DNA of 64,000 nucleotides from Chloranthus sessilifolius (lineage: Eukaryota > Streptophyta > Magnoliopsida > Chloranthales > Chloranthaceae). Made by a program: the position numbers and the translations under genes. The number at the start of each line of letters is the position of its first letter. Position 1 is the stretch's first letter. This document shows positions 1-64,000 of this stretch, piece after piece. The notes under the pieces are model-generated. The model did not search any database. It was not told where the DNA came from and saw nothing but the letters and a program-made list of their open reading frames with translations. The stretch covers positions 71,426,646 through 71,490,645 of the forward strand of contig CM037585.1 in assembly GCA_021018995.1 (NCBI GenBank), given 5' to 3'.

Positions 1-1658
1 ATGCAGATGTACTCTGATGGGTCAAACTTCTCGTCATCCCCCTCTATCATGCTGATGGTTGGCCTTGGGCCCGCTCCACCGGGTGGATGTGATGGTAGCG
101 ACACCTGGTGTATATTGGCGTGCTGGTTGGCCTGGGGAAGCGCTGGAAGAATGATCTTGCCGGCCTCTATTAAGTCTTGTATCGCATGTTTCAAAGGAAA
201 GCAATGATCAGTTGGGTGACCTAGTCCTTGATGGAAATTACAATGGGTATTGGGGTCGTAATTCCTTAGGATTAGATTCGGTGGAGGTCATGGCTAGAGT
301 GCAATAACCAAACCTTATTCGATTAGTAAAGGCAATAACATATTTAAGGATTGCCCCAATGGTGTGAAGACTCGATCAAAATGTGCCCTTCTCTGTTCTG
401 GGATCATCTGTGCCCCTTGCCCATTTTCGGTTCTTTGCATCGGCTCGCTTCTGGCTGGAGCTAGCTGTGCTGCCTTAAATTGGAAGGGGGGTATGCTGGT
501 ATTGGGTCGTGTATTTACTACCGTCTGTACGTCCGCCCCTGTTCTTCTATCATTCCTCTGTTTGGTGAACCGTCGAACTCCACTGGCCCCATCAGACATA
601 TTCTTACTTAAACATCCTTCTCTGATTGCATCCTTGCAATGGTTGGCATTCCTTACCAAATTAGCAAAACTGGATTGTTGTTGGTACACTAGGAAATTCG
701 AGATAATTGGCAGGGTGCTTTTTGAGATCATCTCGATCTACTCATCGTCGGGTATTCTATTCCTAACTTGTGTTGCCAATGCTCTCCACTGCCCAAGGTA
801 GTTGTTAAATGTCTCATCGGGTTTCTGTTTCAGGCGAGCAAGGTCTGACTTGTATGGTTCAATGTCTATGTTGTAGACATATTACTCTTGAAATAGATCG
901 GTCAGATATTTCCATGTTTTGATCATGGAAGCTTCCAAAGATGTGAACCATCTTAAAGTTGGGCCAGTGAGGCTCTTTTGGAAGACCTTTATGAGTAAAC
1001 ACTAATCCCCTCCATACTGGTAGATGTTCCCATAGTAGGACTTGAGATGTCTAATGGGATTACCCGTGTCATTGTGTTTGTCAAAAATTGGCACTCTGAA
1101 ATTTGGGGGTAAGGGGACCTCTGAAAATGGGCATAGGTCAAAAAAGTCTGTGGCATGGATTTCAGCTCCACCCATCTTCATCAGCTATTTTTAGATCTTG
1201 TCCATTTTCTCTTTCAACAACTCTGACTCTTTGGATGGTGGGGCCGTCCTTTTAACAGACAACCTCCATTGGCTTTGGGCTGCTAGTGGGTTAGTGATCA
1301 GGGGTGGTGGGGAGTTGAAGCTGGTGAATGCCCCTGCATACGCCCCATTGTTCTTGATCTCATCTTCCTCATACTGTGGGTCTATGCATGGTGGAGGAAG
1401 GGTGAGATTATCCTGTTGGTTTGTGTCGGTCGGATGGGTACTTGTGGGACCACTATATATGGGGGAATCCTTGGGGATGGGTTTGAGAGGTATGCTGATG
1501 GGTGGACTGAGGGTGGTTGATGGCATGGGATGGATTCCCGTATTAAACTGGGTATGAGGGCTATGGATGAGTGAGGCCCATGCTGGGTTGAGAGCCTTGA
1601 TGATATGGGTGCTTTATTTGGGGTGGAAGGGTGTTGGTCACTTTTCGAATTACTGTCT
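1..1658 (-). pseudogene. gag: Tat/Ogre-type Gag, central and C-terminal part (broken)
   Basis: Remnant of the capsid polyprotein of a Ty3/gypsy element of the Tat/Ogre group, read on the minus strand. About 800-1171 encodes a capsid-like stretch (FDKHNDTGNP, then an SLTGP..RWF core), matching the usual Tat Gag order of a KFDKYNGTGDP-like motif followed by SLTGPAL.WY. At 1-260 one frame gives a zinc-knuckle-like CNFHQGLGHPTDHC (C-x2-H-x4-H-x4-C) followed by an acidic helix ending LIEAGKI, typical of the Gag C terminus in this group. 315-731 is the linker between them and ends in PLGQSLNMLLPLLIE. Stops and frameshifts separate the pieces. The N-terminal part lies beyond the LTR insertion, at 4345-5620. 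The gene continues off the left edge, so protease and pol, if present, are outside the window. Confidence 0.75.
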
Positions 1659-4344
1659 TGTTATTGGTGAGAAAACAATGGTGAATAAAAATAAATCAAA
1701 AGTACAGAAATAAAAATTTGTTAAAACAACAAATCTGAAATACACAACCTTTAAGATACAAGGCTATTGTAGCAAGTTTTGAGTAAGTAAGAGTTTGTCC
1801 CATAGATAAATCGATCTAGAACCCAAAATGGGTTATATTAGTAGGCCTCCAGATCTAGCTACAGATCTGATAATCCTAGAAAAAGGGAGTTGGGTGTCAC
1901 AATTATACTAAATTAACACTAAAAGAAGAGAAATAAAGTGCAGTCCTATCCTAAAGAAAGGGTTATAAAGAAGGTGGTGATGGTGTGTGTGAAAATAAAA
2001 ATAAAATGATGGGAAGTAGGCAATTAAGCTAAGGTTAATTCAGTTATGTAACTTAGATTTAGGGCTGTCTCTACATTTAATCCCTCAGATGGCTACAAGC
2101 ACATCTGCAAGGGAGAAGTATCCAACACAACCTTTATGGTTTGACCTGGTCTCTTAAGGCTATAACCTGTCCACTTTAATGGTCACAAACTATCTAATAG
2201 AGAGGATCAAACCACATGGACTAAATCAGAAAACCAATCTGATCCACTAGAGTAGACTGATCTAAAGCTATAACCTGTCCACTTAAATGGCTACAGATTA
2301 TCCAATAGATGCTCTCCACCCAATGGATCAAATTAGAACATGAAAATCATTATAGACACCATGTATGCTAGGCTACAAGCTCAGGCATCCATGGGAGAAA
2401 ATAGTTCTTGAATAGACCAGTGGAAACCACTGCAATTTAAAAGCTATTTGGGGACTTTAAATGCAGCTGGTCATTGCTACAAAAGGCTTGTAATTACTCA
2501 GCTCACAAGTTTGCAATCTCTACAGAGAAATCGGATCTAACATCTGATGTTGGTTAAGTATAACAGAGGGGAGCTTGTTCCTGCAACAACCTCTCACAAG
2601 GCTACAAGCTCAAGTGCAGAGGAGAAGAATCCTTCTCGATCTGTGGCTTGGAATCACCCTAGGGCTATAATTTATCCACTTAAATGGTCACAGGCTATCC
2701 ACAGAGGTTATCCACACCACAGAGAACTAAGCTGGAACATGTATATTGCTGCTACAACCATGGTCCTAGGGCTACAAGCTTAAGCTCCCATGGGTATTTC
2801 AAATAAGCTCAAATCCTAAATGCATAGCATAGATTGAATAAAACTATGGACAAATAGAAAAATAATAGATTGAATAAACAAGAAAATACAAATTTCATTG
2901 ATCAACATAATACATACAATGAGATTTCTCAAGGCAGCAGCCTTGTGTAAAACAGCTCATCAACTAATCCCAATGTGCACAAAACCCATTACAAAACTGA
3001 GAAAACTAAACAAATTTCTTACAGAGAATTTAGCCAGTAAGTGTTGGGCTAAGAGAGAAGAAAAAGTGAAAAAAGAGGTGATCAAACGCTAACCCTAGCC
3101 TGCTCGAGCTCACAACTAACAGAGCTTGAAGGAGAGATGTGTTCTAAGTTAAATTTATAGCTTAAATACTTAGTCCTAATGCCTTAGCCAATAGAAGATT
3201 AAACCCTAATTTTTAGGGCATATGTGGCACTATTACAACCCTTGGATGCCTTGGGATGTGTGCCTTGAGATTAGGGCCTCGAGATGTGTACCCTAGACCT
3301 GGGGAAATCTTCAAAAGGTCCCTAAGTAGAGGTTGAGAAGTGGAGAGCCCGAGCTTCGTGGGGCAAACTTTTACTCTTTAGTTCATTCGCACAGCTACTG
3401 AGTGCTTCACGAGGTGGAATTTGTCTTGGAAGGTCCCTTTCTCGTGCAGAAGGTCCTTAAATGGTTGTGCAGCTGCTTTGGCCTTTAATGCACTCGTGAG
3501 GAAGAATTTGCAGTGCTTAGCTTTACTCGTGGAGTAGAGCTTCAGAATTTTCTGTCACGAAGGTGTTGCATGGAAGATCCTCAATCTCGCTCGGCTTCTT
3601 GTCAAAGGACTAACACAGCTCACTCGGTAGCGGTTTGATCTTTTAAACGCGTGAGGAAATATCTAGAGCTCTCTCTCCTCCTGAACCATGCGAGGACTCC
3701 ACGAGCTTACTATTGTTTGTTGTGCCACTTGGCCTCGCGAGATAGTGTGCGTGACTGATATGAGGTTTGTTCCTCGCGAGATCTTTGCGAGTTGAATTTT
3801 GAAGGCTTAGTGCACGAGAGCTTCGCGAGGATCTTAAGTGTTGATTTCAGCTTAGGCGTGCGACTGCTGCGCAAGAGAGTGCTCTAAAATAATCCCTTCA
3901 CTGAGCTACATGACTTCTTCGCGAGTTCCCTTGTACTGCATGTAACATCCGCGTGAGGAAGCTTTGCTGTAGACTTAAACAGCATGAGGTAGCATTCCTA
4001 CTGTGCAACATAACATCTTGTCTGCTCCTCTGTTATTCAGCTGCTACTGTTGCACATCTCTCCACTCACATCCACACTTCTCTCATCTGCTGGACTTCCT
4101 TGGTCCATCATGACATGCAAAATGGTCACCATGGTGTGTACCACCATGGTGTTCCATTTTCTTTGGCTCAGCTGTCATCCTTGACTTAAATTCTCTCTTT
4201 GGAAACAAAGGCATGAGCTTTGTATTAAGCTACATAAATTATTACTAACTATAAAAAATGCTAAACAGGGAGTTATTAGTTAGCTTCAAGGTGTAGTAAA
4301 GGCTAGGTTAAGAGGTGAAAAGTGATACTTTTCAGTGAATAACA
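1659..4344 (-). mobile_element. Athila-like family B LTR inserted in the Tat gag
   Basis: Starts TGTTATTGG and ends GAATAACA (TG...CA). It shares the family B LTR backbone: a block reading AGATACAAGGCTATTGTAGCAAG near the start, repeated CTATAACCTGTCCACTT modules, and a final GTGAAAAGTGATACTTTTCA block. Orientation by backbone is minus, so the U3 side is at the high-coordinate end. No PPT or PBS lies next to it, which suggests a solo LTR splitting the gag. The flanks do not show a clear 5-bp duplication (TGTCT left, AATGG right), so the borders or flanks have changed since insertion. Confidence 0.8.
3345..3960. repeat. CGCGAG motif array in LTR 1659-4344
   Basis: Many irregularly spaced copies of a CpG-rich core related to TTCGCGAGG/CTCGCGAG, plus decayed forms such as CTTCGTGGGG and CTCGTGAGG, separated by unrelated 10-40 base spacers. 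The array is not a simple tandem repeat. It lies on the U3 side of the LTR, the same position as in the other family B LTRs. Confidence 0.75.
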
Positions 4345-5620
4345 AATGGGGGCCCGTTGGGGGTATGTGGGATACTGGAGGAATGAGGGAGGATGGGAGA
4401 GTGGGACTTTTTGGTGTGGGCCTTGGTGATTTGGGTATGGTTTATGGGCCTTGGTAGGCTTGGGGTATTAGGCCCTGGTAGGCTTGGGTTTGGGCCATTG
4501 AACTTTGGTAGGCTTGGGCTATTGGGCCTTTGTGAGTTGGGCCATGGGGCCTTGGTGGGTTTGGGCCATTGGGCCTTAGTGGGCTTGGGCTATTGGGTCT
4601 TGGTGGGTTTGGGTCATTGGGCTTTCGTGGGTTTGAGCCGTTGGGCCTAAGTGAGTTTGGGCCATTGGGCCTTGGTGGGCTTGGGCCATTAGGCCTTGGT
4701 GGGTTTGGGGTATGGGGACCTGAGGCCTGCTCAAATGACCCCATAGTTGATTGGTGTCTTGGGTGGTATGGATAATGGGGGGTTGATGGGGTCTTTGGAG
4801 GAAAGGTGAGATTTGGGAGTTATGAGATGGGTTTGTGCGGGATGGATAAGGGAGACTGCTTTGTGAGGCCTTCTATATTGTATAGGCCTTAGTCATCTCA
4901 TCCATCATGGCCAATGGATTGGGTGGTGGGGAGGATCTAAAGGGTACATCTGATGGAGGGGAAATGTGGGGTATGGATTGGGTGGGTGCATGTAAAAAAT
5001 TGGGCATGACCCGGGTAAAATCGGGAATGACCTTGGTAGATGGGGGGATATGTGATGGATTGGACATGGTATGGGAAAATGTAGGAAAATTGGGTATGTA
5101 TTGGGAAGATGGGAAATTGGGCATAGTTTGGGGAAAATTGGGCATGGTGGATGGATTGGGCATGTGTGTGCCTGGGGTGGATGTAGGGAAGTGAGGTGTA
5201 AGTTGGTTTGACATGGGGGAACAATGGGGTAAATTTGGAGTGGTGGCGGATGTGGATGGGGTAAAGTTAGGGTTATTTGGATTTGAGGGGGGACAGGGTG
5301 AGACACGGGGTATATGTGGATGGATTTAGAGTAGAAGGAGATGGGGAAACGGGAAAATTTTGGATGGGTGCGGAAGGAAATATGGGTGCACCAAAGGGTT
5401 CGGTGATGATAAATGGTGGTTGGGTGAGCGGAATGGTGGTGAAAATTTCCTCCGAATTAGAAGGTGTCGGGGAGCATGGCGGTGATGAATCGGGATCGAC
5501 AAAAGCCGGATCGACCCCGACGAAATGGTTTGTTGGCGGGTTGGGTACGGGCTCCTCGGGTGGGGACCAAAAACCTGTCTTCTCCTTCCCCTACGGGATG
5601 GCAGAGGGTAAGCCAATGCC
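4345..5620 (-). pseudogene. gag: Tat/Ogre-type Gag, Pro/Asn-rich N-terminal part
   Basis: Minus-strand continuation of the gag at 1-1658 on the other side of the inserted LTR. No domain is recognised. The predicted protein is strongly biased to Pro, Asn, Ser, His and Gly, with two internal repeats: about 4442-4700 encodes an 8-residue unit PNPPRPNG, and 4873-5220 encodes a looser unit around MPNFP. Long stretches are open in more than one minus-strand frame because of the repeats, so the true frame is uncertain. Near 5616 one frame starts MAYPLPSRRG and a neighbouring frame reads PPEEPVPNPPTNHFVG. The plus-strand open frames here are mirror images of the repeat and are not genes. Confidence 0.5.
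4450..4710. repeat. 24-bp coding minisatellite
   Basis: About ten degenerate units of GGCCTTGGTGGGTTTGGGCCATTG-like sequence in direct tandem. Because 24 is a multiple of three, unit gain or loss keeps the gag frame. The plus strand is extremely G/T rich. Confidence 0.8.
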
Positions 5621-6756
5621 GTTGTGCCGGCATCACAAGCTATACATATATATATTATTTTTTGAATTTTTTATTTTTTCTTGATGATGATTTTTTTTGT
5701 TTTTTTGAAAAAAAAGAAAATGAACCTTTTTATGATGGGTTCCAAGGCCTTGGAATTCCTGTTTTGGGCGGTGTTCACGCCCCAAATATTTCTCATGGCG
5801 GGACCCCTATACGCTTCCGAAGAATCAAAGGGAAATCCCTTGATCTATGTGAAGGCACGGGAATCCACACGATAACCTGATCCCTCGAAAAAAGTCAATA
5901 AGAGGGTGACCTCTTTTGACCGGCGAGGGCGTATTGGGTGTCGGAACATGTGGGATCTATCAGAAGTATTAAACTGCTAAGCGGGGAACTCGAGATCAGT
6001 GAAAAGAGGCCTCAGATTCAGTTTGCCTGAAGCCAGAAAGGTCTAGTGTATGTATTACATACGCTAGGAAAATTTCTGGAAATTTGGCTTAGCATATTAA
6101 TACATATGCTAGGTAATTTTCTGGAATTTTTGGCTTAGCGTATCTATTAGGTACGCTAGGCAGTTTCTGGAGATTTTTGGCTTAGCATATGTAATACATA
6201 CGCTAGGCTAAAATAGGGTTTATATATTTATTTTGATAGCAGCAGTAGACCCGAAATTGGTCTATTTTTTTGGGTTTTCGAAAGCAATGCATCCAGGGAC
6301 TGATTTTCTTTGTTGCAATAGGTCCCTCCTCTCTGAACCTAGGGATACAAGGTTGATTCAGGATGACTAACGCTCTCCCCTAAGGGTTTTAAGCTTTGTA
6401 CTTGGATCGGTCACCCACCCTATATACCTACGGCGCAAGCACCTTCTTAGATACTGGATGGGGTGGTACTTTTCCGAATCATCACCACTAGGGGTTGCCA
6501 CCATACTCAACACCGAGATGTTTATATCGCTACCTAAATTCTCCCCCTTGAAAATCTACCCAATGCGAACTGAATTAAGTCCCTTGATTCACTTTTAAGA
6601 TTCCATTTTAATATTCAAATTTTAAAAGGGAGTTTGCTTAGGTTCAAAAATGGGTTGTGATGATCCCGTGCCGCCTCTACGAGCCAGCGTCCACTGATGG
6701 AATATGATTGCAGAAATTTTAAAAGGTCAAGTAGGCCCACCAAACGGCTAAGGCGT
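5621..6756. other. Noncoding; probable Tat LTR or leader remnant
   Basis: No gene seen. It contains homopolymer-rich AT stretches (5640-5720) and a four-copy palindrome array at 6043-6207, followed on the plus strand by a TTTATATATTTA sequence. The array resembles the one in the clear Tat LTR at 50056-51690, which is why I suspect LTR origin. I could not find the TGTAGACACCC terminus or a PBS, so orientation and borders are unknown. It ends abruptly at the family B LTR starting at 6757. Confidence 0.4.
6043..6207. repeat. Four-copy palindromic repeat (TAGCGTAT..ATACGCTA)
   Basis: Four imperfect palindromes start near 6043, 6088, 6134 and 6181, spaced about 45 bases apart. Each has the plan CTTAGCGTAT-n-ATTA-n-ATACGCTAGG and is followed by an AATTTCTGGA-like spacer. 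Half-sites vary by CpG-type changes (CATA for CGTA). Confidence 0.85.
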
Positions 6757-8279
6757 TGTTGTTCGATTCCTTCAAGTGATGATTATTGTGTGGTGAAAAT
6801 AAATTAAAAACAAAGTAAAATAAAAGAATAGATTCAGCACAACTAAAGTAATCCTAGACCTGCAAGATACAGGGCCTATTGTAGCAAGTTTTGATAAGTA
6901 AGAGTTTGTCCCACAGAGAAATTGATCTAGAACCCAACATGGGCTATAATAGGAGGCCTTTAAATCTAGCTAAAGATCTGACAATCCTAAAGAAAGGGAG
7001 TTCGGTGTCACGACTACACTAAATTAACCCTAGCAAAAGATAAATAAAATATAGCCCTATCCTAAAGAAAGGGTTAAGAAGAAGATGGTGATGGTGTGTG
7101 CCAAAATAAAATATAAAAAATGGTGAGAAGTAAGCAGGTTAAGTTTAGAGTTAAAGCAGTAATGTAACTCAGATTTAGTCTGTCTCTACAGGGCTCCTTG
7201 CTGAGATGCTATTCAAAAGCCTCAATAAGGTAGAAGTATCCAACTTAACCCATGCCATTTGGGGTGCTCTTAAGGCTATAGGCTGTCCACTCAAATAGTC
7301 ATAGCCTATCCTATAGAGTTTGTCAAATCCCATTGATCAAGCTAGAAGTTGCTAATCTAATCCATAGGAGTGGACTGATCATTTCCTCAACCACTGGACC
7401 AGATCAGGCTATGAATACTATTGCAGCACTATGTAATGTCAGTGCTACAAGCTCTCCAGATCTGCACATAGATCTGATTGACATTCATAGGTATTTCAAC
7501 CCATAAAATCCTAAGTGCTTTGCCAAGGCTAACGGCTCACTGGTGCTCACAAAAAGGATAATGTAACAGGTTGAATAAGGCTCTAGATTCAGCTGGTCAT
7601 TGCTATAAAAGGCCTACAATGACTCTGCCTCAAGCTGTAACTACTACAGAGAAATCAGATCTAACATCTGATATCAGTTAGGTAAAACAGAGGGGAGCCA
7701 GTTCATGTATAAAACTTCCTTACAATGCTCTAGAAGCTCATGTGCAGGGGAGAAGAATCCTTCTCAAACATGTGGCTGGACACCACCTTAGGGCTATACT
7801 CTGTCTACTCAAATGGTCACAGGATATCCCATTGGTCTGTTCATACCATAGAGGTCTGAGAAAGAACATGTAAATTGCTACAACCACCATGGCCCATAGG
7901 CCTTCGAGCTCCCCAGATCTCACTACAGATCCATCATTGCTTTCCATGGAACTATCAAACCAAGGAAGATCAGATAGCAAACAATAGATCTACTAGAAAT
8001 TGAATGGGCTCGTCTCAAATACATGGATCCTATAGACATCTAAGGAAACCATAAGATCTTTAGATTCAATTAGTCATTAAAACAACAATCCATTAATAAA
8101 AGTAAACCTTACAATGAACTACCTCCAGGCTGCAGCCTGTACACAACTGCTCATCAAAAATCCCAATGTATACAAAACCTATTACAAAACTGAAATAGAA
8201 CTAAGCCTAACTACTTACAAGGGGATTATCCAGCAAATGATGGGCTAAGAGAGAAGAAAAATAAGAAAAAGAGATGATC

Positions 8280-8302
8280 AAACCCTAACCCTAACCCTAA
8301 CC
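8280..8302 (-). promoter_or_regulatory. Telobox (AAACCCTA repeats) in the LTR
   Basis: AAACCCTAACCCTAACCCTAACC in plus orientation, three and a half plant telomere units. It lies about 70-90 bases downstream of the TATA box in transcription sense. Shorter forms occur at the same place in copy 2 (20904-20921 and 48323-48340) and in the 1659-4344 LTR (about 3082-3098, one unit mutated). Confidence 0.7.
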
Positions 8303-8369
8303 TGCTGGAACTCTCAGCCGACAGAGGATGGAGGAAGGATTGATGATTAAAACTAAACACTAAGTGTAG

Positions 8370-8381
8370 CTTATATACTCT
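8370..8381 (-). promoter_or_regulatory. Probable TATA box of family B LTR
   Basis: On the minus strand the sequence reads GAGTATATAAGC, a good plant TATA box. The same block recurs at 48403-48413 in copy 2. It places the CGCGA array about 200-700 bases upstream in U3 and the telobox in the transcribed leader. Confidence 0.6.
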
Positions 8382-8589
8382 ATCCATAAGGCCTTGGCTC
8401 TGAAGGGATTAACCCTAATTTTTCTAGTAAACATGACACTGTTACGACCCTTGAATGCCTTGAGATGTGCACCTCGAGATCCGTGCCTCAAGAAGTGTGC
8501 CCTAGCCTTGAGAAATTCCCAAAAGGCCCCTGTGTTAAAACTGAGAAGTGGGGAGGCCGTGCTTCACAGGGCTGGCATATGCATTAATT

Positions 8590-9115
8590 CATTCGCGTAG
8601 CTATAAAGCCTTCGCGGAGTAGCCTTTGGCTGGTGGGAAGTGATCACTCAAGCAGTACATCTTTAATTGATCGCGCAGTTCCTTTGCACTACAAAGCTAT
8701 CACAGAGATGATATGGAGTGCCTGGATTTCTCGCACAGTAGAGCTTCAGAAGCTCTCTCTCTCACTGAGTACTCATGTAGGTATGTTCCTGCGCTTGCAT
8801 AGTAACTAGTAAGGCTTCATAGTATGCGAGATCTACGCGAGGAGAATTCTGGGCGTCTCTCTCTTCTTTGGCTACGCAAGAACTCCGCGAGGTAACTTTT
8901 TGTGCAGTATACATATGGACTCGCTAAGTTCTGTGCGCGACTGCTTTAAGGGTTGATCTCTGCGAGAACTTTGCGATGGAAAATTCTAAGGATTTTAAAT
9001 TGCAAGATCTTTGTGATGTCTTTATAGCTCTCCTCTTGACTGCGCGCCCCATCTGCGCGAGGGCATCTTCCACTGCATCCTTAGCTTCGCGAGGAAGCTC
9101 CTCAACTTTGCGAGA
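8590..9115. repeat. CGCGA motif array, copy 1 3' LTR
   Basis: Interspersed CTTCGCGG, CTACGCGAGG, CTGCGCGAGG and TTCGCGAGG-type cores with decayed variants, over about 500 bases of U3. Confidence 0.75.
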
Positions 9116-9450
9116 TCTGTCTTTTGATACTCTGATGCATTTCACTTGCTGCTATTGAAGTTTCCTCCATTCTCAGCTAACCTCATCCATTTGCTAGACT
9201 TTCGTCAATGATGACCAGCAAGTAAGTCACCATGGTGAGCACTACCAAGGTGTTTCCTTAGGCTTTGGTTCAGCTGTCATCCTTACATGTATTCTCTCTC
9301 ATCTTTGGACCAAAAAGTAGGGATTTTGTATTAAGCTGCACAAATTATTGGTAACTATAAAACACACTTAACAAATGATTATTAGTCTACTTCAAGGTCC
9401 ATCAAAGGCTAAGTTAAGAGGTAAAAAGTGATACTTTTCAGTTAATTACA

Positions 9451-9462
9451 CACCCCTAAACC
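9451..9462 (-). other. Polypurine tract, family B copy 1
   Basis: Minus strand reads GGTTTAGGGGTG directly before the 3' LTR, in the right place for priming of plus-strand DNA. Equivalents lie at 22063 and 34709. Confidence 0.7.
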
Positions 9463-9815
9463 TAATCTTTGCTAGTCCCAGAGCAAAGGAAAATTTAAAA
9501 CAACTATTCTAAGAATGTAAATGCCACTTTCATAGGGAGCACGGATACATTTAGCATATGTACAAAGTCTTTTAAACCCCTAGGTGATCCCTAGTTGAGG
9601 AGTGAAGTCTTCTGAGGGTTTTCAGTGAAGATACCAACAAACTTCTCAATAAAACAGTTAACAAAAGTGCAAAATTATCAAGTTAGCTATCGAGAAACAG
9701 AGCATTAGTTAACCTTTGATTCAAAAAAAATATGAGGAATTTTAACATATAATATACACAGACATTTAATCATCACATCTTCTATATAGATGCACATCAT
9801 TTCCAATTAGCTCAC
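9463..9815 (-). other. 3' noncoding region of family B copy 1 (part 1)
   Basis: No ORF of interest. It contains the conserved block AACCCCTAGGTGATCCCTAG near 9575, which recurs at about 22190 (copy 2) and 34823 (family A). The region continues after the solo LTR at 12330. Confidence 0.7.
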
Positions 9816-12329
9816 TGTTGGCGATTTCTCAGTTGTTGCGCTTGGTTTATTGGTTGGTGGTAAAAGTCATTTAAAAATCAAAGAAAGAGTAAAATAGGGG
9901 ATGGAATCAGCACAACTAAGAAATCTTAGACCTGCAAGATACAGGGTCCATTGTAGCAAGTTTTGATAAGTAAGAGTTTGTCCCACAGGGAAAGGTGATC
10001 TACAGCTCCAAAGGAGCCATCTCTAGTAGTCCCTCTAAATCTGACTACAGATCTGGCAGTCCTAAAAGGAGGGGAGTTTAAAGTCACTTATTCTAAGTAT
10101 TCTAAGGTACTCTAATGTCTAAACTACAGAAAGGGTTGAGAGGATGGATGGAGTGTGGAAAATAAATATAAAAGGGTGAGAAGTATGTTATTGAGCCCAG
10201 ATCAGAGGAGTTTTGTAACTCAAATTCAGATATGATGTTATAGAAATCCTGTCCAATGGCTACATTATCACCACTGAGGAGAAAGGATTCAACCCATCAC
10301 TTCTGCCATAATTCAATCCCTTAAGGTTATAACCTGTCCACTCAAATGGTCACAGACTATCCCATAGGGGAACCACAATCCAGGGATGGGTCAAAACATA
10401 ACAAGTTAATCATTGCAGGCACTATTTCATCCAGGCTACCGGCTCAAGAATCCATAGGGAACCTCAACCTCTAAAGCTCTATGTGTGGGGCTAAGGCTGT
10501 ATAGGACCATGATAACCCAGACACATAGAGCTAGCAAGCGATTGAGTACAACCTTCGATCTAACTGTCCATTGCTTGAGTGAGGCTACAATGGTCCAGTC
10601 ACAAGCCTACAATCTCTATAACCAGATCAGATCTAACATCTGATGGTGGATCCATACAAATATAGGGGAGTCTGCCTCTGTACAATCCCCCACCAGGCTT
10701 CTACATGCTCACGTGTAAAGAAGAAGGATCCATCTTGGATTGGTGAATTAGAATCACCCTAAGGCTATAACCTGTCCACTTGAATGGTCACAGACTATCC
10801 CAGAGGCTATCCTCCTCACGGAGCCCAAGACAAAACAAGAATATCACTGCCACCACCATGGTCACAAGGCTACTAGCTCAAGCTCCCATGGGGATTTCAG
10901 ATCTAGTGGGTCCTGTGGTGGGGCTAAGGCTGTATAGGACCATGATAGCGTAGACACACAACTCACTTGGATCTGAATGGCCCTTAGAATCAGTCCTCCA
11001 TTACTTTTAATCACAGCCAAAGCAATGGCGGATCACAAGACAACAGCCTTGCACAGAGCATCTCACATTCAAACACAAATCCCACAAAGTACAGATCCTA
11101 TTACAGAACTTCCATTAATCTAGTTCAAAATGCATACAAAGACATAGCCAGTAAGTGCTGGACTATGGAGAGAAGAAAAAAGAAAAAGAAAACTACTTAC
11201 AACTATAAAAACAAAAACAAAATGATCTCAGATCAAGTCTCCAAGAAATGAGATGTGTTCCCAGCTATTCCAGGATGTAGAAAAGAAAAGATGGTCTAAG
11301 CTTTCTCCTCCCTCTATACCTAAGCTAAGTATGGGTATTTATAGCAGTGGTGTGGCAGCGCATTAGGGTTAGGAAACCCTAATTTAATGATGCCACGTGG
11401 CTGAATAGTGATCCTTTGATGCCTAGGGGCGTGTGCACAGAGATTTGAGCATGGGAGTGCATGCCCTAATCGCTGGAAATTCCCAGAAAGTCCTCTATCG
11501 AAGAGATGGAAGTTTGAGGTTCAGAGCTTCGCTAGGTAGCCATTGTTTCCCGGACTTGTCGCATGGTAGCTTTTACTCTTCGCTAGGATGATTTGAAATT
11601 GAAACTTCAGCCATCGCGAGGTTGGCTTGGTTTTCTCTTCAGGCAGTCGCGAGGTTGGAGTTCAAGCAGTCGCGAGGTTGGAGTTCAAGCAGTCCCTGGG
11701 TTGATCTTTGCGAGGATAGATTTGAATAGCGCGAGCACTTCTCTTCACTGGACTTCGCGAGTTACCTCGCGAGGCTTTTGAACTTCGCGAGGTTCCATGT
11801 CTTAACTAATCTTAGCGAGGGTGGCTTTGCCTTTGCAAGGATGCTCTCTTCTTGAATGGCGCGAGAACTGTGCGAGGAGTTCTCTTCTGATAATTGTATC
11901 CCGCGGTGTCACTGCGGTATGCGGCGATCTTCTGGCTCTCTCTTCTGGCCGTTACGAGCAAGCTACAGGTTGAGAGAGAGGTTTGCTTTGAATTGTGCAA
12001 ACTGCACGATGTGTTCTACTCTTGAGCTTTGCGAGAGATGTGCGAGTTTATGCTTCTGAAGCTCTTCAGTCAATCATCTGGGCGAGAAGTTGTTGTAGAG
12101 TCTTGGGAAGCTCAGCTGGACTGCGCGAGACTATTTCAGGTCTGAATTCAGAGTCCATCCTTCTGAGGGACTTCTGGTGCCAAAATAGGCTCCTTAGCAG
12201 GATTCCTGGCCTTATTTCACTGCTGGTTATTACCTACATAAAACACTTTACAAGGACTTATTAGGTGGCTATGGGTCTAATCAAAGGTTAAGTTAAGGGG
12301 TGAAAAGTGGTACTTTTCAGGTCTTAACA
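9816..12329 (-). mobile_element. Solo LTR, family B-related, TSD CTCAC
   Basis: Starts TGTTGGCGATT and ends GGTCTTAACA, with a perfect 5-bp target duplication CTCAC at 9811-9815 and 12330-12334. The uninterrupted target is visible near 22430 in copy 2. No internal sequence remains, so it is a solo LTR formed by recombination between two LTRs. It carries the shared backbone and a CGCGA array at 11525-12130, but its sequence is distinct enough from copies 1 and 2 to be a separate subfamily. Confidence 0.9.
11525..12130. repeat. CGCGA motif array in solo LTR 9816-12329
   Basis: More than a dozen TCGCGAGG-like cores. At about 11640-11690 a 23-24 base unit, GCAGTCGCGAGGTTGGAGTT plus a few bases, is repeated directly, which shows local unit duplication. 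Confidence 0.8.
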
Positions 12330-13772
12330 CTCACAGCACGGGAAAACATCACATGTAGGTCAGTACTGAGCTCTCAAGCTCAAGAGCTATTACAGGCCCT
12401 AAATGGGTCTGTAAGCATGAGCATAGGCATAGCATCTAAGTTCTGGCATCATTGGCTAATCCTTACCATAGATTAGACAACTCTTTATCTCTGCATGACA
12501 GCAGATTCAACTTTGGATCACAGGGTCTTTTGACTGGGTTGAATTTGGCTTATGAGATAGGTTATAAAGAATGGAAGGTTGAGAAGGGATTCAAAATTGA
12601 GAAATTAGTAGGAGAAAGAGGTGATTCATGACTTCACCTTTTGTAATTCAGCACCTTTCATTTTCTTTAAAATTCTTCAGACTTGAAGTGGCCAACTTCT
12701 CTTATTTTTTATTTTTCAATGAACTTTTCCTCTTGGCTCCTCTCTTATTCCTCTTCATTATTGTTTTTCTTTCTTTTGGATGTATTTTTCTTTTTCTATT
12801 TGTTTATCTGACTTGCCACCTCTCTCCTCAGTTGCTACACTGCTAAGCTTTAAGTATCTCTTCTCCATTCACCCAATGTTGACCTTATCTTGTCCATCTT
12901 CAGCTCCTTCTCCTTTACCTTCTGATTTCTCAGAGTGAGGGTAGGTTTGAATTAGGTCCATAGGTTCAAGTACAAGTACTCAGGTGTATTTTGAAGAACA
13001 TTAGAAATCAAGGCTTAAAGGGTGTGTGCACAAGGGCGTTGATTAGGGTTTGTCTGTTTGAGCTCAAACTGTCCAAGAGAAGGCCTTGATCCTTTCTTAG
13101 GTATCATGAGTGTTGTCAGTTGCTTCAACTTGGAGGTGCCTAACTTCTAGTGAGGGTATTGACTCATCCAGTCCTTAGATCTAGAAAAATTGCCTCAGTC
13201 ACTCCTCAAAGAAAGGGAAAAAAATTTTGTAGGCCCAAATCTCATTAGTTATGGTCTTCCATTGAACTGTTGTGTATGTCCTTACCTTTTTCTTTCTTTA
13301 ATGATTTACTACGTACTGATACAAGTGAGTTTTCTTGGTGTTCACATCATGAAAATGCTAAAATTTAAAAACTTGTAATGCATAAAGTTCTACAAAATTT
13401 TTAAATTTCTCAATTTTCTATGATTCTTAAGTGAGCATGGCTCCATTTCTATCTTACTCACTTGATTCTGCTGCACTTAGTTTAGCTGCTTCAATGGCAG
13501 ATCTTGCCACACCCCCAAACCTATGAGGAGCAGTGTCCTCACTGATTCAAAGTTAGATGTGGATGGGCAGCGGGTTTCAAACAGAGGTATTAAAAAGAAA
13601 ATGACACGGCAGAAAAAGAAAACACACAACACAAAATAAACAAACTGAAACAAACACAGTGAACAAAACAAAACAAAGAGCAATTTCATTATAACATCTA
13701 AAGTATGTACAAAGTAAGGAAAAGAACTACAAAATTCACACACTACTAACGAACTAAATACATATGCACAAT
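12330..13772 (-). other. 3' noncoding region of family B copy 1 (part 2)
   Basis: Continues from 9815. It aligns by eye with 22438-24012 of copy 2 and more weakly with 34726-36407 of family A. No conserved reading frame. It contains T-rich tracts (12690-12830) and a block near 13060-13130 (CAAACTGTCCAAGAGAAGGC) that is also in copy 2 near 23280. Confidence 0.7.
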
Positions 13773-14020
13773 TTAATCATCAGAGTCCTTGGCCTTAGTA
13801 GGTGCTTCCTGGATTCCTTTACCCTTTGCTTGCTTCAAAGTGGCAGCCTTAGACAGTGGTCTTTTTGAAGTAGATTTCCTAGGCTTGGCTGTGCTTTTTC
13901 TTATTGGAGTGGGGGAAGGTTTTATGGTAGGTTCCTTGATTTTGAGTTCAGGTTTGACTGGGCTAGGATCCTTTGCATTAGGAGCTATTTGTTGGAGAGG
14001 TACATCTAGGGTGGGGTTTC
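13773..14020 (-). pseudogene. ORF2 C-terminal fragment, family B copy 1
   Basis: About 80 codons of the C terminus of the family B second ORF, ending at a TAA at 13773-13775 with residues KAKDSDD. It is open in one frame and matches 26570-26800 of copy 2: VPLQQ, then DPS.VKP, IKEPT.KPSPTP, a Lys/Arg/Ser-rich basic stretch, and KQAKGKGIQE. The basic stretch suggests nucleic acid binding or nuclear entry (inference). Similarity stops near 14020, where copy 1 is broken off; everything upstream (rest of ORF2, gag, 5' LTR) is missing. Confidence 0.75.
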
Positions 14021-14286
14021 AAAGGTATGTTCTTTGCTCATGTGCATGCATAAAGGGTTCATTTCTCTTATTTTTGCAAGCTTAAAACTGTATTATGGTT
14101 TCCCCTAGATAGGCGTCATATCTGGATATCAAGTAGGATGGTCATTGTTCTCGTAAATAGTACCCAGACGATTTGGGTCGAGATTTCCGCCTTTGTTGAA
14201 CTACATCGCCCTAATGGGTGCATGTTTATGCATAGTTAAATGATTTATAAGATCATTATTCATGGAGACTGGAATGGATATATGGG
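14021..14286. other. Junction segment of unclear origin
   Basis: No gene. About 14214-14285 (GGGTGCATGTTTATGCATAG onward) is a diverged direct repeat of 15171-15235, which lies inside the neighbouring inverted LTR. I could not assign the remainder. Confidence 0.4.
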
Positions 14287-16806
14287 TAGATCAACAATGG
14301 AAAGTACCACTTTTCACCTCTTAATGGAAGCCTGGATGGACCTTAGAAGCTAATAATAATTTGTTAAGTGGGAAGTTTTGTAGTAGGCAATCATATAGGT
14401 AGTTGAATACAAAATTTGGGTTATTGATCTCAAAGGTGAGAAAACATGGGAGAGGTATAATAATGGGTATAGCCTATTAATGGATTGATGTATGAAAGAG
14501 GTGACTCATTTCTTGGGTTGACCAAGTGATTAAAGTTGCGATGGATGGAAGTTGTAAAATTGAGGAAGTTGCAATAGCAAGTGCAATGCATCGGAGGATC
14601 AAAGACTCAGAGTTGAGGAGCTCTCGTGGAGCTAAGGATGCGATGGAAGCTGCCCTCATTGGGAATGGGAGAGAGTAGGTGCGAAGATCTTGCATCTTAA
14701 AACCCTCGGGATCTATGTGTGAAGCTCTCAAGGAGATGGATTGGTTGAAAGGAAGTGGGTCCATATGCATGAAGGTAATTTGTCAGCGGAGTGTGAAGCC
14801 TTGGAAGAGGTGAAGTGTGAAATAGAGCTCTCATGCACTTGAAGCCTAGGATAATGGACATCATGAGTGGAAAATGAGTATTTAGCGAGAATGGCTCACG
14901 GTCATGGGATAAGAATGGATGTTCAAATCACCTCACGATAGCAGGTATAAAAGGTGAAAGTGGGTTTCGATCAACTAAGATTCTACTGATGAACAATCCT
15001 CTAAGCCAAATGCTCCTTGAAGGGTTCAGCTTTGCAGAGTGAATTAATGCGATAGCCTGCCTAGATAGGGCTCTCCACTTCTGGTTTTAACTCAAGGGCC
15101 ATTTGGGAATTTCCCAGGTTAGTACCAGGCCTGATTTGGGCACACATCTCAAGGCATTTGTTGCTTAGTAATGGGTGCCATGTTTATGCATAGTTAAACT
15201 CTTTATAAGAAGGCCTTATAGACTAGAATGGATATAAGTTGTACTCATAGTACCATTTTCATCTTTCCTTCATCCTCTGGACCTTAAAGCTCACTGAGAG
15301 CTCTTGTTAAGTGTGTTTTTAGTTTGATCATCTCTTTTCTTAATACAAAATTCTCTCTTATTGATCCAAAGAAGAAAAGAACATGCAAAGATGACTAGTT
15401 TTAGTTTTATTTTAGTTTTGATCACCATGAGGCTCATTTGTAATACATTGGGATCTGGATGAGAAATTGTGTAAGTGCAACCTTGAGGAAGTTCATTATA
15501 AGTTTTGCTTTTATGCAATGGATTTTTAGGATCATAATTAAATCTCGCGAGATCTTATGGTTTTCTTAGATGTTTATAGGATCCATGCGGGACTAGCCCA
15601 TTCGTCTCTAGTAGATCTATTGTGACCATATGATTTCCCTTGGTTTAAGAATGGAAGGATAAAGCGAATCTCTATATCTCGGAAGCCCATAACCATGGGA
15701 CTCCATGTGGTGACAGCATTTACATGTTCTTTCTGAGTCTCTATGGTATGAATAATTTGTCCTATCGGGAGTACTCCTTTCATTTGAGTGAAGAGTATAA
15801 CCCTAAGGTGGTGTCTCACACATGCGAAGATTCTTCTACATGAGCTTCTAGAGCCTTGTGAGGAGGTTTGTAGAGAGAACGGCTCTCTGTTAACTTGCGA
15901 TATTAGATCTAATTTCTCATTAGTAATTACAGCTTGAGGCTGAGTCATTGTAGGCTTTTGTAGCAATGACCAACTGAATCTAAATCTTTATTCAACCTAT
16001 TGCTGGTCCTTTGTGTGGGCACATTGAGTTGTTAGCCTTGGCAAAGCACTTAGGACTTTATGGGTTGGAATACCTATGGATGTGGGAATTTGTGCACGGA
16101 CAGGAGCTGATCTGATTACACACATCTCAAGGCATATTCAAGGATTGTGATCCATTGGTTTGCTACAAAATAGGGTTAAACTCCTTTGGATTAGGTTAGC
16201 ATTTTTGGTTTAATCAATGGGATTTGATAGACTCTATTGGATACTCTGTGACCATTTGAGTGGATAGAGTATAGCCCTAAGAGCACCCCAAATGGCATGG
16301 GTTAAATTTGATTCTTCTACCTTGTTGAGGTTATTAATGGCATTGGCTAAGGGACCTCAGAGATAGTTTTAGTTTTATTTTAGTTTTGTAATAGGCTTTG
16401 TTATCTATGAGAAATTGCTTACTACCTTGATCATTTTTATATTTTATTTTAGCACACACCATCATCATCTTCTTCTTAACCCTTTCTTTAGGATAGGGCT
16501 GCACTTCTCTTTTGTTAGGGTTCATTTAGTGTAGTCGTGATACCCAACTCCCTTTCTTTAGGATTGTCAGATCTGGAGGCCTACTATTATAGCCCATTTT
16601 GGGTTCTAGATCAATTTCTTTATGGGATAAACTCTTACTTATCAAAAATTGCTACAATAGCCATGGATCTTGTAGGCTTAGGATGTTTTAGGATTGATGT
16701 TTGCACCATATCACTTTTATCCTCTGTTTTACTTTGATTTTAATTTTCTTCCAACACCACATAATAAATCAGCACATCCTCTGATAGACCGAATAGACAA
16801 ACAACA
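14287..16806 (+). mobile_element. Family B LTR in opposite orientation, heavily indel-damaged
   Basis: Read on the minus strand this is a family B LTR; its two ends (GTACCACTTTTCACCTC near 14291 and ACAAACAACA at 16806) are in reverse order relative to 16837-22062. The outer 250 bases (16540-16806) are very similar to 16837-17110. Further in it is patchy: many small deletions, lost CGCGA motifs (few intact, for example near 15545) and pieces that look displaced, such as the TCTTTGGATCAATAAG block close to AAAAGAGATGATCAAAC. It may be a real degenerate solo LTR or a rearranged or assembly-affected copy. No PPT, PBS or TSD was found. Confidence 0.7.
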
Positions 16807-16911
16807 AGCCTGCAATCCTAAAACATCTATTTTACTTGTTGTTTGTCTATTCGGCCTGTCAGAGGATGTGCTGATTTATTATGTGGTGTTGGAAGAAAAT
16901 TAAAATCAAAG
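16736..16911. repeat. Near-perfect inverted repeat at head-to-head LTR ends
   Basis: Left arm 16736-16807 and right arm 16835-16911 are reverse complements with very few mismatches, separated by a 27-base spacer. Each arm is the terminal sequence of a family B LTR (GTTTGTCTATTCGGCCTGTC on the right). The similarity continues outward at lower identity for the length of the LTRs. Confidence 0.9.
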
Positions 16912-18289
16912 TAAAAGAGAGGATAAAAGTGATATGGTGAAAATAGCAATCCTAAAATATCCTAAGCCTACAAGATCCAGGGCTATTGTAGCATGTTTTG
17001 ATAAGTAAGAGTTTGTCCCACAGAGAAATTGATCTAGAACCCAAAATGGGCTATAATAGTAGGCCTCCAGATCTGGCTACAGATATGACAATCCTAAAGA
17101 AAGGAAGTTGGGTGTCACGACTACACTAAATTAACCCTAACAAAAGAGAAATAAAGTGCAGTCCTATCCTAAAGAAAGGGTTAAGAAGAAGATTGTGATG
17201 GTGTGTGCCAAAATAAAATATAAAAATGATGGAAAGTTAGCAAGTTAAGCTAGAGTTAATGCAGTAATGTAACTCAGATTAAGACTGTCTCTGCATTGGT
17301 CCTTGCTGAGATGTTATTAATAACCTCAACAAGGTAGAAGAATCCAATTTAACCCATGCAATTTGGGGTGCTCTTAGGGCTATACACTGTCCACTCAAAT
17401 TGTCACAGAATATTTGATAGAGTCTATCAAATCCCATTGACTCAACCAGAAATGCTAACCTAATCCAAAGGAGTAGACTGATCATTTCCCCAACCAATGG
17501 ACCAGATCAGGCCATCAATATTATTGCAGACACTATGTAATGTCAGTGCTATAAGCTCCCAAGATCTGCACACAAATCTAGTTGACATCCATAGATATTC
17601 CAACCCATAAAGTCCTAAGTGCTTTACCAAGGACAACGGCTCAATGTGCCCACACAAAGGACCAGCAACTGGTTGAATAAGGATTTAGATTCAGCTAGTC
17701 ATTGCTATGAAAGTCCTGTAATGACTCAGCCTCAAGTTGTAATTACTACAGAGAAATCAGATCTAACATCTGGTATCGATTAAGTAAAACAAAGGGGAGC
17801 CAGTTCCTGCACAAACCTCCTCACAAGGCTCTAGAAGTTCATGTGTAGAGGGGAAGAATCCTTCTCAGACATGTGGCTGGACACCACCATAGGGTTATAC
17901 TCTGTCCACTCAAATGGTCACAGGGTATCTGATAGGTCTATCCATACCACAGATATCTGAGAAAGAACATGTAAACTACTACTGCCACCATGGAGTCCCA
18001 AGGCTATGAGCTCTCTAGATGTAATATCCTGAAAATTATGCGTTAAACAGTGACCTCGGGATCTGTGCCCGACTGGTCATTGGTTTGATCATGTAAGAGT
18101 TCACAAGTTGACGTAGGATAAGATGAACGGATGAGATGTGAGAATTCAAGTGAATGTGTGGAATGTGACGAAATCTGGAGTCACATACACCTACTTCTGG
18201 TGTATGTGCTCAATACACAAGTTAGAAGGGAGATAAAAGGGTTTAATAACCCTAAAATCAATTGTTTTGGTTGTTGAAGGAGAGTAAAG

Positions 18290-18314
18290 AAGAGAGAGAG
18301 AGAGAGAGAGAGAG
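18290..18314. repeat. (GA)n microsatellite
   Basis: Uninterrupted AG dinucleotide run inside the Tekay-like LTR. Confidence 0.9.
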
Positions 18315-18612
18315 GAGTAAAGAGAGGAGTTATTGCAGCTAATTGGAAGGAGGGATTTCGAGCAATTAAGGCCGGATTCGAAGCGAGGGATTCCGTTAGA
18401 GCCAAAAGGTGGAACCCTAGCCTTTCCAACCATTAGATCTAATCAATTTGAAATTGATTGAAGGTAAAATCCTTGTAAATTCAATGCAAAGTTATGTGAG
18501 TTCATTGTAGATAAGAATGGTTTAAATTATAGGATAAAGGCTTAGAAAAATGAAGGAAAAAGAGTAGGAAAAGATTTGGAAGAACAGCCCAAAAGGGGGG
18601 CTGAATCTGGCC

Positions 18613-19041
18613 AAATCGATTAATCAAAATTAGCTTTCGATTAATCGATTTTCGCCAAGAAGTTGAAAAGTCAAAGAACTCGAATTCGATTAATCGAACT
18701 GAGTTTCGATTAATCGACTTTGGATTTCGATTAATAGATTTTGGTGTCGATTAATCGACTAGGAACCTCCAATGGATGGAAGAAAGTGGTTTGGGGAAAT
18801 CGACTAATTGAATTGAGAATTCGATTAATCGATTTTGGGAATTCGATTACTCGAATTGAGAATTGAATTGAAAGAGTTGAGAATTTCGATTAATCGATTT
18901 GGAATCGATTAATCGATTGGGAATCTCGATTAATCGATTTTGAGAATCGATTAATCGATTTGGAATCTCGATTAATCGATTTTGGGAATCGATTAATCAA
19001 ATTGGATTCGATTAATCGACTTTGGAGTTCGATTAATCGAC
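18613..19041. repeat. TCGATTAATCGA palindrome array
   Basis: Roughly 17-20 intact or near-intact copies of the 12-bp perfect palindrome TCGATTAATCGA (often within AATCGATTAATCGATT), at irregular spacing of about 15-45 bases. Spacers are short purine-rich words such as TTTGGAA or TTGGGAA. Confidence 0.95.
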
Positions 19042-21194
19042 TGACTTAAATTTTGTTGACTTTTTAGTTTGACTTCAAGATTCTCAGAGGGCCTTGGACC
19101 TTCCTTGTTACATCTTTAATGATGTGTTGCATGTGTTATGTTGTACCATAGGTGGTACGAATGATCATGGGCACAAGGAGCCACGTGGGACCTTGATGCG
19201 TGTTTTATCAGAGAATTGAGGTAGGGAACACCTTGAACATGTACTTTAATTTGCAAGAGCATGTATGTAGTGATATAGAATCAAATTGAAAACTATTTTA
19301 TTGCTTAAAGTTTTGTAAAAAGTGTGTGTGAGTGACATCAAATAGAGTATCTAATAATGAGCCATCCCCAGGGGATGAGGAAGTGAAGTAATAAGAGCAT
19401 CAGGTGTGATGCAAGTGAATAGATACATCCTAGGGATGTATCTAAGATTGAATAATGTCTGATAGGGCCTAACTGATATAAGATACCACACTTACATGGT
19501 GAATAACTATATGTAAAGCACCTGATATTTTTGTTATTTGAGGTTTGATAGGATACCCCACCGACGTGGCGGGACACCCACCACTGACGCGGCAGGATAT
19601 CCGTGACCGGTATGGCGGCGAAATCGTAAGCCAGTGCGGAGGTATATCCGTACATAGTAAGCACACCCTAGGGGTGTTGAATTGAGAAAAGTTGAAACCC
19701 CTCCACCGATCCCCAGGGGAAAGGGGCTTGGGTACTATTTGTGTTCCCAGGGAATACGTTTAAAACTATCTATATAGATGACGATGAAGGGTATCTCATC
19801 GGAGCTCGATGCTATATTGCTCGGGGATTACTTAAGTTGAAAGGTTAAGTTTTGATTTAGGCCTAGTCAGTATCATTCATGAGTAATTAAAAGTTATGTG
19901 TAAACTATCAGTAAAATGTGATTCCTTTTCAACTGTTTTCTCAGTAACTGCATAGTCACATCATGTATAAGCATATCATGGAATATATGTGAGGTTTTAA
20001 TCTATATGTTCACTGTGTTTTGTTCCCTATTGAGCTAGGATGTAGCTCACCCCATTAGACTATACGTCACAGGTCCACTATTAGCAGCTGCTGAGGCTTC
20101 AGGGGACGTTGACCCTGGTGAGTCGGACCTTGCGCCTGGTGACGAGTTGGAGCCACCTCCTGAGGACTTCTTCTAGAGGACTCCGTTGTGCATCTTTGAG
20201 AGTTTTTGTGAGCTTATTTGGTACGGCTTGGTATGTCAAGCCTTGTTTTTGTTAAACAATGTGATTAAAATATGGGATTATTCTTTTGGGAGGAACCATC
20301 TGTGATGATCGACAATCATCGATGGTTCGGATCGGTTCTCCATTCATGCAGGGGCATGAAGGTAGAACCGTCTTTTGATCAGTATTTAGAGAGTAAATTA
20401 TTTTTGCAATCATTGTTATCATTTTCAGTCCAGTTATATTGCTTGATATACCAGTGTTTCGTGCTTAGCCAAGGGGCATGGTCAAGATGATCACGCTGAT
20501 GGCATAGGTTTCAGGGTGCCGAAATCTGGGCTATCACACCAGATTTGGCTACAGATCCGACTGGCTATCCATGGGTCTATTAAACCAAGGGAAATCAGAT
20601 GATAAATAATAGATCTATTAGAAACTAAATGGGCTAGTCCTAAAGCATGGATCCTATAGACATCTAAGGAAATCATAAGATCTATAGATTTAATTAGTCA
20701 TTAAAACAACAATCCATTAATAAAAGTAAAACTTACATTGAACTCTCTCAAGGCTGTAGCCTATACACAACTGCTCATCCAAAAGATCCCAATGTAACAA
20801 AGCCTATTATAAAACTAAAATAAAACTAAACTTAGCTACTTATAAAAGGATTAGCCAGCCAATGTTGGGCTAGGAGAGAAGAAAAATAAGAAAAAGAGAT
20901 GATCAAACCCTAACCCTAGCCTGCTGGAGCTCGCAACCGACAAAGGATGAAGGAAAGATGAAAATACTAAACTCTAAGTATAGGTTATATACTCTGTCCA
21001 TAAGGCCTTGGCTCAAAAGAGATTAACCCTAATTTTTCCAGTCGACATGGCACTATTATAACCCTTGAATGCCTTAAGATGTGTGCCTCGAAATCTATGC
21101 CTTGGGAAGTGTGCCCTAACCTTGGGAAATTCCTAAAAGGTCCTTGAGTTAAAATTGAGAAGTGGAGAGCCCGAGCTTCATAGGGCTGTCATCT

Positions 21195-21730
21195 GTATTA
21201 ATTCACTGGCGCAGTGGCAGAGCCTTCGCAGAGGAACATTTAGCGTAGGAGGATTGTTCACTCGAGCGGTAGATTCTCAGTTGATCACGTAGCTGCTTTG
21301 CGCTGTAATGCTATCGTGGAGGTGATTTGGAACACCTGGATTTCTCGCACAGTAGAGCTTCAGAAGTTCTCTCTCGCTAAATACTCTCGCAGGTAGGCTC
21401 CTACACTCATGTAGAAACGTGTTAGGCTTCAAAGTGCACGAGAGCTATGCGAAAAAAATTCTGGGCGTCTCTCTCTTCCAAGGCTTCACGAGAACTCCGC
21501 GAGGTGACAAATTATTCTTTATGCATATGGACTCGCTATGTTCTGCGCGCAGCTGCTTTAAGGCTTGATCTCCTTGAGAGCTTCACGAACATAGATCCTG
21601 AGGGTTTTAAGATGCGAGATCTTCGCAATTTCTTTACTGCTCTCCTCTTGACTGCGCATCCTATCTGCGCGAGGGCAGCTTCCACTACATCCTTAGCTCC
21701 ACGAGGGAGCTCCTCAACTCTGTGAGGTGA
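21195..21730. repeat. CGCGA motif array, copy 2 3' LTR
   Basis: Cores such as CTGCGCGAGGG, CTCCGCGAGG and CTATGCGA with CpG-decayed variants, in the same U3 position as in the other family B LTRs. Confidence 0.75.
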
Positions 21731-22062
21731 GTCTTTTGATCCTCTGATGCATTGCACTTGCTGCTATTGCAACTTCCTCAATTCTTAGCTAACTTCTTTC
21801 ATCTGCTAGACTTTTGGTCAATGATTACCAGCAAATGAGTCATCATGGTGATCATACCAGGGTGTTCCATTAGGCTTTGGCTTAGCTGTCATCTTTGCAT
21901 GTTTTCTTTCTCTTCTTTGGATCAATAAGCAAGGATTTTGTATTAAGTTGCACGATTTATTGCTAACTACAAAACACACTTAACAAATGATTATTGGTGA
22001 GCTTTAAGGTCTAGCAAAGGCTAGGTTAAGAGGTGAAAAGTGGTACTTTTCAATGAATAACA

Positions 22063-22075
22063 CACCCCCAAACCT
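22063..22075 (-). other. Polypurine tract, family B copy 2
   Basis: Minus strand reads GGTTTGGGGGTG immediately before the 3' LTR. Confidence 0.75.
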
Positions 22076-24012
22076 AATCTTTGCTAGTCCCTGAGCAAAG
22101 GAAAAGTTAAAATAACTACTCTAAGAATTTAAATGCCACTTTTATAGGAAACACTAATGCATTTAGCTTTTGCATCAAGCCTTCTAAACCCCTAGGTAAT
22201 CCCTAGTGGAGGAGTGAAGTCTCCTCAGGGTTTTTAGTGAAGATACCCACAAACTTCTCAATAAAATAGTTAACAAAAGTGCCAAAGTATCAAGTCAGCT
22301 GTTAAGAAACAGAGCATCAGTTCACTTTTTAATTCAACAAAAATGTGAGAAATTTGAACATATAATATGCACAGACATTTAATCACCACAACTTTTACAT
22401 AGATGCACATCATTTCCAATTAGCTCACAACAAGGGAAAACATTACATGTAGGTCAATACTGAGCTCATCATTAATTCAAAAATTAGGTTATAGCCCATG
22501 CCCAATACATTCAACATCAGACCCAATGCTCACCAGGGCAGACTTTCACAAGGAACTTTGAGGGTTTTCATTTTCTCAAGCTCAAGAGCAGTTACAGGCC
22601 TTAAATGGGTCTGTAAGCATGAGCATAGGCAAAGCACCTAAGTTCTGGCATCATTGGCTAATCCTCACCATAGATTGGACAACTCTTTATCTCTAAATGA
22701 CAGCTCATTCAACTTTGGATCACAGGATCTTTTGACTAGGTTGTAATGTGGCTTATGGGATAGGTTATAAAGAATAGAAGGTTGAAAAGGGATTCAAAAT
22801 TGAGAAATTAGTAGGTGAAGGAGGTGATTCATGACTTCACCTTCTTTAGTTCAGCAGCTTTCATTTTCTTTAAAATTCTTCAGACTTGAAGTGGCCAGCT
22901 TCTCCTCTTGTTTTTTATTTTTCCATTGAACTTTTCCTCTTGACTCCTCTCTTATTCCTCTTCATTATTATTTTTCTTTCTTTTAGATGTATTTTTATTT
23001 TTATTTTTATTTTTATATTTCTGACTTGCCACCACTTTCCTCAGCTGCTACACTGCTAAGCTTTAGGTATCTCTTCTCCATTCACCCAATGTTGACCCTA
23101 TCTTGTCCATCTTCAACTCCTTCTCCTTTACCTTCTGAATTCTCAGAGTGAGGGTAGGTTTGAATCAGGTCCATAGGTTCATGTACCAGTACTCAGGTGT
23201 ATTTTGAAGAAAATTTAAAATTAAAGCTCAAAAGGTATGTGCACAAGGGTAGTTGATTAGGGTTTGATCTGTTTAAGCTCAAACTGTCCAAGAGAAGGCC
23301 TTGATCCTTTCCTAGGTGTCATGCGTGTTGTCTGTTATGTCAACTTGGAGGTGCCTAACTTCTAGTGAGGGCATTGACTCAACCAGTCCATAGAGCTAAA
23401 AGAATTGCCTCAGTCACTCCTCAAATGAAGGAAATAATTTGTGTATGCTAAAATCTCACTAGCTATGGTTTCCATTGAACTCTTAGGCATGTTCTTACAT
23501 TTTTATCTTTGTAATGATTTACTAAGTACTGATATAAATGAGTTTTCTTGGTGTTCACATCATGGAAAAGTTAAAATTTAAAAGCTTGAAATTCCTAAAG
23601 GTTTGTAAAATGTTTAAATTTCTTATTTTTTTATGATTCTTAAATGAACATGGCTCCATTTCTATCTTACTCACTTGATTTTGCTGCACTTAGGTTAACT
23701 ATTTTATTGGCAAACCTTGCCACACCCCAAAACCTATGAGGAGCACTGTCCTCACTGATTCAAAGGTAGATGTGGATGTGCAGCAAACTCAAAATAGAGT
23801 TATTAAAAGAAAAGAAACAACAGGAAAGAAAAACAGACAACACACAACAAACCCCAAATAAACAAACAATAGAGAAGAAGAAAGACAGTGAACTAATCAA
23901 CACATAACAAAAAGAAATTTTAGTATAACAAGAAAAGTATGTACAAAGTAAGGGAAAGTAAATTACAAAATTACACACTACCTCCTAACTAAATACATGT
24001 GCAAAAATTAAT
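22076..24012 (-). other. 3' noncoding region of family B copy 2
   Basis: About 1.9 kb between the ORF2 stop and the PPT with no conserved ORF. It matches copy 1 (9463-9815 and 12330-13772) closely and family A (34722-36407) in blocks, for example AACCCCTAGGTAATCCCTAG near 22192. Confidence 0.75.
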
Positions 24013-24513
24013 CATTTGAGTCATTGACTTCATGTTGGAGAATTTTAGGTGCTAATTATTATGAAGTAAAAGAAAGAAAATAAAATCAAAGTAAAGCAGA
24101 GGATGGATTCAGCACATCTAAAATATCCTAGACCTACAAGATACAGGGTCCTTTGTAGCAAGTTTTAATACGTAAGAGTTTGTCCCACAGGGAGTAGTGA
24201 TCTAAACCTAGAATGTGTATAGTAGACCTCCAGATCTGGCTACAGATCTGGCAATTCTAAGAAGAAAGAGAGCTTTTCGGGTGTCACTAGATCTAATTTA
24301 TAAAACTGAAATATAAAACTAAATCTAAAAGATTGAGGAAGATGGATGGTAAAATAAAATATAAAATGGGGAGAAATAGACAGCTAGGGCCTACTTTTTA
24401 TTGCAAAACAGATCAAGAACTGGGGATTTGCAGCAATCCTTCATTTGGCTACAAGCAAAATGCAAGGGATAAGAATCTGATTTAGACCGATGGTTTGGAT
24501 TGATCTTAAACCT

Positions 24514-24545
24514 ATGATCTGTCCACTTAAATGATCACAGATCAT
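24514..24545 (-). other. Stem-loop repeat of the LTR leader (best example)
   Basis: ATGATCTGT...ACAGATCAT form a 9-bp perfect stem around CCACTTAAATGATC. In transcript sense a CCA/TGG-type inner helix and an A/T loop follow. Homologous units with altered but mostly still pairing stems occur in every Athila-like LTR here, two or three per LTR: about 2160, 2268, 2663, 7275, 7790, 10326, 10762, 17379, 17893, 33172, 33288, 42343, 42452, 44030, 44550, 45238 and 45346. All lie downstream of the TATA box in transcript sense. Confidence 0.7.
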
Positions 24546-25050
24546 CCAATAGATTTCCTCCATTCTGATGGCTTCAATTAGAACAAGATAATCACTACAG
24601 ATTCTGTGGATGTAAGGCCACAGGCACAGGCATCCACAGGCATATCAAACCCAGGGAAATCAGATGGTCATCAAGAGATCTACCGGAAAAGGACCTGGGC
24701 TTGTACCGAGTGCAAAAATCCGAATGAGAATCTAATGGGACCACAAGATCTTTAAATTTAATTAAGCTTTAAAATCAATAATTTATTGCTTTAATAAAAA
24801 ACAACTTATAATAACATTGTTCTCGGATTTGTAGTCTGTGCATCGATCCACATTTCTTCATGCCAAAATTATAATTACAAACCAGATCTGAGCTGCTACT
24901 TAGATCTAATCCAACAGGCTGGATTAGAGAGAGAAGGGGGAAGAAAAAAAGGAAAAATAAAACCTAAAACTAAACCTAAATGAGCTAAGAAGAACTCAGG
25001 CTATTCCTTTGTTCCTACTTTCCTTGCAGAGAAATTACAGCAGAATAGAT

Positions 25051-25063
25051 GGGTATTTATACA
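25051..25063 (-). promoter_or_regulatory. Probable TATA box of solo LTR 24033-26569
   Basis: Minus strand reads TGTATAAATACCC. The motif array lies 400-970 bases upstream in transcription sense. Confidence 0.65.
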
Positions 25064-25464
25064 TATGCATCGATCCATGTGCCTTGAGTTGCAGCCAATC
25101 AGAGAGCAGAGGACTCAGTTCTGTTATGCACAGCTGAGGTGTCTTCATTTCAGCCAAAGAAAATCACATGTGGACTGCTGTTCCATGTGCAGAATGTTAT
25201 GCCCAGCTGATGTGTCTTTGCAGCTCTCAAAAATGCCCCTATCGGCCATTGATATTTTCTATTGCAGCCTTTGTATAATTACTGAACTAATTTGGAATTA
25301 AACTGTAGTAATTACCAACATAGCCCTTATCAATTAGAAATGCGGGCTGCTGATTGAGAGGTTCAAGTGTATGGAGCTGCTTTAATGGTTGGATGAAGGT
25401 GTCGTGAGGATGAGCTAGCTGTAGCCTCAAGCTGTCGACCGATTCAAAGGATAGGGAGCTCAAG

Positions 25465-26035
25465 AATTCGATAGGTACAAGTTGCATGTTTGAAACTTTT
25501 GATAGGTTGGTGGATTGAGCCATTCGATAGGTTCAAAGCTGATGCATTGAGGACTACTCGATAGGTAGAAAACTATAGCGTTCTTTAAGTATTCGATAGG
25601 TTGAATAAAATCATTTGATAGGTTGAGCTCCAGCTTCATGAACCAATTGACAGGTTTATTGAAGCATTCGATAGGTTCCATTGCACTTGGCTGCAGCTGA
25701 TCAAGTTAACCAACCAGTCGATAGGTTCAAGCTCCTATTTGAACACTTCGACAGGTTCAGTAGCTGTTATATTCAAGGCATCTCGATAGGTTGAGGGCTT
25801 CTGCTGTGTATCCTAGTCGACAAGTTCTCCAGCCGACTGCTCGATAGGATCCCTTCTTATTTCAGAACCTATAGCAAGGTTCTACTTCAGCAGTAGTCTT
25901 CACCATTCGACAAGATGAAACCACTGCTCGATAGGATATAAAACTGAAGCCTCTTTTAAGCATTCGATAGGTTCCTAGTTGCTAAGGAGTTCCATTCGAT
26001 AGGTGCAATAACTGCAACACATTGATAGGTTGGCT
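25465..26035. repeat. CGATAGGTT motif array in solo LTR 24033-26569
   Basis: About 18 copies of TTCGATAGGTT or close variants (TCGACAGG, TTGATAGG, TCGACAAG) in about 570 bases, nearly all in one orientation, with unrelated spacers of about 15-40 bases. Confidence 0.9.
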
Positions 26036-29000
26036 TTCCATGTGTACTGCTGTTGTTCTATCATATTTAAATGCACACCCTCATATATTGTCTAAAATGA
26101 CATCGAAAGTGTGCAATTACTCTAATATGTAGTGCTCAGAAAAACCGCAGCAAAGAAATATCCTCCTTTCTAAAACTATTAATGTGCAGCTGGCTGCAGC
26201 TTGAAGTTTTATGCTTCTTTCAGCTGCTTAGCTGTCACTACACTTGATGCTTGAACTTAGAGTGCTGCAGCTGCTGAGAGTTCCTCTGCTGGCATGTTCA
26301 TGGAGCTGCATTGGTGGAGCTTCTCTTCATTTCAAGCACACTTCAAGCTGTTATTCTACTCTAAGATCGATCACACCATGGCCCTTCTTGCCTCGATTAT
26401 AATAGAAGGTTCCAAGTCCTCTTTTTGGCATTTTTACATAGGAAAACTACATTATTCTATATTTCATCCCTAACTACAAAATATACTGAAAAACTATTAT
26501 TAACCACTCTAGGTACTAACAAAAGTCAGGTTTAAAGGTGTAGAAAGTGGCAAAAATCAGTGCTTAACACTTCAGCAGGTGGTTCCTGGATTCCTTTACC
26601 CTTTGCTTGCTTCAATGCAACAGCCTTGGACTGTGGCTTTTGGGAAGTACTTTTTCTTTTCCTAGCAGTTCTTTGTCTTTTTGGAGTGGGTGATGGCTTT
26701 GGGGTAGGTTCCTTGATTTTGAGTCCAGGTTTGACTTGGCTAGGATCCTTTGAATCTAGGGCTGTTTGCTGGAGAGGTACATCTGGGTTTAATTCTTTAA
26801 AAAGAACTTCTGCCAACTCCCTGCCAGTTTGTGCATTTACGGACTTCTCCAAAGCTACAATAGTCACCCCATAATCATAAGCCCTCTCCTCAGTCAATCT
26901 CAGTCTCTCTTTCAGTTCGTTGATCACATCTTCTTGACTCTCAACTCTTCTCTTTTCCTTGTTGTATTGAACCATAATCTCTCTCCATCCTTGCTTGATT
27001 TCCTTTTTCTCAACCTTATGAGCAACCATCAGGAGTTTAACTTTATCAAGGAGGGGCTGTCGCACTGTAGCTTTCAGGTCAGCCATGCCTTGAACTACAT
27101 CCCTCTTTAAGTATGCATTAGCTTGCATGGCCAGGAGGAGGGTGTAGTAAGGAGGTTGGGGATTACAAGAGGTAGGAAGTATGGGCTGCACAACGATGGA
27201 AGAAGTGCTAGCCAGCAATGGAAAGGGACAGGATGAAGACAAGGTGGGGTGGAGGGTAGAGGTGAGGGACATTAAGGGCAGATGCAGGTATGGGTTGTAG
27301 TTGAGGTTCAGGGTCTGTTTGGTTGGACGCATCTTTGGAGGTGATGGGAGAAGTTTCTGGGACAGGTACAATGGGTGTACGAGCAAGTGGGGGATTATGG
27401 ATTGATGTAAGGAGAGGTGACTATTGGGAAGGTTGGGTTAGAGTCGTTAAAGTTGCTTGGATGGATTGTAAAATGGTTGGGATGGATGTAGGGTCTGGTA
27501 GGGTGGAGTGAATTGAATGAAGATTGGCCTCAATGGAGGCTTGGGTTTGGGTATTGGCCAACATTTGGGAATGAAGGGAGAGTAAGAGGTGCAGGATATG
27601 GGGTAATAGGTCAGGTATGGTAGTGGTTGTAGGTGGGATAGGTGAAACTAGTTGAAAGGGAGAAGTGGGTCTATGAGTAAAGGTAGTGGCCTGTGGTTGT
27701 GTCTGATGTGGAGGGGTGAAGTATGGAGGGTGAGGTGAATTTGGGAGAGGGGAATACTCCTGGTTGATGTCTCCTAGGATAGTGGACATCATAGTGGAAA
27801 ATTCCTCTCTTGTAAATGGGTCATGGGCATGGGATAATGGAATGGATTAGTTTAGGGGGTTCACATGTGATAGGTACAAAGGGTGGGGAAGTCTCAATGG
27901 AATGATGTGGGGTTTCAAAGGTATGGGTTTTAGGTTCATAGGGTGTGGGTATGGGGTCTGGAATGGTTGTGGTTTCAGGGATTGGAATGGTTTGAGACAT
28001 ATAGGTGGGATGGGGTCCAATGGGGGTTTTGGCAGCTTTTCTTTTCTTCTGACATGGGGCCTTGACAGGTGGGCTAGTGTGGGCTGGAAAAATAGGTAAG
28101 GGTGCAGAAATGGGTAAGGTGTCAATGGCTATGGTGGATGGTGGTGAAATTGAGGTGGCTATGGCTGTGGTGATTGGTGATATAGGCTCAGGTAAGGGTA
28201 GTAGACTTGTGTGGGGCTGTGAGGTCTGTGTTGAGAGTGGAGGCGGTGTGGCAATGAGTGTAGGTAAAGGTGGTGTTAAGAGAGTTGGGGCTAGCATGGA
28301 GGTAGAGGGAATGGTTGGGGAGGTAATGGTAGTGCTGGCTGGCACATGTGAGGTGGAGGATGTAGCAGCATCAACAGTAGCTGCTACTTCTTGAATGGTG
28401 GGGGTTGCTTCTCTCAATAACTCCTCCCTTTGCTTTTTCTTCTTCTCCATCATTGTGCCACTAATTCCCCATTGTTTCTTTTCACTCTTTTTGGAGTTCA
28501 AGGCCATCGTCTCCTCCTCCCTTTGAAAGGGGTATTTCTAAAACTTCAGCAATGCAGTAATAAATTTGCAGTAGGAAAGGACATGAGGTTTCTTCTTGAT
28601 TTTCACCTTTTCATATAGATCCTTAATCCCCTCAAAAATCAACTTGGCTGCATCCAAGTGATAATTCTTATGAAATGAGAAGAGGGCATCAGTTATGGGG
28701 TACCTCCTCTCTTGCTCATGACCAGAGCAATAAACATTTTTCCTTAACACCCCATCAATGAATCTGAGGTTGGGGTGCAAGTCCCTCTTCCTGATTGAGT
28801 CGCTTGAGATAGTGATTCCTCCAGTTAACTCCCTTACTATCTCAGTGATGGTGGCAGTCAAAGGAGGACCCAAGCTCCATTCAGGGTTATACGTGGCTAG
28901 TATCCCAATATTCTTGTAATGTCAGATTGGTTGAACAGCATCTCAAAGTCATCAATCAATACCAGCAGTGCTGGGTTTCCATCATCACCAGTTTTCAACC

Positions 29001-29490
29001 TCATATTCTGATAAAACAGTCTCACTAGTCTTGGGAAAACTAGCTGCATCAGGAGCCGCAACAGGGGCAGCAGAGATGTCTTGGTCAGATACTCAATTGA
29101 GGCAGAGGTCTCTGGTAGCTCCTCAAAATAGACTTTGTCAAAAATAGTTTCAGCCCCCAGCTGGATTGCTTGCACAAATTCAGAAGGGACCCGGAGGTAT
29201 TTAGTAGTCTCTTCCTCCTCAGCCTCAGGGACTACAGCTTTGCCATTTTTCTGTTTCTTTGATTTTTCAGGGCTCTTAGAAGGTGAGTGCTCTCTGGCCC
29301 TCTTCTTTGGGGCTGATTTCTTCTTTTCTTTTTAGATTGGGGGCTCAACAATAGGTGGAGGCACCTCAGTGGTCTCTAATGTGGAGGCCTCTGCAATCCC
29401 TACAAATTTTCTAGTAGCCACAGGGCTGCCACTGGTAGACGGGTTTAGCATAGCAGCTAGGGTATCTAAAAATTTTGAACCCGTGGCCAT

Positions 29491-30639
29491 GGGTGTTCAA
29501 TTATCAAAATTAAGGCTCACATATCACATAACACACTTAATACACACAGAAGCACCAAAATTTTCATTTCTTTCTCTCTAATTTACTTAACCAATCAAAG
29601 CACAGAGCGAGAGTTGGAGAGCTTACCAATTAAGAGCTAGGGTTCCACCTAAAGACTTGCACAACGGCTCAAATCCCCCCAAACCTTGTTTAAAGTGACC
29701 AGGAGTAGCTGGGGAATAAAATGGTGAGTGAAAAATGCTTTAGGTGGAGTGGTTTAAGTTGTAGAGAAGAAAGTAGGGAAAGGGGATTTCAGTTGTGGTC
29801 TGGAGAAGCAAAAAGATGAAATGACGAAAATGAAGGGTTTCGCAGAGTTTATAGAGCTAAACCCACAGTTCGCAGAGTTGGAAATAAGTGATCGCAGGGT
29901 AGATTTTTTGCACATTAACATTTGATAACATGAGAAGTTATGTCGCACAGAAGAAACTGCCTTTCAATGCATTTCGCGGAGTAAAAGCTTTGCCTTGGTG
30001 CACGAGAGCTATTTCACCCTTCAGAATTTTGCCCCGCGATGTTCTCGCGAAGAACAAAATATCTGATAATCCTTTCATGCGGATTGGGCTCGCGAAGCAA
30101 AAGTAACTCTGCGAGGCTCTATTGCAGCCATTGTTCAGGCATTGTAGCGCGCGGGGGAGCCAAAAATGGGCTCACGCAGTTGATTGAAGCCTTTAAGGCC
30201 TGCGAGAAAGTAGTATTCTCAACCTTTAATCTTTTAACTCGATGCTGCACATGGGTCAGTGCATCCATGCTGTTGTGCACCTGACCACAGAGTTTCAGTA
30301 CCAAACCTCTCACATGTACTTCATTTCAACATGATAATTAAATACCCATTAACAACATCAATTTATCAGAATTGCAGAATCTTAAAGATAGTTTTTCAGG
30401 TCAATTTCATGGCAATTATGAAGAGAGCACCTCAATCATTCATCAACAAACATACACATCAAATTCAAATGACAAAAATGCACATGTATTCAACACCAAA
30501 TTCAATAGAAAATTCAAAAACAGACAAAGTAACACAAACCAAACAATATCACACTGACAACAGAAATTGACAAATTTTGAAACAACACACATCAGAACAA
30601 ACTTTTCATACATATGGTACATTTATTACAATTCTTTGG
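29491..30639 (-). other. Region between gag and ORF2, family B copy 2
   Basis: No protease or pol coding is visible where gag-pro-pol would be expected. The ORF2-proximal half holds the internal CGCGA array; the gag-proximal half (30310-30600) is AT-rich and without a recognisable gene. Confidence 0.6.
29838..30212. repeat. Internal CGCGA motif array, family B copy 2
   Basis: Includes TTTCGCAGAG (twice), ATTTCGCGGAG, CCCCGCGATG, TCTCGCGAAG, GCTCGCGAAG, CTGCGAGG, AGCGCGCGGG and CTGCGAGAA. This is the family B LTR motif in a non-LTR position between gag and ORF2. Confidence 0.75.
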
Positions 30640-31827
30640 ATCACTGAGCACTAGCTTCCTCATGAGTGGAGGATGCATCTCCAATCATATACTGCCCTTT
30701 TGGATCTATCAGGGGTTGACTATGCAATTTTCCTTCCTCCCTTCTGTACAAATCATTACAAATTTGACCCAACTGGTCCTCAATCTTCTTAATGCTTTGT
30801 CCATGAGAATTGACAGTCTGTACCAGGTTCCCTAAATTTTACATTGAAGCTAGCATCTTCTCTTCAAATGCAAAGGATCTAGGCTGTTGTGGGGGCAGGG
30901 CAAACTGGCTAGACTGGGGGGCAGGTAGCAGAAAATTTTGCCTTGGTGGGTACCCTTGGTTAAACTGGTGATGGGGTTGAGGATATGAATCTTGTCTCTA
31001 CCTCAGGTTTGGGTGGTTCCTCTAAGAATATTCAGCAGGTTGCTACCCATAATTTTGAGCAACATTGGCATGCTTCATAACAAACTCAGGAAACTGGTTG
31101 GCAGATGGACAATCATGAATAGAATGCGTGGGAGATTGGCATATCAGACATGCTTTCTCCACCTGTGCAACCATCCGCGGCTACATCACATTCATTAATT
31201 TGTCAATTTTTAAGGATAAATTGTCCACCTTCCTCTCCAAATCACCTCAGCTCTCTTGTGGAGGTAGCTACCACCACAGGAAGCATCCACCATATCCCTG
31301 CTCTTTGGATTAATTCCATGGTAGAATACTTACACCAGTTGCCACATTAGAATTTGGTGGTGGGGGCATTATTTTAACATCTCCTGAAATCTTTCCCAAG
31401 CTTCATAAAAATCCTTAGTTGAGGACTGAGTAAATGACAAAATATTTATCCTCATCTGGCTGGTTTTGTTCATGGGAAAGAATTTGGCCAGGAATTTAGT
31501 TTGAAGGTCACTCAATGACTGTATGCTGTTGGCTGAGAGCTTTAATAGCCATGTGATGGCTTTGTCCTTTAGTGAAAAAGGAAAAAGCCTCAGTTTGGTG
31601 GCCTCAGGTCCCAAGCCAGCAATATTTAAAGTAGTGCAAAGTGCTAAAAATTGGTCGATATGCTTGTAGGGATCTTCTTTACTAGGCCCATGAAACGAAG
31701 GGAACATATTAATGGTGGAGTATTTAATTTCACAATTTCCCTCAACAGAGGGAAATTGAATGCAGAAGGGGGAGGTGTACTCCCCAGGTGCATTGTACTC
31801 CTTTAATGTTCTCTGCCTCTTAGCCAT
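30640..31827 (-). pseudogene. gag: Athila-type Gag, family B copy 2
   Basis: Minus-strand gag starting at an ATG near 31827 (MAKRQRTLKEYNAPGEY; Athila Gag starts with a similar RTL.E..AP). The capsid region follows: FHGPSKEDPYKHIDQFL, LRLFPFSLKDKAITWL, FLAKFFPMNKTSQMR and FYEAWERFQEMLK, all hallmarks of the Athila retrotransposon Gag. Further on are a degenerate zinc knuckle (CLICQSPTHSIHDCPSA) and the C-terminal SIKKIEDQLGQ helix. The first 150 codons are open; about half a dozen stops follow from 31369 on. The open frame extends upstream to 32004, but the extra residues are hydrophobic and unlike Gag, so I prefer the inner start. Protease is absent. Confidence 0.85.
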
Positions 31828-32263
31828 TATAGCTGGTTTTGTTTCAATAATAGGGTCCTGTGCGGTGTGTCTAGGTCTAAGGATCCTTTCAACCTCTAGA
31901 TTTGAAGGTTCTAACTCAGGGTTTAAGGACCTTCTACCATGCATGTACTCACACCCACAATAAGTAAAGAGAATACTCACAAGCACAAAAAAAATAAATT
32001 TCAAACAAAAATTAATAACTACATAGATTTACACTAAGCAAATAACAGGGAATTAAACATATATGACTGAGATTTAGGGGAAAGGAATTACAAACAGAGC
32101 TAGCTACACTCCAACTGTAGCTCTAGCTTTTCTCTTCTTCTATTGTCCATTTCTACAAAATTGTAAAAAATATCAGTAGTACTTTATTCTAGATTAGGCA
32201 TAACTATAAAGAATTTAGAAGTCTAAATTATAGTACAACTCAGGTCTACTAAATAGATCAATA

Positions 32264-32281
32264 TCCTCGACAATGGCACCA
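32264..32281 (-). other. Primer binding site (tRNA-Asp type), copy 2
   Basis: Minus strand reads TGGTGCCATTGTCGAGGA, a CpG-decayed form of TGGCGCCGTTGCCGGGGA, the tRNA-Asp site used by Athila elements. It starts six bases inside the LTR end. Confidence 0.75.
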
Positions 32282-32656
32282 AAAACTTGTTGTTTATAAT
32301 TCAGTCTGTCAGAGGATGTACTGATTTATTATGTGGTGTTGGAAGAAAATTAAAATCAAAGTAAAACAGAGGATAAAAGTGATATGGTGAAAATAGCAAT
32401 CCTAAAACATCCTAAGCCTACAAGATCCAGGGCTATTGTAATAAGTTTTGATAAGTAAGAGTTTGTCCCATAAAGAAATTGATCTAGAATCCAAAATGGC
32501 CTATAATAGTAGCCCTTCAGATCTGACTACAGATCCGACAATCCTAAAGAAAGGGAGTTGGGTGTCACGACTATACTAAATTAATCCTAACAAAAGATAA
32601 ATAAACTGTAGCCCTATCCTAAAGAAACCATTAAGAAGAAGATGGTGATGGTGTGT

Positions 32657-34708
32657 TGTTGTGGAATTTTAGTGTGATGTTTTATGGTGTAAAAAGTAAG
32701 AGAAAACAGAGATGGATTCAGCACAACTAAAATATCCTAGGCCTGCAAGATACAGGGTCCTTTGTAGCAAGCTTTAAAAGAATGGTGAGTAAGGGAATGT
32801 CCACAGGGAGGTTGTTTAGAAATAGGATAAATCTTCAGATCTATAAGAGATCTGACACCCAAGTTATGTCTACTTTAGTTAAAAAACAGGGGAGAGTTTT
32901 GAAATGAGTTGTCACTTAAACTAAACTACAAATAAAATGCAGATTGTTCTGGATCGAATTTGGAACTTCAAATCTTGCAGATGGAAGGTTTAAAAACTCA
33001 GAAAAATGGAGAAGAAAAGCTTGGAGATTGTTTTCACTATAATCAGGTTGAGCTAAGCATGTCACAGGGGTTCAATAGCACATAAGTCCCTTAGTTGGCC
33101 ACAGGCACTGTCTGCAAACACAGCTGCAGGGCAAAACTTCCACTCCAAATCATAGGATCAACCTGGCCTTAAGGCTATGACCTGTCCACTTTAATGGTCA
33201 CAGACCATCCTATAGGCTTTATCGAATCCATTGATTACAGTAGATAAATCCAATTGAGGCCTGAGCTAAGATTTACCTTAAGGTTATGATCTGTCCACTT
33301 TAATGGTCACAGGCCATCCTAGAGATCTCCTACAGAGCCAGGGCCTCAATTAGAACAATTAAGACCACTACAGATGCTGCAATTTCCAGGTCATAGACAC
33401 AGGAAATTACAGGGATATCAGATCCAGGGAATTCAGATGATATCCAAAAGGTCTACCAGTTAAGTGGGTGAGCTGATCAAGCAACTCCTCTACACAAATC
33501 TGATCGAGCACCAAGAGGAATCAAAAGAGCTTTAAATCTAATTAAAACATTGAAAATAACATTTACATTGCAAACTAGGTCACTCTTACAATGGAATGCT
33601 CTCAGATCTGTAGTCTATGCAACAATTAACCCCAGCAACACTCTTAACCTTACCCAATTATAGATCTAACTCACTCCTCGCTGCTCCAAGGGGTTTAGCC
33701 AACCATGGTTGGGCTAAAGGAGGGAAAAGGGAATCTCGCTGCAAGCTCTGATCTCTAGAAAATTGCTCAAAAATTTGATCTCCACTAATGGCAATTGGGG
33801 GTTCCAATATATAGCTTTCCTTCTCTATTTTTCCCACCAAAGATCCCTTCTAGAAGGCTGTCAGAATTTGTTAGAGTTCTGTTAAAGCACGTGGGTCAGT
33901 TAGGGTTTCCTGGGGCATCTTCTAGAACGTCATGCCGATCACCAAAGTGCCTTGGATTGCGTGCAATAGGTCACCAAGTCTCAGCGTGTGCATAGCATGG
34001 TTTCTGAGAAGTTCAGCACACAATTTTGATAGGTTGAAGAGGCTTCCGACAGGTTGAAAGTAAGCTTGTAATTCCTTTCGATAGGTTCCCTAGTCTCTTC
34101 GATAGGTTCTGATAGGTTGGGTTTAGCTTCACTGCACTTGATTTGGGGCTTTCGACAGGTTGGAAGAGTGATTCGACAGGTTGAATATTTACATTCTGTC
34201 GCTTCGATCGGATGACCTTTGTTCCTATCGAAAGGTTAGTTCACTCTGCGATAGGTGCTATCTCAGTATTTCTATTTCGATAGGTTCAGTGAACCATTCG
34301 ATAAGTTCAATGAACCTTCCGATAGGTCTCCTCTTTCCCTCAGCTAGCTTTCGATAGGTTGAATTCTCTTTCTCTTTCAACTGCTCGATAGGGTCTTGGA
34401 TCCTGTCAAACTCTTCACTTCTGCACGAATTCTTCCTTTTACTGCTTTTTGATCCTGTCGAATCCTTCAGGTGACTAATCGATAGGACGTTATCAACCTA
34501 TTCTCGCTTCCTTCACCTTATTCTGTTGCTGGGTCTGCATGATGCTGAGAGCTGACTTCTTTGTGGGCATTTTTAAGTGGTTTGTTGCATTATTATCAGA
34601 TTTTCCTGCTAGCTACAAAATGCACTCAACAAAGGCTTATTAGTGTGCTTGCAGGTCCATGAAAGTTCAGGTTAAAGGGTGCAAAGTGGCATTTTTCACC
34701 ACTTAACA
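32657..34708 (-). mobile_element. 3' LTR of family A
   Basis: 2052 bases, TGTTGTGGAATT to CACTTAACA, followed by CACCCCCAAACC. It is 21 bases longer than the 5' LTR because of one extra motif unit near 34085-34105. TATA-like TATATATT on the minus strand near 33810. Confidence 0.95.
34025..34500. repeat. CGATAGGTT motif array, family A 3' LTR
   Basis: About 20 copies of TCGATAGGTT, TCGACAGGTT and reverse-orientation CCTATCGAA or CCTGTCGAA over 475 bases. Confidence 0.9.
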
Positions 34709-34721
34709 CACCCCCAAACCT
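34709..34721 (-). other. Polypurine tract, family A
   Basis: Minus strand reads GGTTTGGGGGTG next to the 3' LTR. Confidence 0.75.
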
Positions 34722-36407
34722 AAGCTTTGCTAGTCCCTGAGCAAAGGAGAATTCAAAAGAAAAATAAAATGCCACTTTCGTAGGGAGCACGGATGCATTT
34801 AGCACATGCACCAAGCCTTTTAAACCCCTAGGTGATCCCTAGTGGAGGAGTGAAGTCTCCTGAGGGTTTTCAGTGAAGGTACCCACAAACTTCTCCAATA
34901 TAACTTAGTTAATAATAGTGCAGTGTGTTAAAGCAAAATTGAAGCAAAATAAATTCAAATCATGTCCATTCATTAAGGGAATTTCATATTTCCATTTGGG
35001 CATGTGAAAGTTTACTGAAATTTCTCCATTATCACTTAGTTTGTATCCAGGAACTTTCTTCTGGAATTTCATGCATAACTCACCATCAATTTGAGGATCC
35101 TGCTTAGATACTTCCCCCATCAACTAGATTTCAGACTCAAATCTCACTAGGGCTGTTCACTCATTAGTACAGAGAAGAGGGGTAAACCATATCACTTAGC
35201 TCAAGAGCAGTTACAGCCCCCAAATAAGACTGCAAGCAAGAGCATAGGCATTGCTCTAATTTATGATGTTTTCTAATTCTTTGCACCATAGATCAAACAA
35301 ATCCACATCTCCACATGATAGCTTAATCCATTTAAGATCAGTAAGGGCTTTTTATTGGGTTGTAATGTGGCTTATGGGCAAGGTTTATAAAGAATAACAA
35401 GGGTGGAATGGGATTCAAACTTTGAGAAATCAGTAAAAAGTAAAGAAGTGATTTGCAACTCAACCTTTTTCATGTCAGCACAATTTCATATACTTCTTGA
35501 ATTTTCAGAGCTAAAGTAGCTAGCTTTTTCTCTTCCTTTCAATCTTTCAATGAAATGACTTCTCTTTCACCCTCAACTGTATTTCTTCCTTTTCAACCAA
35601 ACATTGAACCTTACTCCTCTAACCTCACTTCTCCTTCTTTTCTTGATTTCTCATATTGAGGGTGAACTAAAACAGGTCAAGGGGTTCTGGGTTTGAGTTT
35701 CCTGGTTTTCATCAAAGAAAATTGGGATTTTCAGGGCTCAAATGGTGTGTATCAAGGGCAGTTTACAGGTGGGGAAATTTTAGGCTCAACCTGTCCAAGG
35801 GATGGCCTTACTTCATGTCGTCAATGTCATGAATGCTGTCAAGTTGTTTCAACTTAGATTTCCCTAACTTCTAGTGATTAAAGATAGGTCCCATCAGTCC
35901 TTAGAGCAGAAAAAATTGCCAAGACACTCCTCAAAGAAAACTTTTCAGGCCCAATTCTCACAGAGTATGGCCTTCCATCCAATTTCTTGAGAGTATCTTC
36001 ACAGTTTCTTCTCGTTGCTTGTTTATCACACATTACAGGCTTCCTGCAAAAATTCTTGACATATTCTTCATGAAGAATGTTAAAACTTCAGCTTGTTTCA
36101 TATGCAAATGGTTTTGTAGGTTTCCTTAAGAACAAATAGGAGATGAATTCATTTTTCTAATTATTCCTTTTGAACTTGGCTGTACTACAATTAACTAGTT
36201 TATTGGCATACATGCCACACCTCCAAACCTAAACTAAACAGTGTCCCCACTATTTTAAGACAATGCAATAAAGAGGGAGACAAATGAAAACGAAATATGA
36301 CAAAAGAAAATTTTTTATAGACTATCATAACAAAAATGTCTAATATATACAAGAGATAAATGAAACAAAAAAACACAGGGCCATAGTTGTAAACAGCCAG
36401 CTGCCAG
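34722..36407 (-). other. 3' noncoding region of family A
   Basis: About 1.7 kb after the ORF2 stop with no gene. The block at about 34818-34880 is nearly identical to those of family B at about 9571 and 22186. Confidence 0.7.
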
Positions 36408-38011
36408 CTACCGACTAGATGTAGGGGCTTTGCCCTTGGATTTGGATTGCTTAGGATGCTTAGTGTGTGCCTCCTCAAACTGGGCAGCAGGCTTTTTGCC
36501 TTTAGGAGCAACAGCAGGTGGAGGATCAGAATCTGAATCGGAAGGGAAAAGTACTATGGGGTCCAGTCCTAGAGCCGCAGCAACCCGTCATCTTTGATCC
36601 CTAGTGAGGAGAGTTCCATGGGGGTCAGTCTGAGGGGAGGACCTGGGGGGAGCAGCTTCCTCAGATGGGGCAGCAGGTTGTTTCCCTTTTTTATAGCATC
36701 AGCAGCAGCAGTAGATCTCTTGGTGGTGGTGGTTCTTTTGGAGTAAGTCTGCTTTCGTTTGGGAGGGATAGGTTTGTCAGGTGGAGGTACATCTGCAGAA
36801 GAGGGGGCTGGAACCTCGACAGATTGGGTAGGAGGGGCATGCGAGGTGCTCGGAGAAGGTGGGGATTTCCAGGATCCCAAGTGTAGGTAAGGTGGATGAA
36901 AAGGTGGGTGAAGTAGGAGGAATGATGGGTGAGGTGATGTCAGCAGCAAGATCTGCTGCTGAGGTATTGGCCACTTCCTTCTCTGCTGCAATCGGCTTGG
37001 TTTTTTGAATGAGGGTTAAACTTGTAGACCATTCTCTTTATCCAAAATCCTTGTGAGCCATTTTCTCCACTGGCTCAACCTCCTTGATCCTATATTTCCC
37101 AGCTCTGAGCAGACAGGTAATAAGTCTGCTGAAAGGTAAGCCTCCTCCCTTTGCAAAAGCCTGTCGTTTGAGCACCTTGTCATTTATGTCCACCATAGTT
37201 TCAAAGATCAGCTTAGGTGCATTCACGAACTGTCCCTTAGAACAATAAAATAGGGCATCCACTAATGGGGACCTTCTTTCCTATAAATGTCCTGTAACAT
37301 AGACATTTTTTCTTAAGATGGTATCCATGAATCTGAGGCTAGGATGGAGGTCTCTTCTCATCAGGGATTCTCCAGAACCCACAATCCCATTGGTTAGCTG
37401 CTTGGCCATATCTTTAAATGTAGCTCCAATAGGTGCTCCCTTAGAGCGGTTGGAATCAAATTGGTATGGGACCCCAGAGCCATTCTGATGTCTCTATGAT
37501 CGACAGTCAGTTTCCAATCATCAATCAAAATTTCTAATACATCATCCGTCCCCTGTGCCACCTTCTTCTTCAGATTTTGGTACCATAACTTCACCAACCT
37601 TGGATACACTAATTCTTTCAATGGCGACCGTAGGGGCAACAAGCCTTCTTTCTTCAAATAGCTCAGTGTTTCCTGGCACTCTCCAATGTTGGCAAAATGT
37701 GTCAGGTAAAATCCAGTCTCAGGGACAAGGTTTAACTTGTCAACAAATTCATTGGGGGTGGTTAGTGTAGCCGGAAGCTCTACAGCCATGAGCCTATCAG
37801 GGGTAGCTCTCTCTAAGGGTGTTTCTATCACAAGTTCCTGGATTTCTACAACTTTGGATTTCTTAGCTTTAGGACCCTTTTTGGGTGTCCCTTCAGCGAG
37901 CTTCCTCTTTACAGGTGGCTTGGTAGCGGGGGGTACATTCTTGGAGGATTTAGAAGAAGATGCAATTGATTTCCAACGTATGCTGGCTAGTGTTTCCTCA
38001 GGCTCATTCAT
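36408..38011 (-). pseudogene. ORF2 of family A: transposon-protein-like domain
   Basis: Starts at the ATG at 38011 (MNEPEETLASIRWK) and ends at a TAG at 36408-36410. The N-terminal 205 codons are open: a basic stretch (KRKLAEGTPKKGPKAKKSK), then LPLRSPLKELVYPRLVKLWY and LIDDWKLTVDHRDIRMALG. After a frameshift near 37440 come RRDLHPSLRFM, LRKNVYVTGHL and ALFYCSKGQFVNAPKLIFE, each matching family B ORF2. The remainder is Pro/Ser/Thr-rich with a basic patch (KRKQTYSKRTTTTKRS) and a Lys-rich C terminus. It is about half the length of family B ORF2, mainly because the Pro/Thr and coiled-coil parts are shorter. The domain resembles putative plant transposon proteins; no enzymatic motif is visible and the role is unknown. 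Confidence 0.7.
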
Positions 38012-39052
38012 TGTAATCTCACGGAGTAATTTCTCACTAGCTTGGAATGGGAAGGCTTAGAAAGACAACAGAGTGATAGTATGAAGGTAACTCACCACTA
38101 GGTACCTAGGGTTTCACAAAGCTAGCGATGCACCATTCCAATTTCTCTAAAAAAAAGGGTAAAATGCTCCTTTACGCAGGCTGAATGTATTGACAAGATG
38201 GCACACTAAATAGCAAAAGATTCAGTGGAGATTTAGTAGAGAAAGAGGGAGGCGACAAATGGGGAAGGAAACTAGGGTTTTTCCAGCGGGAAGGAGTGGA
38301 GCAAAAATGACCTATCGACGGGTATAAAAAGGTACAAATGCGATTTTGATAGGATAACTGAATGATTTTGATAGGTCGAGGTGTCCTATCGAAAGCTTAG
38401 ACAACAAAGCTTTCAAAAGGGATGATTTTTGAGGATTTCGATAGGTGAGACCATCCTGTCGATAGGTTTAAACGGCAGAGACAACATCATTTTGACAGGT
38501 GTCCGATATGTACTCAGTACCTATCGAAATCTATGTTTGCCCTTATTTAACCTATTGAGCAGTTGATTTTACCTGTCGAAAACTCCAGTTCCTATCGAAA
38601 CCAGTAGATATCCTGTCGAAATCAACATGACACCTAACGAAATGTGGATTAGGCCTATCAAAAGTCTCAAAACCTAGATAAAACTTTCCTTGTGGGCACC
38701 CTTAGCTTCAGCACTAATCAGGCTCAGTTGCTGTGTGGCCCTATGATTGGATTCTTATGTGGATGAGCTCCCCTTATCTTATGGCAGCTGGCAATTTTGA
38801 AAAATTAATTCACTAGAGAACATGGCATATTTATTTCAAAAGAATGCTTCTAGAAATGTAATTTTAAAGTAAAAACAGAATATGGTACATATGATACATA
38901 CTCAACTGCGGGTGCTAATCTAGAGGATTTGGAAGGTTAATGGCCTCTTCATGTTCCTTGAACTTTTCATCCTTCTTGGATCCATTCTTCAGCAATTGTT
39001 CAACCCCTGATTGCCATTTTATCTCCATGGGCCAATCAATGTTTTGCAGCAG
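38012..39052 (-). other. Region between protease and ORF2, family A
   Basis: No RT/RNase H/integrase where pol would be expected; only noncoding DNA with the internal CGATAGG array at 38310-38665. 38700-39052 shows no gene apart from a few codons after the protease stop. Confidence 0.65.
38310..38665. repeat. Internal CGATAGG motif array, family A
   Basis: About 15 copies in both orientations, for example CCTATCGACG, TTTCGATAGGTGAG, CCTGTCGATAGGT, CCTATCGAAATC and CCTGTCGAAA. Same motif as the family A LTR, in the position where family B has its internal CGCGA array. Confidence 0.9.
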
Positions 39053-41402
39053 CTATTTAGGATTATCATGCAGAGCCTCCTCCAGCCCTGCAATGAAAAA
39101 ATAGGTTTCGTCAAAAGGGGGTTGAGAGCTGGTGTTGTACACATGCAGTTTTACTTTCATGTTGCCAAAGGAGACCTCCATGATTCCAGATTGGCATTGA
39201 ATGCAGGCATTTGCAGTGGCCAAGAAGGGCCTGCCCAGAATCACAAGGATGGAGGAATTACCTTTACTTGGCTCCATATCTAACGCCACAAAGTCAGTAG
39301 GATAAAAGAAATTTTCCACACCCACCAAGACATATTCAATGACTCCCAAAGGTTTCCTTTCAGACCTGTCAGCCAGTTGCAAGACTACAGGTGTGGGCTT
39401 CAAGTCTCCCAGGCCTAGTTTTTCATAGACTGCATAGGGCAGCAAGTTCACACTGGCTCCTAAGTCTAATAGGGCCTTCTCAATTTTATGATCCCCAATG
39501 ATGCAGGGGATAGTGGGCACTCTAGGGTCTTGATGTTTGGTGGGGGTTGCAATGGACATAATTTATTTTACCTTTTCTGCTGAAAAGACTTTCTTGGACA
39601 AGTATGTTCTAGACTGTCTTTTATGGGTGCATAACTCCTTCAGAAATTTGGCATAGGCTGGGACTTATTTAATGGCATCCAGTAAAGGCAGATTAATCTT
39701 TACTTGCTTGAAAGTCTCCATCATTTCCTCAATTTTGCCCTGCCCTTTGTCAAAGGGGAGGGTCCTTGCAATGCCTTGGGAAATGGCAAGTGTGTTGCTC
39801 CTTCACTTGCAGCCTTAGCCAATGGGGCTTCTTTCTTTCTGATTTTTTTTTTCTTGAGGATCCATGTCATCCTCTTTATTGACACTGGGTTGTTCCTGCA
39901 GGTCCACCACTGGTGACCTCTGTTGTGTTTTCGAAAAACTCCTTCCATTATCTTCCTTCAAACTTTTCACAGGCTCATAGCCCACTTGATTATCTACTAG
40001 CCTACCACTTCTCAAAGTTGTAACAGACTTGGCTTCCTCATATGTGGAGGAAACTTCACCCACTACAAACTGTCTTTGTGGATTATCTTGTGATTGGCTA
40101 GGTAACCTTCCTCCTTCTCTCCTAGTCAAAGCATTAGACAGCTGACCAAGCTGGTCCTCTACCTTTTTGATGCTCTGGTTGTGAGAATGCATAGTTTGGG
40201 TCAAGGTGTTCAAGTTCTGTAATGAAGATAGAACTTGTTCCTCAAAAGATGGTGTTCTCACAGCTGAAGTAGGTGCAACTTACTGCACAGGAGGAGCTAC
40301 AGGTTGGGCCATGGTTTGCTGATATTGAGGTCTTGGGACATAACCATCTCGATAAGGCTGAGCATTTCTGTAGGGCATGGGCTGTTGGGGCTGCTGCTGC
40401 TGTTGACTGGGGTATCCATCTTATCTCCACCTCAAATTGGGGTGGTTTCTCTATTGATACCCAGCAGTAGGCTGCTGCCCATAGGTTTGAGTTGCAGCCA
40501 CTTGCTCTGTTATGAACTCAGGAAATTGGGCAGCTGAGGGGCATTCATCTAGGGAGTGAGCAGGAGACTGGCATATAGCATATGCTTCCTCTATTCTAGC
40601 AGCCACAGGTGGCTGCATTGCTCCCATGAGCCTGTCAAACTTCAGAGTTAAGCTGTCCACTTTTCTTTCCAACTCACTTGGCACACTCACTTCATATATC
40701 TTTCCTCTTGACGTGTTCTCTTTCATCAATTTAGATGGTTCTAAATCTCTTGCCAAGGTTTTCCTTTACATAGAGTTCTCATTGATGATGTCAAAGAGCT
40801 CCCATGCCTCCTCAGCAGTTTTGTGAAGGTAAGTGCCTCCACAAGAGGCATCTATCATGTCCCTGCTCTTTGAATCAATTCCCTGGTAAAAGCTTTGAAC
40901 CAGTTTCCATTCAGGGATTTGATGGTGGGGGCATTTCTTGAGGAGTTCTTTGAATCTCTCCCAGGACTGATGAAAATCTTTAGTTGGATCTTGGGTAAAA
41001 GAAATAATACCCTTCCTCAACTGACTGGTCTTTGGCATAGGAAAGAATTTGGCCAAAAACTGACATTGGATATCACTCCAGGACTATATGCTGTTAGGTG
41101 GAAGTAGAGATAACTAGGTTCTGGCTTTGTCCTTTAATGAAAAAGGAAAGAGTCTCATCCTGGTGGCCTCCTCCCCCAAACCTATGATGTTGAAGGTGGC
41201 GCACACTCCTAAGAATCCATCTATATGCTTATAGGGATCCTCCTTGGTCAGGCCATGAAATGAAGGCAACATTTGAATGATGGACGATTTAATCTCATAA
41301 TTTCCTTAGCAGCAGGGAACTGAATGCAAAAGGGGGAATTGTAGACCCCTGGTGCATTGAATTCCTTGAGAGTTCGAGGGTACTGCTACTCACCCATTTC
41401 GA
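39053..41402 (-). pseudogene. gag-pro: Athila-type Gag-protease, family A
   Basis: Gag begins near 41402 with RTLKEFNAPGVYNSPF and shows the Athila capsid signature: FHGLTKEDPYKHIDGF, MRLFPFSLKDKART, FLAKFFPMPKTSQLR, WERFKELLKKCPHHQIPEW and MIDASCGGTYL. A zinc knuckle with a lost Cys (AICQSPAHSLDECPSA) sits near 40560, then a Gln/Pro-rich linker and VEDQLGQLSNALTRREGG near 40130, and a TLRSGR motif near 40010. The last 168 codons (39559-39053) are an aspartic protease: active-site ALLDLGASVNLLP, flap-side PLGVIEYVLVGVENF and ILGRPFL. The protease is intact; Gag has several stops and a frameshift near 41300. The element stops coding after the protease, so it would need RT and integrase in trans. 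Confidence 0.85.
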
Positions 41403-41797
41403 CAGCTTCAAATTCAACAGTTGTGGATGTAGTTTGTCTGGTTCTGAGAAGTCTTTCAACCTCTAGATTTAGTGGAATAATCTCTGGTTGAAGAGTTCTC
41501 CTACCAAACATACAACTCCCACAATTGAAATCAGAGTAAAACTTCACACAACAAATAGGAACACACAATTGATTAACTAATCTAAAAAATTAACAGATCT
41601 GAAAATAAATAGGGGAGAAAAGATGCAAACTATAGAGCAGCCTTCAGCACAGCTCTCCTCTCATTCTGTACTTAGATCTGCTAAAATGGACACAAAGAAT
41701 ACTGGAAAACAGCAAAACTCACAAATGCAGTTAGTAAATTCAGACAAAAACTATAAATCTATGATAAAAACTTAGATCTATCAATTTCTAATCTACC

Positions 41798-41815
41798 TCC
41801 CCGGTAGCTGCGCCA
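41798..41815 (-). other. Primer binding site (tRNA-Asp type), family A
   Basis: Minus strand reads TGGCGCAGCTACCGGGGA against TGGCGCCGTTGCCGGGGA, six bases inside the 5' LTR end. Confidence 0.8.
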
Positions 41816-41821
41816 AAAACT

Positions 41822-43852
41822 TGTTGTGGAATTTCAGTGTGCTGTTTTATGGTGTAAAAATTAAGAGAAAACAGAGATGGATTCAGCACAGCTAAAATAT
41901 CCTAGGCCTGCAAGATACAGAGTCCTTTGTAGCAAGCTTTAAAAGAATGGTGAGTAAAAGAATGACCACAAGGAGGCTGTTTAGAAATAGGATAAATCTT
42001 CAGATCTATAAGAAATCTAACACCCTAGTTATGTCTACTTTAGTTAAAGAACAGGGGAGAGTTTTGAAATGAGTTGTCACTTAAACTAAACTACAAATAA
42101 AATGCAGATTGTTCTGGATCGAATCTGGAACATCAGATCTTGCTGATGGAAGGTTTAAAAACTCAGAAAAATGGAGAAGAACAGCTTGGAGATTGTTTTC
42201 ACTATAATCAGGTTGAGCTAAGCATGTCACAAGGGTTCAATAGCACATAAGTCCCTCAGCTGGCCATAGGCACTGTTCGCAAACACAGCTGCAGGGCAAA
42301 ACTTCCACTCCAAATTACAGGATCCACCTTGCCTTAAGGCTATGATCTATCCACTTTAATGGTCACAGACCATCCTATAGGCTTTATCGAATCCATGGAT
42401 TACAGTAGATAAATCCAATTGAGGCCTGAGCTCAGATTTACCTTAACATTATGATCTGTCCACTTTAATGGCCACAAACCATCCTAGAGATCTCCTATAG
42501 AGCCAGGGCCTCAATTAGAATAATTAAGACCACTACAGATGCTGCAATTTCCAGGTCACAGACACAGGAAATTATAGGGATATCAAATCTAAGGAATTCA
42601 GATGATATCCAAAAGGTCTACCAGTTAAGTGGGTGAGCTGATCAAGCAACTCCTCTACATAAATCCAATCGAGCACCAAGAGGAATAAAAAGAGCTTTAG
42701 ATCTAATTAAAACATTGAAAATAACATTTACATTATAAACTAGGTCACTCTTACAATGGAATGCTCTTTGATCTGTAGTCTATGCAACAATTAACCCCAG
42801 CAATACTCTTAACCTTACCCAATTACAGATCTAAGTCACTCCTCGCTGCTCCAAGGGGTTTAGCCAACCATGGTTGGGCTAAAGGAGGGAAAAGGGAATC
42901 TCACTACAAGCTCTGATCTCTGGAAAATTGCTCAGAAATTCGATCTCCCCCAATGGCAATTGGGGGTTCCAATATATAGATTTCCTTCTCTGTTTTTTCC
43001 GCCAAAGATCCCTTCTAGAAGGTTGTCAGAATTTGTTAGAGTTCTGTTAAAGCACGTGGGTCAGTAGGGTTTCCTGGGGCATCTTTTAGAGCGTCACGCC
43101 AATCACCAAAGTGCCTCGGTTTATGTGTAACAGGTCACCAAGTCTCAGGGTGTGCATAGCATGGTTTCTGAGAAGTTCAGCACACGATTTCGACAGGTTG
43201 AAGAGGCTTCTGACAAGTTGAAAGTATGCTTGTAATTCCTTTCGATAGGTTCCGATAGGTTGGGTTTAGCTTCACTGCACTTGATTTGGGGCTTTCGATA
43301 GGTTGGAAGAGTGATTTGACAGGTTGAATATTTACATTCTGTCGCTTCGATCGGATGACCTTTGTTCCTATCGAAAGGTTCATTTCACTCTGCGATAGGT
43401 GCTGTCTCAGCATTTCCATTTTAATAGGTTCAGTGAACCATTCGATAGGTTCAATAAACCTTTCGATAGGTCTCCTCTTTCCCTCAGCTAGCTTTCGATA
43501 GGTTGAATTCTCTTTCTCTTTTACCTGCTCAATAGGGTATTAGATCCTGTCGTACTCTTCACTTCTGCACGAATTCTTCCTTTTGCTGCTTTCTGATCCT
43601 GTCGAATCCTTCAGGTGACTAATCGATAGGACGTTATCAACCTATTCTCGCTTCCTTCACCTTATTCTGTTGCTGGGTATGTATGATGCTAAGAGCTGAC
43701 TTCTTTGTGGGCATTTTTAAGTCGTTTGCTGCATTATTACCAGATTTTCCTGCTAGCTACAAAATGCACTCAACAGAGGCTTATTAGTGTTCTTGCAGGT
43801 CCATGAAAGGTTAGGTTAAAGGGTGCAAAGTGGCATTTTTCACCACTTAACA
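41822..43852 (-). mobile_element. 5' LTR of family A
   Basis: 2031 bases, same ends as the 3' LTR. TATA-like TCTATATATT on the minus strand near 42971-42980; motif array upstream of it at 43186-43640. Confidence 0.95.
43186..43640. repeat. CGATAGGTT motif array, family A 5' LTR
   Basis: Same array as 34025-34500 minus one 21-base unit between two TTCGATAGGTTC copies near 43242-43258. Confidence 0.9.
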
Positions 43853-45755
43853 TGTGCCAAAATAAAATATAAAATGATGGGAAGTAAGCAGGTTAAGCTA
43901 GAGTTAATGCAGTAATGTAACTCAGATTTAGACTGTCTCTGTAGTGATCCTTGGTGAGATACTATTAATAACCTCAACAAGGTAGAAGAATCCAATTTAA
44001 CCCATGCCATTTGGGTTGCTCTTGGGGCTATACTCTGTCCACTCAAATGGTCAGAGAGTATCTGATAGAGTCTGTCAAATCCCATTGATTAAACCAGAAA
44101 TGCTAACCTAATCCAAAGGAGTAGACTGATCATTTCTCCAACCAATGGACTAGATCAGGCAATGAATATTATTGTAGGCATTATGTAATGCCAGTGCTAT
44201 AAGCTCCCCAAATCTGTACACAGATCTGGCTAATATCCATAGGTATTCCAACCCATAAAGTCCTAAGTGCTTTGCCAAGGCCAACGGCTTAATGTGCCCA
44301 CACAAAGGACCAACAATAGGTTGAATAAGGATTTAGATTCAGCTGGTCACTGCTAGGAAAGGTCTGCAATGACTCAGCCTCAAGCTGTAATTATTATAGG
44401 ATAATCAGATCTGACATCTGATATCGGTCAAGTAAAACAGAGGAGAGCTAGTTCCTACACAAACCTCCTAACAAGGCTCTAAAAGCTCATGTGCAGAGAG
44501 GAAGAATCCTTCTCAGACATGTGGCTCGACACCACCTTAGGGTTATACTCTATCCACTCAAATGGTCATACGGTATATGATAGGTCTGTCCATACCACAA
44601 AGATCTGAGAAAGAATATGTAAACTGCTACTGCCACCATGGAGCCCTAGGGCTACGAGCTCTCCAGATCTGGCTACAGATCTAGCTTTCTATCCATGGGT
44701 CTATTAAACCAAGGGAAATCAGATGGTTGTTGGATGCTTTCAGTGTGCTGATTTATTGTATAATGATGAATACAGAATTAAGTCAGAGTAAAACAGGAGA
44801 TGGATGCAGCACAATAAAAATATCCTAGAGCTGTAAGATACAGGGTCCTTTGTAGCATGTTTTAAAAGAGTAAGGGAATGTCCACAAGGAGGTGAGTTCA
44901 AAAATATGGTAAATCTCCAAATCTGTAAGAGATCTGACACCCTAACTAATGCTAAGTCAGCTAACAGACAGGGGAGATTTTTAGAAGGGTTGTCACTTAA
45001 GTTAAACTACAAATTAAATGCAACTAACTGAGATCGAGTCCAGAGATATAGATCTTGCAGGTGGAAGGGTTTAAAAATAGAAAATGGAGAAGAACAGCTT
45101 GGAGATTGGTCTTACTGCAATCAGGTTGAGCTGATCATGTTACAGGGGTTCAAAGCACACAAATCCCTCAGCTGGCTACAAGCACAGCTACAGGGCAGAA
45201 GATTCCACTCTAAACCAAAGGATTCAACTGATCTTAAGGCTATGGTCTATCCACTTTAATGGTCACAAGCCATCCTATAGACTTCATCCAATCCAAAGGT
45301 TTATGGTGGAAGAATCCAATCGAAACCAAAGATTGGACTGCTCTTAAGGCTATGATCTATCCATTTTAATGATCACAAATCATCCTAGGGAATTCCTCCA
45401 AACCAAAGGTTTCAACCAGAGCAGTAAAATCACTACAGATGCTACAATTTCTAGGTCACAGATAAAAGAAATTGCAGGGATATCAGATCTAGGGAGATCA
45501 AGTGGTATCCAAGAGGTCTACCAGTTTAGTGGGTGAGGTGATCAACAGACTCCTCTACACAAATCCGATCGAGGACTAAATGAAACCAAAGGAACTATAG
45601 ATCCAATTAAAACAATAAAAATAACATTTACATTGCAATAAAACTCGCTCTATAATGAAATGCTCTCAGATCTGTAGTCTGTGCAGCAATTAACCCACCA
45701 CAACACTCTTAACCTTACCCAATTACAGATTTAACCTCTCTCCTTGTTGCTCTTA

Positions 45756-46876
45756 GGGTCTATTTGGATAAAAACACGGGAAACATGGGAAAGTAAAATA
45801 CTATTACTATATTTTCCCATGGATACCTTAGTTGTAGGAAACCATGGTATTCCTTTGTTTCACTTTATTTTCCGTTGTTTGGATAACCACATTGCTAGCT
45901 AGGAAAACTCAGGATTAACCAAATCCTGTGTTTGGATACATATGTAGGAAATTATAGGAAAATAACATATCCTAACAAAAAAAATAGCTAAATGACCAAA
46001 ATATTATATATGTATTAAGTTTTTTTTTCTCATTACATATTGTAGTGAATTGCTCTAGTGGTAGACTTGGTGCTTTGTGAAGGCTAGGTTCTAGGTTCAA
46101 ACCTTGTTACATATAATAAATTATTTATTTTTTTAATTAATTATACTAGAGCACATACACCATATATGTGAGTATATAGCTCTACAACATAGTAGAGCCC
46201 CTTGTGAGAGAAATCTCTCCAAAAATAAATCCGTGCAACATCTGAATAGATGTAGGGGAGCTTAAAAATAGACCAAAGTTGTGGGATTTAGTTAAATAAA
46301 ATCAAAGAAGAAATATTTGGTATGAAAGCAAATACCATAAAAAAAATTGTTTTAAGATTTTTGATAATTTTTTGTAGTCAAGATAACTTTGGATGGATGA
46401 GAATCTACTAATATAAATTAGGATCCCTAAACCTTAGTAACAAATTTTTAGAAAGTTTGGGTGGTCAATTGACCACCTAAATCATAACGTGGCTCTGCCT
46501 CTGATATTTGGGGATGTGTGTCATATAGAATCAACATCAGGCCGTCTGATAGGGGCATCATGATCTTAAGATCTATCATGAGGAACATTGAAAAAAAAAA
46601 CAATCTCCATCGTCTTATTTAAATCAGTCAATGGTTTTCGTCTGTGAAAAAAATGTGTGGTATTATGAGAAGAGTCATACGGATGAGAAGTTCAAAGGTA
46701 CAGAAGATAGAAAACCGAGGGACCCCCTCGGCATTTCTTCTCGGATTTTGACGGAAAATGTGAAGATAATTTCCGACCCTTTAATGTTATCCAAACAACG
46801 GTAATCTCAATAATTCATTTCCCGCACATGAGTTTTCCCTTATTTCCCCTTGTTTCCCTTAAAACCAAACAGGCCC
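45756..46876. mobile_element. PIF/Harbinger-like non-autonomous DNA element
   Basis: Termini GGGTCTATTTGG and CCAAACAGGCCC are imperfect inverted repeats extended by GGGAAA-type blocks on both sides, flanked by TTA on each side (45753-45755 and 46877-46879). The 3-bp TTA duplication and a GGG.CTGTTTGG terminus are typical of PIF/Harbinger (Tourist-like) elements. 1.1 kb, AT-rich, with no transposase. Confidence 0.75.
46045..46110 (+). repeat. tRNA-like segment, probable SINE head
   Basis: Contains an A-box-like TCTAGTGGTAGACTTGG and, 38 bases after its TAGTGG, a B-box-like GGTTCAAACC, followed by an AT-rich tail. The cloverleaf looks incomplete, so it is not called a tRNA gene; a degenerate tRNA-derived SINE head inside the Harbinger-like element is most likely. 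Confidence 0.45.
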
Positions 46877-47210
46877 TTAGAGAATTAGCCAACCATAGTT
46901 GAGCTAAAAGAGGGAAAATGGAATTCGCTGCAAGCTCTGATCTCCAAAATTTTATCTAAATCTCGATCTCCCCCAATTGCAATTTGGGGATCTCCATATA
47001 TAACTTTCCCCCCTATTTTTCCCGTCAATCTTCCCTTCTAGAAGGTCCTCAGAGTTTGTTAAAGTTCTGTTAGAGCACATGGGTTGGTTAGGATTTCCTA
47101 GGGCATCTTTTGGATTGTCGTGTCGATCACCAACATGCCTCAATTTGCGTGTAGTAGGTCACCAAGTTGCAGCGTGTGCATAGCTACTTTTCTGAGAAGT
47201 TATTCACATG

Positions 47211-47750
47211 ATTTTGATAGGTTCAGGAAGCTTCCGACAAGTTCAAATGGAGCTTTGTGGCCCTTTTCGACAGGTTCTCTGGTCTCTTCGATAGGTTCCG
47301 ATAGGATGATTCTTCTCTTAAAGCTTCATCATTCTCAGCCCTTTGTCTGGAGCATTCGATAGGTTGGAGAAGCTTTTTGACAAGTCGGAGGACCATTTCT
47401 ATAGGTTTAGCTCTGCATGCCATCATTCTAATAGGATTGCTCTCATTCCTATCGAAATGCTCAAGCACCCTTCGATAGGTTCTGTTCCAGCGTCTCCATC
47501 TCGATAGGTTTAGGAAACCATTCGATAGGTTCACCTTACATCTCAGATAGGCTTTTGATAGGATGGTTTGTTCCTTTCTTTCAGCTGCTCGATAGGTTCT
47601 TGAATCCTATTAAACTCCTCAATCCACACAAATCCATCCTTTCTCTGCCTTCAGATCCTATTGAACCCTTTCCAACTGCACGAATTCCTCCAATTTAGCT
47701 TTCAGCTCCTATCGAAGTCTTCAAATGACCTCTCGATAGGATGTTTTCAG
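47211..47750. repeat. CGATAGG motif array in solo LTR 44728-48016
   Basis: Around 20 copies such as TTCGATAGGTT, TCGACAGGTTC, CCTATCGAAATG and decayed TTGATAGG, upstream of a TATATATGG-type sequence (minus strand, near 46995). Confidence 0.9.
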
Positions 47751-48322
47751 CCTATTTTCACTTCCTTCACCTTGCCCTACTGTTGCCACAGGCCCCAAGG
47801 GATCAATGGTGTGTAGGCCTTTGGTGTGCTATTGTTGGGTCTGTCCTGTGCTGAGAGATAAACTTCCTTGTGTGGCATTCTTGAGTGGTTTCCTATATTT
47901 TTCCTATCTTTTATTGCTATCTATAAAATAGACTCAACAGAGGTATATTAATGTGCTCACAGGTCCTGCAAAGGTCAGGTTAAGGGGTGAAAACTGGCAT
48001 TTTTCATGACTTAACAATGGTAAACAATAGATCTATTAGAAACTAAATGGGCTAGTCCCAAAGCATGGATCCTATAGATATCTAAGGAAACCATAAGATC
48101 TATAGATTTAATTAGTCATTAAAATAACAATCCATTGATAAAAGTAAGACTTACAATGAACTGTCTCAAGGCTGTAGCCTGTACACAACTGCTCATCCAA
48201 AAGATCCCAATGTATATAAAGCCTATTACAAAACTAAAATAAAACTAAACCTAGCTGCTTAAAAAAGTATTAGCCAGCCAATGTTGGGCTAAGAGAGAAG
48301 AAAAATAAGAAAAAGAGATGAT

Positions 48323-48340
48323 CAAACCCTAACCCTAGCC
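48323..48340 (-). promoter_or_regulatory. Telobox in copy 2 5' LTR
   Basis: AAACCCTAACCCTAGCC in plus orientation, about 65-80 bases downstream of the TATA box in transcript sense. Confidence 0.6.
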
Positions 48341-48402
48341 TGATGGAGCTCTTAGCCGACAGAGGATGAAGGAAAGATGAAAATACTAAATTATAAGTAC
48401 AG

Positions 48403-48413
48403 CTTATATACTC
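48403..48413 (-). promoter_or_regulatory. Probable TATA box of copy 2 5' LTR
   Basis: Minus strand reads AGAGTATATAAG; equivalent to 8370-8381. Confidence 0.65.
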
Positions 48414-48619
48414 TGTCCATAAGGCCTTGGCTCAAAAGAGATTAACCTAAATTTCTCCAACATGCATGGCATTGTTAAAACCCTTAAATGCCTTGAAATG
48501 TGCACCTCAAAATCTATGCCTCGGGAAGTGTGCCCTAACCTTGGGAAATTCCTAAAAGGTCCTTTAGTTAAAACTGAGAAGTGGAGAGCTTGTGATTCAT
48601 GGGGCTGGCATCTGCATTA

Positions 48620-49065
48620 ATTCACTCGCGCAGTGGCAGAGCCTTCGTGAGGAGCATTTGGCTTAGGAGGATTGTTCACTCATGCGGTAGAGCTTCAGAA
48701 GTTCTCTCTCGCTAGATACTTGTGCAGGTTGGCTCCTGCGCACGCGTAGTAACTAGTTAGGCTTCAAAGTGCGCGAGAGCTGCACGAAGAAAATTTTGGG
48801 TGTCTCTCTCTTCCCGGGCTTCGCGAGAACTCTGTGAGGTGACAAATTGTTCCTTTTGCATATGGACTCGCTATGTTCTATGCGCGGCTGCTTTAAGGCT
48901 CGATCTCCGTGAGAGCTTCGCGAGCATAGATCCTAAGGGTTTTAAGATGCGAGATCTTCATGATTTCTTTACTGCTCTCCTCTTGACTGCACGTCCAATC
49001 TACGTGAGGGCAGCTTCCATTGCATCCTTAGCTCTGCGAGGGAGCTCCTCAACTCTGTGAGGTGA
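48620..49065. repeat. CGCGA motif array, copy 2 5' LTR
   Basis: CACTCGCGCAG, GTGCGCGAGAG, CTTCGCGAGAAC and CTTCGCGAGC-type cores with CpG-decayed forms, 200-650 bases upstream of the TATA box. Confidence 0.75.
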
Positions 49066-49397
49066 GTCTTTTGATCCTCTGATGCATTGCATTTGTTGTT
49101 GTTGCAGCTTCCTCCATTTTCAGCTAACTTCTTTCATCTGCTAGACTTTTAGTCAATGATAACCAACAAATGAGTCACCATGGTGAGCATACCAGGGTGT
49201 TCCATTAGGCTTTGGCTCAGCTATCATCTTTGCATGTTTTCTTTCTCTTCTTTGGACCAATAAGTAGGGATTTTGTATTAAGCTGCACAGTTTATTGCTA
49301 ACTATAAAACACACTAACCAAATGATTATTAATGAGTTTCAAGGTCCAACAAAGGCTAGTTTAAGAGGTGAAAAGTGGTACTTTTTAGTGAACAACA

Positions 49398-50055
49398 CCT
49401 CCTTCGATAGACACCCAATTTTGGCTGGATCTATTTAGTATTATTTGAATTTGGGTGCTCTAGGTCATGTTGATCCAGGGCAATTGTTAAAATGCGGCAC
49501 ACACTCCTAAAAAGCATTGCGACATCAATATTTGCTCTAGTTGAGTAGGTGTGCTAAATTATCCTCAGGATTGTTGGGTTCACCCAAAAGTCTCAAACCC
49601 TACCTCACGTAGGGGCACCCGTGGCTGATCAAATGGAGTAATTAATGCCTCATGCGATTAGACACAAACTATGGATCTTCACGTCTTTGCTTTATGCCAA
49701 TCTTTGAGTAAGGGTCGATCACCCTCCCGCTCGCGGGGCTATTTTTTTGAGAATAAAACTTGAACATCAAACATCAACAATCATTTTACCATCTCGGTTA
49801 TGCCCAGTAATGTCCCTAAGTGCTTGAGGACTGATAGTCTTGAGGAATGGACGTTTTCACAATGATCTGGGCCTTTTCGAGTAACGGACATTTTCCCAAT
49901 GTGATGGGCTTACATTAGTCTCTATGTTTCTTTCCATTTTGATGTTTGAGGTTTGTTTTGAGTAAAGCAGAGTCGATAGCATTGCCTTGGGCCTCTTCGG
50001 ATATCTCTTTCTTTAGCATACAATCGTTACTGATCGAATACCAAAGAGGGGCATC
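49398..50055 (+). other. 3' internal remnant of a Tat/Ogre element with PPT
   Basis: No ORF recognised. It ends with AAAGAGGGGCATC (50043-50055) directly before the LTR start TGTAGACACCC, the usual Tat polypurine tract and 3' LTR junction. Oddly, a second TAGACACCCAATTTTGG, similar to the LTR start, lies at 49407 right beside the family B border, so part of this stretch may itself be a truncated LTR. Confidence 0.6.
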
Positions 50056-50424
50056 TGTAGACACCCAAAATTGGCCCACGCCCCGATCGGCACACACTTC
50101 GAGAAAGGCATACCCTCGAGCTTCTAAAAGTATTTCCCAAATCTTTAGGAATTATCCCAAAACCCTTAGGAATCATCTCGAACCCTTAGGAATCAACCCT
50201 AGCCTTCCCAGACCCATTAGAACCCTTCCCGAGCCTTATTCGAATCATCGTGAATAATAGTTGGAAAGAGGAGTGCCAAAATTTATAAAGACATCTTCTA
50301 GACCTAAGACATATAACATTGGAAAGAGAATGTTTCCAAATTTCCAATGAGCCAAGAATCTCCTCAATCCGAGTTGTATATCAAAAGTTATGGTGATTTG
50401 AAAATCGGGCAAAAATGCTGAAAT

Positions 50425-50660
50425 TTTGTCTAGCATGCATAATATACACACTAGTCCATTTTTTGGTTGAATTTTTCCTAGCGTGTATAATATACACGCT
50501 AGGCTAATTTTGGAAGATTTTGGCCTAGCATGTCTAATAGACACGCTAGGAAAAATTGGCCTTCTTTCTCTGAAATAGAGCTCCAGAACGAGCTTTAGAC
50601 TTCTCAGAAGTACTGTACATAAGCTTAGCGTGTATAATATACACGCTAGGCGTAGTATTT
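50425..50660. repeat. Palindromic repeat array (TAGCGTGTATAATATACACGCTA)
   Basis: Four copies near 50431, 50471, 50524 and 50628. Two read CTAGCGTGTATAATATACACGC, a near-perfect palindrome; the other two are decayed at CpG sites (CTAGCATG, ACACACTAG). Lies about 260-490 bases upstream of the TATA box. Confidence 0.9.
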
Positions 50661-50921
50661 TTTGGATTTTGACAAAAAATTACTTTTGGGGTTTGACTTG
50701 TTGACCATCCCAATGTTTAGGATGGGTTTCTTTAGGACTGTTGCACCCCTATCAAGCCTATTTGCAACCCTCTAAGCCTTTTAAAACCCCACCCTATCAT
50801 CTACCATTAAACCCCATTCACACCTCTCCAAGACCATGAAAAACTCAAAAACTATAGATCTAGGATCACCTAATTGCTAACCCAATTAGGACTTTAACCC
50901 CTCACTAATCCCCCCTTTCTC

Positions 50922-50929
50922 TATAAATA
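50922..50929 (+). promoter_or_regulatory. TATA box of Tat LTR
   Basis: TATAAATA, followed five bases later by a run of eleven C. Confidence 0.65.
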
Positions 50930-51389
50930 GAGTGCCCCCCCCCCCTTAGATTAAAGTCTTGAAAAATTTTTAAAAGAGAGAAAAGGCTTTAGCTATTCCT
51001 CTCCTCCATTTTTAGCATTTGCCAATTGAAATTCCAGCACCCTAGCTCATATTAAAAACCCCATTCTCCATCATCCAATCCTTAGCTTTAGTAAGAGAGA
51101 GATCTTAGCCTACTTCTCCTACCTCCTAGCTATCAAGCCTTAGAAGCTAAAACCCATCCATCAACCTGTTTGCAATCAGAAACTCATTGGTGTCACTCTT
51201 GCGCAAAGGTCCACAATGCTACAAGGGCCTGAGAGCTCCGGCTCTACCCTCCATTCCTCTTCTTTTTCTTTTCATCTATCCTAGAATTGAGCCATTACGC
51301 AACCCAAATTTTTGCAAGCGGGAAGGGCTCAATAGGATCGGTGTGCCTTTGGGCAAGGCAAGGGGAAGTGCCGCTCATTTTGTTTCCTT

Positions 51390-51414
51390 TATATATATAT
51401 ATATATATATATTA
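51390..51414. repeat. (TA)n microsatellite
   Basis: TA dinucleotide run in the 3' part of the Tat LTR. Confidence 0.9.
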
Positions 51415-51699
51415 TATAAACCAGCCACACATAGACCCGGCCATAGTAGAGACCGCTTACGAACAAGTTGATTGGGTGCCTAACACCTTCCCGATCGATA
51501 ACCGAAGCCCCTACCCAAGAGCCTTTGGCGTAGACTAGAATCAGAGTCATATTTTTGCACTTCGATGCTTTAAATATTGATTTAGGTTTTTTCCCGGGAT
51601 ACCAAAAGCTCCGGGTGGCGACTCTATATTTTTTAGTACGAGCGCATCGTTACGACAGATCGATTCGATCCACGATTACACAGATAGGAGATCGTATTC

Positions 51700-54315
51700 C
51701 TAACCTGATTTCAGAGCTGGTTCTTTTCTCGGCCTGTGCGCACTATTCGCAACTAGTTGAAGTGGCTAAGGTGCCAAAGCTGGTGGTGGCGGAATCACGT
51801 GAGGTGGGGGAAGCAAATTCGTCTCCTTATCTGTCATTATACTCTCTGGTAACTGAGTCCTCATGTTCTCTTTCTCTCGGGGAAATGGTGGTGGTGGATA
51901 GTTGGTTCCTAATCTGAGTACTGGATAGGTGGACTATTGATCTTTGAGCCATGCCGTAACTTACCTCGATGAATTTCTTGAGACATTTATCACAAACGGG
52001 GTGAAATTGGAGGAAGGGATACGAACCGGAGTCATGTCGTTCCACTAAGGGAGGTATTGTGTGTAGTTTTCCCCTTCTAGAGAGGTAGAGATTAGCGCCT
52101 CGTCTGTGCTTGGTTCCTCATCTTACTGGTTTGTTTCAATACTTTAGCGTGTTCGACTATCATCTCGAATTCTTGATCTGGAGTATCATTGGCCTGTGGT
52201 AGATCTTGAGGAGTGCTTCCTTTAGCTTTAAGTTCAGAGTTGGTTTTGAGTTTGGGGGATTCGAGGTTTATGGTAGTCGTCTGTGAAGATTGCGTCCCCT
52301 AGCCTTGAATGATTGGACTCATACCCTAATAAAGTTTAGGTACGGTGGAGGATTTGGTGGTGTGATTCGGGTGATCAAAGTCGAAGGAGGGGTCGAGTAG
52401 TTTGGGGTCTCTGAAGTTCGACTAGGTTGGCTGAAGTGCTTGGGAGACTAATGCGGATAATCAAAGTTGAGGGGTGAACGTTAAGTCAGCTGGGAAGGTC
52501 TATTGTGGTGATGTGAGAAACTGGCCCATGATTATTGTTGGGCATGGGATTGTTCATAATCCCCAGGTTCTACGGAGGCTGATTATTATTCTGGTCGGTG
52601 TTTCAAAGGGATTCCTAGTCGATATGATTATGATCATTCATATCATAGATCACATCCTGTAAGACTTAGCAATATTCCATGTTATGTCCCATGAATTAAT
52701 GGAAAGCACAGAATTTGCTATAGTCGAGGTGTGCTGGCCAAGGGCGTGGTCGTTCTAGTGGGAATCTAATCAGATTATGGTTGCTGAGGGGATGAAAGAT
52801 GTGAGGGATACTAGGCGATAACGGAGGGTAGTGCTCACATTTTGGTTGGTAAGCGAGCCTGGCTTGTTGGTTGAAGCTTCGTGGGGGTGGTACATTGTTG
52901 TAGTTCGGAGGGTTAGTTGTCCGATTCTGGGCTTATTCTGGTTTTTGTTCTGGTAGGTATTCTGGTTTGGGTATTGAGTGCAGTTCTGGTATTAGCCCTG
53001 ATTCTAGTTGGAGTATCATTGTTGACTCTGATTTTGGTATTAGTTTTGACCGGGATTTTTTGGCTGAGAGTTTTCACTTCTGAAATTTTGTCCTAGGTTG
53101 GCGATTGCGTTAACTTTCTTAGAGCTTGAGGCCTTCTTATTATTCTTGGCCTTCGAATCATTGGAAGAGGTGCCTTTCGACGTTATTATCAAGAGGGAGA
53201 GGTATCCGCTCTTGATGTGCCATTGTATGTGGGAAGCGTGCAGATGGAGAGTGGTGAAGTCTAGGCAATGGCTAATGATAAGAGTGCTTCGAAGAGGCTC
53301 TTTGACATTGTCAATGATGTTATGGATCGCATCCTCTCCTTCATCTGGTTGCCAGTCCGAGCGGTGAGTCTTCACCATTGGCTCACGAAGTTGGCAAATT
53401 CCTCATCGGGTTCCTGCTTCGTCATCATCAAGTCACTAAGACTAACTACCTCCTGTATCAGGTGCTTGTACTGGTAGAGGAACTGGCTAGCTAAGTCATC
53501 GAATGTGTAAATTTAGTGAAGTGGTAGGCTGGTGAAGTTAAGGGCTTCCCCTTCTAGTGATCTCTGGAAGTAGTGGATAAAAAGTCCTTGGTTGTTGCGA
53601 ATAGGTTGATAGCCGCTACAAAATAGTGCTAGTTGGTGATTCGGGTTCCCTGTATCATTGTATTTGTTGAACTTGGGAGGCTTAAAGCCCACTGGTAGGT
53701 TGGATTTGAAGTCTCGACAGAATTTGTCAAATTCGAATGGGAATCCAAGGCGTTCTCTCTTAGAAATGTAATCATCTAATACCTGAGTGAGGTCCTTCAT
53801 TTTTATACAGCATCATTCTTGATCGTCCGAGGATGAGTTCGATCCTGGCAATTATTGTTGAAGAGGGTGCAAGCGGTCTGCCATGGTGGCGATATATGAG
53901 GTGATGTCGTACTCGGGGTAGATGGCGGTCACTCATCTCTTTGTCATTCCTGTTCTTCCTTATCTTATTGATCTTTGACGGTTTGATATATGGGGGCCAA
54001 GCCTTGAAGTAGTTCTTCAGCTTCCTTTCCTCCTCTTTGCAGTGTCTACGCGCTAAATTCCATGAGTAATTGGGCTATAAAGTTTTGCCCTATGCCAATT
54101 TCTCTTCTGCCGTTATTATTACTAGTGCTCTAAGGAGTGAAGGATATTCGCTCTTCTTCATCCGCCATGTTGATTTCAGGTTGATTTTGGACAAAGTAAT
54201 AAGACGGTCCACTATCGTATGTGGGATTATCATGTAAGCCTAATACTGGTGGGTTGTTACTACTCAGGTTCAGTTGACGAATTCCAAAAATTTTGAGGTT
54301 TTGAAAGATGTTCAT
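51700..54315 (-). pseudogene. gag: Tat/Ogre-type Gag (broken)
   Basis: Minus strand, starting at the ATG at 54315 (MNIFQNLKIFGIRQLNLSS), 150 bases after the PBS. A linker DEEERISF follows, then the capsid part at 53800-53513: FPFEFDKFCRDFKSNLP, PPKFNKYNDTGNPNHQLALF and FIHYFQRSLEGEALNFTSLP, the Tat Gag signature. At 53378-53040 a Lys/Ser-rich, then Asn/Gln-rich stretch ends QNFRSENSQPKNPGQN. From 53040 to 51700 the frame is broken by many stops; short open pieces are rich in Asn, Pro and Thr. Protease was not recognised. It belongs with the LTR at 54467-55865. Sequence differs clearly from the gag at 1-5620. Confidence 0.7.
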
Positions 54316-54445
54316 ATGCTTCTAAAGAGCCTTTGAGGGTTTCAGGAGCGGCGCTCGGTTGTGTGTAAGTGTGTGCGAAAAGGAAAATATAGCAAAAAAT
54401 AGACAAAACCAAACTAACTAAACTGAAAGAACCCTAGCGAAAGAA

Positions 54446-54463
54446 GTCTCATCGCGATCGCCA
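54446..54463 (-). other. Probable primer binding site (tRNA-Arg-like)
   Basis: Minus strand reads TGGCGATCGCGATGAGAC three bases after the LTR end; it resembles the TGGCGACTC..TGGGGAC site of Tat/Ogre elements with several changes. Confidence 0.45.
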
Positions 54464-54466
54464 GTC

Positions 54467-55865
54467 TACTGGTACACACTTTTTTTGGGCCCCTTTCGGG
54501 TCCTGAAATAAGTGGCCCAATTCGATCCACGTGGACTCTGGTGGAAGGTAATGAAATAATAAACTAAGAAATACTAAATATTGAAAAGAAAAGAGCGAAT
54601 TCTAAATAGGGAATACCTAGGTTGATGCGATCGCCAGCTATAGATATTCATCGATGCTACAACACGTCACTGATCACGCTCTGCAGGACATGAATTGACT
54701 CCTTTGTTGAATATCCACCGACCAACTTCAGTAGCTACGGGTTGCCTAAGGTCTAACTAGTTTGGTTTCCTATTTCTACTGGACCTATCTAAAGGTGGTG
54801 GTGGCCCACTATGCTTGGGAGGATTGACCCTGTTCCGTGGTACCCTCTGTAAGCACCCTTGGGCAAATCAGGTGGCTAAGGCTAAAAATTGGAGAAGGTT
54901 AGGGACCTAATTGGGTCTAAGGGGAGAATTGGGTTTCCTATGGGCTGGATCTAGGGCTAAAGGGGGGAGACTTGTTCTTTCGGTACTCCTTCGAGAGTCA
55001 AGGCTGTAGGGCCAATTCCACCTGTTTGACTACCCTAAGGTTTCTAGAGAAGAGTTTGCACTCAGGGTGAAGCTCAATCGGTTTGTTTGAAAACCCCAGA
55101 GAGAACGTCAAATTTTCAAAAAGCACAAGCTTGAGAGAGGAGATCTATAGAAGAAAATTTGTGAGTTTGGGCATGGAGGAGGGGTAGGTATACGGATAAT
55201 TGCACGCATGGAGGAGTGTGTGCAATTAACCAATTGCACGCATGGGATCAGGTGTGCAATTCAATTGTGCGCATGGACTCATATGCTTAATCACCCAATA
55301 GTGGTCACTAACTGGGGAATGACCAACTGACTGGCTCAGTTGGTGTCCTAATTCCAATATGCCATTGAACCAATTACACGCATGGAACCAAGTGCATAAT
55401 TCAATTATGCGTATGGAGCCACGCATATAATTGAGGAGTACATGCAGTCATAGGATTTAGAGACTTGGTCCAAGTCTTGACCAATTGCACGCACTTAGTA
55501 GAGTGCATAATCTAATTGTGCACTTGACCCTATGCATGCAATTAAGGTCTACGGGCGGTGCACGGAAGGGTGTACCCAGTCTAATACGGACTAATTGTGC
55601 GCATGCATCCATGCGTGCAATCGAATTGAGCTCATGGGTTCATGCGCGCAATCCGAGAACCTACCAAGCCTAATGGGTCTGAGTACATGGGTTGAGATTT
55701 CAATCTAGGATTCAACCATAAACTATGTAAATAGTATATAGTCCCCACATTTATGGTTTTAAGGATTCTAGAGAGGGTCATTCCCTTTTCGAGAGTCGTG
55801 GGCAAGGTCAAATGTTGATTGAACGGGTTTGCATACTCCGAGAGGGAAAAAATGGGGTGTCTACA
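54467..55865 (-). mobile_element. 5' LTR of minus-strand Tat/Ogre element
   Basis: On the minus strand it begins TGTAGACACCCCATTTTTTCC (55865 downward) and ends GTGTGTACCAGTA. About 1.4 kb. The segment 54480-54760 matches 63034-63300 of a second LTR. The right end abuts plus-strand pol at 55866. Confidence 0.75.
55197..55652. repeat. ATTGCACGCATGG dyad array
   Basis: About 15 half-sites of ATTGCACGCATGG, mostly paired with an inverted TGCGTGCAATT or TGTGCAATT a short distance away, with CpG-decayed forms (TACACGC, TGCATGC). Confidence 0.85.
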
Positions 55866-56412
55866 GGGCCGTTGCCTTCATCACTCATTCAGAGAATCAC
55901 ACTGGACGAACATTACAAAAAAAATGCCAAATTTCGAGAGGATCCACATGGTCTGGCAGCTTACACGAACGATCCAACCCGTCACTCTCCCCAAACTAAG
56001 GGAACCATTCCTTTCGATTCCTTCTCAGGAAATCGACCTTGTATCCTACTTATTATCAAAAATTAAGAAAATAGAAAACCCCAAAACACCTAAAAATTTA
56101 AAATTAAAAAAACCAAAAAAATTAGAAAATTACAGAAAAGAGAGGGAGCCCTTCAACCCGGACCCATCTACCGACTGACAAAGAGACTTCTCTCTTAAGG
56201 GTACAAGTGATGGTTATGTTGACAAAATCAAGGAAGAAATAAATGATATACTTGCGCCAAGTCGTGCCGCTACATTCAACACCATGGAGCCACTCCTTGA
56301 TCCTGCCTAATGCTACCTTACTACTTCCCCCTCACAAAGGTGTAAGGCGTCCCGACGAAAGTGCAAACCAATAATCATACCCGATGAGATACTCTACGGC
56401 TTCGAAAGGAGG
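55866..56412 (+). pseudogene. Upstream part of Tat/Ogre pol region, unrecognised
   Basis: Plus-strand sequence leading into the RT. Open pieces exist (55812-56178 in two frames), Lys/Pro-rich near 56060-56150, but nothing resembles a protease active site. 56180-56400 contains a stretch like the Tat pre-RT region but with stops. Confidence 0.4.
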
Positions 56413-57350
56413 ATGAATAACGTCGATTTATACCTTACCAAAGATGTTGCAGTTATTAATTATGCCAATGAAGGGCTACCTCTCACAATACTAACGCCCC
56501 AGTGTAGCGAGCTTGCAGTCTATGAACTCACAGATGATGAAGGAGAAGGACCAATCACTGAAGAAACACATGACGTCCAACGGGTTATCAAATGCTTTGA
56601 CGAGCAAACTCAGGCTGCTGCAAAACCTATGGAGGAAATCAACTTCGGCACTGAGGAGAAGCCCAAGAAGCTCATGATCAGTGCAATGCTTAGCCGTAAG
56701 GAACGACAACAGATAGTCCAAGTCATTCAAGAGCACCTCGGTTCCTTCTCATGGTTTGACGAGGATATGCCTTGTCTGGACCCAAGCCTAGTAGAGCATT
56801 GTCTAGTCTTAGAACTCGATGCTAAACCAGTTAAGCAGAAACTAAGAAGAATGCACCCGCAAATAGCCCTATAAGTCAAAGAAGAAATCAAGAAGTTACA
56901 TAAAGCAAAATTTATTCGAGTCATCCTCTACCTAAGTGGTTTGCAAATATCGTACTAGTTGCTAAGAATGATGGCAGAGTATGGGTATGCATCGAGGTCA
57001 TAAACCTTAACCAGGCATGCCCAAAAGATGACTTTCCTATACCTCAGATCGACACTCTGGTTGATAATACTATCGGGCATGAGATGCTATCTTTCAGGGA
57101 TGGTTTATCCGGATATAATCAGATTAAATTCGTAGAATCTGACCAAGAGAAGACTTCATTCACTACGCCATGGGAATCTTACTGTTACGTCATCATGTCA
57201 TTCGGCCTAAAGAATGTCGGTGCCATATATCAACACGCCATGATGATTATATTCCATGACATGATGCACAAGTGTGTAGAAGTCTACGATGATGATATAT
57301 TAGTGAAGTCACAGACCCGTGTAGAACATGCTAAGGCCTCTGACCTGTGC
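56413..57350 (+). pseudogene. pol (RT): Tat/Ogre reverse transcriptase
   Basis: The first 153 codons are open and end in the RT entry: FDEDMPCLDPSLVEHCLVL and KPVKQKLRRMHPQ, a hallmark of the Tat clade. After a stop and frameshift near 56875-56935 the fingers/palm continue (NDGRVWVC, CPKDDFPIPQID, LSFRDGLSGYNQIKF, TSFTTPWESYCY, MSFGLKNVGAIYQ, FHDMMHKCVEVYDDDILVKS). The catalytic box YVDD has become YDDD (57284-57295), keeping the aspartates but changing position two. A frameshift near 57340 leads into the connection domain. Confidence 0.9.
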
Positions 57351-58136
57351 TAGAATAGTCCGAAGAATATCAGCTAAAGATGAATCCAAAGAAGTGTACC
57401 TTCGGAGTAACCTCAGGAAAACTACTAGGATTCATAGTCAGCAAGCGAGGAATCAAAGTCGATCCGATAAAAGTCAATGCCATTCTCGAAATATTGCCTC
57501 CCAACAATATCAAAGAACTATGAGGCCTGATAGGAAGATTATAGTTCATCTCCCAGCACTCAGACCGATGCGATCCTTTCTACAAACTATTAAAAGGAGG
57601 AGTTGAGTACATATGGGATGACCAATATCAGCAAGCCTTCGACAATATCAAGAAGTATCTCCTTAACCCTTTGATATTATTGCCACCAATCTCTAGAAAG
57701 CCCCTGATTTTATGTCTCAGCTAATGATAAAGCGATGGGGGTAATCTTGGGTCAACACGATGAAGATGGTAAGAAGGAAAAGGCCATCTACTACCTCAGC
57801 AGAACGATGGTCGAGTACAAACAAAACTACATTGCTATGAAAAATACTTGCCTCACCCTGGTATGGGCTTTGACCAAACTATGACATTACTTCAGGGCCT
57901 ACAAAATAATGGTGTTAGCCCGCATGGATCCCATGAAGTACATATTCGGAAAACCTGCCATATCGAAAAAAATTACTCGATGGCACATGCTACTACAAGA
58001 ATTTGACATCACCTATGTCAAACAGAAGTCGATCAAAGGGCAGGCAATTGCCGATTACCTCGCTAATCTTCTACTCCCAGGCACTGAGCTCGTATGTACA
58101 GATTTTCCTAATGAAGATTTGCTCTCAGTTCATTAA
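57351..58136 (+). pseudogene. pol (RH): RT connection and RNase H domain
   Basis: In changing frames: YQLKMNPKKCTFGVTSGKLL, GFIVSKRGIKVDP, then the RNase H start (ILGQHDEDGKKEKAIYYLSR) and, in the open piece 57909-58136, MDPMKYIFGKPAISKKITRW and QEFDITYVKQKSIKGQAIAD. Order and motifs match Tat pol. At least four stops or shifts. Confidence 0.85.
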
Positions 58137-58750
58137 GAAGAACCTGGCAAAACCTCGTGGACATTATATTTTGACAGGGCTCTTAATCAGAAAGGAAAAG
58201 GCATCGAAATAGTCTTATTGAGCCAGAAAAGACTCATCATACCTAAAGCCTTTCAACTCGACTTCCCAGTTACTAGTAATGTTGTCGAATACAAAGCCTT
58301 TATTGTTAGACTGCGAGCAACACTATAGTTGAAGACCATCGGCTATTCTAAACTTGTGATATCACAAGTAATCGGAGAATGGAAGACCAAGGAAAGAAGA
58401 CTGATGGTATACTTAGAAACAACCCAATTCCTAGTGAAAAAGTTTGAAAGAATTTCCTTCACCCATGTTCCAAGGTTAGAAAATGAGCTGGCAGACTCCC
58501 TGGCTACCTTAGCCTCGGTTATACAAATACCAATCAAAGAAAACACCAAGTCCTTCATCATTGAGAAATTGACCATTTCTGTGCACGAGGTAGCTTGGAA
58601 AGTCAAACCAGAACTACTGATTCTTCTGAAGACCATGAAACATGAAGAAACATATATGCTACAGAAGTCTCACAAAGAAAGAGGTTACCGTCGCAATTCA
58701 GATTCCAGCAATCACCGACTGGTGATGGACAACCATGGTACTATGATATC
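58137..58750 (+). pseudogene. pol (aRH): Additional archaeal-type RNase H (aRH) of Tat clade
   Basis: A second RNase H after the first is the defining feature of the Tat/Ogre clade. Visible: WTLYFDRALNQKGKGIEIVL (first Asp), NVVEYKAFIVRLRA (Glu), GYSKLVISQVIG, where the expected Asp of G.S.L.I.QV has become Tyr, and ENELADSLATLAS (last Asp). A stop lies near 58330; 58329-58754 is open. The loss of an active-site Asp shows inactivity beyond the stops. Confidence 0.8.
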
Positions 58751-60004
58751 TTGAACTTTCTAAAATATCGACACATCCCTCCCTACGCAACAAAGATTGA
58801 GCAAAAGACAATAAGGAATCGATATGCCAGATTATGCATCCTAGGAGAAGTACTATACAAGGAGGCCTTCACGAAAGGGGTACTACTACAGTACGTCACA
58901 AAGGTCGAAGGGCAGTATATCATTCATGAAGCGCATGCAAGTGTCTGCAGTGCTCACGCTAGAAGCCAAAGACTCTCAGAGAAGATAATACGACAAGGCT
59001 ACTACTGACCCACATTGGCGAGGGATTATCCTGTCTGCATTCAATGCTATAAACAATGTGAAGAACACGCCATGCTCATCAAAGCCCCGTCAGTTGCACT
59101 AAATCCTGTCTCACCATGGCCATTTATAATGTGGGCATTCGATATAATCGGACCTTTCACAGACACAGTCAGGAATACTCACAAGCATGCCTTCATTCTC
59201 ACTGCTACCGAGTACTACACCAAATGGGTAGAAGCCGAATCATATGTCAAAATTATTACTTCAACACTGGTGAAGTTTATCATTCTGAATATCATCAGAG
59301 GCTTTGGAGTTCCCAGATTGTTCGTCACTGATAATGGGCCCCAATTCACCGCCGAAATGACGAAGAGACTGTGCAAAAGATACGACATCAATCTATAATA
59401 CTCTTCACCCGTTTATGCTCAAGGGAATGAACAAACAGAAGCCACAAACAAAACTCTTTTCCAAATTTTAAAAAGAACAGTGGAGACGAGCAATGGAGCT
59501 AGATACCCTGATCGATTACTAGAGGCACTCTGGGCTTATAAGACTACCATTCGTACGGCCACCGGCCAAACTCCTTATCTTCTCATTTATGGGATGGAGG
59601 CAGTCCTACCTTATCAAATATAAGTACCATCCTTGCGCGTCTAGCTTGATGATCAGCTATCCGTAGATAAGAGGAGATTTGTCCTGTTGACTCAGTTAGA
59701 ATAACTCAATGAGACACTTCTAAGGGCAGCCGACCATACACAAGTATACCAAAAGAGAGTAGTCAGAGCTTACGATAAGAAGGTCCTAAAGTGAACTTTG
59801 AAGTTGGAGAGTTAGTCTTGAAGAAAATCATGTCCTCCAAGCATGCTCACCCTAAAGGAAAACTAAAATCGAATTGGGAGGAACCATTTGTTATAGCAAC
59901 TGCATATCCAGGAAATGCGTATAAATTGGTAAACTAGGATGGGGAGGAACTTCCTATCCCCTGGAACGCTATGTACCTGAGGAAATACTACCCTTACAGA
60001 CAGT
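58751..60004 (+). pseudogene. pol (IN): Tat/Ogre integrase
   Basis: Zinc-binding N terminus with HEAHASVCSAHA and CIQCYKQCEEHA (58925-59075). Core with all three catalytic residues visible: WAFDIIGPF, FVTDNGPQFTAEM and NEQTEATNKTL. The C-terminal part (59800-60004) reads LVLKKIMSSKHAHPKGKLKS then NWEEPFVIATAYPGNAYKLV and ends NAMYLRKYYPYRQ, as usual for Tat integrase. Stops near 59008, 59398, 59625 and 59700 and a frameshift near 59790 inactivate it. Confidence 0.9.
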
Positions 60005-61230
60005 AGTGGTTAGGCCCCACAGCTACATACGAATACTTATAATCATCACCCCCGTAGTCATCATGAGTCATTCATTAGCCGTACGTCATTATTTTTGAAG
60101 TCATCTTTTAAAAATTTTTGACTCATCGCCCACCTCCTTGTTTGGGCGACTTGATCAAAAGGGTTAGCGCAATACTAAACTTCTCTTAAAAGCATAGGAA
60201 GCACTGGATCCTCACTCCTATCTCACCATTGGAGTAGACATTAGAGCATAGAAAATAAAGATGTTAGGTTCAATCAAAACTCACTATTCTTGTGTTAGTT
60301 GGCTATATCAAAATATATGCTTTGAGAGAGAGACAAAAGCGAGAGACCAAAAGAGAGAAAGAGAAGAAGCATAATTGAGTGAGAGCATACGACGAGTGAA
60401 CAATTCAATGAGTCCAGGGAAGCATAAGTAAATCATGAGGACATTTCTAGTATTCCTATTAGGAAGGTATAAGCAAACTGCGAGGGCATCCCTGGTATCT
60501 TTACACTACTAGATATCATCGTACGGTGGTGAGAGGAGATAAACTCCTACTAACCATAGAATGTGAGACTTTGATGGTGTCGAAATATGATGGAGAGCTC
60601 AACTACGGCACTACATACCACCCAAGGAAAAGGTTGTTGACTACCTCTTTTAAAATTTGTCGAGTAAGAAACTATCCCCGCATCATTAATCCTTACCCCC
60701 CTTTCACTCTTATTTTACTTTCGAACGATGAGTTAAAACTTTTTCTAAGATGTTTTCAAAAATAAAATCGAAAACTATGAATGGCGAGTGGTGTGAGAAC
60801 CCACTATCTACCACTCACCCCGCTCCTATCAAAATAACAAGACATGATCACTATCGAAGGCAAGTATACAGCTAAAATAACTAACACCCCATCTGATATG
60901 GTAATACTAAGAGAAGACTTTCTTCGAAACTAACTCCGCAAATATATACATAGCTCCCTATAACCCCAGACCGGCTCTGAACACTCGTGAAATCAACGAA
61001 AGCTCCACTGCAACTCAATGCTGGGGCACTTTGTTATTTTAGGAAAAGGGTTGAATTGCTACGCTATGAAACAATGTCGAAGGCCCCCTTTTGTATAGTA
61101 GTTGGATGCAGAGCAGCAAGATCGTCAATCAAGGAAGACTGTCAAAGACATCACACTACCTATCCCATCAGGCTCCTACACTGGGGCATTTTTTCAGTTT
61201 TAGGATTTTATTTCAGTTATTTTCTTTCCC
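60005..61230 (+). other. 3' noncoding region of the Tat/Ogre element
   Basis: No gene recognised. Contains a GAGAGAGAC-rich stretch (60325-60365) and two CTGGGGCA blocks (61021 and 61183) of the kind often found downstream of Tat pol. Confidence 0.5.
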
Positions 61231-61972
61231 TATTGCCTTATTTCCCTTGTAATTAAAAGTATACAAAAAAAAAGATCCAATGATATTTATTTGTTACCAA
61301 ACCTCGGTTAGGAACCACCCCCCTTGATAATCAGCAAGAGGAACAACAAAATTACTGATAATTTTGTTCCCTTGTGTAGATATAAGAAACCTTCAACTAC
61401 TACTAGGCCAGCTCGAAAGCATCCAAGTCCCAATAACATTTGATGGCATCCAAGCAAGAAACCAAGGTACAAAAGACAAAGCAAAGCGAAAAAGGAGAAA
61501 GAGAATACGTCTGAAGAAAAAAAATATCTCTATATATCTCAAAAAGTTTGTACATGGATCACCAGGGGCATACCCCCTATATATAAAATAGAAGAAGAAA
61601 AGTACAAAAAAATAAAACTGCCCTACTCCCCACCTTATTCCCACCTAATCCCAACTCAACTTCACATACATTTGACAAATGTCACCCCAATAAAAGAGGA
61701 AAACATAGAAATACCATACCTTAAACAAAAAAACACACACAGGTAAGAAAAGACACAAGTGAAATTAAAAATTAGAATACACCCTAAAAATAACACCAAA
61801 GTATATGCACATAACCAAATAATAAATAAATGCCAAATGGTAAATAAAAATAGAAACGCGCCCAAAATAATTCAGCCACCTCCAGAATAACAAAAACATG
61901 AAAACCCAAAAATGTACAAAAAGAACATAGCTATCCTATCATCAGACTTCACCACGTCCCATATCAAGAGTG

Positions 61973-62004
<32 letters not shown>

Positions 62005-62420
62005 AATAAAATAAAAATACAAACAAATAAAAAACAAATAAATAAATGAGCAAAAATAATAAACAAGCGCAACTCAGAAAAAAAGGAAGTCATTCCCCCT
62101 CGTCCCGCCATGACAAATAAACCAACAAATGAAGTCAGAAATAATAAAAAATAATCATGACAAAAATGGACCCATAAGAGCCTCAAAACCAAATAGCAAT
62201 GCTGATGATAACAATAATAAAATAAAATAAAAATAGATAACATGCCAAAATAATGAACGTCCCATTGCAATAAACATAGAAGCACAAAAAAATTAATAAT
62301 AAGAATAAATAGCAACGAAATCAAAATGACACCTGAACGATAAACACAAGAACAAATACAGATCACAATAAAATGAGTAAATAACATAGACCACAAAAAA
62401 AGAAAATTGTTCCCCCACTC
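61231..62420 (+). repeat. A-rich low-complexity tail with (AAT)n
   Basis: Plus strand is very A-rich and poor in G/T; (AAT)n/(AAAT)n microsatellite at 61970-62015. The hydrophobic minus-strand open frames (for example 61872-62429) are T-rich mirror artefacts. Probably the long 3' untranslated part of the element. Confidence 0.65.
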
Positions 62421-62926
62421 CCCCATCACGGCACAAGGATTGACTCATCAAGGACTCAGTATAATCACGCAAATCGCCCAGAGTCATCAATGAATATGGT
62501 GAGGATGATGATGAATACGCTGCTTCTGCCTCTGACGAAGCACAATGGAAATGCTCCATCGACATCGCTCAAAGAAGAATTGCAGAGCTACTAGCTGACC
62601 GACGTGCCCTGACAAGAAGGAATCCGATGCATCAACCGACACATACAACGATGATGACACCGAAGGTGGAGATGAAAACAACAATGAGGCAAAATCTCCC
62701 AGACAAACCTTGTCCGATATAACCCCACCCAAAAGTTCAAATGTCGTTTCCGTTAAAGTTCTCTTTTGAAGAAGAGGTGACTGATGTCGATCACGAATTG
62801 GATGATTTTGCTTCAAAATCCAATGATATTGGGTCCTTCGGTCCTTTTGAGGTTGAAGCTGATGTAGAAAATGTAATGAAAAATGAAACAGATTCATCTA
62901 TTTATTGTCATAAAGGGAAACACTAG
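62421..62926 (+). other. Short acidic open segments, unknown
   Basis: In one plus frame near 62490-62620: EYGEDDDEYAASASDEAQW and then RRIAELLADRRALTRR. In another (62741-62926): MSFPLKFSFEEEVTDVDHEL and further acidic residues, ending at a stop before 62927. Composition looks coding-like but I recognise no family; possibly the gag N terminus or accessory ORF of another element. Confidence 0.3.
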
Positions 62927-63309
62927 TTTTCCCGATAAGGAAATTAGAATAAATTACAGATTCTACTCTTTTGTTAAGTTGGAGATCAGATATATTTTAC
63001 CATCCAAGATTGCATACCCTTCTGTTGGTGCACACTTCTTCTGAGTTCCTCTTGGCCCTCGGAATCAGTGGCCCAATTTGGTCCAGGTGGACTCTGGCAA
63101 AGGCGGTGGATAATAAATTAAGAGTTATTAAATACAGAAAATAGAGAGGTAAATTCTAAGCGAAAAATACCTAGTTCGATGCAATCGCTAGCTGTAGATA
63201 TTTATCTACGCTACAACACGTCACCAATCACGCTTTTTGGGGTGTGGGTTGACTTCTTTGTTGAACATCGGCCGACTCCAATAGCTCTGGGTCTCCTGGG
63301 AGTTTAGTT

Positions 63310-63560
63310 TATTTAGTTTTCCTAATCCTACTCTAAGTCTGATTACTCTGATTTTTCTAGTCTTACCACCTAAACGATCTAGTCTCCTAATCGTATCCTA
63401 ACTATTCCTAATACTATTATAATTCCGATTAACCTAGTCTCTTAATGCTACTTTAATTCTAATAAACTTAATCTCTTAATCCAACTAGGAATCTAATTAA
63501 TCTACTCTCCTAATCCTACTAAGAGTCTAATTAGTTTAAATATCCCGATCCTACTGAAAA
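63310..63560. repeat. Degenerate CTAATCCTACT repeats
   Basis: Repeating words CTAATCCTAC, AGTCTAATTA and TCTCCTAAT at about 20-35 base intervals. Confidence 0.7.
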
Positions 63561-63679
63561 TCCAAAAATGGGGGATTGTAACCTGTTATGCTATGGAGGA
63601 TCAACCTTGTTCCCGGGTACCCTCCATAAGCTCCCTTGAGCAAATCGGATGGCTAAGGATTATTTTAAATATTGGAGAT

Positions 63680-64000
63680 TAAAGACTAAATTTTTCTTGA
63701 AAACTAGGGATTTAAGGATTAAAAACTGAGAATTTAGGGACTGAAAATTAGAAACTAAGAATTTTAGTTAAGAACTAAGAACTTGAATTCAGAGCTAAGA
63801 ACTTGAATTAAGAACTAAGATTTGAATTAAGAATAAATTTGAATTAAAAATTAAAATTTGAATTATGAATTAAAATTTGAATTAAGAACTAAAATTAGAA
63901 CCAGAATTAAGAACTATGGTGAGGATTAGAAGCAAAATTAAGAATTAGAAACTAGAGACTAAAATTCAGGAATTAAGAACTAGCAATTAGAGATTAGAAA
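63680..64000. repeat. Degenerate GAATTAAGAACTAA tandem repeat
   Basis: Roughly 14-18 base units of the form TTGAATTAAGAACTAAGA, drifting across 320 bases and continuing off the window. Confidence 0.85.

Follow-up and report, generated by a model that had tools for sequence, protein, structure and literature searches.

Family-specific motif arrays in the LTRs and upstream of an extra gene in two Athila-like retrotransposon families of Chloranthus sessilifolius

Why do two related LTR retrotransposon families carry arrays of a short motif at the same two places, the LTR U3 and the gap upstream of an extra open reading frame (ORF2), with a different motif in each family? The question arises from a 64,000-nucleotide stretch of Chloranthus sessilifolius DNA (contig CM037585.1, positions 71,426,646 to 71,490,645; hereafter the window). 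A sequence-only reading had assigned CGATAGG arrays to one family (A) and CGCGA arrays to the other (B), and had proposed, by likeness to VANDAL transposons and their VANC proteins, that ORF2 or a partner reads its own family's motif. The coordinates given there proved correct. The features of the window are as follows.

32657-43852, parts on the minus strand: element A as a whole
32657..34708, minus strand: element A 3′ LTR, 93.2% identical to 41821-43852; TATA-like box at 33814
33964-34486, minus strand: U3 array of the element A 3′ LTR (sites with ≤1 mismatch)
36409..38011, minus strand: element A ORF2, interrupted by stops and one frame change; N-terminal stretch basic
38309..38665, minus strand: element A internal array, 15 sites with ≤1 mismatch from CCTATCG in two-turn spacing
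Between the last two sites of that array, minus strand: TATA-like TTTTTATACCC
39050..41821, minus strand: element A gag (PF03732) and protease (PF13650), with a PBS-like stretch adjoining the LTR
41822..43852, minus strand: element A 5′ LTR; U3 array at ~43191-43630, TATA-like box at 42979
32288..32656, minus strand: B copy 2 5′ LTR, first part, interrupted here by element A
43853..44727, minus strand: B copy 2 5′ LTR, second part
48017..49397, minus strand: B copy 2 5′ LTR, U3 part, with a CGCGA-type array; TATA-like box at 48411
30600..32287, minus strand: B copy 2 region with gag (PF03732) and a PBS-like stretch
29838..30212, minus strand: B copy 2 internal CGCGA-type array, with TATA-like CTATAAAC between the last two sites
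26570..29490, minus strand: B copy 2 ORF2, broken; its middle piece is a weak PF20167 (Transposase_32) match
20539..22064, minus strand: B copy 2 3′ LTR, U3 part, with a degraded CGCGA-type array; TATA-like box at 20992
16837..18020, minus strand: B copy 2 3′ LTR, R/U5 part
24033..26569, minus strand: first solo LTR, A-type array; target-site duplication (TSD) CTTCA, TATA-like box at 25062
44728..48016, minus strand: second solo LTR, A-type array; TSD ATGGT, TATA-like box at 47003
9816..12329, minus strand: solo LTR, B-type array (CTCGCGA); TSD CTCAC, TATA-like box at 11344
6757..9441, minus strand: B copy 1 3′ LTR, B-type array; TATA-like box at 8378
1747..4344, minus strand: B-like LTR (copy 3), B-type array; TATA-like box at 3160

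The second solo LTR is itself interrupted at ~45753-46885.

Element identity and LTR descent

Both the A and the B elements look like non-autonomous, Athila-like retrotransposons. Gag was present in both families and a protease in A only; a search of the A and B elements in three sense frames at E 0.01 found no reverse transcriptase, RNase H or integrase, and the lineage therefore rests on the primer-binding site (PBS), the termini and a gag family without lineage specificity. The LTRs begin with TGTTAAG and end with CAACA, that is, with TG..CA retrotransposon termini, and the 5-bp TSDs were exact for the three solo LTRs; that of element A matched at 4 of 5 bases. The PBS-like stretch of A and B agrees, imperfectly, at 15 of 20 bases with what we take to be the tRNA-Asp complement; the PBS of Diaspora and Calypso corresponds to tRNA-Asp. 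The Sirevirus polypurine tract AGGGGGAG, 10 bp before the 3′ LTR, was absent from A and B, where this edge reads GGTTTGGGGGTG.

All CGATAGG LTRs formed one clade with a local support of 1.000 in an R/U5 tree of 10 rows, so that motif type tracked LTR descent. In a short outer-U3 tree (9 rows), the first solo LTR joined this clade with a support of just 0.478. The same A motif was kept in an LTR only 58% identical to that of A in R/U5.

Motif arrays at two sites in each family

The sites of element A, with the consensus AACCTATCGAA, were clustered in both LTR U3s and between protease and ORF2. In B copy 2, sites of the CCTCGCGAGG type formed clusters in the U3 of the LTRs and in the gap separating gag from ORF2. 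The main difference between the cores lies in two central bases (CCT-AT-CGA in A versus CCT-CG-CGA in B). We counted exact motifs in 24 regions and compared each count with 200 dinucleotide shuffles of the region. CGATAGG, on either strand, occurred 9 times in the U3 of the A 3′ LTR and 9 times in that of the 5′ LTR (shuffle mean 0.03, max 1, for each), and 6 times in the protease-ORF2 gap (mean 0.04, max 2); the exact count was zero in the A gag-protease region, both A R/U5 parts and the A ORF2 plus 3′ region. CGCGA occurred 6 times both in the gag-ORF2 gap of B copy 2 and in the right part of its 5′ LTR (mean 0.40, max 4, for each). The right part of its 3′ LTR had just 2 (mean 0.77, max 4), and the exact count therefore shows no enrichment there. 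CGCGA was found in none of the A regions and CGATAGG in none of the B regions among the 24, a set that did not include an inverted, degraded B-like LTR; the latter had no exact site of either type on its U3 side (14301-15420) and a single CCTATCG at 15761. An unbiased 7-mer ranking placed CCTATCG at the top in all four A-type U3s and in the A gap, CTCGCGA in B copy 3 and the B-type solo LTR, and CCTCGCG in B copy 1; in B copy 2 the top 7-mers, GAGGTGA in both LTRs and CGCAGAG in the gap, were not the motif.

As an assessment of motif identity across sites, we used motif-seeded models trained solely on the LTRs of other copies, with 100 shuffles. The A gap contained 14 A-type sites (shuffle mean 0.76, max 3) and no B-type site, and the two A U3s contained 18 and 14 A-type sites and, again, no B-type site. 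The B gap contained 3 B-type sites (mean 0.35, max 2), more than in any of the 100 shuffles, and 2 A-type sites, which is no excess over chance (mean 0.56, max 3). B-type sites numbered 7 in the 5′ LTR of B copy 2 (mean 0.44, max 2), 6 in its 3′ LTR (mean 0.58, max 3) and 9 in B copy 1 (mean 0.56, max 4). Gag and ORF2 of A and B and the flank at 49500-64000 all stayed inside the shuffle range. When all nine array-bearing LTRs supplied their U3s for training (60 shuffles), the A gap had 13 A-type sites (max 4) and the B gap 8 of the B type (max 2); the B model of this set is loose (4.9 bits) and found 20 sites in the unrelated flank, against a maximum of 14 in its 15 shuffles, and we therefore rely on the held-out models.

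These results confirm the observation made in the sequence-only reading, both the A arrays and the separation of the two motifs. Its CGCGA arrays in B copy 2 hold by exact count for the 5′ LTR and the gap, and for the 3′ LTR by the held-out model instead. The comparison with shuffled sequence that it called for revealed an excess in the A U3s and gap and a smaller one in the B gap, and the B internal array is clearly weaker than that of A. Newly recognised here are the A motif in the first and second solo LTRs and the B motif in B copy 1, the third B-like LTR and the solo LTR at 9816-12329.

The array regions were richer in CpG within CpG-poor elements (observed/expected 0.36-0.63 versus 0.02-0.17). 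In raw counts, 14 CpGs were kept and 6 lost between the paired A LTRs inside the arrays, versus 7 and 8 outside; for the right part of the paired B copy 2 LTRs, the figures were 13 and 18 inside versus 1 and 4 outside. Thus, CpG loss was not clearly lower inside the arrays.

Position and internal structure of the arrays

The anatomy of the arrays points first to promoters: all LTR arrays have a TATA-like box downstream, and the closest layout in the literature, that of the Sireviruses, has likewise been discussed in terms of promoter boxes (PMC2829016). One such box followed the last site within 400 nt in each of the nine array-bearing LTRs; among 300 shuffles per LTR, 10-26% had a box. In the internal arrays of both A and B, a candidate TATA-like box, picked by eye, lies between the last two sites and is followed by a leader and the ORF2 ATG, 300-350 nt from the box. 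The pattern met by the LTR boxes had no match in either internal gap, and the A internal box, TTTATACC, is weak.

The dyad centres of A-type sites were a whole number of helical turns apart, in multiples of 10.4-10.5 bp, in three of the four arrays. The phasing statistic C was 0.78 for the A 3′ LTR, 0.77 for the A internal array and 0.64 for the second solo LTR, values reached, as a maximum over 61 periods, by 0, 4 and 6 of 4000 jittered sets, respectively. With 80% identity in R/U5, the A 3′ LTR and the second solo LTR do not provide fully independent evidence of phasing. Neither the first solo LTR (p = 0.32 at 10.5 bp) nor any of the six B-type regions showed phasing.

In the four A-type arrays, the spacers separating 18 pairs of same-strand neighbours at 19-22 nt were 22-37% identical, compared with 28-35% for all site pairs; the neighbour value slightly exceeded the all-pair value in two of the four arrays (0.35 vs 0.28; 0.37 vs 0.31). 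Tandem duplication is therefore not a likely source of the A-type arrays. Conservation is confined to ~12 bp. The internal arrays have no collinear homology to the LTR arrays: among the best two matches per comparison there were only short ones of 15-68 nt, with a best E of 5e-4.

Precedents and models of regulation

The two-site layout is already known from another retrotransposon group, the Sireviruses (Ty1/copia), a published precedent absent from the sequence-only reading; A and B have family-specific versions of it. In the parts of that report consulted, the Sirevirus motifs are palindromic, element-specific and CG-containing, and are clustered both in the LTR upstream of the TATA box, starting 200-400 bp past the LTR edge and spanning 300-500 bp, and upstream of ENV, where 77 of 79 linker copies lie; the authors discuss them as promoter boxes and propose an internal ENV promoter (Bousios et al. 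2010, PMC2829016). The likeness is that the same motif occurs in the LTR upstream of the TATA box and upstream of the extra gene, more weakly at the internal site of B. Unlike the Sireviruses, A and B belong to a different superfamily and lack the CGG-CCG core of 12 of the 13 Sirevirus motifs; those parts of the report mention neither helical phasing nor a change of motif between two closely related families (PMC2829016). VANDALs resemble A and B in having short, family-specific motifs in non-coding clusters that diverge among related families (PMC5735166, PMC10398659). However, VANDALs are DNA transposons, their VANC targets are tandem repeats, unlike the four A-type arrays with their dissimilar spacers, and VANC binding was shown by ChIP-seq and gel shift (PMC5735166, PMC10398659), whereas binding by the A and B ORF2 proteins is putative.

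We consider it probable (about 0.62) that both families, as non-autonomous Athila-like Ty3/gypsy elements, have two coupled promoters served by one trans-acting factor: the same family signal at the main promoter and at the start of the extra gene suggests that one regulator switches on both. We infer that the U3 array would be an enhancer upstream of the TATA box of an LTR promoter that makes genomic RNA, and that the second array, which shares the motif without being copied from the LTR, would be the enhancer of an internal promoter for a separate ORF2 messenger. One factor, probably dimeric, would turn on both promoters together through a dyad-like site, CCTATCGAtAGG in A and CCTCGCGAGG in B, probably bound on one helix face in A. 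Each family would follow its own factor, the motif being retained within a family and altered at about two central bases from one family to the other.

ORF2 is one of two candidates for this factor. Amino-acid identity between the A and B ORF2 was 38% and 43%, with one block of 59%, versus 68% for gag, so that ORF2 has diverged the faster of the two; pN was below pS, weak evidence because synonymous sites are saturated. The middle piece of the B ORF2 matched PF20167 (E 2.3e-4, 21.5 bits, under the Pfam cut-off of 45), and the broken pieces of the A ORF2 gave no match. A domain scan found no DNA-binding domain in ORF2, and the structure models were unusable (mean pLDDT 39.0 and 48.8). The N-terminal stretches are basic, and no transmembrane segment, as a retroviral env-like gene would have, was found in 9 scorable pieces (highest 19-residue Kyte-Doolittle mean 1.43 versus 1.6), a scan that may miss segments split by a frame change. 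The window has one ORF2-bearing element with an internal gap per family, so that just two cases (n = 2) bear on whether ORF2 and motif vary together.

Foamy virus Tas, from an animal retrovirus and comparable by analogy only, is one element-encoded activator serving both LTR and internal promoters. Similarly, ORF2 might act in the nucleus and bind the motif of its family in the U3 and in the ORF2 promoter, activating or de-silencing the element, with motif and ORF2 having co-diverged. This special case of the two-promoter reading we regard as rather unlikely overall; if two promoters are granted, its chances come a little short of even. It would fit the array upstream of ORF2 in both families, the basic N-termini without a hydrophobic window, the faster change of ORF2 with pN below pS, and the motif difference of about two bases, which has a reported parallel in VANC targets, those of VANC21 and VANC6 also being alike (PMC5735166). 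Sunflower Athila 14 has, on its 3′ side, an extra ORF in sense orientation that is likewise similar to PF20167 and has a predicted nuclear signal (PMC11728184), and LTR methylation drops vary by sunflower Athila clade, for which element-encoded factors have been raised (PMC12844716). The sunflower case differs in that the PF20167 match in the window is below the curated cut-off, A and B show no pol, and no motif array upstream of the extra ORF is described in the parts of that report consulted (PMC11728184); nor is an LTR-shared array described in those on maize Grande gene23, which is antisense to gag-pol (PMC7264820). Against ORF2 as reader stand the missing DNA-binding domain, the unusable models, the two families, the weakness of the pN/pS comparison, and the 4 of 13 Sireviruses with LTR boxes but no ENV gene (PMC2829016), which weigh against a strict need for an element's own extra protein. 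The VANC-like interpretation is partly supported as a whole, namely in its family-specific arrays at two equivalent non-coding sites, in the agreement of motif type with LTR descent, in the faster divergence of ORF2 than of gag and in the resemblance of the two motifs.

Plant LTRs are well known to have enhancers composed of short, repeated host binding sites, and a host transcription factor accounts for the cis data equally well. Stress or developmental factors would bind the arrays, site clusters would have evolved in both promoters, and the families would use different paralogues. This, also a special case of two coupled promoters, is a serious possibility short of an even chance, and given two promoters a host factor becomes the somewhat favoured candidate. 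It agrees with the promoter-type position and phasing of the arrays and with the mainly stress-related factor sites recovered by the Sirevirus authors (PMC2829016), but host factors alone do not account for a two-base family difference in an otherwise similar site, without mixing in the copies seen. Signals for integration, chromatin insulation or packaging, in place of promoters, are improbable: an internal site precedes ORF2 in both families, yet the arrays lie upstream of TATA-like boxes, and packaging is disfavoured because genomic RNA started from the LTR TATA box would not include the 5′ U3 array. Already disfavoured, and the least probable, is an origin as minisatellite-like or compositional by-products that happen to be in non-coding sequence, as CpG-rich islands remaining after drift. 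The higher CpG content would fit, but the counts are far above dinucleotide shuffles, conservation ends at the motif with near-random spacers, and the same motif recurs in non-homologous internal and LTR contexts.

What the extra ORFs of plant LTR retrotransposons do is termed unknown, debatable or controversial in the literature consulted. A far-reaching and doubtful proposal is that the extra ORF of Athila-like elements, usually considered env-like, might be a sequence-specific nuclear regulator that reads its own family's dyad motif both in the LTR and at the internal promoter of the ORF itself. The families would then be closed self-recognition systems, convergent with VANC and the Sirevirus layout, whose specificity has changed through about two bases. 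The family-specific motif versions make the regulator idea testable, since a motif common to the LTR and the region upstream of ORF2, with a family difference of about two bases, allows a direct own-versus-other binding test. It would also show the two-site layout to occur in gypsy-type as well as copia elements, which suggests a general coupling of genome production to an accessory gene.

LTR elements in the window

Nested LTR elements in plant-like DNA, most of them on the minus strand, occupy the window. The elements and the regions within them are as follows.

1747–4344: B-like LTR (B copy 3)
6757–9441: 3′ LTR of B copy 1
9816–12329: solo LTR with CTCGCGA (B-type), exact 5-bp target duplication
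14301–16808: inverted, rearranged and degraded B-like LTR, adjoining the 3′ LTR of B copy 2
24033–26569: first solo LTR with CGATAGG (A-type), exact 5-bp target duplication
29838–30212: internal array of B copy 2, in the gap between gag and ORF2
32657–43852: element A, two LTRs 93.2% identical, within the 5′ LTR of B copy 2
38309–38665: internal array of element A, in the gap between protease and ORF2
44728–48016: second solo LTR with CGATAGG (A-type), exact 5-bp target duplication

The target duplication of element A matches at 4/5 bases. Element A codes for gag and protease, and B copy 2 for gag. Scanning both internal regions in all three sense frames at an E-value of 0.01 found no reverse transcriptase, RNase H or integrase, and each element carries a PBS-like stretch matching 15/20 bases of a tRNA-Asp complement. 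Because of these absences and the imperfect PBS match, we call both putatively non-autonomous, Athila-like elements.

Other features were also noted. A solo-LTR-like insert of another kind (18021–20538), which we take to be Tekay-like, starts with TGTAATATCC and contains the palindrome TCGATTAATCGA 17 times within two mismatches (12 exact), with 13/16 spacings of 19–22 bp; these copies likely arose by tandem duplication, because the period is about 20–21 bp with 76–80% matches. A tandem array with a GGCCCAA-rich unit of period 24 lies at 4485–4709. AGATCTG occurs six times in 400 bp, on either strand, at 44301–44800, in the R/U5 part of a B LTR and its edge. An insert of about 1.1 kb (45753–46885) lies within the second CGATAGG solo LTR.

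Family-specific motif arrays

The sequence-only reading had proposed that short-motif arrays specific to each family occupy both the LTRs and the gap upstream of ORF2. For element A, exact counts, trained motif models and a 7-mer ranking all bore this out; for the B elements, exact counts and trained models agreed with it and the 7-mer ranking did so only in part. The strictest models were seeded and trained on separate LTRs: for the A motif, solely the two A-type solo LTRs, giving AACCTATCGAa at 13.0 bits, and for the B motif, solely B copy 3 and the solo LTR with CTCGCGA, giving CCTCGCGAGG at 11.0 bits. They were then scored on element A and on copies 2 and 1 of family B against 100 shuffles. 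The internal gap of A had 14 A-type sites (shuffle mean 0.76, maximum 3) and no B-type site, and its two U3 regions had 18 and 14 A-type sites and no B-type site. The three B U3 regions (5′ and 3′ LTR of B copy 2, then B copy 1) had 7, 6 and 9 B-type sites with 0, 1 and 0 A-type sites, respectively, and the B internal gap had 3 B-type (shuffle mean 0.35, maximum 2) and 2 A-type sites (0.56, maximum 3). These held-out models gave no excess over shuffles in gag, ORF2 or the flank at 49500–64000; a loose B model did give an excess in the flank. On such counts, a chance origin of the arrays was rejected.

Arrays were present in 9/10 LTRs looked at. The inverted degraded B-like LTR has lost all exact array sites: none of either type was found on its U3 side, and a single CCTATCG stands at 15761. 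As a whole it scores two model sites of type B and three of type A, numbers equalled or exceeded in 5/100 and 17/100 shuffles.

We write the sites as CCT-AT-CGA (A) and CCT-CG-CGA (B), a form that is clear for A and looser for B. In four A-type regions, all 37 exact matches to CTATCG have a C before them and 33 have an A after; for the 28 CTCGCG sites of six B-type regions, the figures are 15 and 18. An unseeded 12-bp search of nine sets returned a motif-like consensus in eight, the exception being the first solo LTR with one resembling CAGCTG; the A internal array gave CCTtTCGAaAGG, and B copy 1 and the solo B-type LTR gave cttCGCGaag or AaCcTCGCGAgG. The dyad symmetry of these consensuses is suggestive only, since scanning both strands favours palindromes.

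Spacing of sites and putative promoters

In A-type arrays, the distances between dyad centres cluster at 10–11, 19–22, 29–32, 42–44 and 49–54 bp. Phase coherence at 10.5 bp was 0.78 in the 3′ LTR of A (17 spacings), 0.73 in the 5′ LTR of the same element (13), 0.64 in the second solo LTR (15) and 0.77 in the A internal array (13). Taking the maximum over 61 periods, 0, 2, 6 and 4 of 4000 jittered sets per array, respectively, reached these values. The first solo LTR was unphased by the same control (2274/4000), and the 10.5-bp phasing was found in none of the six B-type regions. Spacers between same-strand neighbours 19–22 nt apart in A-type arrays were 22–37% identical and all pairs 28–35%; thus, the spacing has been kept without clear sequence copying, the internal site included. 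Comparison of sites and spacers led us to reject the view that A-type arrays began as minisatellites. We likewise rejected the idea that the internal array was copied from U3: self-comparison of the internal gaps with the LTRs gave no match at an E-value of 1e-5, short matches reached 5e-4 at best, and no collinear homology between the A internal array and the LTR was found.

Each of the nine LTRs with an array has a single TATA-like box no more than 400 nt downstream of its last site, read in sense orientation, as compared with 10–26% of shuffles of the same stretches. Internally, TATA-like boxes picked by eye, which failed the pattern met by the LTR boxes, lie between the last two sites in A (...CCTATCAAAATCGCATTTGTACCTTTTTATACCCGTCGATAGGTC...) and in B (...CTCTGCGAACTGTGGGTTTAGCTCTATAAACTCTGCGAAACCC...), with the ORF2 ATG about 300 and 350 nt further on. 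CpG protection of the arrays, considered as a sign of anti-silencing, was not supported.

ORF2 and the candidate activating factor

ORF2 is broken in both A and B copy 2. Its pieces are 38% and 43% identical between them, with one block at 59%, and gag is 68% identical. Synonymous sites are near saturation (pS 0.69–0.79), and pN is 0.27–0.43 for ORF2 and 0.19 for gag, values that fit a constrained protein-coding gene diverging faster than gag. No homologue was found at 0.001 among 437 candidates, or among 248 in a second search; predicted structures of two pieces had mean pLDDT values of 39.0 and 48.8. The scored pieces contain no transmembrane-like segment, and a classical envelope was rejected. 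The middle piece of the B ORF2 weakly matches PF20167, and a sunflower Athila is reported to have an extra ORF that resembles PF20167 and for which a nuclear signal is predicted (PMC11728184). Downstream of the B ORF2, at 22063–24032, CpG is nearly absent (observed/expected 0.02).

A motif placed both in the LTR and upstream of an extra gene resembles Sireviruses, for which this layout is published: PMC2829016 describes 13 elements with palindromic motifs, nine of which have ENV and extra linker copies, 77/79 of these before ENV. As far as our literature search shows, itself a weak test of absence, three things are new here: that an Athila-like gypsy element has this layout, that two related families differ in their motif, and that sites are phased in whole turns.

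The cis data would fit ORF2 and a host transcription factor alike. That ORF2 itself may be the activator is favoured by where it sits in the proposed loop, by how fast it has diverged and by the parallel with VANC, the anti-silencing protein of VANDAL transposons; against this, no DNA-binding domain was detected in it, and 4/13 Sireviruses in the described set have LTR boxes without ENV (PMC2829016). Whichever protein it may be, the most likely arrangement is that a single trans-acting factor would switch on both the putative LTR promoter and the putative internal promoter of ORF2.
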